Of a stretch of 64,000 nucleotides of DNA, positions 1-64,000 are shown in pieces. Under the pieces are notes generated by a model, which saw only the letters and a program-made list of their open reading frames with translations, was not told where the DNA came from and did not search any database. Source of the DNA: a bacterium (GTDB taxonomy: Bacteria > CSSED10-310 > JAJRTK01); assembly GCA_024278345.1 (NCBI GenBank), contig JAJRTK010000277.1, positions 1-64,000 on the forward strand, written 5' to 3'. A program made the position numbers and the translations under genes. The first letter of the stretch is position 1, and each line of letters begins with the position of its first letter.

Positions 1-3
1 CCG

Positions 4-122
4 CTGGGAGCGCCGCTCCCAGACCCACGCCAGGGAGCCAGCTCCCTGGACCCACATCTTTGTGCGCTGCGCGCTTTTTTCGGGTGGCCGGTACCATGAC
101 CGAGGCCCGCCTTTAGGGCCTC
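4..122. other. Three successive hairpins in non-coding DNA
   Basis: Three perfect inverted repeats follow one another: an 8-bp stem at 4-11/15-22 with a 3-base loop, a 9-bp stem at 30-38/41-49 with a 2-base loop, and a 7-bp stem at 102-108/116-122 with a 7-base loop. Between the second and third lies a GCGC-rich palindrome followed by six T residues (75-80), which could terminate a transcript entering from the left edge. No gene was found in 1-448. Confidence 0.6.
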
Positions 123-176
123 TGGTGGTGCCTTCGGCGGCTCTCGATGTCGCTCGGCGCCGGCCGTCTACTTCTG

Positions 177-214
177 GTTGCGTTCCCTCAGGTCGCTCGC
201 GGCCGCTCGCGCCC
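177..214 (+). repeat. Dispersed repeat, copy A
   Basis: This is one of seven copies of a short GC-rich repeat that begins near GTTGCGTTCC and continues into a CTCGCGGCCGCTCGCGCCC-like second half. It lies in the non-coding leader upstream of the PEGA-domain gene. It matches copies D and C best in the central CTCGCGGCCGCT core. Confidence 0.6.
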
Positions 215-448
215 ATCGTTTTCGGTTGACTGTTTTCCCGTGGGGTTTAAGACGAAGAGGCAGCTTCCCAGGACAGATCCGTCTCCGATTCTGGACAGTG
301 GAGAGAATCCCTTCTTTTGCCTGGATTCTCCAGGCGCCCAGAGATCGCCTTTCCCCGGGGTCCAAGTTTTCATCAATGAATTGGCACGTAACATGCTTCT
401 TAACTTGGCAGACCGATGGAAACCCTCAGCCCTGAGGAGGCCAATCTC

Positions 449-1435
449 ATGAAAAAGATCGTCGCCCCCCTTCTCCTCGCTCTGTTCATAGCTTCCCTGG
501 CCCCTTCAGTCGCCCGGGCTGGGCACGGGCACAGCGTCATCGACACGATCTCGGACGTTCTTAATACACTGGCCATACTGGCAGTGATCGACGCATCGAC
601 TTCCCGATCCTACCGGTACCAACCCTGGGGAGTCATCGACACCGAAGTGCGACCCAAAAGGGCGGAAGTCTATGTGGACGGCAGTTATGCCGGACGGGCC
701 AAGAAGTTCGATGGTTGGCCCGGCTACCTTCCTCTTGACCCGGGCAGCTACGAGCTCGAGTTCGTCTATCCCGGCTACGCTCCGTACCGGGTCCGCGTGA
801 GGGTGGTCCAAGGGAAACGGCTGGTCATCAAAAAAAGGCTTCGCCGCTTGCGGCCCGGCGACCGGCCCCCCCGGCAGGCTCGCCGCGCAGGTCCTGGAAA
901 CAACCCACGGCCTTCAAGAAGCCACCGCCCACCTCCCAGAAGTGAAGAGGAAGGCTGGCGCCAGGGTCCGCCCAGTTCGGGCGGCGACGACGGGGGCTGG
1001 CGTGAGCCGGGATCTGGAAACAACAAAGACTGGCGCTGGAGCGATGGCCGGTCTCGAAGAGAGGGCGAGCCCCGCGAAAGTCGTCCAGATCGGGACAGGA
1101 CGGAACCAGAGGCACCTCGCCACGAACATAGCGCTGATGGCACTTGCTGCCAGCCAGAAATGACACGGTCCCGGGCACCGTTACCGGCTCCACGAGAAGA
1201 GCCCGCCGCCATGAGCGAGCTTCGGCTGAGAGTGAACCCCGATGATGCCAGCATCTACGTGGATGGAGAATACTACATGAATGCCCGGGACCTCGACGGC
1301 GGCACGCGGACCATCCTTCTGCCGCCTGGAACCTACCGGATCGAGGTCGTGCGGCCTGGCTACGAAAGTCAAGTCCAAAACGTCACTCTCAACGGCAATC
1401 CCCGCTCCCTGACCCTTGAGATGAAGAAAAAATAG
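449..1435 (+). CDS. Exported PEGA-domain protein
   Basis: The 328-residue protein has a clear Sec signal peptide at residues 1-24 (basic MKK start, hydrophobic core, ARA-G cleavage site). PEGA-like beta domains occupy roughly residues 62-130 and 257-328; each carries a VYVDG or IYVDG strand followed by a PGSYELE or PGTYRIE strand and a PGY turn. Between them lies about 120 residues of low-complexity Arg/Pro/Gly/Ser-rich sequence that is probably disordered. PEGA domains are common in bacterial surface proteins and in extracellular parts of signalling proteins; no enzymatic motif is present. An upstream in-frame ATG at 416 exists, but the ATG at 449 is preceded by GAGGAGG and opens directly into the signal peptide, so it is preferred. 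The gene stands alone, convergent with the next one. A structural or peptidoglycan-associated role is only inference. Confidence 0.8.
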   Translation: MKKIVAPLLLALFIASLAPSVARAGHGHSVIDTISDVLNTLAILAVIDASTSRSYRYQPWGVIDTEVRPKRAEVYVDGSYAGRAKKFDGWPGYLPLDPGSYELEFVYPGYAPYRVRVRVVQGKRLVIKKRLRRLRPGDRPPRQARRAGPGNNPRPSRSHRPPPRSEEEGWRQGPPSSGGDDGGWREPGSGNNKDWRWSDGRSRREGEPRESRPDRDRTEPEAPRHEHSADGTCCQPEMTRSRAPLPAPREEPAAMSELRLRVNPDDASIYVDGEYYMNARDLDGGTRTILLPPGTYRIEVVRPGYESQVQNVTLNGNPRSLTLEMKKK

Positions 1436-1805
1436 AGAAATTGCGGCGGCGGTGGGAAAAGAAGTTTTTCCGCAACCACTGCAATGAGTGTGGTCACCCC
1501 GGATGGGCATCTCGAGCTGAACATCAATCCCTCCCCCTCCTCCAGCTCGGGATCTCCCCCTCCGGGGTCCACCACTTCTTGGTGGGGTCCCGGCTTCCGT
1601 GGCTCCACCATTTTTCGATCACAGCAGATCTTGAGGGCACTGAGCAGGTCTAGGGCGATGAGGCGGACGGCGGCGGACGGATTGCCGCCGACGGGAGCGG
1701 ACCACAACCATAAGAAGGAAACGCGATTTCTGGGAATAATCTCCTTGAAGGTGCCCAAGCCCCGCAATCCACTGCTCCTGGCTCCCGGCCTTTTCCGGAA
1801 TCGGC
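1436..1805. other. Gene-free interval between convergent genes
   Basis: This 370-base gap separates two convergent genes. It starts with an imperfect hairpin whose right arm contains TTTTTCCGC (about 1441-1478), a weak candidate terminator. It also holds a 20-bp inverted-repeat motif at 1671-1690 that recurs exactly at 43839-43858. Short open frames here have no credible start or composition. Confidence 0.5.
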
Positions 1806-3515
1806 TTACCGGTAATCGAAAATCGCCTGCAAATAGCTCAAAGCGATGGCGGAATGAGGTTTGATCCCCATGTAATACGTGTTGTGGGAAAGGGTTTCCT
1901 CCTCATTGAGAGGATTGTCGGTGGCGACATAGGCGATGCGAAACTTCATGTCGGAGCGGATGGCATCATTGAGGAGCGCGTGGTTCATGGCATTGGCCAG
2001 GGGAGCACCGTAGAGATCGACGCCGATGGCTTTCCAAACCTCCTTGTAGTGGCGGAGCTGGCCTCTGCTCTGGAGGACGATCCCCAAGACGGTGACGATG
2101 GGGCCGCCCGCATCGACGGGATTATCAATGAGCCGCCCCAACTTCGCCGGATCGAAGGAATTGGGAACCAGGAAATCCACGACATCCCAGGTGCCATCCC
2201 GGATGACATAGGTGGGGGAGAGGATCGAGCCAGTGCGCCCCACCAGCGCGCCGGCAAGGAAGACGAGATTGTAGGAATGGAGGCGCTTAGGAAAAACCTT
2301 GGTGAGCGCCTGAATGATCTTACCTCCTTGGGAACCGAAAACCCTGTTGAAGGCCAGGATGACAGGTTTCTTGTCCCGAAGGGCCTTGGAATCCACATTA
2401 AGGCGCGGATCGAGAAGGTCGGCGTCGAGTTTCAAGGGATCGATGATTTTGCAGTTGAGGCCGATATGGTGGCGATCCTCGGCAGCCCAGATCCCCGGAA
2501 AATCGGATTCATCGCTGGGAATCGTGGTTCCATGAGATCTCAAGAGCTGGGCAAGACCGTAGGAACGGTAGGGCTCTTCCAACTTGCCTTCCCGAAACTC
2601 TAGATCAGCCGTGAGCTTCTCCCGCTGACTCCTGCTCATGTCATCAAGGATTTTCTGGACTTCTTCGACACGACGGCTGGAAAGAAGAGAGTCGGCGACA
2701 CTGAAAGGATCGGCGGAAATGACGTGAAGGGGTCGGTCCCCAAGATCGAGACTGGAAAGAGTCCTTTTGAGGTCCCTGGCCCACTCCACAATGCGATGGG
2801 CGTAAGAAGTGCGCGAAATACTCGTGTGGAACTGGACCACGACATCCTCGTCCCACCGCGCGATATCGTTCATCTTCTCCACAAGGGTGCCGTTCCAACC
2901 GCGATCAAGGCGAAAGATCTCGTCTTCGTCAGTCCCGAGCTCGAAGGCAAGGCTAGAGAAAAGCTGGTTTTTCCTGGCCGCGGTAATCGTCGGCCGATGG
3001 ATGGTCAGCCCGAAGGTGCCGCCAGCGACGGCCGTGGAGCTGTAGTCACTCAAAACGTCGTCAAGCCCCGAATTGACCAGCCGCTGCCGGATCTTGCGGC
3101 ATTCCACCGTAAGACAACAAAGAAGAGACAGGATATCGAGCACGTCACCAATATCCTCTTGAACCAACATGACGAGCTCCCCGTCGCCGATATCAAAGGT
3201 GGGCCGACCAAGGACTTCCGTTTCCACGGGCGTCACACCAGGCCAGTTGTGGAAATCAGCCGGAACCGATTTCTTGAGACGGATGCGGTTGACCCGGCAG
3301 ATATTTGCCGGAAGCCTGGAAAGAGCGTAGCCGAGAGCTCCCAGATCAATCGCCTTGGAATTCGCGGCCGTGGGATGCAAAACCGGCTGAATTCTTTGGT
3401 AGATACGGTGGAGGTCCGCCACTCGGATCATTCCGTTCAACATGCCGTGCCGAGCGTAGATCTCGAACTCGGCAATCGCTTTTGTGACGCGGGCTACAAG
3501 GGTGGCTTCGTCCAT
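1806..3515 (-). CDS. Unrecognised 569-residue cytoplasmic protein
   Basis: I do not recognise this family. The protein has no signal peptide and no convincing transmembrane helix, and its composition is that of a soluble globular protein rich in Asp, Leu and Arg. The C-terminal third has hydrophobic strands (for example YNLVFLAGALVG and GGPIVTVLGIVL) and a conserved-looking HNTYYMG segment near the end, suggesting an alpha/beta enzyme-like domain. The N-terminal part is largely helical. A GTG start at 3530 would add five residues; ATG at 3515 is preferred for codon quality, although neither has a strong ribosome-binding site. The long uninterrupted frame leaves little doubt that it is coding. 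It is monocistronic, divergent from the FadL-like gene and convergent with the PEGA gene. Confidence 0.75.
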   Translation of the reverse strand: MDEATLVARVTKAIAEFEIYARHGMLNGMIRVADLHRIYQRIQPVLHPTAANSKAIDLGALGYALSRLPANICRVNRIRLKKSVPADFHNWPGVTPVETEVLGRPTFDIGDGELVMLVQEDIGDVLDILSLLCCLTVECRKIRQRLVNSGLDDVLSDYSSTAVAGGTFGLTIHRPTITAARKNQLFSSLAFELGTDEDEIFRLDRGWNGTLVEKMNDIARWDEDVVVQFHTSISRTSYAHRIVEWARDLKRTLSSLDLGDRPLHVISADPFSVADSLLSSRRVEEVQKILDDMSRSQREKLTADLEFREGKLEEPYRSYGLAQLLRSHGTTIPSDESDFPGIWAAEDRHHIGLNCKIIDPLKLDADLLDPRLNVDSKALRDKKPVILAFNRVFGSQGGKIIQALTKVFPKRLHSYNLVFLAGALVGRTGSILSPTYVIRDGTWDVVDFLVPNSFDPAKLGRLIDNPVDAGGPIVTVLGIVLQSRGQLRHYKEVWKAIGVDLYGAPLANAMNHALLNDAIRSDMKFRIAYVATDNPLNEEETLSHNTYYMGIKPHSAIALSYLQAIFDYR

Positions 3516-3612
3516 GGTGCTTGGTTCCACTGAAGAGTATGAGGATACGGGTTGAAGAAAGAAGAGATCCTAGCTACTTCCGCACGATGTGACAAACTGA
3601 TCGATCTTTTTT

Positions 3613-3661
3613 GGGTTGACTTCCGCTCACGTCGCTCACGTCCGTTGCACGCCGCTCGCCC
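3613..3661 (+). repeat. Dispersed repeat, copy B
   Basis: A 49-bp copy of the seven-member repeat, preceded by a T-run (TTTTTTGGGTTG). It lies in the intergenic region between the divergent 569-residue gene and the FadL-like gene. It is most similar to copy G at 62911-62959, from which it differs at only a few positions. Confidence 0.7.
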
Positions 3662-3799
3662 ATGATCGCCGTCTGGACAGAGCCCCTGTCCGGCAGGCGC
3701 TATCCCGATGCCAAGATGGAACCCGGATCGGCGGTGGCTCCACTTTTTTGCGGAAGCCGAGATTGACAGAAGTTGGTTGTTGGCTGAAAAGTTGAGGTT

Positions 3800-5161
3800 A
3801 TGAAGGTTTGCCTCTCCAAGTTCACCGCGCGGGCCGGTTTGTCTGGTGCGATGCTTATTGCAGCGTGGGTAGCGGCTATTTCATTCTGTTCCCCTCGAGC
3901 CGAAGCAAGCGGCTTTTTCTTTCCCCAGGTGGGGGCGAGAGCCGCGGGGATGGGATCGAATTTCGTGGCCCTTGCCGATGACGCCTCGGCGATTTTTCAC
4001 AACCCCGCCGGGCTGATCAACGTGCCGGACAAGAGCCTGTACGGGAGCCTCAGCCTGCTGGTGCCCAGCGTGACCTACACGCGCCACGACGGGCCAGTGG
4101 TCTTTGAACCAGTCAAATCGCGGAATCCGTTGACTCCAGTCCCCTACCTTGGTTTTTCCCGGCGCTCCGAGACAGGTCGCTATGCCACCGGCGCCGCGAT
4201 CTACGGTGCCTGGGGCACGGTCCTCCACTACCCGGAGAAGGGCCCGCAACGTTATCAGGTGCAAAACCAGTTCTTCATGGTGCTTCACGCCACCGCGGCA
4301 GCGGCCTATCGGCTGACGCCGAGCCTTTCCGTGGGCGGACAGGCCTCCTTCATCTATTCGAAGCTCGATTTCCGGCGGAGCATCGACGCACGGGATCTTG
4401 TGGGACTGCCGGAGCTGATTCAGCCGGGCTTTGACGATCCTGAATTCGAGGCCGTCATCGATTTTGGGACATCGGGGACCGGTTTTGGCGGGGGCCTGGG
4501 CCTGTTGTGGGAACCGAGCCGAGCCTTCAGGCTGGGGATTTTCGGGACCCTTCCCACCACGGTTGCCATGTCGGGCTCCGCTGTGGCGGATATTTCCGAG
4601 ATCCTCTTGCTCCGGACAATTCTTGGGGAAACCTTCGACACGCGGGCGGAGCTGGATCTTTATTTGCCGGCTGTGGTTCGGGCGGGACTCCTGGTGCGGC
4701 CCACCTTGGGGATCAAGTTTACAGCGGATCTGGTATGGGTGGATTGGAGCCGGGTCAAGCGGCAAGTCCTGGTTCTGGAGAGTATTCCCGGCATCCCCGA
4801 GATCACCCTCATCAGGAACTGGTCGGACGGCTGGACCGTGGGAGCGGGAGTGGAATGGTCGGCGCCCAGAGGGTTGGAAATCAGAGCGGGTTGGTTCTAC
4901 GAACCGTCCGTCGTTCCGAGCTCGACGATTCTCTTGGATGGCCCGGATGCCGATAAGCACGGGCTGGCGCTTGGAATCACACTCCCTTTTGGCCCAAGGC
5001 TACTGCTGGATCTCACCGGAGAATGGCGAATCTTTTCCGAGGTCGTGGCGGAAGACTCCGTCTACGATACGCTTGATCCGGAGGTCATCGGCGTCAATTC
5101 CAACGGCGTCTATGGAGTGGGAGTCATTGCGGTTAGCACGGGAATCCGCTATCGATTCTGA
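3800..5161 (+). CDS. FadL/OmpP1/TodX-family outer membrane transporter
   Basis: The 453-residue protein has an N-terminal signal peptide ending near SPRAEA-S, then the family hallmark region GARAAGMG ... ADDASAIFHNPAGL typical of the FadL hatch domain, followed by alternating beta-strand sequence and a terminal GIRYRF aromatic strand, as expected for insertion by the BAM complex. FadL-family channels move long-chain fatty acids or other hydrophobic molecules across the outer membrane. Length is normal for the family. The crotonase gene follows 86 bases downstream on the same strand, which suggests coupling of hydrophobic-substrate uptake to beta-oxidation-type chemistry, though substrate cannot be read from sequence. 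A TTGACA at 3763-3768 has no good -10 partner, and the ribosome-binding site in front of the ATG is weak. Confidence 0.9.
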   Translation: MKVCLSKFTARAGLSGAMLIAAWVAAISFCSPRAEASGFFFPQVGARAAGMGSNFVALADDASAIFHNPAGLINVPDKSLYGSLSLLVPSVTYTRHDGPVVFEPVKSRNPLTPVPYLGFSRRSETGRYATGAAIYGAWGTVLHYPEKGPQRYQVQNQFFMVLHATAAAAYRLTPSLSVGGQASFIYSKLDFRRSIDARDLVGLPELIQPGFDDPEFEAVIDFGTSGTGFGGGLGLLWEPSRAFRLGIFGTLPTTVAMSGSAVADISEILLLRTILGETFDTRAELDLYLPAVVRAGLLVRPTLGIKFTADLVWVDWSRVKRQVLVLESIPGIPEITLIRNWSDGWTVGAGVEWSAPRGLEIRAGWFYEPSVVPSSTILLDGPDADKHGLALGITLPFGPRLLLDLTGEWRIFSEVVAEDSVYDTLDPEVIGVNSNGVYGVGVIAVSTGIRYRF

Positions 5162-5247
5162 GAAAATCAGCGCCAAACAGGGCGCTACGATGTCTGGCCC
5201 GAAGTCTTTGGCGAGATCTTCGAGCCCCACACACGGGGGAATTGCCA

Positions 5248-6036
5248 GTGGAATTCCATAATCTCGTCCGCGAAAACATGGAGGGCATCACCCTCTTGAC
5301 CATCAATCGGCCCAAGGTCTACAACGCCTTGAACTTCCAGACCCTGAAGGAACTGGACCGGGCCTTTACCGAGCTGGGAGAAGCGGCCCAGACCCGGGCG
5401 GTAATCCTCACCGGTGCCGGGAGCAAGAGTTTCGTGGCTGGCGCCGATATCTCCGAGCTGGCCAAGCTTTCGGGAAACGCCTTGAAAGGCAAACGATACG
5501 CGGCCCAAGGCCGCGCCGTGATGGATCGGATTGCGGCCATGTCGAAGCCGGTGATTGCCGCCATCGGCGGCTTCGCCCTGGGTGGCGGTTGTGAGCTGGC
5601 CCTGGCCTGCACCCTTCGCGTGGCTTCAAAGAGCGCCAAGATCGGGCTTCCCGAAGTGGGGCTCGGAATCTTGCCCGGTTTTGGCGGCACGCAGCGCCTC
5701 CCCCGCCTCGTGGGCCGCGGAGTCGCCCTGGACCTCCTGCTCACCGGACGCCATGTAGGAGCTGACGAAGCCCTGGAGATGGGGCTGGTCAACCGGGTGG
5801 TGGAACCAGACGAGCTGATTCCCGCCGCAAGGGAGCTGGCCGAAACGATCTTGAAAAATGCGCCACTTTCCATCGAAGCTTGCCTGGAAGCTGTCAACCG
5901 TGGACTCGATCTGGACTCCGAGGCTGCTGGCGAGGTAGAATCGGATCTTTTCGGTCTGCTCTGCGGAACAGCGGACATGGAGGAGGGAATGCGAGCGTTT
6001 CTGGACAAGAGACGCGCCGCCTTTCAAGGATGTTAG
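5248..6036 (+). CDS. Enoyl-CoA hydratase/isomerase (crotonase) family
   Basis: The 262-residue protein fits the crotonase fold length. Visible hallmarks are the oxyanion-hole region AGADISEL, the second oxyanion-hole and first glutamate region GGFALGGGCELALAC, and the second glutamate region LPEVGLGILPGFGGTQRL. Both catalytic glutamates of the hydratase subgroup appear present (in GGCELA and LPEVGLG), which favours a true 2-trans-enoyl-CoA hydratase or 3-hydroxybutyryl-CoA dehydratase over a degenerate family member. A TTG at 5242 is possible, but the GTG at 5248 has GGGGGA seven bases upstream and is the better start. A 6-bp hairpin without T-run (5169-5186) separates it from the FadL-like gene, so co-transcription is likely. 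Confidence 0.9.
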   Translation: MEFHNLVRENMEGITLLTINRPKVYNALNFQTLKELDRAFTELGEAAQTRAVILTGAGSKSFVAGADISELAKLSGNALKGKRYAAQGRAVMDRIAAMSKPVIAAIGGFALGGGCELALACTLRVASKSAKIGLPEVGLGILPGFGGTQRLPRLVGRGVALDLLLTGRHVGADEALEMGLVNRVVEPDELIPAARELAETILKNAPLSIEACLEAVNRGLDLDSEAAGEVESDLFGLLCGTADMEEGMRAFLDKRRAAFQGC

Positions 6037-6284
6037 ACTGGGAGTTCTCATTAGGGATCGTGACGCGGCGGGCTGAGACGCGGGCCCACCAAGGAGAGGC
6101 GCTCACCGGCGGTGCCCGTGGCCGATTTCAACCCACCCGCTGGCTCAATGGAAAGGACTCCCCACAAGGAAGCCGGTGGGACGATGGAGCAGCCGCGACG
6201 AACTCGTGATAAGGGCTCCGGATTAGAGAATGTCAGGTGAACCAGTGCCCGGTTTTTTGCCCGTGCGCTCCCCACAGGAGGTCG
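6037..6284 (+). other. Structured leader upstream of the DRE-TIM enzyme gene
   Basis: No gene was found in this 248-base gap. It can fold locally: CCCACC/GGCT at 6132-6145 pairs with AGCC/GGTGGG at 6171-6180, and a smaller CACC-GGC-GGTG hairpin lies upstream. It may be an untranslated leader. I could not match it to a known riboswitch or T-box consensus. Confidence 0.35.
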
Positions 6285-7550
6285 ATGAAAATGGAAGCGA
6301 CTCCTTCCATGAGCCAGCTCATCCACGATTGGAATAGGGAACAACCCGACATTGACAAGCCCTCGCGGCCTGTCTGCCTGGACGACGAAACCCTTCGGGA
6401 CGGACTTCAAAGCCCCTCTGTACGAGATCCCGAGATCGAGGAGAAACTGGAACTCTTGCACCTTATGGCCGAGGTTGGCATCGATTCGGCCAATCTTGGG
6501 CTTCCCGGCGCGGGACCGCGAGCAAAAGAAGATGTGCGGCGACTCATCCGAGAAATCCGAGACCAAAAGCTTCCCATTTCCCCCAATTGCGCGGCGCGGA
6601 CACTCCAGGTCGATATCGAGCCCATTGTGGAGATAAGCTCCACCGCCGGAACCCCCATCGAGGCATCACTCTTCATTGGTTCGTCGCCCATCCGGCTTTT
6701 TGCCGAAGGTTGGACCTTGGACGATTTGCTCCGGCACTCCCGGGCGGCCATTGACTTCGCCGTAAAAAACGGGCTGCCGGTCATGTACGTGACAGAAGAT
6801 ACCACGCGGGCTGCGCCCGAGGTCGTGGAGCGTCTGTACCGGAATGCCGTGGAATGTGGAGCGCGGCGGGTCTGTATCGCCGACACGGTCGGCCATGCCA
6901 CACCAGCGGGAACTCGGGCGCTGGTGCGCTTCGTCCGGAACGTCGTGGACCAAACAGGTGAAGAGGTCAAGGTCGATTGGCACGGACACCAGGACCGGGG
7001 GCTTGGGCTGATCAACTCTTTGACCGCCCTGGCCGCGGGAGCTGATCGGGTCCACGGCTGCGCCCTGGGTGTGGTAGAGCGCGTAGGCAACACCCCCATG
7101 GACCTGTTACTCATCAATCTCAAACTGCTTGGCTGGATCGACCACGATCTGTCGAAACTCAAGAACTACGTGGCTACGGCAAGCCGCATCTGTGATTGGC
7201 CGGTGCCGAAGAACTATCCAGTTTTCGGCCTCGACGCATTCCGCACGGCGACCGGAGTCCACGCCGCGGCTATCATCAAGGCTCAAAACAAGGGCGATGC
7301 ATGGTTGGCGGATCGGGTTTATTCCGGCGTGCCAGCCGGCATGGTAGGGTTGTGCCAGGCCATTGAAATCGGCAACATGAGCGGCCTCTCCAATGTGCTC
7401 TACTGGCTGGAACAACGTGGAGTTGAGCCTGACAAGGATCTTGCGCGAGAAATCCTGCGCCATGCGAAAAAAGGCTCCCGAGTTCTATCGGACAAGGAGA
7501 TTTGGGAGGTGATCGGGAGCCACCGGGACGACATCAAGGCAGGCACTTGA
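6285..7550 (+). CDS. DRE-TIM metallolyase (isopropylmalate/homocitrate synthase type)
   Basis: The 421-residue protein belongs to the HMG-CoA lyase-like TIM-barrel superfamily. The signature DDETLRDGLQSP supplies the Asp-Arg-Glu cluster region near the N-terminus. DWHGHQDRGLG supplies the two metal-binding histidines. A second region, ATGVHAAAIIKAQNKGD, resembles the C-terminal subdomain of isopropylmalate and citramalate synthases. The regulatory LeuA dimer domain is absent; the chain ends soon after the communication subdomain. The reaction is probably a Claisen condensation of acetyl-CoA with a 2-oxoacid, but the acceptor cannot be decided. The longer GTG-started frame at 6237 is rejected because ATG at 6285 has AGGAGGT three bases upstream. 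The gene sits between the crotonase gene and a coiled-coil protein without obvious leucine-pathway neighbours. Confidence 0.85.
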   Translation: MKMEATPSMSQLIHDWNREQPDIDKPSRPVCLDDETLRDGLQSPSVRDPEIEEKLELLHLMAEVGIDSANLGLPGAGPRAKEDVRRLIREIRDQKLPISPNCAARTLQVDIEPIVEISSTAGTPIEASLFIGSSPIRLFAEGWTLDDLLRHSRAAIDFAVKNGLPVMYVTEDTTRAAPEVVERLYRNAVECGARRVCIADTVGHATPAGTRALVRFVRNVVDQTGEEVKVDWHGHQDRGLGLINSLTALAAGADRVHGCALGVVERVGNTPMDLLLINLKLLGWIDHDLSKLKNYVATASRICDWPVPKNYPVFGLDAFRTATGVHAAAIIKAQNKGDAWLADRVYSGVPAGMVGLCQAIEIGNMSGLSNVLYWLEQRGVEPDKDLAREILRHAKKGSRVLSDKEIWEVIGSHRDDIKAGT

Positions 7551-7660
7551 TTCAACAGATTCTAGGGATGGAGGATGAACTTGGAATGTTTCGTAAACCG
7601 GGCCACGGCTGGAGCCTTCAGGAGACTGCCGTTCTCTCTCTTCTCTTACTGATTGGGAAC

Positions 7661-8242
7661 ATGATGAAAAACTTACTCGACCGAGTGAAGGAAAAGGGCG
7701 AGGAGCAGTTTCAACACCTGACCTCGGAAATCTTGGGGAACGAACGGCTCATGAATGCCGTGGAAACCGTTCTCAACACGAAGGGCTACTTCGAGCGCAA
7801 GGTCGGCGTTGTACTCAACACCATGAATCTCGCTTCCCGGGTGGATGTCGATGAAATCAATGGGACACTCAAAGCCCAAGAGCGGCGGTTGAAGCAGCTC
7901 ACGAAGAAACTCGAGCTGATGAACCGCAAACTGGGAGAGTGGATGGCGAAAAACGAAGACCTGGCTGGAGCCGTCATGGCAGCCAATCGCCGCGTCGAAG
8001 CATTGACCGTTGAGCTTGCTTCGGCGAAAGCCAAGCCGGTCACGGCCTCCAAAAGGAAGCGCTCGCCAGCCAAGAAAACCAAGGGCCGCTCCACTGCCAA
8101 GAGGCCCAAACAAGGCAGTCTAGCCAAATCCACCGCCACTTCCAGAGAAATGGAAGAAATGTGTCCTGTCTGCCATAAGCGTTTCCGCAAGAAAACCTAC
8201 AACCAACGCTATTGCAGTGCGAAGTGCCGGACAGCGGGATAG
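7661..8242 (+). CDS. Coiled-coil protein with C-terminal zinc finger, phasin-like
   Basis: This 193-residue protein has three visible parts. Residues 1-60 form an amphipathic helical segment (MKNLLDRVKEKGEEQF ...). Residues about 65-120 form a heptad-like coiled coil (LKAQERRLKQLTKKLELMNRKL). A Lys/Ala/Ser/Pro-rich linker resembling histone-like tails follows, and the last 30 residues carry CPVCHKRF ... YCSAKC, a four-cysteine zinc-binding unit. The first half resembles phasin-like or granule-associated proteins, and the basic tail suggests nucleic-acid or polyanion binding; both are inferences. Upstream in-frame starts (7502, 7568) would add poorly conserved sequence; ATG at 7661 follows TTGGGAAC. 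The next gene, 119 bases downstream, also carries a zinc ribbon. Confidence 0.7.
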   Translation: MMKNLLDRVKEKGEEQFQHLTSEILGNERLMNAVETVLNTKGYFERKVGVVLNTMNLASRVDVDEINGTLKAQERRLKQLTKKLELMNRKLGEWMAKNEDLAGAVMAANRRVEALTVELASAKAKPVTASKRKRSPAKKTKGRSTAKRPKQGSLAKSTATSREMEEMCPVCHKRFRKKTYNQRYCSAKCRTAG

Positions 8243-8361
8243 CCAGTGACAACCGATGTTCCATCTGCTTACCCATGAGGCACGACCCGCCCACTCTGAG
8301 TCCACCGTTCGTTTCGGGTGGATCGTTCACCGTCGCGGCCTCTGCAGGATAGAGTCCCACC

Positions 8362-9750
8362 ATGCTCACGTGCTCACGCTGCGGACTAGACAATCCGGAA
8401 ACGAGGCTGTTTTGCCAAAACTGTGGGTTGGGCCTGGAGATCGTGGAGGGCTCCGGAGTCAGCGGACGGGATGCGCCGGTGGGAGACTTCTATTTTGCCG
8501 GTCTCGTGGGCGGAGCCCTGAGCTTGCCCCTGTCAGGCGCTCTTTTCCTGGGACTGATGGAGTGGCTGAAAGCACCTGAAGACCCGGTGAGCGCGGCCCA
8601 AGTGTTGACTTTTTACCTGTCCAGGATCATGCCTCTATTGTTTGTTCTTGGCTGTGCGACTGGCACTGCCTGGCGAGCGAACCGACGGGGTTTTGGCGCC
8701 TCTTATGGCCGAAGCTTCCTTGGTGCAGCCTGGGTCTGGGCCTTGGGCTCCATGCTAGCCAGTTGGGGAGGCGAAATCGCCTTGCTGGCCGCTTGCCTTC
8801 TTTCGCCTCTTGCAGCGGGCCGGGCGGGAGTCGGCCTCTTTCGCCCATGGCTTCCCCTGAGTCGTTTGCTTTGGTTGACGGCTGGAACCGTGGCGGTCTC
8901 TGGTCTCCTCAGTTTGAAAAGCCCCTCTCTTTACAAGCCAAGCCTCCTGGATGGCGCGGGGAAAAAAATTCTCCTGGCCCATGGCGGAGAGGGCTGGGTC
9001 CTGCAGGCGGGAACCTCGCCCACACGCCTTGGCGCCCTGCCGGCAAACAGCATCGCGGTGGCTTGGATCGAGGGATCGCCCTGGGCGTTGACCACGGATT
9101 GTAGGCTCGTGGGGTTAGGCAATCCCAAGCGGGAAGAACAACATCTGTTTCAGTCTAACTGTTTGAAGGCTCTCCGGATCGGCGACGCCATTTTTGCCCA
9201 AACCGGCAAGGGAATCCTTCGGTGGAACCCGGCAGTAGGAAGCTCGGTACTCTGGGCAACGGAGAGGGGAGCAGTCTTGTGGATGCAGCCTGGGGAGCTT
9301 GCGGAAGATCTCTTGGTGCAGATCAATCGGAACGATATTCTCTCCGCGAACCCGGGCGGCAAAACCAAGATGTATCGGGGAGCAGCGCTTCCGCTCTCGG
9401 CAAGAACGGCCATCAATCGTTCGGGAGATCAGGCTTGTTCGGTCATGGGGCAGAGTCTCTATTGCCACCACCTGCCGGGGGGGAGATGGGAGGAGCGAGG
9501 GACAGGGCTTCGGGTCCGGGAGATCCGCGGGATTGCGTTCCTTGGCGGGCAACTGGTGGTGGGCTCGGAACGGGGGCTCTACCTGGGGCAAGGAACAGCC
9601 AATCACCCGTTCCGGCGACAGATTGCCGATGAATTTATGGAGGTTCGTGCCATCGACGGCGGCGTAGTGGCCGTGGGTACTCTAGGAATGGTCCATCTCG
9701 ATCCCAGGGGCCGATGGAACCAGCTAGATTATCCGAAAGGAGCGGAATGA
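8362..9750 (+). CDS. Zinc-ribbon membrane protein with C-terminal propeller-like domain
   Basis: The 462-residue protein starts with a double-CxxC zinc ribbon (CSRCG at residues 4-8, CQNCG at about 20-24). Four to five hydrophobic helices follow between residues 45 and 195, including GALSLPLSGALFLGL and LLWLTAGTVAVSGLLSL. From about residue 210 to the end the chain is soluble, with repeating short strand motifs ending in LGNPKRE, LRIGDAIFAQ and GTLGMVHLDP that suggest a beta-propeller facing the periplasm. No enzymatic motif is visible. The stop codon overlaps the next start by four bases (ATGA), implying translational coupling with the TolB-like lipoprotein. Function is unknown; a sensor or envelope scaffold is a guess. 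Confidence 0.75.
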   Translation: MLTCSRCGLDNPETRLFCQNCGLGLEIVEGSGVSGRDAPVGDFYFAGLVGGALSLPLSGALFLGLMEWLKAPEDPVSAAQVLTFYLSRIMPLLFVLGCATGTAWRANRRGFGASYGRSFLGAAWVWALGSMLASWGGEIALLAACLLSPLAAGRAGVGLFRPWLPLSRLLWLTAGTVAVSGLLSLKSPSLYKPSLLDGAGKKILLAHGGEGWVLQAGTSPTRLGALPANSIAVAWIEGSPWALTTDCRLVGLGNPKREEQHLFQSNCLKALRIGDAIFAQTGKGILRWNPAVGSSVLWATERGAVLWMQPGELAEDLLVQINRNDILSANPGGKTKMYRGAALPLSARTAINRSGDQACSVMGQSLYCHHLPGGRWEERGTGLRVREIRGIAFLGGQLVVGSERGLYLGQGTANHPFRRQIADEFMEVRAIDGGVVAVGTLGMVHLDPRGRWNQLDYPKGAE

Positions 9751-10802
9751 CTCTCTTGTGGACCGAAAAAAACTCCACGGCGGACATCCCAAGGAATGAC
9801 CTTGTCAAAGTCCTGCTTTTTCCTCCTCATTTTGGACGATCCTTCACCGGCTGCCTCTTTTTCTTTTTGCTCTTCACAGCCTGTGGACTCTCCAAGCGGT
9901 CGCCACTGAGATCTTTCCACCCCAAAGCAGAGCTTTTCCTGGAAAGCGCATCCGAAGGCGTCCCGTCACCAGACGGAAAATACCTGGCTTTTGTTCGGTC
10001 CTTGGGCGGGCGGGCATGGAATGCCGACCTCTTCTTGCTACAGAGAGAAACCGGCGAAATACAACGACTCACCAATAACCCCGACTATGACGGACAACCG
10101 AGTTGGGCACCAAATTCCGAGCTCTTGGTCTACACGTCACGCCGGGGCGGAACGTCGAACCTCTTCTTGCTCTCCATCATCGATGGTGCTTCGAAACAGC
10201 TCACCTGGGGCGGGGGAAGCCAGCCAGATTTTTCACCCGATGGCGTGAGCATTGTCTATGTGGGAGAAGCCGCGGGCAATGCCGATCTGTTTGTCACTTC
10301 ACCACGAGGGGGGCTTTCTCAGCAGATCACGAAACATCCCGCAAAAGACCGGTTCCCTCGGTACAGCCCCAGTGGACGGTGGTTGGCTTTTTCCTCCGAT
10401 CGCCTTGGCACCGAGGATATTTTCCTTCTGGATCTCACAACAAAGAAGATGCGGCGACTCACGGACCTCCCGGGTTCCGAGGTCCAACCATGCTGGGCAC
10501 CTGACTCCCGGACCATCGTCTTTTCCGGCACCGTTCCAAGTCGGCGAGGGACACCGAAAAGAGCGCTTTTCTCCACAGAGCTGCCCACCGGCGATTCGCC
10601 GCCAGAACCCCATCCGCTGACCCAGTGCATCGGCACCGTGTACTGTTTGGCCGAATGGCCGAGGTTTGGCGACGAAGGGGCGCGGCTCTTCTTCACCGTG
10701 TCTACGACCCCCGTGCAGACCCATATCGCAAGTATCGAGACAGTGGAATTCGGACTGGCTACAAGAACTCCGGCTCAAGGAGATCTAACCGGTGAAGAAT
10801 GA
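9747..10802 (+). CDS. TolB-like WD40/PD40 beta-propeller lipoprotein
   Basis: The 351-residue protein has a hydrophobic stretch ending in LLFTACG, a lipobox that puts the acylated Cys around residue 46; the N-terminal extension before it is unusually long. The mature part contains TolB/PD40 blades recognisable by SPDGKYLAFV, NSELLVYTSRRGG, SPDGVSIVYV, SPSGRWLAFSSDRLG and DSRTIVFSG, each followed by a strand such as DLFLLQRETGE or DIFLLDLTTKK. TolB itself is a periplasmic partner of Pal, but no Tol/Pal genes are nearby, so this is a homologue rather than TolB. The ATG at 9747 overlaps the upstream stop; a frame extending to 9714 is less likely. The gene overlaps the following one by 11 bases. 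Confidence 0.8.
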   Translation: MTLLWTEKNSTADIPRNDLVKVLLFPPHFGRSFTGCLFFFLLFTACGLSKRSPLRSFHPKAELFLESASEGVPSPDGKYLAFVRSLGGRAWNADLFLLQRETGEIQRLTNNPDYDGQPSWAPNSELLVYTSRRGGTSNLFLLSIIDGASKQLTWGGGSQPDFSPDGVSIVYVGEAAGNADLFVTSPRGGLSQQITKHPAKDRFPRYSPSGRWLAFSSDRLGTEDIFLLDLTTKKMRRLTDLPGSEVQPCWAPDSRTIVFSGTVPSRRGTPKRALFSTELPTGDSPPEPHPLTQCIGTVYCLAEWPRFGDEGARLFFTVSTTPVQTHIASIETVEFGLATRTPAQGDLTGEE

Positions 10803-12576
10803 ACACCCCAAGCTCCCTTGGCCAGTACGCAACTGTCACGCCGGATTGAAAGACTCTGTTCTAGGGGACATCACAGGCTGGCTGATGCTCCTCGTCTTGG
10901 CAGGTGCCCTCTTCGCGAATCACCCTGCAACCGCGGGAAACAGGCACGCGACCGCATCCAAAAACTCGAGGATCGCGCAACTCGGAATGGCAAACGGTGG
11001 TACTGCCGTCCTGCCTGGAGTGCTCATGCGCCAAGCGGAGCAACCGGGCAACATCGATGGAGGGCGACGAAACCGGGCGGTGCAAACCGCAAACCCAATC
11101 CCCCATTTAGCGAGGGAAATGACAAAGGAACTTCTGGCGGCCTTTCCGGCGATCCAGGGGGAAGTCATCTCTGTGGACGGTGATCTGCTGGAGATCAGGG
11201 TCAAGGAGCCGGCGCGGCTCTGGACGCGACAGGTGGAGATTTACCGCTGCGAGCCCAAAGACCCCGACGGCCGCCCAACACTGGCCGACAAGATTGGCCA
11301 AGGCCGGATCATCAGCCTTGACCCTCCACTGGCGTACGTGGAAGTAGCAGCACAAACCACAGACATTTTACCCGGAGATCCGATTCGTTCTCAGAGCGGC
11401 ACCATCACTCTAGGAATACCACCCTTGAAAGCGGCCCGGGGAACACCCCGAACATTGCGGGAATTGCTGCTTACGCGAATTGTCCACGAATTGAGGACCA
11501 CGGGCCGATTCCGTGCCAGTTTGCTCAAAGAGGACCTTTCCACCACCAACGGAGAGAACTCACACAGCTCTCTTGCCTGGCGAGGAGTCAACTATCTCCT
11601 CCACCTGCAGTATGTCGAGCAGGGTGGAGAAGCAACCCTCCTGGGACGCCTCCAGCGGGTGGAGGATGGCCGCAATGTTCAAGTGGTGGCCGTAGAAGCA
11701 TTTCTTGGCCCAAGCTGGCCGACACTCGTGGCAAGTCTGGAGGAAAGCGGACGAACACCTCGTCTCCAAGTCATCCACCGGCAAATCGATCTCGGTACTC
11801 GAATCGTAGCCTTGCGAATCGTGGAGAGAGCCGACTCTCCACAGCTCCTGGCCTTGAGCCGAAATGCCCTTCACGTCTTGTCAACATCCGGCGGGGGGAT
11901 CCAAGAGGGCCAAACTTACCATTGGCCGGCAAGTATGGCCACAAAGCGGTACTCCAAGGACTACACTGGCGCTATCGTGCCGGTGAGCAAGAGCCGTATC
12001 CTCCTTGGGCACACGTTGCTGGAACGGGGCCTGGCTCTCAACCCATCGACGGGAAAATTCCAGCAGCTTGGCGGTGAGATCAACCTTAGCGCATCACCGA
12101 ACTGGCTTTGGGCAAGCTATTTTCGAGGTGGCAATACTTTTCGTTCGATCCGAGCCGGGGATCGCCCCCTTCCCCAGCCCGAAGCAGGACTGCGTTTTGC
12201 CAACTGGATAGCCCCCAACAAAGCTCTTGTGCAAGAACCTGACTACCGCTTGGCCCTCCTCGATCTCCGGACCGGCGAGCGGCGGACTTTTTCTGGCTCC
12301 GTGGGAGCTGGTGTTTCCCTTATCCGAAAACCGATTGTCGCGGTTGCGGTCACGGAGCCTCTGGCGGGAGAGGAGTTGCGGCAAGTGGGAGATCGCGTTT
12401 CGCTTTACCGGCTAGGAAGCCGAGGACTGGAACTGATTTGGCGTTCAAGCTCGATCTCTGGTCCTGTACGTGCCACAACGCTGGGGTGGGCAGGCAACCA
12501 GCTCCACCTTCTTGCGGCTGAGGAGCGTCCCCACGGCAGTCGCCTTCATCTTTACTCGGGAATCGGCTTCCCTTGA
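10792..12576 (+). CDS. Exported protein of unknown function, third in coupled operon
   Basis: The 594-residue protein starts at a GTG that overlaps the end of the TolB-like gene. Residues about 28-48 form a hydrophobic segment ending in NHPATAG, a signal peptide with a long basic N-region. Residues about 105-235 contain a module (LLAAFPAIQGEVISVDGD ... EIRVKEPARLW ... ILPGDPIRS) that looks like a beta-rich substrate or carbohydrate-handling domain of the type seen in flagellar and outer-membrane assembly proteins, but I cannot name it. From about residue 320 onward repeated strands suggest a propeller. With its two upstream neighbours it forms a three-gene unit of exported propeller-type proteins, probably a physical complex at the envelope. 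Confidence 0.65.
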   Translation: MKNEHPKLPWPVRNCHAGLKDSVLGDITGWLMLLVLAGALFANHPATAGNRHATASKNSRIAQLGMANGGTAVLPGVLMRQAEQPGNIDGGRRNRAVQTANPIPHLAREMTKELLAAFPAIQGEVISVDGDLLEIRVKEPARLWTRQVEIYRCEPKDPDGRPTLADKIGQGRIISLDPPLAYVEVAAQTTDILPGDPIRSQSGTITLGIPPLKAARGTPRTLRELLLTRIVHELRTTGRFRASLLKEDLSTTNGENSHSSLAWRGVNYLLHLQYVEQGGEATLLGRLQRVEDGRNVQVVAVEAFLGPSWPTLVASLEESGRTPRLQVIHRQIDLGTRIVALRIVERADSPQLLALSRNALHVLSTSGGGIQEGQTYHWPASMATKRYSKDYTGAIVPVSKSRILLGHTLLERGLALNPSTGKFQQLGGEINLSASPNWLWASYFRGGNTFRSIRAGDRPLPQPEAGLRFANWIAPNKALVQEPDYRLALLDLRTGERRTFSGSVGAGVSLIRKPIVAVAVTEPLAGEELRQVGDRVSLYRLGSRGLELIWRSSSISGPVRATTLGWAGNQLHLLAAEERPHGSRLHLYSGIGFP

Positions 12577-12673
12577 TCCCGGCGCCCATGGGGTGGAAAA
12601 ATTTTGTAACAGTGAGCGATCTGCGCTGTTCGCGGCGTGTTGGAGGAGTTATCCCAAAATCTCCAACAAGAAA

Positions 12674-12703
12674 CTTGACGACAACGCACTCAACTATTAT
12701 ATA
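12674..12703 (+). promoter_or_regulatory. dnaK promoter with HAIR-like HspR operator
   Basis: A sigma-70-type promoter is visible: TTGACG at 12675-12680, a 17-base spacer, and TATATA at 12698-12703. Overlapping its -35 box and spacer is an inverted repeat CTTGACG-N7-ACTCAAC (12674-12694), which matches the HAIR consensus CTTGAGT-N7-ACTCAAG at 5 and 6 of 7 positions per arm with the exact 7-base spacing. HspR, encoded in this operon, is the family known to bind HAIR. Binding here would block RNA polymerase. The predicted transcript has a leader of about 150 bases. Confidence 0.7.
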
Positions 12704-12861
12704 GTAGCCAGAACAATTCAAGACGGGGCCGGGTGAAAATCTCCTCGCTGAAGGAATTCATGGTTGGCTTGCGGCGACGAGACAAAAGAGCATGAAGTCG
12801 TGCAAGGAGGCTGACCCTAGCTCCCAGACACCGAACGTTCAAGCCTGGAGGCAAAGGCAAG

Positions 12862-14775
12862 ATGGGTAAAGTTATCGGGATTGATCTTGGAACGACGAAC
12901 AGTGTCGTGGCGGTGATGGAAGGCGGCGAGGCAACCATCATTCCGAATCCGGAAGGCGCACGAACAACGCCATCGGTTGTTGCATTTGCCAAGGATGGGC
13001 AGAGGCTCGTGGGGCAGGTGGCGAAGCGGCAGGCCATCACGAATCCGGAGAAGACCGTCTATTCCATCAAGCGCTTCATGGGGCGACGGTATGAAGAAGT
13101 CAGTGAAGAGATCAGCCTGGTCCCGTACAAGGTGATCCGCAACTCCAACGGCGATGCTCGCGTCGATATCGATGGCTCAGCTTTTTCGCCGCCAGAGATC
13201 TCCGCGATGGTGTTGCAAAAGCTCAAGGCGGCAGCGGAGGACTATCTGGGCGAGAAGGTTACTGAAGCGGTGATTACGGTTCCCGCGTATTTCAACGATG
13301 CTCAGCGGCAATCGACGAAGGATGCTGGAAAGATCGCGGGGCTGGAGGTGAAGCGTCTGGTCAACGAGCCAACGGCGGCGGCTCTCGCATTTGGCTTGGA
13401 TAAAAAGAAGGAAGAGACCATCGCGGTTTACGATTTTGGTGGCGGGACGTTTGACATCTCGATCCTCGAAGTCGGAGACGGTGTGGTCGAGGTAAAATCG
13501 ACGAACGGTGACACGCACCTTGGTGGAGACAACATCGATCAGCGGGTCATCGACTGGATCGTCACGGAGTTTAGGAAAGAACAGGGGATCGACCTTTCGC
13601 AGGATGCCATGGCAGCGCAGCGCCTCAAGGAGGCGGCGGAAAAAGCCAAGTGTGAGCTATCTACGCTGTCGGAGACAGATATCAACTTGCCATTTATCAC
13701 CGCGGACGCCAGCGGCCCCAAACACCTGAACCTCCGGCTATCCCGGAGCCGATTTGAGCAGCTCTGCGACGATCTGTTCGAGCGGACTCTGGAGCCTTGT
13801 CGACGAGCATTGGCGGATGCGGGGCTCAAGGCAGGCGATATCGACGAAGTGGTTCTGGTTGGTGGATCGACGCGAATCCCAAAGATCCAAGAGCTCGTGG
13901 AAAAGCTCTTTGAAAAACGGCCACACAAAGGCGTCAACCCCGACGAAGTCGTTGCTGCCGGAGCAGCCATTCAGGCCGGTGTTCTCTCCGGTGACGTGAA
14001 GGACCTGCTTCTCCTGGACGTCACCCCCCTCTCCCTGGGAATTGAGACTCTTGGTGGGGTCTTCACGAAGCTCATCGAACGAAACACGACGATCCCGACG
14101 AAGAAGAGCGAGATCTTCTCCACGGCAGCCGACAACCAGTCCAGTGTGGAGATCCACGTTCTCCAGGGCGAACGTGAAATGGCCCGGCACAACCGGACGT
14201 TGGGCAAGTTTCATTTGGTGGGCATCCCGCCAGCGCCCCGGGGAGTTCCTCAGGTCGAGGTGACGTTTGACATTGATGCCAACGGTATTGTGAACGTCTC
14301 GGCCAAGGATCTTGCCACGGGCAAGCAACAGCAAATCACGATCACATCTTCCAGCGGCCTGAGCGACGGTGAGATTGAGCGCATGGTTGATGACGCGGAA
14401 TCGCACGCCGACGAGGATCGTGCAAATCGTGAGCTCATCGATCTTCGAAATCGGGCAGACAGCCTGGTTTACGGAACCGAAAAGACGCTCAAGGAGCACA
14501 GGGAAAAACTTCCATTGGCCGACGTTACAGAGATCGAGAAGGCGATGGAGGAGACGAAGAAGGCCATCGAATCGAATGAGCGAGCCAGCATCGAATCAGC
14601 CCTGGAGCGTCTCACAACCGCGTCGCACAAGATGGCCGAAATCATGTACAAGCAGGCGGCTGAGCGGAACCAAGCCCAAGGATCTACCTCCGGTGATTCG
14701 GGGCCCAGCACGGACGGCGAAACCGCCGCCCATGCAGATGATGTCGTTGATGCGGAATTCGAAGACGTGGACTAA
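12862..14775 (+). CDS. Chaperone DnaK (Hsp70)
   Basis: The 637-residue protein has all three Hsp70 signatures: [12 protein letters not shown] near the N-terminus, [14 protein letters not shown] in the nucleotide-binding domain, and [14 protein letters not shown]. The substrate-binding domain follows ([18 protein letters not shown], then [10 protein letters not shown]), then a helical lid, and the acidic tail ends EFEDVD. Length is normal for bacterial DnaK. It is an ATP-dependent cytoplasmic foldase working with the two DnaJ proteins encoded downstream; no grpE is seen in the window. Expression is probably controlled by HspR through the operator at 12674-12694. The start follows CTGGAGGCAAAGGC, a slightly distant ribosome-binding site. 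Confidence 0.98.
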
Positions 14776-14927
14776 GCAAGAGAATCGAACGGTACTCCCT
14801 GAGTTCCCGGAAACGGGAGCTCGGGAACCACTCATGGCGGTGGCGCCAATCGAGGCTTCCGGCTCGATAGGCCCGCCGCGCTTCCCTGGGAGCAGCTCGG
14901 TCTTGGAACCATGAGCTGTGAACATGC

Positions 14928-16034
14928 ATGTCGATGGACTTCTACCAGATAATGGGCGTGGACAAGGACGCGACTGGGAGCGAAATCAAGCAGGCCTACC
15001 GGCGGCTGGCCCGGCGGCACCACCCCGATCTCAACCCTGGCGACACAGAAGCCGCGAAACGTTTTCAGGAGCTCCAGCATGCGTATGAAGTACTGAGCGA
15101 CCGCGGCAAGCGCCGCCGTTATGATCGCTTTGGTGCGGCGGCTTTTGGAGCCCAAAAGCCCGAAGCGCCCTTCGGGTTCGACTTTGCCTTCGATTCGGCC
15201 CGCTCCTGGGGAAAGAGCCTTGGAGAGCTCTTCAGCGACCTGTTTGCAGGCGGGGGCAGCGACAAGAAGCTGAGCCGGGGCAAAGATATCCAGTACAACA
15301 TGGAGCTGAGTTTCGAAGATTCGCTTCGCGGAGTCACGGCCACGATCAAGCTCCAGAAGGATGTGCGATGTTCACGATGCCAGGGCCGTGGTCGCATCCC
15401 CAGCGACCAGGAAACTCCCTGCCCTAGATGCGAGGGAACAGGAAAAGAAGAAGTGCGGCGGGGTCCTTTTCGTTTCTCCAGAGAATGTAGCCGCTGCAAC
15501 AGCTCTGGCGTTGTCAGGGACGAAACTTGCGAGCCTTGTTCGGGGCAAGGGCTGAAGAGAACGGAAGAACGGATCACTGTCAAAATCCCCGCCGGAGTCG
15601 ATGAGGGGTCCATCGTGCGGCTCCCTGGAAAAGGGGAGGCGGGGCCCTATGGAGGGGAATCAGGCGACCTCGTGATCCAGACTCACGTGGTGCCTCATCC
15701 GTTTTTCGAAAGAAAAAACCTCAACATTTACTGCGAGATTCCCATCACTTTCGCCGAAGCCGCGCTGGGCGCAAGGATTCCCGTCCCCACCATCGATGGA
15801 ATGGCCTCCATGAAGATTCCTCCGGGAACTCAAAGCGGGCAAGTCTTTCGGCTCCGGGAAAAAGGCGTCTCTCAAATGGACGGCAACGGGCGGGGAAACC
15901 AATATGTCAAAGTAACCATCGCCGTTCCCAGCCTTATCGACGAAGACTCCAAAGAACTCATCCGCCATCTGGCCCACCGGCTGGCGCAAGAACCACGGGA
16001 AAAACTCTATCTCGAATCGGGGCTTCTGACCTAA
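14928..16034 (+). CDS. DnaJ-type Hsp40 co-chaperone, first copy
   Basis: The 368-residue protein has a J domain (residues about 5-70) with the HPD motif in RRHHPDLNPG, a short linker with Phe and Gly, and a cysteine-rich zinc region with four CxxCxxxG repeats: CSRCQGRG, CPRCEGTG, CSRCNSSG and CEPCSGQG. The third repeat has lost its central glycine. The C-terminal substrate-binding domains follow (VKIPAGVDEGSIVRLPGKGE). It would stimulate the DnaK ATPase and deliver clients. An ATG six bases downstream is an alternative start. It lies 152 bases after dnaK, and hspR starts only 11 bases after its stop. The second DnaJ differs considerably, so the two are old paralogues rather than a recent duplication. 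Confidence 0.92.
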   Translation: MSMDFYQIMGVDKDATGSEIKQAYRRLARRHHPDLNPGDTEAAKRFQELQHAYEVLSDRGKRRRYDRFGAAAFGAQKPEAPFGFDFAFDSARSWGKSLGELFSDLFAGGGSDKKLSRGKDIQYNMELSFEDSLRGVTATIKLQKDVRCSRCQGRGRIPSDQETPCPRCEGTGKEEVRRGPFRFSRECSRCNSSGVVRDETCEPCSGQGLKRTEERITVKIPAGVDEGSIVRLPGKGEAGPYGGESGDLVIQTHVVPHPFFERKNLNIYCEIPITFAEAALGARIPVPTIDGMASMKIPPGTQSGQVFRLREKGVSQMDGNGRGNQYVKVTIAVPSLIDEDSKELIRHLAHRLAQEPREKLYLESGLLT

Positions 16035-16045
16035 GAGGATGCAAA

Positions 16046-16438
16046 ATGAAGACAGGCTGCTACTCCATTGGCGTCGTCTCGGAAATGTTGGGAATCCACC
16101 CTCAAACCATCCGCTACTACGAAAAAGTTGGGCTACTCCAACCGGCGCGCAGCCCCGGAAATACTAGGCTCTACTCCGACGAAGATGTTCAGCGCGTCCA
16201 GGTGGTCCACAGCCTGGCTCGGGAACATGGCGTCAATATGGCTGGAATCCGGATCATTCTGAAGCTCCGGGACAAGTACGAGGAAGAACTCCGGCAAGTG
16301 GAAATGGAATACAGCGAGATGGTGGAGTATCTGATGCGCCTTGTGAAGAGCCACCTGGAGGATGATCTCGACAAGAATAGCGGGACTCTGGTTCCAGTTT
16401 TTGCTAGAATGCCAATGCGGTGTGATCTGAGAGTTTAG
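16046..16438 (+). CDS. HspR, MerR-family heat-shock repressor
   Basis: The 130-residue protein has a MerR-type winged helix at residues 5-75: YSIGVVSEMLGIHPQTIRYYE, then KVGLLQPARSPGNTRLYSDEDVQRV. The HPQT and REHGVNMAGI signatures are typical of HspR, which also carries GVNLAGI after the wing, and distinguish it from metal- or drug-sensing MerR proteins. A coiled-coil dimerisation helix follows, and no C-terminal effector domain or metal-binding cysteine pair is present. HspR represses dnaK operons at HAIR sites, usually with DnaK as co-repressor, giving feedback control. Its position between the two dnaJ genes and the HAIR-like site upstream of dnaK support this role. Confidence 0.92.
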   Translation: MKTGCYSIGVVSEMLGIHPQTIRYYEKVGLLQPARSPGNTRLYSDEDVQRVQVVHSLAREHGVNMAGIRIILKLRDKYEEELRQVEMEYSEMVEYLMRLVKSHLEDDLDKNSGTLVPVFARMPMRCDLRV

Positions 16439-16597
16439 TCCGTTGGCAGCGCTCCCGTGAACTGTCATCACCTTAGAGAACATGATGTTTCACGACCGGA
16501 CTTGGAGAAAAACAATTTGCCTAGACTCACTCCGGCCTTTGAGGCTTGATCGACTGACAACCACCTGAAAAAAAGAAACTTTCCGGAGCCACCAACG

Positions 16598-17713
16598 ATG
16601 TACTCAAATAAAACAGAGCCGGACTACTACGAACTCCTGGGCTTGCGGCGAGACGCCTCGGCGCCAGAAATCAAGCGTGCTTATCGCAAAAAAGCGCTCG
16701 AATTTCACCCGGATCGCAACCCGGGAAACAAAGTCGCGGAAGAAAACTTCAAACTGGTAGCAGAGGCTCATGAAGTTCTCTCCGACCCAACAAAACGTGA
16801 AATTTACAATCGCTACGGCCGCCAGGGACTCAGAGGAAGAGGTGCCCAGCCAGGGTTTGGGGATCTGGGCGATATTTTCGGGAGTGTTTTCGAGGAGTTC
16901 TTTGGCGGCGGCGGAAATCGGCACTCTGGCCCGCGTCCGACCCGTGGACGGGACTACCGTCAAGACATGACCATCAGCTTTGAAGAAGCGGCTTTTGGCA
17001 CCCAAAAGGAAATCGACTTCAAGCGGGTCGTCCGCTGCGAACCCTGCCAGGAAACTGGCTGCCAACCCGGTAGCCCATCCGAGGTTTGCTCCACCTGTGG
17101 CGGCCGCGGACAGGTGGCGCGGTCTCAGGGTTTCTTTACACTCACCACCACTTGTCCGCACTGCAATGGCATGGGAGAAACGTTCCGAGACCCTTGTCTC
17201 GAATGCAAGGGAAGAGGACGAAAAGTCGTCGAAAAAACGATCACTGTGTCCGTTCCCGCGGGAGTAGACAACGGCGTGCGCATCCGCGTAGCCCGTCAAG
17301 GGGAAGATGGCGAACATGGAGGTCCACCAGGAGATCTCTATGTTTTCTTGACCGTTGAGCCCCACGAGTTTTTTGTTCGGGACGGAGACGACCTACGAAT
17401 CGAGATCCCCATTTCGTTTTCGCAAGCCGCCTTGGGAGATCAGGTGGAGGTTCCCACCCTGCAAGGGATGCGAAAAATTACGATTGAGCCGGGTACTCAG
17501 ACAGGAGCCGAGCTCAGGATCCGGAAGGCAGGGATGCCGAATCCCAGAGGATTCGGTGTAGGCGATCTCATGGTAAGCCTGAGAGTTTCCACGCCTACCA
17601 AGCTAGATCCTAGAGCCGAAGAGCTTTTGCGAGAGCTTGCGGAGATTGAAGGCCGCGAATTGACGGAACACAAGAGCTTTTTCGATCGGGTCCGGGATAG
17701 CCTCCACCTATAG
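16598..17713 (+). CDS. Chaperone DnaJ, second copy
   Basis: The 371-residue protein has the full type I Hsp40 layout: J domain with [10 protein letters not shown] (residues about 5-70), a G/F-rich linker ([20 protein letters not shown]), zinc-finger repeats [24 protein letters not shown] and CLECKGRG, and the C-terminal beta domains with [15 protein letters not shown]. The first zinc repeat lacks the usual glycine after the second cysteine. It is closer to canonical DnaJ than the copy at 14928. A 159-base gap separates it from hspR; no second HAIR site could be found there, so it is probably read from the dnaK promoter or an unidentified one. Confidence 0.95.
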
Positions 17714-17810
17714 GATAGACTGCTGGTCCCATTTGGGCTTCAGGTATGGGAAGAAAAAGCAAATGATGCTTCTGGCCGGACACGATCCGCCAGAAACCAG
17801 GGAGGTTCAC

Positions 17811-18137
17811 GTGAACCGCAACGAACAGATCGAACGGCTGATCCACGAACTTGTAGAGTCCATTGACGATGCTCTGCGGGGATCGGGAAAAATCCGAGAG
17901 CTCTTGGGGCAAATCGAAGATCAGGGCTACGAAATCCGTATTTCCGTGTTGGCGGGCATCGTTTTGAAAGAGGCAAGCTCCCTTCTGGATACGCTCTCAG
18001 GTCTTTTCGGCGATGACACTTTTGATGATGATGAAGAAGCGGAGAGTTCCTCTGGCGGCTGGGACCCTGAAAATGGCGACATTTTTACGGCGGCGGACCT
18101 TCGGTTCCTCCATTCTCTGGGAATTACACCAGAGTAG
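17811..18137 (+). CDS. Small acidic protein of unknown function
   Basis: The 108-residue protein starts with about 75 residues of helical sequence (RNEQIERLIHELVESIDDALRGSGKIRELLGQI) and continues into an acidic stretch DDDTFDDDEEAESS-like region and a C-terminal helix. It has no cysteines, signal peptide or membrane segment. The GTG at 17811 has AGGGAGG eight bases upstream and is preferred to the TTG at 17733 and ATGs in between. It follows dnaJ by about 100 bases in the same direction, so it may be part of the heat-shock transcript. Function unknown. Confidence 0.65.
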   Translation: MNRNEQIERLIHELVESIDDALRGSGKIRELLGQIEDQGYEIRISVLAGIVLKEASSLLDTLSGLFGDDTFDDDEEAESSSGGWDPENGDIFTAADLRFLHSLGITPE

Positions 18138-18167
18138 ACGCCCAACCCGTGCTCGGAAGGAGCCACC

Positions 18168-19256
18168 GTGATCGCGAAGACGGTTGGGGAGCGGATAGGA
18201 ACTCAGTCTTTGGCGCCAAGTACATCGGCCAGGCTTTCGGTCCTGATCGCTGGGTGTGGCGGGCAGTCAGTCGGCGCGGGCATTATCAAGGCACTGGCTC
18301 CACTACCTCGGTATCGCCTGGTCGCAGCCGATATGCGGCTGGATTGCGCGGCCCTTTTGAATGCGGAGGCGGCCTACCAGTTGCCCTCCGCCAGAGATCC
18401 CGCATACGGAAAAGCTGTCTTGCGCCTATGCCGACAAGAAGGCGTCCAGGCCATCTTGCCGGGCTCACACCCGGACACGATCCAACTCAGCAAAATGGCG
18501 GAGACGTTGGAAGATCAGGGAGTTCGGGTCATCGGCAATCCCTGGCCCTGCGTCAAAGCGGCAACGGACAAGTTGAAATGCATGCGTCTTCTGGCCAGGC
18601 ACGGCGTTCCTGTTCCTGACACCGAACCGGGTGACAATTGGGACTCTCTGGTGAAGCGCGTGGGGTTTCCCATCATTCTCAAACCCCGTTGGGGCCAAGG
18701 AAGCAAGGGCGTTCGGCTGGTGAGTAGTCGACGAGAGGTGGCTCTGTTGCTGGAACTTCACGAGATCTCCGGAGATGAAGTGATCGTCCAGGAGGCCATC
18801 GGCTCTGATGGAGAGGAGTTCACGACGGGCCTGATCCTAGGGTTTTCAGGCGATCTTTTGGGAGCGGTGACGCTCCGGAGGAAGATCTGTAGTGGCTACA
18901 CGGGAACGGCTCTTTGCGAGCCTTCCTTGGAGTGCGAAACCGTGGCAAGACAGGCGGCGGCGGCGCTGGGAGCTCGGGGCCCGTTCAATGCTCAAATGCG
19001 CCTTCATCGCGGCGTGCCAACGATTTTCGAAATCAACCCAAGGTTCTCAGGTACGACTCCCATGCGGGCATGGCTGGGTCTGAACGGCCCCCATCTCCTG
19101 ATTCAGAGTTTTCTTTTGGGAATCGAAAAAATCTCTGCTCCGCCGCGGAGGGGGGTCCTCGTGCTTCGGGATCTTCGAGAGAGCTATTTCGAAGAAGCCG
19201 ATTTGGAGAAGATTATCTCTTTGGAGGACCGGGTTTCGATCTTTCCCAGGGGCTGA
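18168..19256 (+). CDS. ATP-grasp ligase, carbamoyl-phosphate-synthase-like
   Basis: The 362-residue protein shows the three-part ATP-grasp architecture. An N-terminal Rossmann-like preATP domain (VLIAGCGGQSVGAGIIKAL) is followed by the ATP-binding lid with PIILKPRWGQGSKGV at about residues 165-180, and by the metal-binding end with FNAQMRLHRG and IFEINPRFSGTT. These match the CarB-like subgroup often found in polysaccharide and peptide-modification loci, which ligates a carboxylate to an amine with ATP hydrolysis. The substrate is unknown. It starts at GTG 18168 after GGAAGGAGC. The downstream glycosyltransferase-like gene begins 53 bases after the stop, suggesting a shared role in making or modifying a surface glycan. 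Confidence 0.82.
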   Translation: MIAKTVGERIGTQSLAPSTSARLSVLIAGCGGQSVGAGIIKALAPLPRYRLVAADMRLDCAALLNAEAAYQLPSARDPAYGKAVLRLCRQEGVQAILPGSHPDTIQLSKMAETLEDQGVRVIGNPWPCVKAATDKLKCMRLLARHGVPVPDTEPGDNWDSLVKRVGFPIILKPRWGQGSKGVRLVSSRREVALLLELHEISGDEVIVQEAIGSDGEEFTTGLILGFSGDLLGAVTLRRKICSGYTGTALCEPSLECETVARQAAAALGARGPFNAQMRLHRGVPTIFEINPRFSGTTPMRAWLGLNGPHLLIQSFLLGIEKISAPPRRGVLVLRDLRESYFEEADLEKIISLEDRVSIFPRG

Positions 19257-19309
19257 GAGACACGCCTTTTCGCCGGTTTTACGCCTCCAGGGACAGGGCC
19301 CAGCAGACG

Positions 19310-21478
19310 ATGCGAACGAGTTTTCCAGCGTGGCGACGACCAGCACTTGCCGGTTGTCTAATGGCTGTTGCCATCCAGCTTCTTTTTCTGGACAAGCCAC
19401 TCCACATCGATGATGCTCTCTTCGTTCGAATTGCGCGGAATATCTTGCAGTTCCCCCTGGCGCCCTTTACAGGCCCCGATCTGTTTACGGGCGAGGTCCG
19501 CCAGCTCTTCATCCACAACAATCCTCCGCTGGCACCGGCCTGGCTGGCGGGGCTTCTGTGGCTGGGTGGCAGTCGTCTTTGGTTCCTGCACCTAGGGCAG
19601 ATCCCTTTCGTGCTTCTGTCTGTCTTTTCTTTTGCCTATTTGGCGGCTGGAGTGTGCCGACGACCCCTTTGGCCAACGCTGTTGTGGGCGACAAACACTG
19701 GTTTTCTACTGACGGGGCAACACCTGATGGCCGATCTTCCTGCCCTTGCCCTAGTTCAAGGGGGGACAGCGGCGCTGGTGGCCATGAAAAGAGACGAGAA
19801 CCCTTTCTGGCTTGTGGTCGCTGGCCTTTTGACGGGGCTGGCCATCGTGACGAAATATTCCATGGTCTTTTTTGTGATCTATCTTCCTTTCTTGGGGTTT
19901 GTCTTGGGGATACCGGCAAGCCGACTCGTCCTCATGACACTGCTGGCGGCGACACCCATGACTGTTTGGTGTGCGCACAACTGGGTCGTTCATGGAGAGC
20001 TTCACATCCTGGCGGACGGCCGGATGGGAAGAAGCTCACCTCTGGGGTTGAACTGGATGGCGGTGAACTGGATTGGTCAGAAGGCCATGGCCACCCTGTC
20101 GGAAATCGGCCAAATCGGAATTTTTCCAGGCCTGACGCTTTTCGTAAGCCTGCGCTGGAAGCAGCGCCGGATACTGTACTTTCCGGCAGTCGTTGCGGGG
20201 CTGATGGCTGCTCAGCTACCGGGTTACACCCCTTGGCAAGTGGCTCAGTATTTTTGTTGGGCGTTTCTTGGGTTGACGGTCATCTTGCTTTGTTGCATGA
20301 CGACCCTTGAGTGGTTGGGGAAAAACCGGACAACAGGGGGAATCGGCTCGCTAGAGCTCCTGGCCTGGGGCCTTCTTTTTTGCGCGGCGAGCGTCGTGGC
20401 CCTCCCCTTCGCCAGCGTGCGAATGCTTTTGCCGGCCGTGCCGCCAATGCTGCTTCTGGTTTGGCTCCAGGCGGAGCGGGTCGGGCTATCTGACGGGCAG
20501 GCTGGCGCCATCGTGGTTGGGGGACTGATCTTCAGTCTGGCAATATCGGCGGCCGACGCGCAGTATGTAGGCCTGTACCGAGGGCTTGCTCGGGGCGCGG
20601 CGGAAATCTCCCGCGGGGAGGGCGCAGAGCTTTGGTTTGCCGCGGAGGGTGGATTGCGACCTGAGCTTGAGCGAGTGGGTGGCCGCTACCTTCGAAAGCG
20701 TGTCGATAAGTTGCCGGTCGGGTCTCTTCTGGCTTTTCCTGTCAACGGTCACCGTTTTCGGATCTCGCCAAAACTGGCCGTTCTCCTTCACAAGGACCAT
20801 GTGCTGGACGCGAATTACAGCCTTCCATTCCGCTTGGAGTCGATGAAGGCCAGAGCCGGATTCTACGCCCATCCCAGCGGTTATCTGCCGGTGGCTTTTT
20901 CCATGGCCACCGCGGAGCGGCTCTACTTGATGCGAGTGGGAAGAGCGAATCCTTTCGCGAGGGCATTCCTGGAGGAACGAGATAAGGTGGTCGTGGCTGG
21001 CGCCGTGGAGGAAAATCTCCATCAGGTTGGAGCGGGGGTCTGGTCCTCCTTCCGTGCCCATCCGCCATCACTTCTCCGATTCCAGTTGGTGGCAGAACCT
21101 GGCGCCGGTCTCGAAGTAGGCTTTGGGATGATGGCCGAAATCAGTGGCCCCCGGTACGGGGACGGAGTCACCTTTCGAGTCTGGGGGTACACCGACAAGA
21201 GTACAGACCCCACTTTTGGGAAGGAACGGGACAGGGAAAAGCTTGACGACAACCCCGAAGTCAAGGGCCGAACGTTATTGTTGGAATCGTATATTGACCC
21301 AAAAAGCAGGGCCGAGGACCGCCGAATTCAGACGCACCAGATTCCGTTGAGAAAGCTTGTTGGAAGAATCGTCCTGGAGTTGGAAAACGACTGCGGTCCA
21401 CTGGACGACTGTCGGTGGGATTGGGCACTCTGGACAATGCCAAGCCTCATACCGCCGACCAAGTTTGCCGGCGATTGA
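19310..21478 (+). CDS. Multi-pass glycosyltransferase 39-like membrane protein
   Basis: The 722-residue protein has about ten hydrophobic helices in its first 400 residues. An early HIDDALF motif after the first helix resembles the acidic pair at the catalytic site of the PMT/ArnT group (family 39), which transfer sugars from polyprenyl-phosphate donors on the periplasmic face. The next loop contains HNNPPLAPAW, another family feature. From about residue 410 to the end the chain is soluble, with beta-rich sequence that probably forms a periplasmic domain. The open frame extends back to 18914 inside the ATP-grasp gene, but ATG at 19310 opens straight into a basic segment and the first helix. 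The acceptor is unknown. Confidence 0.75.
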   Translation: MRTSFPAWRRPALAGCLMAVAIQLLFLDKPLHIDDALFVRIARNILQFPLAPFTGPDLFTGEVRQLFIHNNPPLAPAWLAGLLWLGGSRLWFLHLGQIPFVLLSVFSFAYLAAGVCRRPLWPTLLWATNTGFLLTGQHLMADLPALALVQGGTAALVAMKRDENPFWLVVAGLLTGLAIVTKYSMVFFVIYLPFLGFVLGIPASRLVLMTLLAATPMTVWCAHNWVVHGELHILADGRMGRSSPLGLNWMAVNWIGQKAMATLSEIGQIGIFPGLTLFVSLRWKQRRILYFPAVVAGLMAAQLPGYTPWQVAQYFCWAFLGLTVILLCCMTTLEWLGKNRTTGGIGSLELLAWGLLFCAASVVALPFASVRMLLPAVPPMLLLVWLQAERVGLSDGQAGAIVVGGLIFSLAISAADAQYVGLYRGLARGAAEISRGEGAELWFAAEGGLRPELERVGGRYLRKRVDKLPVGSLLAFPVNGHRFRISPKLAVLLHKDHVLDANYSLPFRLESMKARAGFYAHPSGYLPVAFSMATAERLYLMRVGRANPFARAFLEERDKVVVAGAVEENLHQVGAGVWSSFRAHPPSLLRFQLVAEPGAGLEVGFGMMAEISGPRYGDGVTFRVWGYTDKSTDPTFGKERDREKLDDNPEVKGRTLLLESYIDPKSRAEDRRIQTHQIPLRKLVGRIVLELENDCGPLDDCRWDWALWTMPSLIPPTKFAGD

Positions 21479-21562
21479 TGGCCCGCCGGTAGTGACCGCT
21501 AAGGGGAAGGTGGGAAGAGACCGGGAGTTGGCTGAAAATGTCAGAATCACTATACTTCGTTC

Positions 21563-21716
21563 GGAATCTATCAGATCCGGTTTACAAGTCCACGCCCTAT
21601 AGGAACCCACCGTTCAATTGCGTGAATCCCGTCCGGCACGCCACCGGCAAGATGCCGGTGCCACCAGGGCGGCACTGCGGAGTGTAAAGCAAAAACACGA
21701 CAATTTGATAGGTGCC
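21563..21716. mobile_element. 154-bp MITE-like element, copy 1
   Basis: The element begins GGAATCTATCAGATC and ends in an imperfect inverted copy, AATTTGATAGGTGCC. It is flanked by CTTCGTTC on the left (21555-21562) and CTTAGTTC on the right (21717-21724), an 8-base direct repeat with one mismatch. It aligns without gaps to the copy at 40300-40453, roughly 80-85% identical by eye. Inside is a hairpin CCACCGGCA/TGCCGGTG. It contains no open frame large enough for a transposase. It lies between the glycosyltransferase-like gene and the BNR gene and could supply promoter or terminator signals. Confidence 0.8.
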
Positions 21717-21766
21717 CTTAGTTCCGGTTTCGAAGCGCTGTGCCTGTCAGTCATGGTAGGGGTTTG

Positions 21767-23836
21767 ATGAAGATTGTTTCTCTAGTCATCACCGTTGGTC
21801 TCTTGGTTACGGGATTGGCTCTCTGGGTTCCGCCAGTGGATGCGGGAAGTCGTGCGTGGAGTCTTGAAGGTCCCGATGGAGGCATTCCCGACTATTTGTT
21901 TGTCAGCCCCAGCAAGAAGAATGTCTGGATGGTCTCCAGGGGCTTCCTTTTTCGATACCGCGATACGAAAAGGGCCTGGGAAAGCGTGCCTCTGGACACG
22001 ACGTTCGATTTTGTGCGAAGCGTGGCATTTTCTCCGGACAATGACGAACATATCCTTGTTTCCACTAGCAGAGGCCGGGTCCTTCGGTCCTTCGACGGCG
22101 GTCAAACCTGGGAGGCTGCGGTCTTGGTGCCGGGATTGCTAGTCTGGCATGTTGCGGTGGATCCATTCGATAGCTCCCATGCTTTGGCGTCGATCTCGAG
22201 TATCGCGGCTGGGCTTTTTGAGACTCGGGACTTTGGGGCAACGTGGAAGAGGAGGGGGTTGGAAGGGGTCAAACCGGGAAAGATCTATTTCGATCCTAAC
22301 CAAGAGGGACATGTCTATGTTGCAAGTTCAAACTCTGGGACAATTTTCCTGACAACTGATGGCGGGGCAACCTACAAGCGCCTCTCGGGGGCATTGGGCG
22401 GGTTTCTCGAGCCGATCGATCTGCACCTGGGTAATACGACGATCCGGAAGAACGTGATGTTCGCGGGCACAACCAGCGGTGTCATCAAGAGCGTCGATGG
22501 GGGAAGGCGCTGGCACCTGGCGGGATTCCGGGACGCGGTGACGGGGCTGGCGATCCGGCGTGATGGTGTGATCATCGCGGCTTCCCTTCGGGGTTTGTGG
22601 GCGGGAGATCCTCGAGGTGACACCTTCGAACAGCTCATTCCCAAAGAGAATCCTCTGTACGGCTCGAGGTTCGATGCCGCGATCTTGCGGAATGACTTGC
22701 TCTATTTGGGATCGACGATTGGGGGCGTTCAGACGACCTCGACCCTTGGGTTGAGCTTCAACGCGCAAAACCGGGGCTTCAAGGGGGTCAGTCTCCTTTC
22801 CCTGGACGTCGATGAAACGACGGGAGATATTCTTGTGGGCGCCAGCTCGGGAGCCGGGCTGTATCTCCAGCGGGGAGACGACCTCTGGCGGCGGTGGCAA
22901 GAAACGGGGCGAAGCCTCAATCTCTCCGCGCCGAGGCTTCTGGCGGTCCGAAGTCGTCAAGATCGCAACAAATTGTATGTCGCTTCCACCAATGGAGGCA
23001 TCATCTACAGCACTGATGAAGGGGAGAACTGGACGAGTATCACCCTGAACACTTCCGGGGCTCTTCCCCTCCGCGTGGTTCTTCCGCCTGGCATCGACGG
23101 GCCGGACGGGTTGGTGATGGCAACGAATCTAGGTGTTTTCCAGTTTAGACGGGAGGTCAATGCCTGGGTGAAGCTCTTTCCCGAAAGCCTGGGTGAGGCC
23201 ACGGAGTTAGTGTACAACCCGGAGAATCCGGATCGGGTCTACTTGGGAACCGAGATCAGCCTCTACCGGAGCGATGACGGGGGAACGACCATGGTGGATC
23301 TTTCGAAGCCGGTGCGGGATCTGTTCGGAGACCCGCCGGGTGATCCGCTGCCCCTCTATGTTCAGGATATCGCGTTGGATCCTACGGACCCGAGGCGACT
23401 CTTGGTATCGTTTCGGGACCGGGGGGTTTGGCAGAGCAGGAATGGGGGAAACAGATTGGATCCCTACATTTTCATCGAGGCTCCCGAGTCTTTCCAGTCG
23501 CTGGCCATCAGCCCCCGGCAATTTGCCCATCAGTATTTCGGGACCCTTTTCAACGGCGTCATTCGGACGGCCAATGGCGGAAAGGACTTTGAGTCTTTTA
23601 GCGATGGGCAAGGATATCCGAACATCTTGGAGCTGGTTTTCGACAGGAAGAGACCGCTGACCCTGTACGCGCGCTTGAGGAATCTCGGGCTCGATGCGTA
23701 TACTTTCGGGGACGTGCCGGACCCTGAGCCGGTCGTTCCTGGACTTGGCGCCGCGGGAGTGGTTGTGCTTCTCCTGCTGTTTGGCCTCCTCCTGAACCCT
23801 GTTTGTTGGAGGAAGTTGACAAGCCAGGCTCAATGA
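21767..23836 (+). CDS. BNR-repeat (sortilin-like) exported protein with C-terminal sorting tail
   Basis: The 689-residue protein has a signal peptide (residues 1-23, MKIVSLVITVGLLV ... VDAG) and at least seven Asp-box motifs, including SFDGGQTW, TRDFGATW, TTDGGATY, SVDGGRRW and STDEGENW, which mark the blades of a Vps10/sialidase-type beta-propeller. The C-terminus has PEPVVPGLGAAG, then a hydrophobic helix VVVLLLLFGLLL and the basic end CWRK. That layout fits an exosortase substrate signal. The XrtH-like exosortase is encoded four genes downstream on the same strand, so the protein is the best candidate for its local substrate. ATG at 21767 has the signal peptide directly after it; the frame start at 21740 is less likely. 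A 7-bp hairpin with no T-run lies at 23836-23853. Confidence 0.82.
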   Translation: MKIVSLVITVGLLVTGLALWVPPVDAGSRAWSLEGPDGGIPDYLFVSPSKKNVWMVSRGFLFRYRDTKRAWESVPLDTTFDFVRSVAFSPDNDEHILVSTSRGRVLRSFDGGQTWEAAVLVPGLLVWHVAVDPFDSSHALASISSIAAGLFETRDFGATWKRRGLEGVKPGKIYFDPNQEGHVYVASSNSGTIFLTTDGGATYKRLSGALGGFLEPIDLHLGNTTIRKNVMFAGTTSGVIKSVDGGRRWHLAGFRDAVTGLAIRRDGVIIAASLRGLWAGDPRGDTFEQLIPKENPLYGSRFDAAILRNDLLYLGSTIGGVQTTSTLGLSFNAQNRGFKGVSLLSLDVDETTGDILVGASSGAGLYLQRGDDLWRRWQETGRSLNLSAPRLLAVRSRQDRNKLYVASTNGGIIYSTDEGENWTSITLNTSGALPLRVVLPPGIDGPDGLVMATNLGVFQFRREVNAWVKLFPESLGEATELVYNPENPDRVYLGTEISLYRSDDGGTTMVDLSKPVRDLFGDPPGDPLPLYVQDIALDPTDPRRLLVSFRDRGVWQSRNGGNRLDPYIFIEAPESFQSLAISPRQFAHQYFGTLFNGVIRTANGGKDFESFSDGQGYPNILELVFDRKRPLTLYARLRNLGLDAYTFGDVPDPEPVVPGLGAAGVVVLLLLFGLLLNPVCWRKLTSQAQ

Positions 23837-23914
23837 CCTATTAAACAATAGGTAGGTGAGCAATCAAGAGTTTAGGTGGATGAGTGGATGAGTGTGAAAG
23901 GAAGGAGGACAACC

Positions 23915-24499
23915 TTGAAAAGGTGCCTTTCGCTTGCAGCTATGATCGTTGTTCTTGGATTTGCAGGAGCAAACTTCGCCACGGCGAACACGTTTGTTTT
24001 CTCGCATCTCCTTGAGCAGTCGGGAACCCTTCTCGATACCCAAAACACTTTCGACACCACGATTTTCGTGGCTTATACCGAAGGCCAGGGTGGCGTGCCG
24101 GCAGATGCAACGGCGTCTTCTATCGACATTTTCATTTTCGATGAAGTCACCGGTGATCTGTTGTTGGCGGACGATGGCTCGACGGCCATCTGTGCTCCGT
24201 GCAATTTCCCCATGGGTTCGGATGGTTTGACCAACTCGTTCGATCCAACCGTGGGTGACAACAACACGGGTATCAGCCCTCGCAAGAGGAAGCTGAGCAT
24301 CGAGCAGATGATCAAGGATAAAAACGGCGGCAGTTTCCTTTCCGCCGGGATTGTGCTCGGTTATGTTATCGCGGTAACCAACGGAAACGTTGACGCCATG
24401 AATCTGACGAGCGCCGTGGTCAATGCCCGAAGCGGTCCCGCGGATCTTGCGGTGTTCGTTTTCGAGCCTCAGCCAATTGCGGCGGCGGCAGTGCGTTAA
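23915..24499 (+). CDS. Small secreted protein of the exosortase locus
   Basis: The 194-residue protein starts at a TTG with GGAGG six bases upstream; that start gives a textbook signal peptide MKRCLSLAAMIVVLGFAGA ... ATA. The upstream GTG at 23876 would bury the signal behind 13 residues. The mature part is beta-rich, Thr/Asp-rich, and contains a single CAPC motif in a surface loop. No sorting tail is present, so it is not an obvious exosortase substrate. I do not recognise the fold. It follows the BNR gene by 78 bases and precedes a strong terminator, so it probably ends the first transcript of the locus. Confidence 0.72.
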   Translation: MKRCLSLAAMIVVLGFAGANFATANTFVFSHLLEQSGTLLDTQNTFDTTIFVAYTEGQGGVPADATASSIDIFIFDEVTGDLLLADDGSTAICAPCNFPMGSDGLTNSFDPTVGDNNTGISPRKRKLSIEQMIKDKNGGSFLSAGIVLGYVIAVTNGNVDAMNLTSAVVNARSGPADLAVFVFEPQPIAAAAVR

Positions 24500-24521
24500 G
24501 ACGGTCGGATGATCGTTTTGT

Positions 24522-24566
24522 AGAAAGGGCCAGGGTCTTATGCTCCTGGTCCTTTCTGCCGTTTTT
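24522..24566 (+). terminator. Intrinsic terminator after the secreted-protein gene
   Basis: The 13-base arms AGAAAGGGCCAGG (24522-24534) and CCTGGTCCTTTCT (24545-24557) pair with a single mismatch around a 10-base loop, and five T residues follow at 24562-24566. It sits 23 bases after the stop at 24499, before the TPR lipoprotein gene. Confidence 0.8.
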
Positions 24567-24608
24567 CAGGGCTGGGAAAGTAGCAGCCCGAGTCTTCGAG
24601 GAAGCCCC

Positions 24609-25711
24609 ATGTCACGACGGTTCACTATTTGTCTTCTGGTGCTCCTGGTTTTGCGGGATGCGAGCAGAAGCCCCGCGAGACTTTCGCGCAGATCCAAAAA
24701 CAGTTTGAGGGAAAGAAAGTCATTCCCGTGGGGGCCGCGGCGAACCGAGCCGCTCTGGCTGAGAAGGAGGCGGGTGCAAAGAGGAATCCAGAGGATTTCG
24801 CGACTCAGTACAACTTAGCAGTCACCGCGCTTCAGGCGCGAAAGTGGGAGATCGCCCTGGCTGCGGCGGCCAAAGCCCACAGTCTCAAACCAGATTCTAA
24901 CGTCGCGCGAGAAATCTACGCCTACTGTCTTCAGCAGCAGGGAAAGCTCGATGAAGCCGCCAAGATCTGGGAATTGATCGTCACGAGCGAAAAGCCCTTT
25001 AAGTCGATGATCCGCAACAACCTCTGCAACTATTACAAGATCCGGAAGCAGTTCCAGAAGGCGGAGATGGAATGTCTTCAGGCACTTGAGGACAAAGATC
25101 TTTTCAGTCCTGAGATCGTCCACCTGAACTTGGGGGATGTCTATTTGCAGCAGGGACGCTTCCCCAAAGCAATCCAGGCGATCCAGGAAGGGCTTAAGAT
25201 CTCTCCCAACCTCCGGTACGCCCATCACCAACTTGGGCGGATCGCGCTCCTGCAGGAAGACTACTCTGGCGCGATGGAGGAATTTGAAAAGGAGACGGCC
25301 AATCCCAGGGCGTCGTGGGAAAGCCACTACTATCTGGCGGTGGCGGCGTCCCGCGTGGTTCCTCCTCAACTGGACCGAGCAAGAAAGGCCATGGAGAAAG
25401 TCGATGAGCTACGGCCAGGAGAGAGCGCATATCATCGGGCCGTCCTGGCAGAGCTGTACCTTGACGCAGGCAAGAGCGAGGAGGCTGGGAAACTCGCCAA
25501 AGAAGCAGTTGAAGGAATGCCTATTTTTCGCAAGGATCAGCGAAATCTTGCTTATTACGTCCTGGCTCGGAGCCTATCAGAGCTGGGCGAGACAGAAAAA
25601 GCGAAAGATTCCTACCAGAAGTTCCGAGAGACGGAATCGGCTGTCGATGGAACAGATCCCCAGCAGCGGAGGCGGATGAATGCGCTGGAACGCCTATTTG
25701 GCTCACATTAG
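24609..25711 (+). CDS. TPR lipoprotein with apparent frameshift in its signal peptide
   Basis: From about 24650 to the stop the frame encodes a helical protein with TPR motifs (AEKEAGAKRNPEDFATQYNLAV, LNLGDVYLQQGRFPKAIQAI, HHQLGRIALLQEDYSGAMEE). Upstream, ATG 24609 in another frame encodes MSRRFTICLLVLLV. Adding one T to the TTTT run near 24648 would join the frames as LVFAGCEQKP, a clean lipobox, giving a 367-residue lipoprotein. As written, translation needs a TTG at 24629 and yields a protein with no proper signal peptide. A sequencing error, a real mutation or programmed slippage are all possible. GAGGAAG lies in front of ATG 24609, supporting that start. The gene overlaps the next lipoprotein gene by 32 bases. 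Confidence 0.75.
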
Positions 25712-26216
25712 CTTGGTGGCGGGCCTACTTCTGTTGCTCCCGGCCTGCCGGACGGAGCAGAAACCCAAATCCCAGCAGACGCCCCAGATAGAAACTCACG
25801 ACATCGACCCCAAGCTGGCTCGGCATATTCGGGAGCGAGCCGAAGCCTATCTTGAGGCATTGAAGAACGACGACTTTGACGCAATGTGGGCCATGATCGA
25901 CGAGGGCTCGAAGAAAAAAACCGGCATCGCCAAGTTTGTAAGAATGAACGGGTACCGGAATGTGGGAGCCTTCTTTGGAATGCGGGTGGCATCGGTGAGG
26001 GGTATCGATGAGAAGGCGGTCCTGGTCAAGTCGGTGGTCCGGTTCCAGTATTTCGGCACGATCTTCCCCGACCCGGATCCGACTCCCGTCGTTTTCAACT
26101 GGGAGGAGAAATGGAAACTTGCCCCGGACGGCGAGTGGTACCGAGTGATTCCCGAACCCGATCCCGAGCGGCAGAAACAGCTTGAATCGGTCTGTAGCAG
26201 CAAGCGCCGGCAATGA
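25680..26216 (+). CDS. Lipoprotein of the exosortase locus
   Basis: The 178-residue protein begins MRWNAYLAHISLVAGLLLLLPAC, a lipoprotein signal whose acylated Cys is residue 23. The mature domain starts with a Pro/Gln-rich linker and continues as an alpha+beta fold (ARHIRERAEAYLEALKNDDFDAMWAMIDEG) reminiscent of NTF2-like or DUF4878-type domains, with the strand pattern VVRFQYFGTIF and VFNWEEKWKL. No catalytic motif is visible. Its start lies inside the end of the TPR gene, so the two are translationally coupled. The exosortase starts 76 bases downstream. Confidence 0.78.
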   Translation: MRWNAYLAHISLVAGLLLLLPACRTEQKPKSQQTPQIETHDIDPKLARHIRERAEAYLEALKNDDFDAMWAMIDEGSKKKTGIAKFVRMNGYRNVGAFFGMRVASVRGIDEKAVLVKSVVRFQYFGTIFPDPDPTPVVFNWEEKWKLAPDGEWYRVIPEPDPERQKQLESVCSSKRRQ

Positions 26217-26291
26217 CGGGGGCTGCTCGCCCTCTGGGCTCGGCTTTCCGGTGCCTCTTTGGGGCCGGCGGCGGCCCATGAAAGGAATGGC

Positions 26292-26834
26292 ATGTTCTTT
26301 CGGACCCGGCAATTGATTCGGGAGAACCGGGTTCTGCTCCGGTTCTACCTTCTCTTCGCGTACCTGGTCCTGCTCCTGTACCTCTGTTTGCAGATGGAGT
26401 TGACTCACCGTTGGATCGCCGTAAGTCTTCCTGGGTTCGTCGCCGGGCTGGTGGCTTGGTTCTTGTCTGTGGTGGGGATGGATGCGCAGGCGTTTGGCAC
26501 GACGGTGAGTATTGTGGATGGATTGAGTTTCCGTATCATCTACCACTGCACCGGACTCTTCCTGATGTCCATCTACGCTTCTGCTGTCTGGGCCTATCCG
26601 GCCACCTGGTTGGAGCGGCTTTTAGGTCTCGTACTGGGTTTGCCTGTCCTATTCGGGCTCAACGTCCTTCGTTTGGCCGCACTGGGGATCGTGGGAAAGT
26701 ATTTTCCCCAGTATTTCGATCTTTCCCACGAATATCTTTGGCAGGGCTTGCTCATCGTCTTCGTGCTGGTCCTTTGGGTCCAATGGCGGGATCGGATCGT
26801 GACGGGCCGGGGACAGCTTCGACTAGCGACATGA
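26292..26834 (+). CDS. XrtH-like exosortase
   Basis: This 180-residue membrane protein has about five hydrophobic helices and the three conserved exosortase/archaeosortase residues: Cys86 in YHCTGLF, Arg127 in NVLRLA and His146 in SHEYLW. Exosortases are transpeptidase-like enzymes that recognise and process C-terminal sorting tails on exported proteins. The short length and single-domain form, without an EpsI extension, fit the XrtH (IPTL-CTERM) group better than XrtA; the subgroup call is an inference. ATG at 26292 has AAAGGA upstream and avoids 11 extra residues from the frame start at 26259. A partner membrane protein begins immediately after the stop. Candidate substrates are the BNR protein at 21767 and the nuclease at 51978-58100. 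Confidence 0.85.
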   Translation: MFFRTRQLIRENRVLLRFYLLFAYLVLLLYLCLQMELTHRWIAVSLPGFVAGLVAWFLSVVGMDAQAFGTTVSIVDGLSFRIIYHCTGLFLMSIYASAVWAYPATWLERLLGLVLGLPVLFGLNVLRLAALGIVGKYFPQYFDLSHEYLWQGLLIVFVLVLWVQWRDRIVTGRGQLRLAT

Positions 26835-26835
26835 A

Positions 26836-27450
26836 TTGGTGGTGCGGGTGAAGAGTTCGGCAGGGCAGTCAACGCAGTTCTCCGCGGCCTATGTTGGGCG
26901 TTTTTTTCTTTTGTCGGCGGGTATCTTCCTGCTCTATCCGGTTCTTCTGCCCGCTTATGCAACCCTTCTGGTGACGCCGATTACCGTGGCCATCACCGAG
27001 CTTCACGCGATGAGAGACGGGGTTTCCTTTGCCTTTGAATGGCGGGACTGGAGCACGATTCGCGGTTTGGCCTCGGTGAACTTCGCGCCGCTGTGCCAAA
27101 ACACGGTGGTATTGAGCGCGCTGATCCTGGCCCTCCAATGGCCATTGGCAAAGCGGATTCGAACTCTTGCCATCGCCTCGATGCTATTGTTTCTGCTGAA
27201 CGAGCTGCATCTGGCGCTGATCGTTTTGTACAATTATCATGTGACTTTCCCTTCTCCTGATCCTGGCTTCTGGAAAGACCTGGGTTGGAGGATCGTTTCC
27301 ATCGCGTATCACCAGGGCAGGCAGGTGGGAACCATGCTCTTCCCCTTCGCACTGTTTCTCCTCCTGCTGCTCCGCCAAGCAAAAAGCCCCGCCAACGGCG
27401 GGGCTTTTTGCAACAAGAAAGAGGAGCATGGGCCATCTCAAGTGGGTTGA
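26836..27450 (+). CDS. Exosortase-associated membrane protein
   Basis: The 204-residue protein has about four membrane helices, including FFLLSAGIFLLYPVLLPAY, NTVVLSALILALQWPL, TLAIASMLLFLLNELHLAL and a final TMLFPFALFLLLLL. XrtH genes are commonly followed by a membrane protein of this size and layout, which is the basis for the call. TTG 26836 lies one base after the exosortase stop, and several GTG codons follow within 15 bases, so the exact start is uncertain. The last 24 residues are encoded by a perfect 15-bp terminator hairpin and the sequence beyond it. Those residues (QAKSPANGGAF ...) are probably not a conserved part of the protein. Confidence 0.72.
   Translation: MVVRVKSSAGQSTQFSAAYVGRFFLLSAGIFLLYPVLLPAYATLLVTPITVAITELHAMRDGVSFAFEWRDWSTIRGLASVNFAPLCQNTVVLSALILALQWPLAKRIRTLAIASMLLFLLNELHLALIVLYNYHVTFPSPDPGFWKDLGWRIVSIAYHQGRQVGTMLFPFALFLLLLLRQAKSPANGGAFCNKKEEHGPSQVG
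27379..27411. terminator. Bidirectional intrinsic terminator inside a coding end
   Basis: A perfect 15-bp inverted repeat (27379-27393 and 27397-27411) with a 3-base AAC loop is flanked by A5 on one side and T5 on the other, so it works on both strands. On the plus strand it ends the exosortase operon although the last open frame runs 39 bases past it. On the minus strand it lies 26 bases after the stop of the 74-residue gene. Confidence 0.92.
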
Positions 27451-27662
27451 GTACGGCTTCCTTCCTGAAACCGGCTCACGTGATAAACATCGCCATCCTT
27501 GTAGCGGATCTCATAGAGGATATAGCGTTCTCCTTTAACAGCGCGAAAGTAGGCAACCCCCCGCTGCTTGCCTCCACGGAGATAGCCCATGGCGTTCTTT
27601 TTGTCTCTCACGTACATTTGCTGAAGGTAGCGGACGCCTTCTTCGTCTCCAGTCACTCTCAA
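27438..27662 (-). CDS. Small basic protein of unknown function
   Basis: The 74-residue protein is rich in Tyr, Arg and Gly with strand-like segments RYLQQMYVRDKKNAMGYLRGG and YFRAVKGERYILYEIRYKDGDVYHV, suggesting a small beta-barrel or SH3-like fold. It starts at TTG 27662 with GGAGGG six bases upstream, and its transcript would end at the terminator at 27379-27411. Both signals support a real gene despite the short length. It is convergent with the exosortase operon and divergent from alr. No family was recognised. Confidence 0.65.
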   Translation of the reverse strand: MRVTGDEEGVRYLQQMYVRDKKNAMGYLRGGKQRGVAYFRAVKGERYILYEIRYKDGDVYHVSRFQEGSRTQPT

Positions 27663-27849
27663 CGCACGCCCTCCGACTTGGAAAAGACCCTTCTAGGTTC
27701 TGTTTGATGGAATCGAGGCACGTCTAAAGGGAGGATACCACATCTGGTGGCAAGCTCGCAGCATCGCGACGGGACAACGGGTTGGAATGAGATTTGCTGT
27801 TCCTGTTTGATCACTCGTAGAGTCCAAGAGGATAGAGGGAGGCCATAGA

Positions 27850-29019
27850 ATGCTTGGATCAAATAGTTGGATCGAGGTCGATGCGGGGGCTTTGGAGCAT
27901 AATCTTGGTGTCTTTCGCACGAGGATTGGCCCCAGACGACGCCTGGCGGCCGTGGTGAAAGCAAATGCTTACGGTCATGGCATGGTAGAGGTCTCGTCCA
28001 TCGCCGTGAAGGCCGGAGCCGACTGGCTGGCGGTTCACTGCCTGGAGGAAGGATTGGCTTTGAGGCAAGTTGGCCACACCTGTCCAATTTTGCTCCTGGG
28101 GCCGGTCCATCACAAGGCCTTGGAAGAGGCTGTGGAAGCCGACTTGCGGTTAACCGTCTACGACCCGGCGATGCTGCGCCACCTGTCGAAGGCCGCTTGC
28201 CGCCTTGGCCGGACGGCGCGGGTCCATTTCAAGCTGGAAACGGGGACTCATCGGCAGGGGATACCCTCGGAGCAGCTTGACAGGATGGCAGAAATGGCAC
28301 TGAGGTTGCCTGGAATCGAGCTGGAGGGTGCATCGACACATTTCGCCAACATTGAAGACACCACGGATCACTCCTATGCCAAGGGGCAGCTCCTGGAGTT
28401 CGAGGCGGCATCCGGTCGGCTGCGGCGGAAGGTTGCTTCCGGGTTGCTCACGCACTGCGCTTGCAGCGCGGCGGCAATTCTCATGCCTCAAACCCATATG
28501 GAGATGATTCGGCTGGGAATCAGTCTTTACGGGTATTGGCCGTCCAAGGAGACCTTGATTTCGGCGCGAGAGCTTCTTGCTGAGCCGATGGAGCTTCGCC
28601 GGTGCTTGAGCTGGAAGGCGCGTTTGGCCCAGATCAAGGAGGTTGAGGCAAATCGATTGATTGGCTACGGCTGTTCCTACAAGACAACGCGAAGGACGAT
28701 TCTTGGAGTTCTGCCGGTGGGCTATTCCGATGGCTACGCCCGCGGGCTTTCCAACCGAGCTCACGTTCTGGTTCGTGGTTGCCGCGCCCGGGTATTGGGC
28801 CGGATCTGCATGAACTTGATGATGGTGGATCTCACCGACGTGGGACCGGTGACATTGGAGGATGAGGTGGTCCTCATTGGCAAGCAAGGGCGGGAAGAGA
28901 TCACGGCGGAAGATCTGGCGCAATTGTTGGGAACCATCCACTACGAAATCATGGCGCGAATGGACCGGGGCATTTCCCGGGTTCTGGTTCGGCGGGGCGG
29001 GCTGGAAGCGGCGGACTAG
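27850..29019 (+). CDS. Alanine racemase
   Basis: The 389-residue protein is a fold-type III PLP enzyme. The PLP lysine is in VVKANAYGHGM near residue 37; later hallmarks are the substrate region IGYGCSYKTTRR, PVGYSDGYARGLSN and GRICMNLMMVDLTDV. It interconverts L- and D-alanine for peptidoglycan. The ATG has GGGAGG eight bases upstream. The usual Asp of the CMD motif is replaced by Asn (CMNLMM), a conservative change near the active site. The trmJ-like gene begins 40 bases downstream. Confidence 0.93.
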   Translation: MLGSNSWIEVDAGALEHNLGVFRTRIGPRRRLAAVVKANAYGHGMVEVSSIAVKAGADWLAVHCLEEGLALRQVGHTCPILLLGPVHHKALEEAVEADLRLTVYDPAMLRHLSKAACRLGRTARVHFKLETGTHRQGIPSEQLDRMAEMALRLPGIELEGASTHFANIEDTTDHSYAKGQLLEFEAASGRLRRKVASGLLTHCACSAAAILMPQTHMEMIRLGISLYGYWPSKETLISARELLAEPMELRRCLSWKARLAQIKEVEANRLIGYGCSYKTTRRTILGVLPVGYSDGYARGLSNRAHVLVRGCRARVLGRICMNLMMVDLTDVGPVTLEDEVVLIGKQGREEITAEDLAQLLGTIHYEIMARMDRGISRVLVRRGGLEAAD

Positions 29020-29059
29020 GTTGGAGTTGATTGTCTTTTTGCATCTCTTGGGGATTTCG

Positions 29060-29947
29060 GTGAATGGGACTGGAGATCATGGGCTTTGCGTAGTCCTTGT
29101 AGAACCTCGGACTCCTGGAAATGTGGGCGCGGCGGCACGGGCGATGAAAAACATGGGGTTGGCCGATCTGCGATTGGTCCGGCCCTGCCGTCACCTCTCC
29201 CCCGAGGCGCGGCGCATGGCCCCCGGTGCCGTGGAAATCCTGGAAGGAGCGGGCCTCCATGAGAATCTTGCCGATGCTGTGGGGGATTGCCTCCGGGTGG
29301 TGGGATTCACGGCCCGGCGGGGGCAAGATCGGCCTTTGTCGGACGTGCGCGAATTGGGCGAAGTACTCCATCCAATCGTTGGTGGAGGTCGGATCGCCTT
29401 GGTCTTCGGTCGGGAGGACCGAGGTTTGACGAACCGGCATCTCGATCTGTGTCAAGAACTGGCGACGATCCCGACGGCTTCGGAGCACCGTTCCCTCAAT
29501 CTTGCCCAAGCAGTGCTTCTTGCCTGCTACGAGATCCGGCGGGTCTTGTCCCAAAGGCACCAGGGCCGTGAGGCTTCCGGTTTGGTTTTCCCCGCTCAGG
29601 GGAAGAAGGACGGTCTGAGAGGCAACGTGTCTCCGGCGAGATTTCCCTGTCCATCGGCGGATCTGGAAGGTTTGCTTGAGGACGCCATCTCGACGCTGCT
29701 TGGGATTGGGTATTTGCGGGAAGAGCAATTTGATCGACAGCAAAGGATCTTGCGGCGGATCGCCGGAAAGGCGGCTCTGGATTCCCAAGAGGTCCGGTTC
29801 CTTCGGGGCATTTTGCGGAAAGTCCGGTGGTGGGTGGGCCGTGCCCACGGGTTGGAGCTTGAGTTGTCGGCGCATGCTGGGAGCGATGGGAGCGGCCGCG
29901 AGCAGCGCGACCGGAACGCAACAGAAGAAAAAGGCCGGAAAAGTTGA
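29060..29947 (+). CDS. TrmJ-type tRNA (cytidine/uridine-2'-O)-methyltransferase
   Basis: The 295-residue protein is a SPOUT-class methyltransferase with the three motifs of the TrmJ group: VLVEPRTPGNVGAAARAMK (motif 1), ALVFGREDRGLTN (motif 2) and SLNLAQAVLLACYE (motif 3). TrmJ methylates the ribose at position 32 of tRNA using S-adenosylmethionine. A helical C-terminal extension (RRIAGKAALDSQEVRFLRGILRKVRWW) is typical of TrmJ. GTG at 29060 follows TTGGGGA and is preferred over the much longer frame from 28862, which overlaps alr. The final 25 residues are encoded by a copy of the dispersed repeat (29879-29922). Confidence 0.88.
   Translation: MNGTGDHGLCVVLVEPRTPGNVGAAARAMKNMGLADLRLVRPCRHLSPEARRMAPGAVEILEGAGLHENLADAVGDCLRVVGFTARRGQDRPLSDVRELGEVLHPIVGGGRIALVFGREDRGLTNRHLDLCQELATIPTASEHRSLNLAQAVLLACYEIRRVLSQRHQGREASGLVFPAQGKKDGLRGNVSPARFPCPSADLEGLLEDAISTLLGIGYLREEQFDRQQRILRRIAGKAALDSQEVRFLRGILRKVRWWVGRAHGLELELSAHAGSDGSGREQRDRNATEEKGRKS
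29879..29922 (-). repeat. Dispersed repeat, copy C
   Basis: A 44-bp copy in inverse orientation at the 3' end of the trmJ-like gene, where it is translated as part of the C-terminus. It is nearly identical to copy F at 58235-58281, sharing GATGGGAGCGGCCGCGA and CAGCGCGA blocks. Confidence 0.75.
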
Positions 29948-30025
29948 CGTCGGGGCCGGTTCAGGAACCGATCTATTGGGGAAGCTCCGACTGTTACTGG
30001 CGGTCAGCAGCGGCGGGAGAAAGAT

Positions 30026-31552
30026 TCAATCGGTTATGGGCCAATTTTTTTCTTTCGGTTCGACGTAGGGAGCGGCAGCGGCATAGAAGTTCTTGAGCTC
30101 CTGTTTCATGCGTTTCCAGGTGGGTCGGCGAGAATAGCTCATGTGCCCAGCCCGGTAGAGGTTTGTGGTGACCCGCTGGAGCACGCTTTTTGAGGGTCCC
30201 AGGTGATTGAGGGTGTATTTGGTGCAGAGAGGCGGTGTGGCGAGGTCGAAATAACCAAGAGCAACAAAGAGTTTCAGCGCGGGATTCTGGCACATGGCAC
30301 GATAGAGTCTGGGGGCGACGTTGAGCGAGGCTTGGGAGTCCTCGCCAAAGTCCCACGGCCGGACGCTCATGGTGAGGATTTCGTAGGGGAGATCGTTTTC
30401 GACCTTGAGCTGGGTGCGGAGGTAGTGATTGAGGGCGCCGGTAAAGGGCCCTTGAATGGAGGCATAGCTGGGATCGTAGTCGATATCCCTTCCCTCGGCA
30501 TCGCGTGCGCTCCCGGTAAACCTGGCGTCGAGTCTACCCACAAGGAGATCTTCGGTCTTCAGGAGCTCCTTTCCGAAACGTGGCATATCGATCCGAAGGT
30601 TGCAGGACTCCAGAAGAGATTGTGGAAGGCCGGTGAACCGGGAGAGCTCGTGCAGGGTGTCCTGCCAGAGTTCTTCGGGAGTATCGTGGCCGAGGATCAG
30701 GACGTGGAGGTATTGGCCCAGGGCAAACTCCTCGGCCATTGTGACGGCGGCTTCAAGGTCATCTTGCAGCCCGGGCTCGAGCCTACCGTGGTACCATGCC
30801 ACGGCGGTGTATGTTGGGAGGAAGAGAGCGTAGATGAGGTCGTTTCCCGGGTGAAAAAAGACGGTTTTGAAATCGAGTGCCGGGGAGATGAGGACAAGGC
30901 CGTTGAGAAACATGCCGTGCTTCTGTTGCAAGAGTTCGGCGAGGCCGGCGCTTCTGGTGGTTCCGTAGCTGGCGCCGGCCAGGAACTTGGGGGAGGCCCA
31001 GCGTTGATTTCTGGTGGTCCAAAGGCGGATGAATTCGCCGATGGATTCGAGGTCCTCTTCGACGCCGTGAAACTTCTTGGCGTCGGCGGGGGGCAGCGCC
31101 CGGCTGAACCCGGTTGTGACGGGATCGATGAAGATGAGGTCACTGACTTCCAGGAGTGTGTCGGGATTGGACTCGACGCGGTAGGGTGGGGGCGGCGGAT
31201 CGCCTTCTTCGCCGAGCTCGACGCGCTTTGGCCCGAGACCTCCCAGATGAAGCCAGACTGATGAGGACCCGGGCCCGCCGTTGAAAGCGAAAGTGATGGG
31301 ACGGTGCTGAGGGTTCGCCTCGATCTGGGTGTAGGCGACATAGAAGATGCTTGCCCGCGGTTTTCCCTCTTCGTCTTTCAGGATGTAGTTGCCGGCGGTG
31401 GCCTTGTAGCGAAGCCTGGCGCCGCCGACCCGAATAGAATACTCGGTTTCGGAAGAAAGCTCTTTGGGAGGCTCTTTCTTGTGCGGCAGGTCACCTTTGT
31501 TTCCTTGATGTCCGCTGTTCTTTTCTTGATCTGCCGCTGACTCGTTGCCCAT
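30026..31552 (-). CDS. Serine carboxypeptidase, peptidase family S10
   Basis: The 508-residue protein has the S10 (alpha/beta-hydrolase) signatures. FNGGPGSSSVW near residue 90 is the oxyanion and substrate-recognition segment, and ASYGTTR carries the nucleophilic Ser within a GASYG motif where GESYG is usual. GYFDLATPP supplies the Asp and YRAGHMSYS the His. S10 enzymes remove C-terminal residues. No convincing signal peptide is visible: the N-terminus is hydrophilic (Lys, Glu, Asp-rich), which is unusual for a normally exported family. It starts 15 bases after purQ stops, so it is probably the third gene of a purL-purQ operon, an odd partnership. Confidence 0.88.
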   Translation of the reverse strand: MGNESAADQEKNSGHQGNKGDLPHKKEPPKELSSETEYSIRVGGARLRYKATAGNYILKDEEGKPRASIFYVAYTQIEANPQHRPITFAFNGGPGSSSVWLHLGGLGPKRVELGEEGDPPPPPYRVESNPDTLLEVSDLIFIDPVTTGFSRALPPADAKKFHGVEEDLESIGEFIRLWTTRNQRWASPKFLAGASYGTTRSAGLAELLQQKHGMFLNGLVLISPALDFKTVFFHPGNDLIYALFLPTYTAVAWYHGRLEPGLQDDLEAAVTMAEEFALGQYLHVLILGHDTPEELWQDTLHELSRFTGLPQSLLESCNLRIDMPRFGKELLKTEDLLVGRLDARFTGSARDAEGRDIDYDPSYASIQGPFTGALNHYLRTQLKVENDLPYEILTMSVRPWDFGEDSQASLNVAPRLYRAMCQNPALKLFVALGYFDLATPPLCTKYTLNHLGPSKSVLQRVTTNLYRAGHMSYSRRPTWKRMKQELKNFYAAAAPYVEPKEKNWPITD

Positions 31553-31567
31553 GTCTATGCCCTCGTC

Positions 31568-32452
31568 CTAGTGATAGTAGCGAACGGCTGCCCGGAACAA
31601 GGCAAGTCCGTCGCCGGCCTCTGGCAATTCGCGGCCCTGGCGCCGGAGTTTGTCGGCGATGGAGGGCCAATCCTCCCGCTGCACGAAATCGATGGCTCGT
31701 TCCGGGTGTGGCATCATTCCCATGACACGGCCGGTGGGATCGCAGACCCCGGCGACGTCCAGGGCGGCGCCGTTGGGGTTCCAAGGGGCTTCCCCGTGGG
31801 CCGGTTTCCCGTCCCGCGCATAGCGAAGGACAAGCTGGCCGGCGTTGGCAAGTCGGGCTAGCTCCGCTGGCGGTGCCCAAAATCGTCCTTCCCCGTGGGC
31901 CACCGGCAAGTGGAGAGCCCCAGAGTCCCGGAGCCAGGGTGAAGTGGTCTTCTCCGCCAGTAGATCGACCCAGCGGCAGACGTAGCCCGGCGGGCGGTTG
32001 GAGAGAAGCGCCACGCGTCTGGAATCCGTGGCGCATCCCGGAGCAGGCGAGGTAGAATCTTGGCCGGTGGCGCGGAATTCCGGGTTGAGCTTGGCCGTGA
32101 AATCGGGGGCGCCAGCGGGCTCACCTGGCAGGAGACCGAGGTGAGTAAGCACCTGAAATCCGTTGCAAATCCCAAGAATCAGGCGGTCACTCTCGACGAA
32201 GCGCCGCAGGAAGGTAGCTAGGCCATGACGCAGGCGGATCGCCAGGGCGTTTCCCGATCCCGTGTGGTCACCGTAGGAAAACCCGCCGGGCAAGACCAGG
32301 ATCTGGCTTTGGAAAAGGCGCTGGGGAGATTCCATGAGATCCGCCACGTGGATGATCTTGGTTCGGGCTCCTGCCCGCCGGAAGGCGAAGGCGGTCTCCA
32401 GATCGCAGTTGATCCCGGTCCCTGTGAGCACCATGACGGCCGGCGCGGTCAT
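31568..32452 (-). CDS. Phosphoribosylformylglycinamidine synthase, glutaminase subunit
   Basis: The 294-residue protein is a class I glutamine amidotransferase. VLTGTGINCDLETAFAFRRAG opens the fold, GGFSYGDHTGSG precedes the active site, GICNGFQVL holds the nucleophilic Cys, and HPERAIDF near the C-terminus carries the His-Glu pair. It supplies ammonia to PurL for conversion of FGAR to FGAM in purine synthesis. It is about 60 residues longer than Bacillus-type PurQ, mostly through insertions in the middle. The ATG overlaps the purL stop as ATGA, giving tight translational coupling. A start 15 bases upstream is possible but less likely. Confidence 0.93.
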   Translation of the reverse strand: MTAPAVMVLTGTGINCDLETAFAFRRAGARTKIIHVADLMESPQRLFQSQILVLPGGFSYGDHTGSGNALAIRLRHGLATFLRRFVESDRLILGICNGFQVLTHLGLLPGEPAGAPDFTAKLNPEFRATGQDSTSPAPGCATDSRRVALLSNRPPGYVCRWVDLLAEKTTSPWLRDSGALHLPVAHGEGRFWAPPAELARLANAGQLVLRYARDGKPAHGEAPWNPNGAALDVAGVCDPTGRVMGMMPHPERAIDFVQREDWPSIADKLRRQGRELPEAGDGLALFRAAVRYYH

Positions 32453-35400
32453 TTCGTATCCCTCCAATCGGTCCCATAGGCGGAAGCAAGCTCGACCAAC
32501 GCCGTGTCAACGAGCACTGTGCCGCCGGCTCCACGAATTCGGAGGCGACCGCTCCCGGAGATTAAACCAATCCTTGCCACCGGAAGGTCCCAGCTTTGGA
32601 AGATTTCTTCGAAGGCGGCGGCGTTTTCTGGCGAGCAAGTGACGAGAAGTCGGCCGGGCGATTCGGAAAAGAGAATTGCCCGATCAGGGGCTTCATCACA
32701 GCAGCCATGGCTGCGGATCTGGTCTAGATCCACCTCGGCGCCAAGCTGGGCGGCCAGGCAGGCCGTGGCGACTGCCACAGCGAGGCCCCCGCGCCCAAGG
32801 GCCTGTGCGGACGCTACCAGGCCGCGATCCACTGCCTGGGCGTGAAGCCCGTAGAGCCGTTTGGAGGTGGAGAGATCGAGCTCCGGCACGGCGCCGCCGG
32901 CGAGTTTCCTGTGGGCACGGTAGACGCTCCCCCCCAGGGCTCGCCTGGTGGTGCCAAGGAGAAAAATGAGATCGCCCGCGGCCTTGGGGTCGGGGCTGGC
33001 GATCCGCCGAACATCATCGAGGATGGCCAAAGAGGAGATAAGAAGCGTCGGGGGGATGGAGAGTCTAGTGGTACGTCCCTGTCCGTCGTACCCGGAGAAA
33101 TCGTTGTGCATACTATCCTTCCCCGAAATGAAAGGCGTCCCCCAGGCCACGGCCACTTCGTAGCAGGCCCGGGCGGATTCCTTCAAGAGCCAGAGTCGTT
33201 GGGGATCCTTTGGTTTTGACCAGCAAAAGTTATCGAGGAGGGCGATCCGCCCGAGTCTAGCGCCGAGGGCGACAAGTGGCCGTACGGCGGCATCCATGGC
33301 GCCGGCGGCGGCAGAATAGGGATCGAGCAGTGTCGCCTCTGGCCAAAGGCCCTGAGAAACGCCGATACCGCGATAGGAATCGGGTCGCGGCCGCACCACG
33401 GTGGCGGCGGAATCGACTCGGCCGGGGCCCACCAGGGGTTTGAGGACTGAACTGCCCTGGACCTCGTGATCGAAGCGGAGGGCAAGTTCTTGGCGGCTGG
33501 CGATCCCGGGTCTCGCAAGGATCTCCAGCAAGAGGCGCTGGATCTCGCCGGGAGGCGGCGGGAGGGTTTTCTCGGCCTCCAGCTCAGGATCGGAAGCTCT
33601 GTCAGGCGGCAGGGCGACCTCGCACGGAAGCTCGCGGGCGGGCCACCCGTCTAGAAGGAAGTCGAGGGCGAGGTCCATGACCAGTTTGCCGCCATGGCTT
33701 ACGACGCACTGGCCGGTGTCAGTGAACTGGCCGATCTCCGTGGCTTCGACATCCCGGCGCCGAAAGAGCTCAAGAATCTCATCAAGATGCTCGGGTGGAA
33801 CCGCAAGGGTCATCCTTTCCTGAGATTCACTCACCCAGATCTGCCAGGGTGCCATGCCGGGGTATTTCAGGGGCACCTTGGTCAGATCGACGATGCAGCC
33901 ACCGGACTCTTGGGCCATTTCTGGGACGGAGCATGAGAGGCCGCCGGCTCCGTTGTCGGTGAGGCTCGTGTAGAGAGCCCGGTGGCGGGCTTCCCGAATC
34001 AGGGCGTCGGTGAGAAGCTTCTGCCCAATGGGATCTCCTATCTGCACGGCGGTGGCCGGGCTCCCTGAATCCAGGGCCTCGCTTGAAAAGGTAGCGCCAT
34101 GAATCCCGTCCAAGCCAACGCGGCCGCCGACTACGACAATTCTATTCCCTGGGCGCGCTCGTTTTTGGTGCAGCCGACGCCCCTTCTCTTCCCGTGGAAT
34201 CAAGCCCACGGTCCCGACGAAAACCAGAGGCTTGGCCCGGTAGTCCTCGTGGAACCACCAGAATCCTTGTGGCGTTGGAATGCCGGAGCAGTTTCCTCCC
34301 ACCTCGACGCCGCGAAAAATGCCCTCCGCCAAGAGCCGAGGAGGCAAGAGGGGCTCTGACTCACCATCGGGAACACGGTATAGCTCCCGGCGGTCGCCTG
34401 GCCAAGGCAAACAGAATCCATACCGGTTCAGGATGGGCCGGGCCCCCAGTCCAAATCCGACGGCGTCGCGGTTCACGCCCAGGATTCCCGTGAGCGCGCC
34501 TCCGAAGGGATCCAGGGCGGACGGACTGTTGTGGGTCTCCACCTTATCTGTGACAAGGTAATCCTCATCGAAGACAATCGCTCCTGAATTGTCTACGAAG
34601 ACTGATGCGCAAAAGCTGTCGTCTCGCGCTCTTTGGATCTCCAGGGTAGCGCGGCGGATATAGTGGTGGAAAAGGCCCGCCCGCGCTTCGCCCAAGGGGG
34701 AATTGAAAATGAGGTGGCGACAGTGTTCCGACCAGTTCTGCGCCAAGGATTCCAGCTCTAGATCGGTGGGATGGCGCCCGATCTTTCGGAAGTGGCGCTG
34801 GATGACCAGGAGTGATTCGAGATCGAGTGCAAGGGGGCCTCGGCGGGGCAGACCGCGACCCTTTTCTCCGGGATTCTGAGGTAGGCCGGCTTTTCCCAGT
34901 AGCAGGAGCTCTGCCTCTGAAACCTCGAGGTTCACTTCGTCGGCTTCTGGATGGGGATTCAAGGCGACCCCGGGTGCGACACGGTCCATTCCCCCATCAC
35001 GGGAATAGTGCGTCCAGGATTTAATGGACACCCTTTCTACCAATGGGTTTGCCAGCTCCGCGGCAATGGCCTGGAGGTCTGCGTCGGGCAAGGTTCCGCG
35101 GAGCAGATAGAGGCGAGAACCGTGGCAACTCTCGGCATCTTCCAGGGAGCGCCCCCACAAGACGGGGAGCAGTTTGGCCACGGTTCGGCCTACGTTGTCG
35201 GTAACACCAGGCAGAAAACCGACTTCAAGAGCCCAGTGGAAGCCCGTGAGGACCAATGGCCGGTCGATGCTGGCGGGACGAGTCAAGGGATGGCCCAAGG
35301 CTTTTGCCAGGACGGTAAGATCGTGTTGGCGGAAGCAACCCCGCAAGGTGATGACATCGATCCTGACGACCCCCTCCAACGACGGTGCGCAGCCGCCGCG

Positions 35401-35496
35401 CCGGAGGCGCGCCAAGAGCTGGGCGGCCACCGGATCATCCTGGGGAAACCCCACTTCGATTCGGTGGTTCTCCAAGCCAGTTTTTCCGTTCACCAT
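32449..35496 (-). CDS. Phosphoribosylformylglycinamidine synthase, large subunit
   Basis: The 1015-residue protein is intermediate between Bacillus-type PurL (about 740) and the E. coli fusion (about 1300). The first ~180 residues resemble the PurS-like N-terminal domain of large-type PurL. The catalytic core follows with AQNWSEHCRHL, KVETHNSPSALDPFGGALTG and GGNCSGIPTPQGF. The C-terminal glutaminase domain is missing and is supplied by the adjacent purQ. It converts FGAR, glutamine-derived ammonia and ATP to FGAM in the fourth step of purine synthesis. ATG at 35496 with TGAGGAGAAG immediately upstream is preferred over GTG at 35520. Confidence 0.93.
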   Translation of the reverse strand: MVNGKTGLENHRIEVGFPQDDPVAAQLLARLRRGGCAPSLEGVVRIDVITLRGCFRQHDLTVLAKALGHPLTRPASIDRPLVLTGFHWALEVGFLPGVTDNVGRTVAKLLPVLWGRSLEDAESCHGSRLYLLRGTLPDADLQAIAAELANPLVERVSIKSWTHYSRDGGMDRVAPGVALNPHPEADEVNLEVSEAELLLLGKAGLPQNPGEKGRGLPRRGPLALDLESLLVIQRHFRKIGRHPTDLELESLAQNWSEHCRHLIFNSPLGEARAGLFHHYIRRATLEIQRARDDSFCASVFVDNSGAIVFDEDYLVTDKVETHNSPSALDPFGGALTGILGVNRDAVGFGLGARPILNRYGFCLPWPGDRRELYRVPDGESEPLLPPRLLAEGIFRGVEVGGNCSGIPTPQGFWWFHEDYRAKPLVFVGTVGLIPREEKGRRLHQKRARPGNRIVVVGGRVGLDGIHGATFSSEALDSGSPATAVQIGDPIGQKLLTDALIREARHRALYTSLTDNGAGGLSCSVPEMAQESGGCIVDLTKVPLKYPGMAPWQIWVSESQERMTLAVPPEHLDEILELFRRRDVEATEIGQFTDTGQCVVSHGGKLVMDLALDFLLDGWPARELPCEVALPPDRASDPELEAEKTLPPPPGEIQRLLLEILARPGIASRQELALRFDHEVQGSSVLKPLVGPGRVDSAATVVRPRPDSYRGIGVSQGLWPEATLLDPYSAAAGAMDAAVRPLVALGARLGRIALLDNFCWSKPKDPQRLWLLKESARACYEVAVAWGTPFISGKDSMHNDFSGYDGQGRTTRLSIPPTLLISSLAILDDVRRIASPDPKAAGDLIFLLGTTRRALGGSVYRAHRKLAGGAVPELDLSTSKRLYGLHAQAVDRGLVASAQALGRGGLAVAVATACLAAQLGAEVDLDQIRSHGCCDEAPDRAILFSESPGRLLVTCSPENAAAFEEIFQSWDLPVARIGLISGSGRLRIRGAGGTVLVDTALVELASAYGTDWRDTK

Positions 35497-35824
35497 CTTC
35501 TCCTCATTAGACTCGACCACGAAAGTGCATGATATTTCGGCACAACCATAACGGTTCCGCTCCGGAGTGCAAGAGGAGCGTATCGATAAGAGTGTGGCGG
35601 AAGAGCAGGGAAAGCTCTTTGGAGTTGCCGAACAGAGTATCGGGTGCGATATTGTGGGATCTTAGACCGATGCCGGTCATCGTGGGCCGCCTTTGGCGGC
35701 TTGACCATGGCGCGGCACTGAGACTTGGTGGCCCATGCGTGAAAGATAGCTCCGGGTCCACTTGTTTCCGGCTGGCGCCGGGCAAAACAAAGGCCCTGAC
35801 CGGCCGTGAACCAATAGAGCCCCC
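35497..35824. other. Divergent intergenic region, purL and kinase/AAA/TPR gene
   Basis: This 328-base gap must hold promoters for both flanking genes. I saw no clear -35/-10 pair, PUR box or hairpin that could be called with confidence. Short open frames here are not credible. Confidence 0.4.
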
Positions 35825-38800
35825 ATGAGCATGACGGATGGAATTCGCATCGGACCGTACGAGGTGCTCGGCACTTTGGGGCACGGTGGGATGGGGATCG
35901 TCTATCGGGCCAGGCATGGAACCACCGGTGATCTCGTGGCCTTGAAGACGGTACGCATCCCGCATGCGCGGCAACTTCAGGGAATCCGGCGGGAGATCCA
36001 TGCCCTGGCCCGGATCCGCCATCCGGGGATCGTGCGGATTGTCGATGAAGGAGTCCGGGACGGGATTCCCTGGTATGCCATGGAGCTCCTGGAGGGAACC
36101 TCACTGCGGAAACATGCAGCTCGCCTCACGGGATGGCAAACGGACAAAGCCGAGACCCACTCGGTGAAGCTCCCCACTCGCCCGGAACTTGGGAACCGCT
36201 CCACGAAAATTGGCTCCGCCCCCGCAACCGTCCGAGAGCCAAATTCGGCGGCGGACCGGAATGATCCTACGGCGGGCCACTGGCGACTCGGCGATGCAGA
36301 GGAGCTTGGATCGGCTCCTGGCCCCGGGGAGACGCAAAGCTCGCCCCACGCCGTCACATTTCGGCCCGACTCCTCTCCAGGCCAGGATAGCACGGCCTCT
36401 GTATCGGTTGCCTCCGACAACCACGTGCCGCCAGAGACTCCGGAACAATGGGAACCTATGGTGCCACCGAGCCGCCCGGCGGCAGGCGGCGCCCTACTGC
36501 CAATTCTTGAGCTCATCCAACGCCTCTGCGACCCACTTTCCTATTTTCATGGTGAAGGTATCGTTCACCGCGATCTCAAGCCAGAGAACATTCTTATCCG
36601 CCACGACGGAACGCCGGTACTCGTCGATTTCGGGTTGATGTCGCAATTTGCTCCAGCAGGCGGCCGGGAGCGGATGATCGTCGATGGCCTGGCCATTGGC
36701 ACCGTTGCGTACATGGCGCCGGAACAGATCCGCGGCGAGCTCGTGGATGCCAGAGCCGACCTCTATTCTCTTGGCTGTATTCTCTACGAACTGGTTACGG
36801 GGCGGCAGCCATTCCGCGCCAAGAGCGATAGCAGCATTCTATGGCTTCATCTCAACGGAGATCCACGGCGCCCATCGGAACTGGTGATGGACATTCCCAC
36901 AGCCCTCGACGACCTTATTCTGCGCTTGCTGGCCAAGCAGCCCGAAGAACGTCTGGGATACGCCGACGATGTGGCGGCGGCCTTAGAACGGCTAGGCGCC
37001 TGTGCCAAACCTCATGGAACCAAACTCCGGCCAAAAGCCTACCTCTACCGGTCGCGCCTTGCAGGGCGCGCCGACGACATGGAGGTCATCCAGGGCCATC
37101 TGTCGAGTCTCCAGAGAGGTAGTGGAGGCCTTCTCTTGATCCGGGGCGCGGCGGGAATGGGAAAAACCCGGCTCGCCATGGAGGCGGCCAGGATGGCGGA
37201 ACACCGGCGCATCCCGGTATTGACCAGCCAATGCGTGGCGGTGAGCAGTGACGGCCCCCACAGCCGCGGAGAACCCCTCTCGGCACTCCGCCCGCAACTC
37301 AGGGCTATCGCCGACCACTGCCGGCAAATGGGGGACGAGGAAACCCGCCGCATCCTGGGGCCGCGGGCTCGAATCCTGGCCCGATACGAACCCACCATCG
37401 CTCGCCTTCCAGGACTGGGAGCGTACGACGATCCGCCGAAGCTGTTTCCTGAAGCCGCCGTCATTCGGCTCTACAGTTTCCTCTGCCAAACTTTCACCGA
37501 GCTCGCCCGAAATGCCCCGATTCTCTTGGTCCTCGACGATCTCCAATGGGCCGATGAACTGACGCTCGGTTGGCTTCGTTTCAGTCTCCAGCCACGCTAT
37601 CTGGCATCCATGCGCACGCTGATCATTGCGACGCTCCGCCACGGGCCCACCAACGAATCGACTTCTCCCCTGCTCCACCACCCGGAAGTTCACAAGCTCG
37701 AGCCCAATCCGCTGGATCTCCACGGGATCCGCCGCGTCATTCGAGACATGCTTGCCCTTCCGGCGCCGCCGGAGGGCCTTGTACAGTTCCTGTTCCAGGA
37801 GTCGGAGGGGAACCCCTTCTACGTCGCGGAAGTCCTTCACGCGGCCATATCGGAAGGCTTGCTCAGCCGCGACGAGGCCGGCGCCTGGCATATGACCCAG
37901 GAGTTCCACCACTGGGACGACACGACGGACAAAAAACTCCCTCTCCCTTCCTCCTTGCTACAGTTGTCCTACCGCCGCCTCGAAGGCCTTCCCCCACGGG
38001 AGCTCGAGCTCATCGAAGTCGCGGCGCTGCTGGGCCGCATCGTCGATCCGGAGCTCCTGGCGGAGCTCACGGGACTCGATGACCTCGATCTCATGTCGTT
38101 AACACGAGAACTCCTGCGACGAAAGCTGCTGGAGGAAACCAGTTCCTCCGCCGCCCTTCGCTTCGGTCACGATACCCTTCGCGAGGCAGCCTATTCCAGA
38201 ATCGCAGTCCAAGAACGGCGACGGCTCCACCACCAGGCAGCCCGCCTACTAGAAGAGCGGATCGCCCGGGGCCGGGAAGTCTCCCTGCGCGTCGTGGGGT
38301 ACCATTGGGAAAACGCTCAAAAAACCAACAAGGCGCGGGACTGCTACTTGGCAGGCGCTCGAAAAGCCGTGTCCAAACACGCCCATGCCGACGCCGAGTC
38401 TCTCTACCGAGCCTTCCTGCGTCTGTCGCCGGAGCATGCGCCGCGTAATGTCGTCGTCCTCAACGAGCTAGCGGAAAAGGTTCTCCGCATCCAGGGCCGA
38501 GCCACCGACGCCATGGCCCAGCTCAGGACAGCCCTGGAGCTCGCCCGAGAACAGGGCGATTACGAAGGAGAGGCCGCCAGTTGGCGGAACTTGGGGCGAA
38601 TCAGCGCCAGCACCGGCCAGCTTGACGATGCCCGCGCCTTCTATGAACGTGCGCTGGGGCTTTACCGTCTTCTTGGCCTCCAGACCGAAGAGGGGGTCAC
38701 CCTCATCGGCCTCGCTTATATCCACGGCTGTCAGGGGCGCTTGCCTCTAGCCCAGGAAAACTACGCGAAGGCAATGGAGCTCCAGATCGCTACTGGCGAC

Positions 38801-39901
38801 CGCCACTTTGAAAACGTCGCGCGCCTTGGGCTGGCCAGCATCATGCAGCGCCGTGGCCAAACAGCGACGGCACTGGCCCTCATCGAAGACGTACAACAGG
38901 GAGATACTGGAGCGGGAAGCCTCCACTCCAAGGCCGAGATTCTCACGGTCCAAGCACGGGTCAAGGCCGATAGTGGACACCTCGAAATGGCCCTCCAACT
39001 CTTCCAGCAGGCTCAAGAGCTCTATGGCGAATTGGGGAACCGCCGAAACGAAGCGATGCTCCTTTCCGAGATCGCCGAAGTCCGTTATCTCCTGGGTGAT
39101 GTTCGGGGATCCAATGAACCCCAGGAACGTGCGCTACGCCTTCTCAGGGAGGTCGGCGAACGCAGACTCGAAGCCGATGCCCTGCTCTCCCTTGGCAGAC
39201 GCCTTCGGGAACAAGGCTTCTTCGAGGCGGCTCTGTCCCTTACTCAGGACGCTCAAAAGATCCACACCCAGATCGACGACTGCTATGGAATCGCCCAGTC
39301 CACAACTTCATTGGCACGGCTAAGGGCTGATCAATCCCGCCATGACGATGCCAGGAGCCTTGCGCACCAGGCGCTGGAATCCCTCGAAAATACACTGGAC
39401 CCCGGCCTACGCTGCACCAATCTTCTGATCCTGGCCGGAGCGGCACTGGCGGACGGCAGGCTCGACGACGCCCGCGAACACTGCGAGCAAGCCATCAGGA
39501 GGCTATCTTCCGGAGAGGCGCCCTTTGTTCTTGGCGAACACCAAGCCCTCCTTGCCCGAGTCGAGCGTCTCTCTGGCACACCGGGAGAAAAACCACAAAG
39601 CTACCTCGAAGCCGCACTTCACACGGCCCGCAGCCGAAGGCGGACACTCCTACAAATTCAGTGTTTCTGTGAGCTCGGCCACCACAAGCTCGCCCACGGC
39701 CAATCCGCAAAAGAAGAGCTCCACATCGCAAAGCGCCTGATCCGGCCCAGGAGAATGCGACGAGAAAGCCGCCTTGCCACCCTGATCACAGATCTCGCCA
39801 AAGCGGAAACCGCCTTTGAGGATGGTCAAGTGAACCGCCTCTTCCGGGGAGCGATCCTCGATGACTTGCCAGACAACCTTCGAGCAAGGCTTACGAGATA
39901 G
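35825..39901 (+). CDS. Ser/Thr protein kinase with AAA ATPase and TPR domains
   Basis: The 1358-residue protein has a Hanks-type kinase at residues 10-390: G-loop LGHGGMGIVY, catalytic Lys41 in VALKTV, HRDLKPEN at 248-255, DFG at 268-270 and APEQIRGE. About 120 residues of low-complexity Pro/Ser/Asp-rich sequence interrupt the kinase lobe between the hinge and helix E (residues 100-220). A STAND-like AAA domain follows with Walker A GAAGMGKTR near residue 440 and Walker B LLVLDDLQW near 570, then a winged-helix-like region. TPR-type helical repeats fill residues 850-1300 (RNLGRISASTGQLDDARAFYERAL and similar). Such proteins are large signal-integration scaffolds; the partner is unknown. It is monocistronic, flanked by divergent purL and a convergent small gene. 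Confidence 0.92.
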   Translation: MSMTDGIRIGPYEVLGTLGHGGMGIVYRARHGTTGDLVALKTVRIPHARQLQGIRREIHALARIRHPGIVRIVDEGVRDGIPWYAMELLEGTSLRKHAARLTGWQTDKAETHSVKLPTRPELGNRSTKIGSAPATVREPNSAADRNDPTAGHWRLGDAEELGSAPGPGETQSSPHAVTFRPDSSPGQDSTASVSVASDNHVPPETPEQWEPMVPPSRPAAGGALLPILELIQRLCDPLSYFHGEGIVHRDLKPENILIRHDGTPVLVDFGLMSQFAPAGGRERMIVDGLAIGTVAYMAPEQIRGELVDARADLYSLGCILYELVTGRQPFRAKSDSSILWLHLNGDPRRPSELVMDIPTALDDLILRLLAKQPEERLGYADDVAAALERLGACAKPHGTKLRPKAYLYRSRLAGRADDMEVIQGHLSSLQRGSGGLLLIRGAAGMGKTRLAMEAARMAEHRRIPVLTSQCVAVSSDGPHSRGEPLSALRPQLRAIADHCRQMGDEETRRILGPRARILARYEPTIARLPGLGAYDDPPKLFPEAAVIRLYSFLCQTFTELARNAPILLVLDDLQWADELTLGWLRFSLQPRYLASMRTLIIATLRHGPTNESTSPLLHHPEVHKLEPNPLDLHGIRRVIRDMLALPAPPEGLVQFLFQESEGNPFYVAEVLHAAISEGLLSRDEAGAWHMTQEFHHWDDTTDKKLPLPSSLLQLSYRRLEGLPPRELELIEVAALLGRIVDPELLAELTGLDDLDLMSLTRELLRRKLLEETSSSAALRFGHDTLREAAYSRIAVQERRRLHHQAARLLEERIARGREVSLRVVGYHWENAQKTNKARDCYLAGARKAVSKHAHADAESLYRAFLRLSPEHAPRNVVVLNELAEKVLRIQGRATDAMAQLRTALELAREQGDYEGEAASWRNLGRISASTGQLDDARAFYERALGLYRLLGLQTEEGVTLIGLAYIHGCQGRLPLAQENYAKAMELQIATGDRHFENVARLGLASIMQRRGQTATALALIEDVQQGDTGAGSLHSKAEILTVQARVKADSGHLEMALQLFQQAQELYGELGNRRNEAMLLSEIAEVRYLLGDVRGSNEPQERALRLLREVGERRLEADALLSLGRRLREQGFFEAALSLTQDAQKIHTQIDDCYGIAQSTTSLARLRADQSRHDDARSLAHQALESLENTLDPGLRCTNLLILAGAALADGRLDDAREHCEQAIRRLSSGEAPFVLGEHQALLARVERLSGTPGEKPQSYLEAALHTARSRRRTLLQIQCFCELGHHKLAHGQSAKEELHIAKRLIRPRRMRRESRLATLITDLAKAETAFEDGQVNRLFRGAILDDLPDNLRARLTR

Positions 39902-39936
39902 AGCGCTGGTTGGTGCGCCGGCCTTAGAGAAGAACT

Positions 39937-40248
39937 CTACCCGACGTCAGCCGTGGCCTCCATCTCACGCTTGTGCTCCATAAGATCGTCCATAAGGCGC
40001 TTTGTGTGGTCGTGGGCGATCATGGCGCGAAGGGTCCGGTATTTGCCTTCTGGTGCCCCATAATTCACCAGAATCGCCACCATACGCTCCCGAGCCTCCA
40101 TGAAACTATCGTTAAACTGCTCGAAATCCTCGGTATCAAGAAGCCTCTCGATGACATCGTATTCGCCGGCACCGCTTTTTCCAAGCCCCATCCTGCGAAG
40201 GCTTTCGCTGTAGTCGATCTCCAGCTTCTTCGGTGGATTTTCCGTCAT
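39937..40248 (-). CDS. Small hydrophilic protein of unknown function
   Basis: The 103-residue protein is charged and helical (EYDVIERLLDTEDFEQFNDSFMEARERM), without signal peptide, membrane helix or cysteine. ATG at 40248 has GAGGAGAG upstream at good spacing; ATG at 40254 lies too close to it. It is convergent with the kinase/AAA/TPR gene, whose stop is 35 bases away, and the MITE copy lies directly upstream. No family recognised. Confidence 0.62.
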   Translation of the reverse strand: MTENPPKKLEIDYSESLRRMGLGKSGAGEYDVIERLLDTEDFEQFNDSFMEARERMVAILVNYGAPEGKYRTLRAMIAHDHTKRLMDDLMEHKREMEATADVG

Positions 40249-40299
40249 ATCCATCTCTCCTCAAGGGGTTCTGACAACAGCGGACTCCTTGATTTATAC

Positions 40300-40453
40300 G
40301 GGACCTATCAGATCTGGTTGACAAGTCCCCGCACGCAAGGAACCCACCGTTCAATTCCGTGAATCCCGTCCGGCCCGCCACCGGCAAGATGCCGGTGCCA
40401 CCATGGCGGCGCCGCGGAGTGTAAAGCAACACCGCGGGGATTTGATAGATCCC
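40300..40453. mobile_element. 154-bp MITE-like element, copy 2
   Basis: The element starts GGGACCTATCAGATC and ends GATTTGATAGATCCC, so its 15-base terminal inverted repeats match at 13 positions. It is flanked on both sides by the perfect 8-base direct repeat ATTTATAC (40292-40299 and 40454-40461), a target-site duplication. Length is identical to copy 1. The central hairpin is CCACCGGCA/TGCCGGTG. No transposase is encoded, so mobilisation must be in trans. It lies directly upstream of the 103-residue gene. Confidence 0.88.
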
Positions 40454-40559
40454 ATTTATACACTCTCTTACCGGGGAACAAAAAGCCCGGTCAGGTGGCA
40501 CCTCCACCGGCGCACTTCATTTTTGGGGGCGCAAAGGAAGAAAACCCCGATTTCCTTTT

Positions 40560-40609
40560 GGGTTGGCTTCCGCTCCCATGGCTCGCGGCCGCTGCGCGCC
40601 AGTCGCCCT
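40560..40609 (+). repeat. Dispersed repeat, copy D
   Basis: A 50-bp copy preceded by TTTCCTTTTG in the gap between MITE copy 2 and the exported-protein gene. It carries the full second half with CTCGCGGCCGCTGCGCGCC. The rest of the 40255-40726 gap contains no gene. Confidence 0.7.
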
Positions 40610-40726
40610 GAATCTTCCCAAAAAGTTGCTCTCTCTTGAAGAATAGAGCATGATGGACGGGAAGACATCTGATGGTTCTCCTTAGGCGAGACCAGTTCGT
40701 GAGCCCCTCAACTCAAGGGTATGGAT

Positions 40727-41593
40727 ATGCGGATTTCTTTCTTTGCAGCGGTCTTTCTTGGGGCGGCATGCTTACCTGGCCCCGCCGCGGCACTCGCTCC
40801 ATCTGAGTTGCCGGGCACGTACCAGGGAATCCAGCGCATCCGAACCGACATACTTCAGAAACTGGGGATTGGCCCCTCCGGGATGGCGAAGGGAGAGGGA
40901 AGGGGACGACCCGGTCTGGTTGGCGATCCACTCCAAGCCACGCTGGTCTTGGCGGCAAACAGCCACTTCACAATTGATTTGGGTGGATTTGACGAGGGCA
41001 GATGGGTCATCCTCACGCACGAGGAGACCGGCAAGCAATACCTACGCTTCCAGGGGAAAAAAGCGAGTTACGAGGCTCTCTTCCAGCAAGAATGGGGCCT
41101 CTCTTCCAACGAGATAGGGATCTGGAAGGAAGAGGGAGGAGCCTGGTGGATGCTTCAATTCCGGAAGGTGGGCCAGACAGGCTACACGCCTCCGGACCTG
41201 ACGGAATACACCGAAGCGGCCATGGCTCAGGCCTTCGGAAAAGGCCGGCTACAAGCCGATTTTGAAAGCGTAGGCCAGGGTTCAGCCAGCGGCAGCCGGA
41301 TCCAAGAAGGCCGCTTTTCCCCGGGCACGCGCTTTTCCGGATCGATGGGCGCCCCTCAGACAAACGAGCAGATCGCCTTGACTTTTCTGCCCGACGGCCG
41401 CTTCACCGTGAGCGCCATGCTTGCTGGCGTCTCCACTAGCGGCATCTACGAAGTCAAGGGAAACGCTCTGTGGCTCCAGCTTGAAGGTACGGCCAAGGAG
41501 GAATGGCAATTGGCGCGGGACAAGCTGTCGGGGCAGTTCCTTATCCGGCAAAAGGGAACGGAAGACTGGCTTGTGGAGGTCTCCCTGCGGTGA
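40727..41593 (+). CDS. Exported protein of unknown function
   Basis: The 288-residue protein has a signal peptide (MRISFFAAVFLGAACLPGP, cleaved near AAA-L). The mature protein consists of two similar halves in strand pattern, with GTYQGIQRI, DLGGFDEGRWVI and later GIYEVKGNALWLQLEGT, suggesting lipocalin-like or beta-barrel modules. No catalytic motif is visible. ATG 40727 is favoured over 40721 by spacing from AAGGG. The glycosyltransferase gene begins two bases after its stop. Confidence 0.7.
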   Translation: MRISFFAAVFLGAACLPGPAAALAPSELPGTYQGIQRIRTDILQKLGIGPSGMAKGEGRGRPGLVGDPLQATLVLAANSHFTIDLGGFDEGRWVILTHEETGKQYLRFQGKKASYEALFQQEWGLSSNEIGIWKEEGGAWWMLQFRKVGQTGYTPPDLTEYTEAAMAQAFGKGRLQADFESVGQGSASGSRIQEGRFSPGTRFSGSMGAPQTNEQIALTFLPDGRFTVSAMLAGVSTSGIYEVKGNALWLQLEGTAKEEWQLARDKLSGQFLIRQKGTEDWLVEVSLR

Positions 41594-41595
41594 CC

Positions 41596-42579
41596 ATGGG
41601 GCGCATTCCAAAGTTACCTCCCGCCTCACTGAGTGTGGTCATCGTAACCCACAACCACTCCGAGGTCTTGGGGGAGTGTCTTCAAGCAGCCACCGAGGTC
41701 CTGCCCTCCGATACTCAATTCCTTCACATCGATAATGCCTCCACCGACGGAACATGGAAGGTTGCCGGGAGATTCTCCAACGTGATCACCATCCGATCCG
41801 AGGCAAACGTGGGGTTTTCCGAGGCCATGAATCGGGGGATCGGGGCGACACGCTCGGATCTTGTCCTGACCCTCGGGCCGGACGTCTATCTCCAACCCGG
41901 CTTCCTTGATGCCCTCCTCCCCGCTCTTTCGGAACCTGGAGTTGCCATGGCGGGCCCGATTCTCCTGGACGCTCAAAACTCCTCCGTCATCGATGATGCG
42001 GGTACAATTCTCACTGCCGGCTGGCAGTTCAAGAGCCGAGGCTCGGGAGAGCCCGACGTGGATCAGTACCGGGCTGGCAACGTTCTGGCCATCTGCGGTG
42101 GTTGCTGCCTCCTGCGTCGCCGGGCCGTAAAAGATCTCGCGCTGTCGGGCGAACTGTTCGATTCAGATTTCTTCGCCTACAAAGAGGATATCGACCTGGG
42201 ATGGCGCGCCCATCTCTTGGGCTGGACCTGCCGTTTCGAGCCAGCGGCAAGGGCACTTCACGGCCGCAAAGGGGGGAAGGAGTTCTCGCCGCTGGTCCGG
42301 GAGCTCTCCATCCGAAACCGATGGTGCCTCCTCCTCAAAAACGGGGATGCCGTAACTCTGGCTCGGCAACTCCACTCCCTCGTAGGCCTGGAACTCTACC
42401 AAGTCATCAATCACGCGCCCGCCTATGGCATCCGCCGCTTTCTATCGGTCATTCCGTCCATGCTCCGCAAGCGGCGGGCGCTGAGACAGCGGCGCCGGCT
42501 CACGCCACGGCAAATGCGACAACGATTCAGAGACCTGCGGACCGAAACCCCGTATTGTATAACAAAGGACCCGGTATGA
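41596..42579 (+). CDS. Family-2 glycosyltransferase, first of pair
   Basis: The 327-residue protein has the GT-A Rossmann start LSVVIVTHNHSEVL, the acidic region VLTLGPDVYLQPGF in place of the usual NPDV metal site, and the later FFAYKEDIDLGWRAHLLGW motif of rhamnosyltransferase-like (WbbL) enzymes. No membrane helix is present. Such enzymes build O-antigen or other cell-surface polysaccharide on the cytoplasmic face. The open frame extends back to 41503 in the previous gene; ATG at 41596 is the first sensible start. Its stop overlaps the next start as ATGA. Confidence 0.88.
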   Translation: MGRIPKLPPASLSVVIVTHNHSEVLGECLQAATEVLPSDTQFLHIDNASTDGTWKVAGRFSNVITIRSEANVGFSEAMNRGIGATRSDLVLTLGPDVYLQPGFLDALLPALSEPGVAMAGPILLDAQNSSVIDDAGTILTAGWQFKSRGSGEPDVDQYRAGNVLAICGGCCLLRRRAVKDLALSGELFDSDFFAYKEDIDLGWRAHLLGWTCRFEPAARALHGRKGGKEFSPLVRELSIRNRWCLLLKNGDAVTLARQLHSLVGLELYQVINHAPAYGIRRFLSVIPSMLRKRRALRQRRRLTPRQMRQRFRDLRTETPYCITKDPV

Positions 42580-43703
42580 GCTCGGGCGCAGTCTCTCCAA
42601 AGTCTCAACCAGATCCGGTGACAAAAGTCACTCCGCGAACAAAGGACCCAGGCCCTTGCTTCTCCCTCCTTCTTGTGTGCCATAACAGCCACACACTTCT
42701 TCCCCGCTGCCTGGAAGCCATGGAAACCGGACTCCGAGCCAGCTCCTCCTCTGCCCAGGTGGAGCTCGTTGCCATCGACAATGCCTACTCCGACGGCTCC
42801 GTGGATCTCCTGAAAGAGCACTGGCCCGGACAACTACTCCTTCCGGGCAAAAACCTGGGTTTCGGCGGCGCATTGAATCTGGGCATCGCCCATACGAAGG
42901 CGCCCTGGATCATCGGCATCAACCCCGATATTCTTCTGGCACCGGATTTCTTCCGCCAACTGGCAATAGACGTGGCAGCGCTCGAGGATTCCCCCGGCAT
43001 CGGGATGCTGGCTCCAAAACTGCTTCACATCACCCTTGAGTGTTTCTTGACAGGCTCGCCTCCGGAGCAGAAAATCCTCGATTCTACCGGGCTCTTCCTT
43101 GACCGGCGCCGACAGCCTTACGACCGGGGCCAGGGCGAGCCCGATTCCCGCCAATTCGATACCTCCCTGGAAGTCCTTGGCCCCTGCGGCGCCTGTGCCA
43201 TCTACCGCCGTTCGATGCTAGAAAAACTGGCCATCGGCGGAGAGATCTTCGATGAACGCCTCTTCCTCTACTACGAAGACGTGGATCTTGCCTGGCGTGG
43301 GCGGCGTAGTGGGTTTCGGGCCATCCATGTACCGAAGGTACTGGCTTGGCACATCAGGCAAGGTGCTGACTCGGTTCGCCGATCAGCGCGGATTCCAGGG
43401 CACCGGAAGATCGCCGCCCGAGCCCTGGCAAACCGCTACCTGGTCCTTCTGAAAAACGAGTCTCCGGGCCATTTTCTCCGAGCTCTCCCGGCCATCCTCT
43501 TTTGGGATACGATTCGCTTGGGATACACGCTGTTCCGAACACCGGGTCTCTTCGTCCAGGCCATGGAACACCTGATCCTGGATGCCCGCGCCACCTGGAA
43601 AAAACGGCACGCCTCCCGCGGGGAGACGGGTGTGGATCCCTTCCTCAGGAACTCGCCCCGGAGTCGTACGGCCCCGGAAAAAAGGGGAAGACCGCGGCAG
43701 TAG
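42576..43703 (+). CDS. Family-2 glycosyltransferase, second of pair
   Basis: The 375-residue protein is a paralogue of the preceding gene with the same layout: FSLLLVCHNSHTLLPRCL, IIGINPDILLAPDFF, and DERLFLYYEDVDLAWRGRRSGF. The NPD motif is intact here. It carries an N-terminal extension of about 30 Ser/Pro/Lys-rich residues and a basic C-terminal tail. The frame runs back to 42102, but ATG 42576 overlapping the upstream stop is strongly supported by coupling. Together the pair probably adds consecutive sugars, perhaps rhamnose, to a polysaccharide repeat. Confidence 0.88.
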   Translation: MSSGAVSPKSQPDPVTKVTPRTKDPGPCFSLLLVCHNSHTLLPRCLEAMETGLRASSSSAQVELVAIDNAYSDGSVDLLKEHWPGQLLLPGKNLGFGGALNLGIAHTKAPWIIGINPDILLAPDFFRQLAIDVAALEDSPGIGMLAPKLLHITLECFLTGSPPEQKILDSTGLFLDRRRQPYDRGQGEPDSRQFDTSLEVLGPCGACAIYRRSMLEKLAIGGEIFDERLFLYYEDVDLAWRGRRSGFRAIHVPKVLAWHIRQGADSVRRSARIPGHRKIAARALANRYLVLLKNESPGHFLRALPAILFWDTIRLGYTLFRTPGLFVQAMEHLILDARATWKKRHASRGETGVDPFLRNSPRSRTAPEKRGRPRQ

Positions 43704-43884
43704 CTCGAGTTTTTTTGCGATGGCATGGATTCGTGGCGAGTTCGTTATTCGTTTCTGGTTTCTGAGCAGTTCAAAAAAACTTGAACATCGAGTTTCAGGG
43801 CAAGAAGCCTGGTTCGAGGGCGGCAAAGGTGTGAGTGACGGCGGACGGATTGCCGCCGGCACGATACGGAACTCAACCCGTAAG

Positions 43885-46032
43885 CTACCGCTCAATGGTC
43901 AAGGAACTCGATCCATCCGCCCTGAACCGACCGGAACTCTCGTCTGGGGACAAGCCCGGCGACTCCTCCTCCTCCAGAACCTCTGCAAGCCGGCCTAGCA
44001 ATTCGTCGAAGGTGAAGGGCTTGGGCAAAAAAACCGCTCCGGTCTTCCCCAAAAAGGAGGTCAGCTCCTGGTTGAAGAGATCGCCGGAAGTCCAGACACA
44101 CCTCCGCATCAAGCCCGGGGCAACCTCGAAAAACCGCTCGTAAAGCTCGACACCACTAATGTCTGGGAGCCTCCAGTCCACCAGGGCTGCGGCGAATTCC
44201 GAGCCTTGGCAGGCTTCCAAGGCGCAGGTCCCGTCAGCGACACCGGTAACCTCGAAGCCTCGGCGATGCAACAGCGACTGCAGCGCTTCAAGAATTGACT
44301 TCTCGTCATCGACCAACAGGATCTTGCGGCCATGGCCTTTGAGTCTAGCTCCCTCGTCGGCGGCCAATTCCGATTCCCCGCCGCCTGTTTCCGCGAGCCA
44401 CTGGGGCGCGGCAGGAAACCTCAAGAGCACCTGTGTTCCGCCGCCAATCTCGCTGGTGACCTCCAGGGTCCCCCCGTGTTCCTCGACGATGCCCTTGACG
44501 ATGGTCATCCCAAGACCGGCCCCCGAACCGATGGCCTTCGTCGTGAAAAAGGGTTCGAAGATATGCTCCTGCACCTCGGGCCTCATGCCCGGGCCATTGT
44601 CGATGATGAGAAGCTCGCTCCGCTGTTCCTCGGTCCGGCGGGTCACGACGCTCAATACCGGCGGCTCCGTGTTGTGCGCCAGAGCAGCCACGGCATTGTC
44701 GAAAAGGTTGGAAAGAACCTGCTGGAGCTGATGCACGTTCGCCCCTGCAGGCGGCAGACCGGCTTCCAGTTCCGTTTTCAGTTGGATGCCGCTGGAAGCC
44801 AGGCGGTCCCGCCAGTCGATCAAAAAATGATCCACCAGTTGACTCAGATCGACTGCCTCCTTCTCCACCGAATGCGTTTGCGAAAACGAAAGCAGATTCT
44901 TGGCAACCCGGACGCACCGCTCCGTTTCTTCCACCACTCGGGCCAGGTTCTGCCTTAGGAATGGGCTGTGCTGGCTCTTGTGCAAGAGCTTTACGGAACC
45001 CAGAATGTTGAGGAGGGGATCGTTGAGCTCTCTGGCTATTCCGGCGACGAACTGACCCAGGGAAGAAAGGCGCTCGCTCTTGAGGAGGCGATCCCGCGCC
45101 TGGCGGAGCTGCCGGAGATGACGCTCTAACTGTTTGTGGAGGTTGTGATTTCTGAGCATCGCGCCCAGGGCGTCCCCAATGAGGCGACAGAGCCACAGAT
45201 CCCGCTCGGTGAAGGGACCCTGGGCGGCAGAGCGCCGGAGCAGCAAAGCCGTATGAACGACGTCGCCCTCAAGAATCGGCACAGCGAGAACGGATCGAAT
45301 ATCGACTCCCGCCAGGCGGTGGGAAACCGGTCGCATGAGTTGGTCTTGGCCGACATCGCGAACCAAAACAACCTCCTGAGTGTCCAGGAGGCGCTGGACT
45401 TCTGGATACTTCCACATCTCCAGCTGCAATCCACCGGCGGCGGCGGAATCGGTGGAAGAAAGCACGCGAAGCCGTTCGCCTGTATCGCCGGGCAGGAGCA
45501 GAGAAACGCGTTGCGCCTCGAAAAGCATGGAGATCTGATGGAGGATGTTCTGATGGATGTCCTGCCTTGGATCGCTCCTAAGCAAGGCGCCGGTAAATTC
45601 AAGCGTCTGGTGGAGAGAGGCGCGATCGTGTTCCACCTGCTCGTATAGGAGCTTGTGGCGCAGGTGGGATCGGACGCGGGCAAGGAGCTCCGGGAAAAAG
45701 ATCGGCTTCGTGATGTAGTCGTCAGCACCATTCTCGAACGCCAGTAACAGGTTCTGCCGATCGGTGCGGGCGGTCAAGATGAGAACCGGCACATAGTGGG
45801 CGAACGGATGGTGCTTCAGCGTGTAGCAAACCTCAATCCCATCGATATCGGGAAGTCCCAGGTCCAGCAGGACCAAGTCTGGATGCTCACTGCCAAAAAC
45901 CGAAAGTCCTTCACTCCCGGAGCGGCAGACCAAGACCTGGTAACTCTGTTCGCTCAGAAACTCGACGACGGTCTGGGCCACTCCCCGGTCGTCCTCGATC
46001 AACAGGATCTTGGGTCGGCGCACCAGGCTCAT
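43885..46032 (-). CDS. Hybrid REC-GAF-histidine kinase-REC lacking the phosphoacceptor His
   Basis: The 715-residue protein contains an N-terminal receiver (ILLIEDD ... VLLDLGLPDIDG ... ITKPIF), a GAF domain (about 150-300), a HisKA-like dimerisation helix, an HATPase domain with N box HQLQQVLSNLFDNAV, DNGPGMR and GSGAGLGMTIV, and a C-terminal receiver (ILLVDDE ... LVDWRLPDISG ... LPKPFT). The H box reads GIARELNDP, with Arg334 (codon AGA at 45033-45031) where the phosphoacceptor His should be. ATP-binding motifs and both receiver Asp residues look intact, so the protein cannot signal by the standard route through its own H box. GGAGG precedes ATG 46032. It is a tandem paralogue of the next gene. 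Confidence 0.9.
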   Translation of the reverse strand: MSLVRRPKILLIEDDRGVAQTVVEFLSEQSYQVLVCRSGSEGLSVFGSEHPDLVLLDLGLPDIDGIEVCYTLKHHPFAHYVPVLILTARTDRQNLLLAFENGADDYITKPIFFPELLARVRSHLRHKLLYEQVEHDRASLHQTLEFTGALLRSDPRQDIHQNILHQISMLFEAQRVSLLLPGDTGERLRVLSSTDSAAAGGLQLEMWKYPEVQRLLDTQEVVLVRDVGQDQLMRPVSHRLAGVDIRSVLAVPILEGDVVHTALLLRRSAAQGPFTERDLWLCRLIGDALGAMLRNHNLHKQLERHLRQLRQARDRLLKSERLSSLGQFVAGIARELNDPLLNILGSVKLLHKSQHSPFLRQNLARVVEETERCVRVAKNLLSFSQTHSVEKEAVDLSQLVDHFLIDWRDRLASSGIQLKTELEAGLPPAGANVHQLQQVLSNLFDNAVAALAHNTEPPVLSVVTRRTEEQRSELLIIDNGPGMRPEVQEHIFEPFFTTKAIGSGAGLGMTIVKGIVEEHGGTLEVTSEIGGGTQVLLRFPAAPQWLAETGGGESELAADEGARLKGHGRKILLVDDEKSILEALQSLLHRRGFEVTGVADGTCALEACQGSEFAAALVDWRLPDISGVELYERFFEVAPGLMRRCVWTSGDLFNQELTSFLGKTGAVFLPKPFTFDELLGRLAEVLEEEESPGLSPDESSGRFRADGSSSLTIER

Positions 46033-46153
46033 TCTTTGTTCCTCCCTAGTCCCAGGTTCTTTTGGCACTGCCCCGCTGAGGGCGGTTCATTCGGCTTCGT
46101 CACTCCCATAGTCTCCCCGCGGCGCCCAAGGTCGGGAAGCCGTCCGGGAACCG

Positions 46154-48250
46154 TCACGGCACCTCTGTGACCCGGGGTCTGAGAGTCTCTCCTATCTGTG
46201 CCAACAACTGATCGAAGGTGAATGGCTTTGCCAAGAACCTCTCCTCGATCCGCTGCATGGCCAAGCGCTGGCGAGCGGCATAGGGATCTCCGGAACTGAA
46301 GATGAAGCGGCCTTCAATCTCAGGATCAACGTCCACCAACCGCTGGTAAAGCTGCTCTCCACTCATATCTGGCAATTTCATGTCGATGAACAGGACATCA
46401 AACCGTTTTTCCCGGCAAAGCTCCATCGCTTGACGCCCCGTGGCCGCTCGCCCAACCTCGAACTGGCAATGCTTGAGAAAAGTGGAAAGAGCTTCCAGGA
46501 TTGAACGCTCATCATCAACGAGCAAGACAGACTTGCTCTTCGTATCATCGGCGGCCACTCCATGACCTAGAGAAGAAGAAAAGCCAACGGCCTCTTCCGG
46601 CAGCTTCTCCACTGACTCCCGCTCCACGGCTTGTGCCAACGGAAAGTGTATGGTCACCGTTGTGCCGCGGCCCGGGCTGCTCGAAAGGTCGATCTTGCCT
46701 CCATGGTCTTCGACGATCCCCTTGACAATGGTCAGGCCAAGCCCTGTACCGCTCCCCATGGTGCTCGTCGTAAAATAGGCCTCGAAAACTCGGCTCCGAA
46801 CCTCTTCCCGCATTCCAGGCCCATTGTCGTGAACCAATAGTTCGATCTCAGCCTCCCGCACCCGTGCGGAAATACTCAGACACGGCGGTTCGGCCGCGTG
46901 GGCCAATGCCGCGGCGGCATTGTCAAAAAGGTTCCCGAAAACCTGCTGCAACTGGTGCTTGCTTGCCATGATCGGTGGAAGCCGAGGCTCCAGGGCAATC
47001 CGAACCTGGATTCCCGCCATGTCAAACCTGCGCGACCGATCCTGCAACGCCAACTGTAATACGTCGGCAAGGTCCACGCGGTTCTTCTCCGCCGAATAGG
47101 TCTCAGAAAAGGTAAGCAGATTCCGCACCATCCCGGAACAATGCTCGGCCTGCTGGAGAACGCGATTCAACCCCTGCCGCACATAGGGGTTCTGCTGCCC
47201 ACGCATCAACAGGCGGCTGTAGCTGGCAATGCTCGTGAGAGGCGCACTGAGCTCCTTGGCGATTCCAGCCACGAACTGTCCCAGCGAAGAAAGCCGTTCG
47301 CTCTTGAGCAATCGATCCCTGGTCTCCGTGAGCTGCTGAACCTTTCGCTCGAACTCAAGATGCAGGCTCGTATTGCGCAGCAAGGCCCCCAGCGCGTGTC
47401 CGATTAGCTGGCAAAGCCAGAGATCCCGCTCCTCGAACGGGGGCTGGTCCAGTGACCGGCGCAACAGGAGAGTCGCATGGAGCTCATCCCCCTCAAAAAT
47501 AGGAATGACCAAGACCGACCGAAGATCCACCTCGGCAAGGTGCTCCGCCACAGCCGACATCAGCCGATTGCTCCGGATGTCCCGAACCATCACGACTTCT
47601 CGCGTCTCGATGGAATGTTGGACCTCGGGATACCTCCACATTTCAAGCTGCAACCCGCCCACAGTGGCTGAATCCGTCGATGACAAGACCCTGAGAAGCT
47701 CCCCGCCGCTTTCCGGGAGCAAAAGCGAAACTCGCCGGGAATTGAAGAGCACCCGGAGCTGTTCCAAGATGCTCTGGTAAACGTCGTCCTGGGGCCCGGA
47801 TCGAAGAATCGTACCGGTGAAGTTCAAGATCTGCTGGAGCGTCGTGCGATCTTGATCCATCCGCTCGCAAAGGTGCTTCACACGAAGATGCGCTCGGACC
47901 CTGGCGAGCAACTCCTCCAAGAACACCGGCTTGATGATGTAGTCATCCGCGCCGGCCTCAAAAGCGTCGATGAGGTCGCCCCGCCGCTCACTACCGGTCA
48001 AAATCAGAACCGGAACATACTTCGCGAACGGGTGATGCTTCATGGAATAGCAAACATCCAGTCCCGGCATGTCCGGTAATCCAAGGTCCAGAAGCACAAG
48101 ATCGGGGACATTGTCCGAAAACTGCCGTAGCGCCTCCTCCCCGGTGCCACAGGCCTGAGACTCGTACCATCGCTCAGAAGCAAGGTACTCCGTCACAACC
48201 CCCACAACGTGAGGGTCGTCCTCTACAAGGAGAATCCTAGATTTGCGCAT
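46154..48250 (-). CDS. Second hybrid REC-GAF-kinase-REC lacking the phosphoacceptor His
   Basis: The 698-residue protein has the same domain order as its downstream paralogue: receiver with VLLDLGLPDMPG and IKPVFLEE, GAF (SSTDSATVGGLQLEMW shared almost verbatim), HisKA-like helix, HATPase with HQLQQVFGNLFDNAAAALA, DNGPGMREE and GSGTGLGLTIVKG, and a receiver with VLLVDDERSILEAL and FIDMKLPDMSG. The H box reads GIAKELSAP, with Lys332 (AAG at 47257-47255) replacing His. The loss in both copies suggests a shared mechanism, not random decay. ATG 48250 follows AGGGAACTTCCGG. It is upstream of its paralogue by 121 bases and probably in the same transcript. Confidence 0.9.
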   Translation of the reverse strand: MRKSRILLVEDDPHVVGVVTEYLASERWYESQACGTGEEALRQFSDNVPDLVLLDLGLPDMPGLDVCYSMKHHPFAKYVPVLILTGSERRGDLIDAFEAGADDYIIKPVFLEELLARVRAHLRVKHLCERMDQDRTTLQQILNFTGTILRSGPQDDVYQSILEQLRVLFNSRRVSLLLPESGGELLRVLSSTDSATVGGLQLEMWRYPEVQHSIETREVVMVRDIRSNRLMSAVAEHLAEVDLRSVLVIPIFEGDELHATLLLRRSLDQPPFEERDLWLCQLIGHALGALLRNTSLHLEFERKVQQLTETRDRLLKSERLSSLGQFVAGIAKELSAPLTSIASYSRLLMRGQQNPYVRQGLNRVLQQAEHCSGMVRNLLTFSETYSAEKNRVDLADVLQLALQDRSRRFDMAGIQVRIALEPRLPPIMASKHQLQQVFGNLFDNAAAALAHAAEPPCLSISARVREAEIELLVHDNGPGMREEVRSRVFEAYFTTSTMGSGTGLGLTIVKGIVEDHGGKIDLSSSPGRGTTVTIHFPLAQAVERESVEKLPEEAVGFSSSLGHGVAADDTKSKSVLLVDDERSILEALSTFLKHCQFEVGRAATGRQAMELCREKRFDVLFIDMKLPDMSGEQLYQRLVDVDPEIEGRFIFSSGDPYAARQRLAMQRIEERFLAKPFTFDQLLAQIGETLRPRVTEVP

Positions 48251-48386
48251 TCCGGAAGTTCCCTGGGAAGCCAAATGACCGAGCCGATCCACTCCGTCCC
48301 CCCAATGGACCCGATTGCCACGCCTACCAAGTTAGTGCCTTTTTCCAAAAAATGCCAACCTCTTATCTCAGGCAGTTCTCCATGGT

Positions 48387-49388
48387 CTAGTGCTCAACCC
48401 ATTCCAGGCGATAGGGACCACCTGCCACGGTGAAGCTCCCTCGCAACTTCCAACCCACAAGATCGATGACCATCACCGAATCGTCCACCGGGGAAACCAC
48501 CCATGCCGCCTCTCCCCAAGGATGAAGCAGGATGTCCGTCACACCACGCCCCACCGCAAGACGATCCGCAACCTCCTTCGTATCCGTATCGATCTTCACC
48601 AAGTCTCTGATCCCGTCGGTCTCCAGGAGCAGATAGGGTGATCGCGGCAGATGGCGCAAGCTCCGTACGCGACCCTCAACCTTGATGACTCCTTCCAAGT
48701 CACCTGCTTCCGGATCAAAAAAACTGACGCCCCCCGGACTCGCCTTCACCAACGCCACCACTCCCGACTGAGGATCCAACGCCAGCTCAGTCACGCCCGA
48801 CACCGCCTCCACCTCCTCCAAGGCACGATTCTCCAAATCGAGCAAGAACAGCTCCCCGCTTTCACGCAAAACAAGAACCTGCCTAGTCGATGGATGAAAC
48901 AGTAAATCCCTCATTCCGAAACCAACGGAATAGGATCTACGCACCAACCCGCTGATCGCCGACAAGACCAAGATGCGCCCAGATTCCACGCATCCAACCA
49001 GAACGCTCTTTTTCCCAAAGGCGCGAAGAAGACCGGGCTTCCGGCAACCGTTCAAAACCACCGACCGTTCAGCACTCCCCGTCAGCGCCCCGAACCACGT
49101 CAATACGCCCCCCATCCTCCCTTTGAGAGCCGTGCTCGAGACCAATAGATAGAGTGTCTCCGGAACCCGGAGCAGATCGAGCGGCTTTCCCACAAGCTCC
49201 GTCTCCCGCAGGATCTTGCCTTCCGTAGACTCAAAAAAACGGACCTTTCCATCCTTGCGGCAAAGGGCGGCAAGAGTGTCGGCCCCGCTCTCTAAAACGG
49301 ATACGCCCAACAAAAACAGTACCATAGAGCAAAGAAGCCACCAGAATTTTCGGCCATGAGACCTTCCGTCAACCGCCATTCGGATCAT
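48387..49388 (-). CDS. Exported YVTN/NHL-like beta-propeller protein
   Basis: The 333-residue protein has an N-terminal hydrophobic segment (FWWLLCSMVLFLLGVSVL) that is probably a signal peptide or anchor. It continues as repeated propeller strands such as GKVRFFESTEGKI, GRILVLSAISGL, HPSTRQVLVLRESGELFLLDL and HPWGEAAWVVSPVDDSVMVIDL, the YVTN-type pattern. Several in-frame starts exist (49400, 49388, 49379); 49388 has GAGGGG upstream and is chosen with moderate certainty. A dispersed repeat copy lies between it and the oxidase gene. A ligand or signalling partner role for the hybrid kinases downstream is plausible by position only. Confidence 0.72.
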   Translation of the reverse strand: MIRMAVDGRSHGRKFWWLLCSMVLFLLGVSVLESGADTLAALCRKDGKVRFFESTEGKILRETELVGKPLDLLRVPETLYLLVSSTALKGRMGGVLTWFGALTGSAERSVVLNGCRKPGLLRAFGKKSVLVGCVESGRILVLSAISGLVRRSYSVGFGMRDLLFHPSTRQVLVLRESGELFLLDLENRALEEVEAVSGVTELALDPQSGVVALVKASPGGVSFFDPEAGDLEGVIKVEGRVRSLRHLPRSPYLLLETDGIRDLVKIDTDTKEVADRLAVGRGVTDILLHPWGEAAWVVSPVDDSVMVIDLVGWKLRGSFTVAGGPYRLEWVEH

Positions 49389-49410
49389 GAGGCCCCTCAT
49401 CCTTCTCTTT

Positions 49411-49460
49411 GTTGGGTTCCGCTCTCATCGGCGGCGGTCCCACCGCCGCTGCTCGCCGCT
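49411..49460 (+). repeat. Dispersed repeat, copy E
   Basis: A 50-bp diverged copy between the propeller gene and the oxidase gene. The 5' part (GTTGGGTTCCGCTC) is well kept, while the core has changed into a GGCGGCGGTCCCACCGCCGC hairpin. Confidence 0.55.
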
Positions 49461-49479
49461 CCACCGGCAAGGCCAAGGG

Positions 49480-50886
49480 CTAGCCCCCTCCCGCAAGACG
49501 CTTCCCCAGATCAAAGGCGTTCTCCACACAATTATTCATCGCCACCCCATGGTACGAGTTCCCCGACAGGTGCAGCCCTGGCCACCGGTCGGCCAGCGCC
49601 TCCACCTTCGCTACCCGATCCAGGTGGCCGAGAGTGTACTGTGGAATCGCCCGCGGGTAACGGTAAATCCGCACCAGCTCGGGGTCTCCCTCGAGCCCGA
49701 GGACCGGCCGGAGCAACTCCAAGGTCTTTGAAAGCAAGATCTCTTCCCCCTCCTCCACAATCCGACCCTGCCTCCGGCCACCCAACATTGCCCGGAGAAG
49801 AACCCGGCCCTCCGGCGCACGGCCAGGGTAGATGGAAGAGCTGAAAAGGCATCCCAAAATCGGCAAACCCTCTCGCCCCGGAACCAGGAACCCGAACCCC
49901 TCAGGCGTCCGCGTCACCTTTTTCGCCTCGAAGCCCAGGCAAACCACGGCGACGGGGGCGTAAGGAAAATCCTCCAGCCCGCGGGCCAGTTCTTCCGAAA
50001 GCCCCGACAACATCGGTGCTGCTCGATATGATGGCACGGTGACCACGACCTGATCCACCGGAATCCCGCCGGCCGAAGTCCGCACCTCAAGACCATTCTC
50101 CGCCTCGACAATCGCGGCCACGGGTGTACCAAGCTCAATTTTTTCAAGTCCGATCCTCTGAACCAAAGCGTCAATGAGCTCGCCCAGCCCGCCGCGCAGG
50201 GAGGTTAAACTACCGCTCGGGCCGGTCTGGATAGCCGGGCCATCCCTGTCGCCGCCCTCGCTCTTCCGCTTCCGCCGCTTCTCTCGCGCCAGAGCGATGG
50301 CCCCACGGATCAAGCTCCCGTGATTCGTCTCCAACCGCCGAAGCCGTGGGAAAGCCGCATCTACGGAAAGCTCGCCGGGATCGCCGCCATAGATCCCCGT
50401 CACCATGGCGTCCACAAGGGTCGTCGCCAAACCCCGGCCCAACCGCCGCGAGGCGAACTCGAGCACAGTCTCTTCCCCCTTCCCCCGCGGGATAAAAGGC
50501 TCCAATGCCACCCGAAGACGAGACCAAAACGGCAGGATCGGACTCCGAAGAAAACTGGGAGGAGAGATCGGCACCGGTTCCAATCGCCCCGAAAGCAACA
50601 AAAACCGGTTCTTCGAAGCTGCCTCACTGGCCCCCACAAGCCGAGCGCCCACCCCCAACATCGAACAAAGCTCCAATGTCGGGGGCGAATTGTTCAAAAA
50701 ACCGTTGGGACCCCATTCGCAAAGGTAGCCATCCACTGAATCCGTCCGGATCTTGCCGCCTGGCCGGGTATCGGCTTCCAAGATGACCAGATCCGCCTCG
50801 GTTCCTCGCTTCCGGCTCTCCTCCAACAAGGCGAAAGCCGTCGTCAGTCCGCTGATCCCGGCGCCGATGATCGCGGTTTTTCCCAT
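49480..50886 (-). CDS. Protoporphyrinogen oxidase, HemY type
   Basis: The 468-residue flavoprotein begins with the dinucleotide-binding motif AIIGAGISGLTTAFAL and continues ILEADTRPGGKIRT, the second FAD-contact region of the amine-oxidase superfamily. WGPNGFLNN and the C-terminal GLHLSGNSYHGVAMNNCVENA are typical of oxygen-dependent PPO (called hemY or hemG in databases). It oxidises protoporphyrinogen IX or, in the coproporphyrin route, coproporphyrinogen III; the two are not easily separated by eye. ATG 50886 is chosen over 50907. It lies 27 bases downstream of hemE, so the pair is an operon. Confidence 0.88.
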   Translation of the reverse strand: MGKTAIIGAGISGLTTAFALLEESRKRGTEADLVILEADTRPGGKIRTDSVDGYLCEWGPNGFLNNSPPTLELCSMLGVGARLVGASEAASKNRFLLLSGRLEPVPISPPSFLRSPILPFWSRLRVALEPFIPRGKGEETVLEFASRRLGRGLATTLVDAMVTGIYGGDPGELSVDAAFPRLRRLETNHGSLIRGAIALAREKRRKRKSEGGDRDGPAIQTGPSGSLTSLRGGLGELIDALVQRIGLEKIELGTPVAAIVEAENGLEVRTSAGGIPVDQVVVTVPSYRAAPMLSGLSEELARGLEDFPYAPVAVVCLGFEAKKVTRTPEGFGFLVPGREGLPILGCLFSSSIYPGRAPEGRVLLRAMLGGRRQGRIVEEGEEILLSKTLELLRPVLGLEGDPELVRIYRYPRAIPQYTLGHLDRVAKVEALADRWPGLHLSGNSYHGVAMNNCVENAFDLGKRLAGGG

Positions 50887-50913
50887 CTTCACACTCTCGC
50901 TTCCCACAAGAGG

Positions 50914-51939
50914 TCAAACAGCCCAGGGGGGCCGCCAATTCACAACCTCGTCCACCATCCAGCCCACTGCCTCTACGGGAGTTCCGGGCAGAACGCCGTG
51001 ACCAAGGTTGAAGATGTGGCCACGACCGCCCCCGACATCGAGAATCGCTCGGGTTTTTGAGCGAACATGCGATTCCGGCCCAAAGAGAGTCACCGGATGA
51101 AGATTCCCCTGAACCGAAGAACCGCCCAAGCGCTGCCAGCACTCATCCACGGGAAGCTGCCAATCAATACCCACGACGTCGGCGCCGGCCTCCGAGACAT
51201 CCTCCAAGAATGCCGAGCACCCCTTGGGAAAGTAGATCACGGGAACTCGCCCGGAGATTCTCTGGACGATCTCCCGGACGAAAGGTAGGCAATAGCGGCG
51301 AAACTCCTCCCGTCCAAGGTTCCCGGCCCAAGTATCAAAAATTTGCACGGCTTGGGCACCCGCGTCCACTTGCGCCTCCAAATAAGCGGCAACCGTCTGG
51401 GTCAGCTTTTCAAGGAGTAAGAGTCCCGCGGATTCGTCATGGGCCAGGAAGCGGCCAAGCCAGGTAAACTGCTTGGCTCCGCTGCCCTCCACAAGATAGG
51501 TGGCCAAGGTATATGGGGCGCCGGCAAACCCGATGAGAGGAACCCCCCGGCTCTCAAGTTCCCGACGCAGGAGACGCACCCCCTCCAAGACGTAGGGCAC
51601 GGATTCCCGAGGATCGGGAACCCTCAATGCCTCCACTTGCTTTCGGCTGCGAATGGGATCACCGATAACCGGTCCAGGATTGAAAGTCAGATCGATCCCC
51701 ATGGCCTCCAGCGGGACCATGATATCGGAAAAGAGGATCGCCGCGTCGAATCGGTACCGTTCGATGGGCTGAAGGGTCACCTCGCAGAGGAGATCGGGGC
51801 TCTTACAGAGCTCCAAGAAACTGACCTTCTCCCGCACCGCGCGATATTCAGGAAGGTATCGCCCAGCCTGGCGCATCATCCAGACGGGGGGTCTGTCCAC
51901 GGACTCGCCTCGGCAAGCCTGCAAAAAACGTTGGTTCAC
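50914..51939 (-). CDS. Uroporphyrinogen III decarboxylase
   Basis: The 341-residue protein starts NQRFLQACRGE and contains the family signature RPPVWMMRQAGRYLPEY, LFSDIMVPLEAMGIDL with the catalytic Asp, and GIDWQLPVDECW. It converts uroporphyrinogen III to coproporphyrinogen III. The longer frame from 52005 would overlap the nuclease gene; GTG 51939 with TTGGAG eight bases upstream is preferred. It follows the nuclease stop by 38 bases, close enough for shared transcription. Confidence 0.93.
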   Translation of the reverse strand: MNQRFLQACRGESVDRPPVWMMRQAGRYLPEYRAVREKVSFLELCKSPDLLCEVTLQPIERYRFDAAILFSDIMVPLEAMGIDLTFNPGPVIGDPIRSRKQVEALRVPDPRESVPYVLEGVRLLRRELESRGVPLIGFAGAPYTLATYLVEGSGAKQFTWLGRFLAHDESAGLLLLEKLTQTVAAYLEAQVDAGAQAVQIFDTWAGNLGREEFRRYCLPFVREIVQRISGRVPVIYFPKGCSAFLEDVSEAGADVVGIDWQLPVDECWQRLGGSSVQGNLHPVTLFGPESHVRSKTRAILDVGGGRGHIFNLGHGVLPGTPVEAVGWMVDEVVNWRPPWAV

Positions 51940-51977
51940 GTTGTCTCCAATTGGGTGTTCGTTTCCCGGTGGCGGGA

Positions 51978-54900
51978 TCAAGCCTCCACCCGGTGCCGGC
52001 GCCAAATAATCCGGCCAGCTCCAACCAGCAAGAGTAGCAAGGCCAAGAGAAGGAGAGCTTCCGACATCGCTCCCACGCTGGGGAGCAGGTCCGTCGCCTC
52101 CGTCCAGGTTCCATTGCCGCTATCAGGGTCGTCCGTGACCGCCGTGACGACAAAGCTCGTGCTCAAAGGAGTCACGGCCGTTGAAGAAACCGTTGTCTCC
52201 ACCATGACGATAGCGGTCTGCAGGGAAGCCAGCGAACCCAAATCGCAGGTCAAAGTCCCGCTATTGTCGGTGCAGCCCAGGGCGGAGACCAAGGTCAATC
52301 CTCCATCCAAAGTCACTTCCAAAGTGACTCCCGAGGCATCTGACGGCCCACCATTGGTCACCGTGGCCGTGTAATTTAGTTTTCCACCCACAGCGGCCGG
52401 ATCCAGATCGTCGGCGACGCTCACCGAAAGATCGGCCGATGTCGTGACAACGATGCTCCCGGTTCCACTGTCATTCGCCGAGTTTTGGTCTCTGGTCGAT
52501 GATGTCACCGTCCAAATCATGTCGGCCAAAGAGCTGGCGGAGGAATCGAGAAGGGCATCCAGATCCACCGAAATCGCACTGCCAGACGGGATGTCGCCAA
52601 GATCGCAGGTGACCAGCCCTCCGCTTTCCGAGCAGCTCGCCGAAGTCGCCCGCACGGGCGCAACGAAGGTCAGGCCGTTGGGCAACGCCCCTGATAAGCT
52701 GCCACCACTGGCTGTCCGTGGTCCGTTGTTCGTCACCGTGACCGTATAGGTCACCGCCGAACCCGCAATGGCAGGACTGGTTGTCGAAACGGAAGTCACC
52801 TCCAGATCGGCATACTCTTCCCCTTGCACGAAGAGCACCAGAGGATCGTGATCGGATGCACGCACGGGAGTGTTTGGATCGGCGGCGGCGCTCCCCTCAT
52901 CGGGAGCGTCGGCGTTGACCCGACCGAACTCGATGCCCGTGACGGTTTGGGCCATGCTTTCGGAAGTTAAAATGTGATCCAGCACCTGCGCGGACCCGTT
53001 GGCCTGCCACGAATAGCGCTCTTCCAGAGCAAGATTCAGCACCTGATTGGTCATGTCCGGAGTGACCTCATCCGTCACGGGGATCACCGAATCATTGGGA
53101 TCCGTCAGACCCCTTATCTGCCCCACGACATCGTAATAGCCGTCGGAGAACTCGAAGGCATTGAAATCCCCCAGCACAATGATGGGCATGTTCGGATCAG
53201 CAGTCTGGAGGGACTGGATATACTGGGAAAGCCTCGTCGCCTGCTCCAATCGCTTCTGCCGTGCAAACTCGCTGGAGTCCACGCCGATGAACGACCGCAA
53301 ATGCACGGCGATGGCCGTGAACGAGAAACTCGTGCCAACTCCGTCCACCTGACCTTCCAACACCAAGGGCACGCGGTCGTAGAGATCGTATGTCTGGCCA
53401 TCGAGATCGAAGGTGTCGCTCAGGCCGAACTGGGAAAGGACGATGTTCGACACCTTCCCCTTGGTCAAGAAGCCCACCTGCTGAGAACCGGCGTTGGGGC
53501 TATCCATCAGATGAGAAGTGTAGATCGTGTTGGGATCTTCGGTGGCAATCTGGGCCACCAGAGCATCGAGAGTCGCCTGATCCTGGACCTCCTCGATGGC
53601 CAAAATATCGGGTGCCTTGAGAACGTCGAGCACAAGCTTCGAAAACTTCTTCAGCCGGTCGGTCTCCGTGTTCCGAAGGAACTCCGTGTTCAACGTCGCC
53701 AGCGTGAATTCCCCGGGCAGCCGATCGCGGACGGCCCGGTAGGTAAAGGTGTTGGAAACGGAAAGGCTCTTGGGCTGAATCTGGTAGTCGCCAAAAACGA
53801 AGCCCAGCGGTCCCTCGGCCGTAAAGGTATCTCCGGCGGACATCTCCACCATGGGCAGGCCAAGAGCGTTGGGATCGAGTTCGAACAGCTCGGGGTTGCC
53901 ATCCCAAACCGGGATTCCCGTGAGGCCCGGATACTCGATCCCCGCCTCTCTCAGCGCCCGGGCACGGCCGGGGGCCACCGCCATGAAGTCTCCGTACCGA
54001 TTGCTGGCTCCACTGACGATACCGTCGGTCACCTGGACAAGCATCCCCTCGAACCTCTCCAGAGGCGGCGGATCCGCTGGACTCGACGCCGGCGTCGTGC
54101 CGTCGAAAACCACTGCCGCGGGAAGCGGATTGCCGGACGAAACCACCGTGACAACAGGAGATCGGGTGATCTCGGTGAAGCTGTAATACTCGTCCACAAG
54201 TCCTGTTACATCCACCTCGTCGCCCACGGTCACCGATGGGGCGACCTCCGTGAAAACGAAGAGCCCTTCGGAGGTCGCCGGATCGCCATCATCCGTGCCA
54301 TCGGGCGTCTGGATGTAGAATCCATCGGCGGCCACGGCTGTCACAAGGTTTCCTTTCAAAACCACGGCCCGGTCGATGTACGGTGACTTGCTGGCGGCCC
54401 CTTGGACCTCATAAATCTTCAGCTCCGGCAGTGCCACGCAGCCGGAGAAACTCGTGCCATCGATGCGGACGCCCGGGGAGAAACGGCTCCCACCGGAACC
54501 CGTCGCCTGAGAATGCTGAACGTACGGCGGACTCCCAAGAATATCGGGATCGAGAGTGATGGAGTCGCCATTGGCCGCTTCCGCTCCATAGGTGACATCC
54601 ACCACGTTGCTCGTGGGATCGTTGGGATCGCGGTAGACTTGAAGGGTGTCGCCAGCGTCATCAAGCCCCAGCCCGCCGGTGGAAGCCGTCTGGACAAGGG
54701 CGCCTCCAAACGCATTTGGATCGGGAGTTCCACCGCCGAAAACCAGGACGGAGCACTGGTCGGGAAGAAAGCTCCCCGGAGGAAAAACATGGCGCGTGGC
54801 CGCGGCATCCTGCACGACCCACCCGTCTAGGTTGATGTCCACTCCGGAGTCGTTCACGAGTTCCAGGAACTCGTCTTGAGCGGCATCCACGGTGCCATCC

Positions 54901-57900
54901 CCATTGGCGTCGCCCGCGTTGGGATCCGGGGCCGAGTGGATTTCGTTCAGCACGGCCATGGGCGGTCGGCGGCCCGGGGTTGGGATCATGGAATCCCATG
55001 TTACCGACAGATCCTCCGAGGTCTCGTCATTCCCCCGAAGCCCGTTTCCACCGTAGGGCACCTCGTTTCCCTCCCACGGGTCGATCCGCTGGAACGACTT
55101 CCCCGCCGAATGCGCGGACGTGGAAATGACATCCTGGCTCGCCGTCACCGTGTCGGCCAAATAGGAGGTGGCCGCCGTATCACCGTCGGGGCCATCCACG
55201 GAGATTCCCGTCTTGTCCACGGCCTCCGCCTTGTCCCCCCAAACAGCATAGTCCAGATCCACGACAAGATCGGACTGGCCGTCCCACTGGTAGAGCACCA
55301 TCACCTCGCCACCACTCAAGCCACTGGAATCCAGGCTCCCATCCTGCTCCCACGGAAGATCGATGGAGCCGCTGAACGCCTCCAACATGTCGGGAACGTT
55401 AGGGTCCGTTCCATACAGCTCGTACGTGGGAGCCGACCCGTAAACAGCCTGAAAATCCAGCGCCCCCTGGACCGCAACCGTCTGGAAATCCCCCGACGCA
55501 ATGGTCGCTCCAGAGGGGAACTTCGCATGAAAATCCCTGAAGCTCCCGCCACCAGCCAGGCAGGCGGCTACATTCCCCCCGCCGGTACAATCCGCCGTCA
55601 CGATGTTGTAATAGTAATCTCCCCCGCTGCTATAAGTCGCGTCGGTCAAATAGACGTCGGTCAAATCGATGGTGGCTGTGGTGGGGTTGTGGATCTCCAC
55701 GAACTGCCCGGAATCCTGGCTCACCACCAGCTCAGAAAGCTGTAACGTTCGCTCTGGCGCGGGACAACCGGCAAATGGAACTCCGTCACTTTGGGTTCCA
55801 GGCGAAAACTGGACTCCCGGAGGGCCAGCCCCGGCGGTGGTGTGAGGCACGTATGGCATGGAACCGGTAATATCCGGATCCAGAGTGATCGACTGACCCT
55901 TCAAAGCCTCGGCGCCGAATGTCACCTGGACATCCGGATTGTTGGGATCCGCCGGGTTCGGAAGCAAAGAGATGGTGTCGCCGCCATCCACCAACCCCAG
56001 ACCGCCGGAAGCCACCTGGACCGTGGTCTTCCCGAAATCCCCCACGGGAGTACCGCCGCCAAACAACACAAGTGCGCAGCCATCGGGAACAACGGTCCCC
56101 GAAGGAAAGGTGTGGACCAATCCCTGTCCCGTTGCCAGGCCCCAGCCCGAAAGATCCGCGGCGGCGCCGGTATTGTTCACCAGCTCGATAAACTCATCGG
56201 CGACTCCGTCTCTCGTGCCGTCGCCATTAGCGTCTCCCAATACGGCGTTCGGATCGATGAGATCTCCCGAATTCGGGTCGGTTATGGGATCGGAGTAGAT
56301 CTCGTTCACCACCCACTGGAATGGCGCCGGCTGGCCCGGCGTCACAGCCGCTGCTCTCCAAGTGGCCGATAGGTTCTCCGAGGTCTCGTCATGCCCCGTG
56401 ACACCATTCCCTGCCACTTTGGTTTCCGTGCCCTCATTGAGATCAATCCGGTGCCACGACGAGCCGAAGGGGTGGGCTCCGGTGCTGACGATATCCTGGC
56501 TGGAAATTGCGGTATCGGCGGCATAAGCCGTCCCGGTGACGTCCAGGTCGGGACCATCAACGGAAACCCCCGTCTTGTCCACGGCTTCGACCTTATCGCC
56601 CCACACGGCGTAATCGATATCCCGCACCAGGTCCGAGACGCCATTCCAACGGTAAAGGATGACCACCTCACCGCTATTGGTCAAAGAACCCTGGTTGTTG
56701 ATGGAACCCGCGGACGCCTCCCGCATATCCGGGATGGAGTCGGCGGCACCATCTTCGTAAAGCTCGTAGGTGGGGCTCACTCCCCACTGTGTCAGGAATG
56801 CGTCGGACCCCGCTAACGACACGGTTTGGTACTCCCCCGGGGCGATGGAGGACCCGGCGGGAAAACGGGCGTGAAAATCACCAAAATCGCCACCACCGGC
56901 GTTGGAACCGGTCACGATGTTGTAGTAGTAGTTCCCCCCCGTTGAGTAAGTGGCATCGGTCAAATAGAGATCATCCAGGGAAATCGTCACGGGCGTCGGG
57001 TTGTGGATTTCGATGAATTCACCTCCGGTAGGCGTCACCACGATCTCGCTCAAAAGGAGTGTCGGGCCTCCATTGGTCCCGCCCATGGTACAAGGCTGGT
57101 CCACCAAGGTCACGCCGCCACCGGACGAGCTCCAGTCGTAACCGTCGTTGGGACCGGCTCCGTCGGGAAGCCTGGAAAAACAGCCCGTCTCCGTTCCCCC
57201 GCTCCAGCCAAGCTGATCCACCCGAACCCCCGAACCATCCATGAGATAGGCCACGTCACTGCCGGTGAAGTTCATGGTGCCGGAAAAATCTACTCCAGAA
57301 ACCAACACGAGCCAGCCACCGGGTGCCACGGTGCCCCCGGCCAAAGGTGAAAGCTCATCTCCGTCGCTCAACACCCACCCTGTCAGATCGACCGCCACCG
57401 AGCCAGGGTTGTAGAGTTCCACCTGGTCCACGGCATTGGGATCGGGGAAGACATCGATCTCGTTCAGGATGGCGGATGTCCCCAGCGCCGTTCCCCCAAC
57501 GTCGTTGGCAACCCCCTGCGTGGGAGTGGCGTCAAGGTTCCAGTCCACGGCATCCACCCCGGTATCCAGGCCATCGGCGGTCCTGGCCGCACTGGATCCC
57601 ACGGGAGCGACGGGGGCTCCACCCTTCGTCCCATAGGCGACTCGGTCCACTTCCGCTCCGGTATTGTCGCACAGGACCAAGAAATCCCCCACATTGCTCA
57701 ATGCAAAATTGTCTCCCGCTCCTCCCGCGGTCACAACGAAAAAACCGCCGTCGGCGATGTTCGTCCCCCCTGGAATCGTGCTGACTCCAACCCCGCAAGC
57801 CGCATCGTCAAGATACCAACCCGCCACGGAAATCACGCCGCTTCCAACGCTGTTATGAAGTTCCACCCACTCCGTGCCCTTCGGCACGAACTCGTTGATG

Positions 57901-58100
57901 GTGACCGCCGCTCCCGCCCCTGCTTCAAAGAAGATTAGCACCACCATCCAGGCAAGAACCGGGAGCCATCCTCCAACTGAAGGGAAACCGACCCGACTCG
58001 CCGCTCTTTCCATGGGCGGCAAGGTCGAGGCCAGAGCTCCGTTCGGCAGACCAGAAAACGGGGCGTCGAACTCAGAACAGCGGCTTCCGGCGGGATTCAT
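51978..58100 (-). CDS. Giant surface nuclease with lamin-tail domains, DUF11 repeats and sorting tail
   Basis: The 2040-residue protein has a hydrophobic signal segment around residues 45-60 preceded by a long basic N-region. Six lamin-tail-like (LTD) domains follow, recognisable by INEFVPKGTEWVELHN, NEIDVFPDPNA, LSEIVVTPTGGEFIEIHN, NEIYSDPITDPN, LSELVVSQDSGQFVEIHN and NEIHSAPDPNAG. An OB-fold-like segment lies near 1225-1330, then an endonuclease/exonuclease/phosphatase domain with LNTEFLRNTE, ILAIEEVQ, VLGDFNAFEFS and ASDHDPLVLF. Two DUF11-type Ig-like repeats follow, and the C-terminus has LPSVGAMSE, a hydrophobic helix and RRHR, a sorting tail. About 1.3 kb is tandemly duplicated inside the gene. 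Layout resembles extracellular nucleases such as ExeM and NucH. ATG 58100 follows GAGGAGAGGACG. Confidence 0.9.
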   Translation of the reverse strand: MNPAGSRCSEFDAPFSGLPNGALASTLPPMERAASRVGFPSVGGWLPVLAWMVVLIFFEAGAGAAVTINEFVPKGTEWVELHNSVGSGVISVAGWYLDDAACGVGVSTIPGGTNIADGGFFVVTAGGAGDNFALSNVGDFLVLCDNTGAEVDRVAYGTKGGAPVAPVGSSAARTADGLDTGVDAVDWNLDATPTQGVANDVGGTALGTSAILNEIDVFPDPNAVDQVELYNPGSVAVDLTGWVLSDGDELSPLAGGTVAPGGWLVLVSGVDFSGTMNFTGSDVAYLMDGSGVRVDQLGWSGGTETGCFSRLPDGAGPNDGYDWSSSGGGVTLVDQPCTMGGTNGGPTLLLSEIVVTPTGGEFIEIHNPTPVTISLDDLYLTDATYSTGGNYYYNIVTGSNAGGGDFGDFHARFPAGSSIAPGEYQTVSLAGSDAFLTQWGVSPTYELYEDGAADSIPDMREASAGSINNQGSLTNSGEVVILYRWNGVSDLVRDIDYAVWGDKVEAVDKTGVSVDGPDLDVTGTAYAADTAISSQDIVSTGAHPFGSSWHRIDLNEGTETKVAGNGVTGHDETSENLSATWRAAAVTPGQPAPFQWVVNEIYSDPITDPNSGDLIDPNAVLGDANGDGTRDGVADEFIELVNNTGAAADLSGWGLATGQGLVHTFPSGTVVPDGCALVLFGGGTPVGDFGKTTVQVASGGLGLVDGGDTISLLPNPADPNNPDVQVTFGAEALKGQSITLDPDITGSMPYVPHTTAGAGPPGVQFSPGTQSDGVPFAGCPAPERTLQLSELVVSQDSGQFVEIHNPTTATIDLTDVYLTDATYSSGGDYYYNIVTADCTGGGNVAACLAGGGSFRDFHAKFPSGATIASGDFQTVAVQGALDFQAVYGSAPTYELYGTDPNVPDMLEAFSGSIDLPWEQDGSLDSSGLSGGEVMVLYQWDGQSDLVVDLDYAVWGDKAEAVDKTGISVDGPDGDTAATSYLADTVTASQDVISTSAHSAGKSFQRIDPWEGNEVPYGGNGLRGNDETSEDLSVTWDSMIPTPGRRPPMAVLNEIHSAPDPNAGDANGDGTVDAAQDEFLELVNDSGVDINLDGWVVQDAAATRHVFPPGSFLPDQCSVLVFGGGTPDPNAFGGALVQTASTGGLGLDDAGDTLQVYRDPNDPTSNVVDVTYGAEAANGDSITLDPDILGSPPYVQHSQATGSGGSRFSPGVRIDGTSFSGCVALPELKIYEVQGAASKSPYIDRAVVLKGNLVTAVAADGFYIQTPDGTDDGDPATSEGLFVFTEVAPSVTVGDEVDVTGLVDEYYSFTEITRSPVVTVVSSGNPLPAAVVFDGTTPASSPADPPPLERFEGMLVQVTDGIVSGASNRYGDFMAVAPGRARALREAGIEYPGLTGIPVWDGNPELFELDPNALGLPMVEMSAGDTFTAEGPLGFVFGDYQIQPKSLSVSNTFTYRAVRDRLPGEFTLATLNTEFLRNTETDRLKKFSKLVLDVLKAPDILAIEEVQDQATLDALVAQIATEDPNTIYTSHLMDSPNAGSQQVGFLTKGKVSNIVLSQFGLSDTFDLDGQTYDLYDRVPLVLEGQVDGVGTSFSFTAIAVHLRSFIGVDSSEFARQKRLEQATRLSQYIQSLQTADPNMPIIVLGDFNAFEFSDGYYDVVGQIRGLTDPNDSVIPVTDEVTPDMTNQVLNLALEERYSWQANGSAQVLDHILTSESMAQTVTGIEFGRVNADAPDEGSAAADPNTPVRASDHDPLVLFVQGEEYADLEVTSVSTTSPAIAGSAVTYTVTVTNNGPRTASGGSLSGALPNGLTFVAPVRATSASCSESGGLVTCDLGDIPSGSAISVDLDALLDSSASSLADMIWTVTSSTRDQNSANDSGTGSIVVTTSADLSVSVADDLDPAAVGGKLNYTATVTNGGPSDASGVTLEVTLDGGLTLVSALGCTDNSGTLTCDLGSLASLQTAIVMVETTVSSTAVTPLSTSFVVTAVTDDPDSGNGTWTEATDLLPSVGAMSEALLLLALLLLLVGAGRIIWRRHRVEA

Positions 58101-58494
58101 GGCACGTCCTCTCCTCAAAACGGGGCAGAGCGGGTGAAAAGTGAGACCCGTGGGGATTTTTCTTTCTTGACTGTCCTATATCACTTCGGGGCAAGGCGAG
58201 CCAGACGGCTTGCCGATCCAGATTGCGGGCCGACGGGTGAGCGATGGGAGCGGCCGCGATCAGCGCGAACGGAACTCAAACAAAAGCCTCGACTTCGCCA
58301 TGGTGTTGCCTGGCGAACAAGTTTCTGGAACCATGGCAGCAAAAGAGTTAGAGTCCGTAAGAAGATGAACTCCTGTCCTGAAGGTCGCAGTCTTCGGTGG
58401 TCAGTGCATCAGGGAAATCCCAAACGGGAAAACTAACTTTTGCAGCCCTTTAGCATGGCTGAAACACGCCGTGGAACAGGCGGGCGGAACGAAG
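58101..58494. other. Intergenic region, nuclease and kinase-FGE genes
   Basis: This 394-base gap between divergent genes holds dispersed-repeat copy F (58235-58281). No further gene, tRNA or clear promoter pair was identified. Confidence 0.45.
58235..58281 (-). repeat. Dispersed repeat, copy F
   Basis: A 47-bp copy in inverse orientation, nearly identical to copy C in the trmJ-like gene. It lies between the divergent nuclease and kinase genes. Confidence 0.75.
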
Positions 58495-60924
58495 ATGAAC
58501 AACACCAAACCCGGGCAAGATCCAGGGAATGGCAACGAAGAGAGAATCGTTGATCCAGGCCGTGCTCTGCTTCGGGCGGCGGTGCGTGCTGTAGCCCTGG
58601 GCCTGATACCGGGCGGTCTTTTTGTGGGCTCGCTTTTCGAGGAAGTTGTCTCGCCCTGGTGCGAGGCCGGCTGGAAGTGGTTGAATAACCGCAAAAAGAA
58701 GGAACAGCAACAGGCCATTGACGGGCTTGCGCGGATCCCTGTGGAGGATGCGCGGCGGATCGCGGAAGAGGAGCTCGGCGGATCGAAGCTGACGCCCGAG
58801 GAACGGGAAAAAGTCGCCGACTATCTGGCGGTCATCCCCATGACGGCGCGGCGTGCCATCCAGCATACCCAAGATGGAGGAAAACCGGCGACCCTCCTGT
58901 CTCAGCTCCCGGCACACCAAGACTCGCTGATGAAGTTCCTGCCTCTCCGGCCTCCTCGGTTCAAGGCCGGGCACAAGGTTCCTTCCTACGATTTCGAACT
59001 GGAGCTGCTCCTGGGCCAGGGTGGTTTCGGCGAAGTCTGGAAGGCGCGGCACATTCGCCGGCAGTCGGTGCCGCCCAGAGCCTTCAAATTTTGCCTGGAC
59101 GAGTCGGTGAGGGTAAGCCTTGAGCGGGAGCTCGATCTTCTGGACCATATCGAGGCTAAGGGCCGACACCCGGGGATCGTCCAGCTCCTTGGAACAGCGA
59201 TGACGGCGGCCCCCCCCTTCTTGATGTACGAGTACATCGACGGCGGAGACCTGGTGGCCTGGCTGGCGAGCTTCGACGGACGCCCTCCGCCGGCACGGGA
59301 CGTGATGCGCATCCTTTGGATGACGACCGAAGCTCTTGGCTTCGCCCATGAGCTCAATATTGTTCACCGCGATCTCAAGCCCGCGAACCTGCTCATCACC
59401 CGAAAAGGGCGCATCAAGATCGCCGACTTCGGCATCGGAGCCTTGAACGCTCACGCCGCCGCGGTTGGCGAAGCAAGCCCGGCGGCATCACAGATGTCCC
59501 TGCTCCAAGGGGCCTGCACGCCCATGTACGCTGATCTTGCGCAACAACGGGGAGAAAGGGTCGATGCCCGCGCCGACGTCTATGCCCTTGGGGTGATCGT
59601 CTATCAGCTCCTCCTAGGCGACGTCACTCAGGCACTCTCCCCCTACTGGAGGGAAGAGCTCGAGGATCGGCAGATTCCCGGTTCCGTCGTGGATCTCGTG
59701 GCATCGTGCATCTGCTCTCCAAAGCGCCGGATTCCCGATGCCAATGCCCTCCTTGCGGAAATGCAAAGGCTCAGAAAAGCCTCTCGAAAGGGCCGGACAT
59801 CCGCGCCAACCTCTCCCGGCCCGGCACAAAAAAATCGCCAACCGGCACAAACGGCGACTCTGGCACCACCAATGCCTGGCCCACAGCCTCCGGTATCGTC
59901 CATGGTGCCACCGCTTGGGCCGCCAGTAGAGGCGACATCGCCTCCTAAAAGCGCCCGCTTCTCCAATTCCGGGCCCTCCACCCGGGAGCTGCTTCTGGCA
60001 ACCTTCGAGACGGATTCCGACGGCAAGACTGGGCAGCCCTCATCAACCGCTCTTCCACCCTCCTTCCAACAAATGATCCACCGGACGATCCACCGGTTCG
60101 ATAGCGTGACGCCCACCTCCATGTCCATGGTCGTCGATGAAGAATCTGAAACCTCTTCGGGTCCCAGCATCGGTGATACTCGCTGGATTCCACTCTCTGA
60201 AACAGCCAGGCTGGGATTCGTCTGGGTTCCAGGTGGCACCTTCCAGATGGGGGCAACCGGTGACGACCGCCATGCCGAGCCGGACGAGAAACCGCCACAC
60301 ATGGTGCGCCTCACCGGATTTTGGCTGAGCCGAACTCCGGTGACGCAAGAAGAGTGGGACGCGGTCATGCGGGGCGCCACGGTGACGCAGGGCTGGGTCT
60401 TTCGCAAGACTTCCTCCCTGGAGTCGCCCAGCGCCTTCCGCGGCCCGGCCCGACCGGTGGAAAACGTGTCCTGGAACGATCTCCAGGTTTTTCTGAAACG
60501 AGCTCCTCTCAGCCTCCGCCTCCCCACGGAAGCCGAATGGGAATACGCGGCTCGGGGCGGATTGACGGCAATCCGCTACGACGCAGTGGACGAGGTGGCA
60601 TGGTACGCCGGCAACAGCAAACGGCAGACCCAACCCGTGGGCCTCTTAAAACCCAACCAATACGGACTTTACGACATGCTGGGCAACGTATGGGAGTGGT
60701 GCCTGGACGTGTACCACGTGGATGCCTACAAGAGCCGTCGCGGGATCACCGACAACCCCCGCGTCAACAGCCCCTCCACCGGAGATCGAGTCCTCCGCGG
60801 AGGCGCCTGGTACACACCGGCCCCCATCATCCGAGCCTCGAACCGCTTCGCCGACTCTCCGGATCGAAGAAGCCCCAACACCGGATTCCGCGTCGTCCTC
60901 CGCGACCGGTGGGACACGGTTTAA
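58495..60924 (+). CDS. Ser/Thr kinase fused to formylglycine-generating-enzyme-like domain
   Basis: The 809-residue protein has an N-terminal helical region of about 160 residues, partly hydrophobic (AVALGLIPGGLFVGSLF), with the conserved-looking LTPEEREKVADYLAVIP. A kinase domain follows: GQGGFGEVWKAR, the Lys in RAFKFCL, IVHRDLKPANLL and IADFGIG. A Pro/Ser/Thr-rich linker separates it from a C-terminal SUMF1/FGE-type domain with FVWVPGGTFQMGA, RLPTEAEWEYAARGG, MLGNVWEWCLDVY and RVLRGGAWY. SUMF1-like domains bind sulfatase-type or other targets, and many bacterial ones are not catalytic. ATG 58495 is preferred to GTG 58471. It is convergent with the OmpR-type regulator gene (24 bases apart). 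Confidence 0.92.
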   Translation: MNNTKPGQDPGNGNEERIVDPGRALLRAAVRAVALGLIPGGLFVGSLFEEVVSPWCEAGWKWLNNRKKKEQQQAIDGLARIPVEDARRIAEEELGGSKLTPEEREKVADYLAVIPMTARRAIQHTQDGGKPATLLSQLPAHQDSLMKFLPLRPPRFKAGHKVPSYDFELELLLGQGGFGEVWKARHIRRQSVPPRAFKFCLDESVRVSLERELDLLDHIEAKGRHPGIVQLLGTAMTAAPPFLMYEYIDGGDLVAWLASFDGRPPPARDVMRILWMTTEALGFAHELNIVHRDLKPANLLITRKGRIKIADFGIGALNAHAAAVGEASPAASQMSLLQGACTPMYADLAQQRGERVDARADVYALGVIVYQLLLGDVTQALSPYWREELEDRQIPGSVVDLVASCICSPKRRIPDANALLAEMQRLRKASRKGRTSAPTSPGPAQKNRQPAQTATLAPPMPGPQPPVSSMVPPLGPPVEATSPPKSARFSNSGPSTRELLLATFETDSDGKTGQPSSTALPPSFQQMIHRTIHRFDSVTPTSMSMVVDEESETSSGPSIGDTRWIPLSETARLGFVWVPGGTFQMGATGDDRHAEPDEKPPHMVRLTGFWLSRTPVTQEEWDAVMRGATVTQGWVFRKTSSLESPSAFRGPARPVENVSWNDLQVFLKRAPLSLRLPTEAEWEYAARGGLTAIRYDAVDEVAWYAGNSKRQTQPVGLLKPNQYGLYDMLGNVWEWCLDVYHVDAYKSRRGITDNPRVNSPSTGDRVLRGGAWYTPAPIIRASNRFADSPDRRSPNTGFRVVLRDRWDTV

Positions 60925-60947
60925 CTCCGACTCCCCGGCGCCTCAGA

Positions 60948-61667
60948 CTATTCGGCGGGACCAGGCGGAACTGGCGTGAACTGGTAACCGACGCCTCGAA
61001 GCGTGTGGATGAACCTTGGCCGGGCAGGATCTACTTCGAACCTTCTCCGCAGCCGCGCAATAAAATTGTCGATGGTTCTTGGCGTCGGAAAGCTATCCCG
61101 GCCCCAAACGCGGTCAAGGATCTCGTCCCTGGACACGACATCTCCCGAACGCTCCGCCAGCAGCTTGAGGAGCAGGCACTCCTTTTGCGTCAATCGCGTC
61201 GCCTTCCCATCGACGCCCACGGCTTCGAAGCGGCCAAAATCAACGCGGTTGGCGCCAAACTCGAGGATCGCGCCAGCACCTGTCTGGTCCGCGTACCACG
61301 CACGACGCCGCAACATTCCCTCCACCCGAAGCAAAAGCTCCTTGAGGTGAAAAGGTTTCGCCAAGTAGTCGTCCGCTCCCAACTCCAAGCCTCGGATACG
61401 GTCCTCAGCCCGCGCCTTCACGGTCAAAAAGAGAATCGGTGTCCGATCCCCCGTGGCCCGAATCCTCTGGCAAACTTCGTAGCCGCTCTTGCCGGGCATC
61501 ATCACGTCAAGAATGAGCAGTTCCGGCCGATCCTCGCGCCAGAACTCCAGCGCCTCGTCGCCGTCCTTAGCCCAGAGTACCCGGTACCCCTCGGCCTCCA
61601 AGTTGAGGCAGACCGCCTCTCCAATATGCTCCTCGTCCTCCGCCAGCAAGATGAGATTCTGGCTCAT
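60948..61667 (-). CDS. OmpR/PhoB-family response regulator
   Basis: The 239-residue protein has a receiver domain at residues 5-120 (ILLAEDEEHIGEAV, phosphoacceptor in LLILDVMMPGKSG, Lys in LAKPFHLKE) and an OmpR-type winged helix at the C-terminus (RLTQKECLLLKLLAE, VWGRDSFPTPRTIDNFIARLR, IHTLRGVGYQF). ATG 61667 overlaps the sensor kinase stop as ATGA, with AGGAGG upstream; the longer frame from 61742 is rejected. It is the output partner of the kinase immediately upstream on the same strand. Targets are unknown. Confidence 0.93.
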   Translation of the reverse strand: MSQNLILLAEDEEHIGEAVCLNLEAEGYRVLWAKDGDEALEFWREDRPELLILDVMMPGKSGYEVCQRIRATGDRTPILFLTVKARAEDRIRGLELGADDYLAKPFHLKELLLRVEGMLRRRAWYADQTGAGAILEFGANRVDFGRFEAVGVDGKATRLTQKECLLLKLLAERSGDVVSRDEILDRVWGRDSFPTPRTIDNFIARLRRRFEVDPARPRFIHTLRGVGYQFTPVPPGPAE

Positions 61668-62830
61668 ACATCCTCCTGCTCTGCCTCCGGAAACTCCACG
61701 AATATCGCTGTTCCCTTGCCCCTCCCAGCACTCTCGGCCCATACATTTCCGCCACCTGCCCGAGCCAGTTGCCGGACAAGATAGAGGCCAAGGCCGCTCC
61801 CCCGGACTCTTCTCACCAATTCATCGCCCTCACGGAAGAAGCGTTCGAAAATCTGCTCCAGGTTCTCCCGCCGAACCCCCACTCCGCAATCTCTCACCAC
61901 CAGCAGTGACCGACGCCCCTTCTTCCGAAGCTCCACGCTGATCTTCGGTTTCTTTCCACCATATTTGCGGGCATTGTCCAGCAAGTTCCTTAGGATCAAA
62001 CGGAGAGTGTCGAGATCGACGCGGGCTTCGATCCCAGGCTCGATCCGCTTTTCCAGATCCACACCCGCGCGAAGAAGCCAAGGCTCGAGCTCCGAAACGA
62101 AAAGTTCCAACCGCTCGCTCAAACGAACATCCTCCAAATCGAGCCGGAGCATCCCCCGCTCCATTCGAGCCACCTCCAAAAGGTTCTCCACGAGCTGCTC
62201 CAACCGCTCGATATCCGATAGCATATTCTCCGAATAGCGGCGCCGCTTATCCAGATCAAGGACGCGCCCCATCAAGAAGGTCTCCACGTAGAGGCGGAGC
62301 GAGGCCAAAGGGCTCTTGAGCTCGTGGCTTACGGCCGCAATGAAGTTCGACTGTTGGAGCTTCAGGGCAACCTCCCGCCAGAGCGTCCTGTAGATGATCG
62401 CTAACCCCGCGAGGATCAGCATCAACAGAAAACTACCTTCGCTGAGGAACATCACAATCTTGTGACGCCGCTCATGGTCGAGCTCTTCCAAAACGCCTGA
62501 ACAAACGGCAATGGAAAAGCCCGCATGACGAGGAATCGGGACTGCTTTCACCAGGCTATCAGAATCGACCACGCAGATTCTTGGAGCGCTCTTCAACGGC
62601 CCCAAAACCGGCGTCCAGTCAGGTGGGAAACCACAGGCGAGCTCGTGACGCCGAGCCTGAAGCTCTCCCCACGTGACCTCGCGGAGCCGCGACGATTGCT
62701 CGATGTGGAAATAGACCCACCACCCCAACTGCAGCAAATAGAGGAGCGCCACCACGATGAACAACAACAGAACCCGACGGCTCGGTCCCTTTGCGGACGG
62801 CGATGGGATGCTCGTTTCCTTCCCCCTCAT
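61664..62830 (-). CDS. Membrane-bound sensor histidine kinase
   Basis: The 388-residue protein has two membrane helices (VLLLFIVVALLYLLQLGWW and FLLMLILAGLAIIY) that enclose a periplasmic sensing region of about 80 residues. The cytoplasmic part has an intact H box AVSHELKSPLASL, N box RLILRNLLDNARKYGG, VVRDCGVGV, and the G box GSGLGLYLVRQLA. Unlike the two hybrid kinases at 43885-48250, its phosphoacceptor His is present. The stop overlaps the start of the response regulator gene. An upstream TTG at 62851 is possible, but ATG 62830 is preferred. The signal sensed is unknown. Confidence 0.92.
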   Translation of the reverse strand: MRGKETSIPSPSAKGPSRRVLLLFIVVALLYLLQLGWWVYFHIEQSSRLREVTWGELQARRHELACGFPPDWTPVLGPLKSAPRICVVDSDSLVKAVPIPRHAGFSIAVCSGVLEELDHERRHKIVMFLSEGSFLLMLILAGLAIIYRTLWREVALKLQQSNFIAAVSHELKSPLASLRLYVETFLMGRVLDLDKRRRYSENMLSDIERLEQLVENLLEVARMERGMLRLDLEDVRLSERLELFVSELEPWLLRAGVDLEKRIEPGIEARVDLDTLRLILRNLLDNARKYGGKKPKISVELRKKGRRSLLVVRDCGVGVRRENLEQIFERFFREGDELVRRVRGSGLGLYLVRQLARAGGGNVWAESAGRGKGTAIFVEFPEAEQEDV

Positions 62831-62910
62831 CCGGCCATGCTCTTTGGCCAACAGGCACCCCCTTTTTTTTCCTCCAACCCCATGATCGTCAACAATGGCG
62901 ATGACATTCC

Positions 62911-62959
62911 GGGTTGCGTTCCGCTCACGTCACTCACGTCCGTGTCGCGCCGCTCGCCC
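62911..62959 (+). repeat. Dispersed repeat, copy G
   Basis: A 49-bp copy between the sensor kinase start and the hemC-hemD gene end. It is closest to copy B (3613-3661), sharing CCGCTCACGTC and the CGCCGCTCGCCC end. Confidence 0.7.
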
Positions 62960-62972
62960 TATGACCTCTATA

Positions 62973-64000
62973 TCAAGCCACGGGCCGCCATCCCAGAGCC
63001 TCCTCCATCCCTTCGAGGCTAGCGACGAAAGCCTGGAGCACCACTTCTCCCCCTGCCTCCCGGACAGCTTCCGTCGTCGTCGGGCCAATGGAGAGAATCG
63101 CGGGCAAACGCCCATCCATGGCCTCCACCAAAGATCGGGCCGCCGATGGCGAGCCCACGAGAACTAGGGTGTCCGGCGTGAGCAACGCGATCTCCGGCTC
63201 GGTGAGAGGAACAGAAACCGTTTCGTACAGATCGACCTCTTCCACCCTCCATCCGGCATCCCGGAGAGTCTCTTGAAACTCCGTCCGCCCGCCACGGGCT
63301 CGGAGCACCAACGCTCGGCCAGGCCCGGAAACTCCGCCATCCCGAAGCAAGCGCCTGGCCAGGTCTCCCGACGACTCGCCCGGACTGGCCTCAAGAATCC
63401 CATGGACTCCAAGATCTCCCCGAATCGCGGCGGCGGATGCCCGCCCCATGGCAAGAACCCGAGCGCCCGACAAAGCAGGACAATCCCCCATTCGCCTCTC
63501 CACGTCGTTCAAATGTTCCCGAAAACAACGAACCGCCATCTTGCTCGTGAAAAGGCAAACCTCGAAATCTTCGTCCGCCCGGCAAACCCGCGCCAACTCT
63601 TCTCCGCAATCCAACATCCGCTGCCGAATGAGAGGCCGGACGCGGACCTTGGCGCCCCTCCGCCGAAGCCTCTCCGCCAGGGACTCGGTTCGCTGGTCAA
63701 AGCTGGTTCCGATCCAGACCGAAACCCCTTCCAGGTCGCCCCGGCGCCCAGCTTTCCAGTGGAGCGTCGCCGCAGCCCGGGCGACCAGGTCTTCGCCTCC
63801 AGCCACAAAAGATCGAACAACCCCTGCTCCCGGAATCTTGGGATCTCCTTCCTGGCCCTCTTTCGACGGCGCCCAGGCCGCCCAAAGCTCCTTCCGGCCC
63901 GTTCTCCGGTCGATCCGACAATGGGCGCCCAGCGGGATCTGGCAACCGCCGCCAAGAGCGGCCAGGAGTCCCCGCTCCACGGCCACCGCTTCCGCCGTGG
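62973..64000 (-). CDS. HemC-HemD fusion (porphobilinogen deaminase/uroporphyrinogen III synthase), partial
   Basis: The reading frame is open to the right window edge, so the N-terminal part is missing. The visible ~342 residues begin with the end of a porphobilinogen deaminase: ERGLLAALGGGCQIPLGA contains the Cys that holds the dipyrromethane cofactor. After about 80 residues the sequence becomes uroporphyrinogen III synthase-like (VSVWIGTSFDQRTESLAERLRRRG, FTSKMAVRCFREHL, SPSAARSLVEAM and SIGPTTTEAVREAG), typical of the two-lobed HemD fold. Together the two halves would make uroporphyrinogen III from porphobilinogen. hemE and the oxidase lie about 11-14 kb away on the same strand. Confidence 0.88.
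   Translation of the reverse strand, partial: TAEAVAVERGLLAALGGGCQIPLGAHCRIDRRTGRKELWAAWAPSKEGQEGDPKIPGAGVVRSFVAGGEDLVARAAATLHWKAGRRGDLEGVSVWIGTSFDQRTESLAERLRRRGAKVRVRPLIRQRMLDCGEELARVCRADEDFEVCLFTSKMAVRCFREHLNDVERRMGDCPALSGARVLAMGRASAAAIRGDLGVHGILEASPGESSGDLARRLLRDGGVSGPGRALVLRARGGRTEFQETLRDAGWRVEEVDLYETVSVPLTEPEIALLTPDTLVLVGSPSAARSLVEAMDGRLPAILSIGPTTTEAVREAGGEVVLQAFVASLEGMEEALGWRPVA

Follow-up and report, generated by a model that had tools for sequence, protein, structure and literature searches.

Tandem paralogous histidine-kinase-like proteins lacking both DHp catalytic residues: a probable pair of receiver-controlled pseudo-histidine kinases

DivL of Caulobacter crescentus is a pseudo-histidine kinase with Tyr550 at the phosphoacceptor position, and it showed neither autokinase nor phosphatase activity in vitro; a phosphorylated regulator docks on its chemically dead core and is read there, and the core modulates a second kinase (PMC4211667). 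DivL has been described as PAS sensors plus a kinase module without receivers, and the residue replacing the His is Ala in one species. In LvrB of Leptospira, once the N-terminal receiver is phosphorylated, the helix that joins it to the DHp domain changes its arrangement and the CA domains are released (PMC13269768); LvrB retains His161 and works as an autokinase, and it has neither a GAF domain nor a C-terminal receiver. RocA of group A Streptococcus and a laboratory-evolved ChrS of Corynebacterium glutamicum are non-catalytic sensor-kinase homologues that act through another kinase (PMC7028121, PMC9491836), and both are defective in the CA domain. In the archaeal RdmS/MsmS of Methanosarcina acetivorans, the entire H-box region is missing from an ATP-binding kinase module. 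Here we describe a tandem pair of paralogues that resembles each of these systems in part.

The window, that is, the whole stretch of 64,000 nucleotides that was analysed, comes from one draft assembly (550 contigs, 87.9% complete). Two adjacent genes on its minus strand, here called the K copy and the R copy, encode proteins that are 53% identical from end to end. Pfam assigned two receiver domains (REC), GAF, HisKA and HATPase_c to each copy, with HisKA and HATPase_c above the cut-off. The genes and their domains are as follows.

46154..48250, minus strand: K copy, 698 aa, REC-GAF-HisKA-HATPase-REC, ATG at 48250
47894..48235, minus strand: N-terminal receiver domain of the K copy (DD, D55, T85 and K107 intact)
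47378..47788, minus strand: GAF domain of the K copy (Pfam)
47105..47284, minus strand: HisKA (DHp) domain of the K copy (Pfam)
46634..46957, minus strand: HATPase_c (CA) domain of the K copy (N, G1, F and G2 boxes all there)
46181..46534, minus strand: C-terminal receiver domain of the K copy (DD, D623, S653 and K675 intact)
43885..46032, minus strand: R copy, 715-aa paralogue with the architecture of the K copy, ATG at 46032
45670..46008, minus strand: N-terminal receiver domain of the R copy (Pfam)
45163..45567, minus strand: GAF domain of the R copy (Pfam)
44878..45060, minus strand: HisKA (DHp) domain of the R copy (Pfam)
44407..44733, minus strand: HATPase_c (CA) domain of the R copy (Pfam)
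43969..44322 (low end approximate), minus strand: C-terminal receiver domain of the R copy (DD, D, S and K intact)

The two ATGs are the best starts and reproduce the residue numbers of the initial annotation. The K copy also has an in-frame GTG upstream at 48292, and the open reading frame from 46154 to 48292 is open throughout. The R copy frame (43885-46068, minus strand) is full length with no interruption, and a ribosome-binding-like GGGAGG lies just 5' of its ATG at 46032. The pair ends a same-strand run in which the following genes precede it.

52005-50914, minus strand: hemE
50907-49480, minus strand: protoporphyrinogen oxidase
49400-48387, minus strand: gene resembling a beta-propeller, with no Pfam or NCBIfam match

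The K copy and then the R copy follow, and the gaps between the last three genes, counted from the ATGs, are 136 and 121 bases; co-transcription of these three genes is possible from their layout. Promoter and terminator scans detected no more sites than in shuffled sequence. Further up the strand lie hemA, a hemC-hemD fusion, and then a normal kinase with an OmpR-type regulator. Heme-synthesis genes on the strand of the pair were seen at 48387-52005 and 60948-63986 of the window and at 2974-6362 of L113. Two further proteins are encoded in the window. One, of 2046 aa, combines an ExeM/NucH-type nuclease region with lamin-tail-like and DUF11 repeats (51978-58118, minus strand), and the other is a fusion of a Ser/Thr protein kinase with a domain of the sulfatase-modifying-factor (FGE) type (58471-60924, plus strand).

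The initial annotation had reported that the H-box His is replaced in both copies, and both the codons and a column comparison bore this out. A second loss, at the H+4 position, had not been recorded there. The four positions are listed below.

47255..47257, minus strand: Lys332 at the phosphoacceptor His position of the K copy (codon AAG; H box GIAKELSAP)
45031..45033, minus strand: Arg334 at the phosphoacceptor His position of the R copy (codon AGA; H box GIARELNDP)
47243..47245, minus strand: Ala336 at H+4, the phosphatase Asn/Thr position, of the K copy (codon GCG)
45019..45021, minus strand: Asp338 at H+4, the phosphatase Asn/Thr position, of the R copy (codon GAT)

The comparison set comprised 115 other kinase cores, 112 of which cover the H and H+4 columns. 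The phosphoacceptor column held His in 110 of these 112, so that the pair stood out when homologues were inspected at this position as the annotation had proposed, and the H+4 column held Asn or Thr in 105, against Ala and Asp in the pair. At a further column, residue 444 in the GTG numbering, 91 of the 115 relatives have Asp and the pair has Ser and Asn. The kinase at 61664-62851 of the window keeps its His (H box AVSHELKSPL), as had been stated. In CrdS, a HisKA kinase of Myxococcus, the H371A mutant lost kinase activity and retained most phosphatase activity, N375A and N375D at H+4 each abolished phosphatase activity, and E372 (H+1) was required for kinase activity (PMC3510030). Because both the His and the H+4 residue are replaced, the pair is expected, by comparison with the CrdS mutants, to lack kinase and phosphatase activities alike; the missing His alone predicts the absence of autokinase activity, and the loss at H+4 removes the phosphatase option, so a phosphatase-only role was rejected. 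Without the H-box His and the H+4 Asn/Thr the proteins differ from canonical HisKA kinases, and with the phosphoacceptor absent there is no His to phosphorylate a receiver in cis as in a hybrid kinase. A DHp and CA fold from which the phosphoacceptor His is absent is that of a pseudo-histidine kinase.

The phosphoryl group might instead pass to the Lys or Arg itself or to another side chain. Phospho-Lys and phospho-Arg occur in nature, and both copies retain the H+1 Glu, whose counterpart in CrdS the kinase reaction requires. However, pairwise alignment of the DHp domains revealed no substitute His common to both copies, and RdmS, which has no H box, binds and hydrolyses ATP and is reportedly not an autokinase (PMC11784639). 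We consider such a transfer very improbable.

The remaining functional sites were retained, as the initial annotation had described for the nucleotide-binding boxes and for the Asp residues of both receivers. The N, G1, F and G2 boxes are present in both copies, with the N-box Asn pair and the G1 motif DNGPG kept, and all four receivers keep the Asp-Asp/Asp/Thr-Ser/Lys active-site set. The N-terminal receivers are 61% identical between the copies with all catalytic residues kept, and the C-terminal receivers are just 42% identical, yet their five active-site residues are the same. The longest identical run of the whole pair spans 21 residues, in the helix that ends directly before the lost His, and the remainder of the DHp domain is 38% identical. 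Over 687 aligned codons, pN was 0.33 and pS 0.72, and dN was 0.43 and dS about 2.4, a ratio that is known only roughly because synonymous sites are near saturation. By these values both proteins have been under purifying selection since the duplication. Because dN is far below dS, the 21-residue run is unchanged, and the ATP boxes and receiver sites are intact, the loss is taken to be real and retained under constraint.

These findings also bear on whether the genes are decayed or mis-assembled and the substitutions damage or sequencing error, for which a single incomplete draft as the source would speak. The His codons are CAT and CAC, and AAG and AGA thus both lie more than one base change away. 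Sequencing error was rejected, since at least two base changes per codon would be required in each of two copies, with the ATP and receiver sites spared. Moreover, the reading frames are intact, the proteins are under purifying selection, and the changes fall on the DHp catalytic positions. Decay or error is therefore the least probable of the explanations considered here.

In a kinase-core tree of 114 sequences, made by a quick method with the H and H+4 columns left out and with many weak deep forks, the K and R copies grouped together with support 100, nested in a clade of 27 rows (support 97); each of the remaining 25 rows has both His and Asn. Since the pair nests inside a clade that otherwise has His and Asn throughout, the simplest history is one old loss before the duplication, followed by an interchange of Lys and Arg. 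Two independent losses were set aside, as the tree makes one loss simpler. The earlier argument that the same loss in two copies indicates selection thus held in part: retention under constraint was upheld by dN and dS, whereas the two losses are probably a single event.

No orthologue was found in seven other genomes of the phylum, in a GTDB-wide contig scan, or in 386 genomes across the domain, for which both a profile of the pair and the REC-GAF part by itself served as queries, and none was found in phylum-wide searches around two relatives, which covered three genomes each. The GTDB-wide scan returned 13 distant loci, and outside the source genome matches to the pair stayed at core-level similarity (about 34% identity). 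Among REC-GAF modules, the closest ones are parts of REC-GAF-GGDEF or REC-GAF-PAS-HisKA proteins. The nearest core relatives are REC-GAF-HK-REC and GAF-HK-REC hybrids of other phyla (for example L140, L114 and L023), which share the architecture in part but, unlike the pair, all retain the His and the H+4 Asn.

The H column was read for every HisKA match in the source genome and for nearly all in five same-phylum genomes. Non-His residues occurred in 4 of 49 in the source genome (the K copy, the R copy, one Gln and one Glu) and in 1 of 129 in the five others. Because the Fisher p-value was 0.02 by proteins and 0.06 by independent losses, enrichment in the source genome is suggestive only. The Glu belongs to a 1902-aa protein (L142 2179-7887, G000:C395) that resembles GAF, PAS and kinase-core domains towards its C terminus; its H region reads SKVAERIRNYL, with the H+4 Asn kept and the ATP boxes apparently intact. 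The Gln belongs to a membrane kinase-like protein (L108 270-1712, minus strand, G000:C150) with a degraded G1 box, in which both kinase halves look degenerate from the sequence. The one non-His case among the 129 is a Tyr, in a same-phylum genome that encodes a fusion of a kinase core with a hydrogenase-like iron-sulphur protein (L285 2010-4049, G003:C311), followed by a REC-HisKA gene; the H box of this fusion is Tyr-Lys-Leu-Asn-Asp, so that the His and the H+4 Asn are both lost as in the pair, in an unrelated architecture.

Because the ATP site is intact, two further explanations were weighed. In the first, the pair would be a half-active donor whose CA domain phosphorylates the His of another kinase in a mixed dimer. 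In several kinases (EnvZ, CheA and NtrB), a subunit that lacks the His but has a functional CA domain can complement one that lacks the CA domain. The retained ATP-box residues would fit such a role, as would the extreme conservation of the pre-H-box helix between the copies, which might be a dimer interface; however, the genome encodes no kinase so similar in sequence that it would suggest itself as a dimer partner, the best match being about 31% identical, and we consider this explanation unlikely. In the second, the pair would sense ATP or adenylate charge: the Lys or Arg would contact the gamma-phosphate and lock the ATP-bound CA domain, and ATP occupancy would be the signal. Both copies have a basic residue at this ATP-facing site and intact ATP boxes, but Lys and Arg interchange easily through AAA or AGG as an intermediate codon, and the shared charge may be mere ancestry; we hold this to be distinctly improbable. 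Intact boxes are in any case not proof of ATP binding, as DivL has the kinase fold but shows weak binding of an ATP analogue (PMC4211667). Two ideas raised in the initial annotation, sensing that depends on ATP and receivers that gain phosphate from another kinase, are plausible.

An AlphaFold2 model of the K copy had a mean pLDDT of 84.5 and a pTM of 0.45, indicating that the domains are well modelled but their mutual arrangement is not. In this model a continuous helix (residues 274-351) links the GAF domain into the DHp domain. Foldseek and sequence matches to solved structures included ZraS, HK853, LvrB and DivL. DivL and the pair have in common a HisKA-HATPase fold (PDB 4q20 matched both the model and the profile) in which the phosphoacceptor His is replaced. 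The pair is not a DivL orthologue: it has Lys or Arg at this position, GAF and no PAS, receivers at both ends, and tandem copies. As in LvrB, an N-terminal receiver, in the pair the presumed input, is connected by a helix to the DHp-CA core, here with the GAF domain between. Neither RdmS/MsmS nor the pair has a usable H box in its kinase module, and ATP binding is predicted for the pair; in the pair, however, the His and not the whole region has gone. In contrast to RocA and the evolved ChrS, the pair has intact CA boxes and a defective DHp domain.

We consider it fairly probable that the two proteins are a tandem pseudo-histidine kinase pair, acting as receiver-controlled cytoplasmic relays that have no His-Asp chemistry of their own and are read by a partner. 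On the best reading, by analogy, the pair would work like DivL at the output side and like LvrB at the input side. Since the DHp-CA core has lost the residues for both phosphate acceptance and phosphatase action, we do not expect it to carry out His-Asp chemistry by itself, and because the receivers retain their active sites we infer that something else phosphorylates them. The N-terminal receiver would be phosphorylated in trans by another cellular kinase or a small phosphodonor; this signal, together with that of a GAF ligand, would travel down the long GAF-DHp helix, and the resulting change would shift the arrangement of the DHp and the presumably ATP-bound CA domains. A putative partner, either a kinase or a response regulator, would then dock and read the shape of DHp-CA, as with DivL, an output that would be allosteric. 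The C-terminal receiver may be charged in trans and serve as a docking partner, a sink or an output.

A more elaborate alternative to these partner-read relays is that the basic residue holds ATP instead of accepting phosphate and that the paralogues integrate N-terminal receiver phosphorylation, GAF ligand and ATP occupancy for a partner kinase, the duplicated module being kept. We regard it as rather unlikely; if true, a duplicated module would be signalling without its own His-Asp chemistry.

Pseudo-histidine kinases are already known, and the pair is a variant in which the DHp catalytic residues are missing while the ATP site and receivers are intact. The pseudo-kinases compared here have either ATP-binding defects (DivL, RocA and the evolved ChrS) or no H box at all (RdmS), whereas the pair has lost both DHp catalytic positions and retains the ATP site and all four receivers in two diverged copies. 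It thus offers a clean natural test of the role of the histidine-kinase scaffold once its chemistry has been removed.
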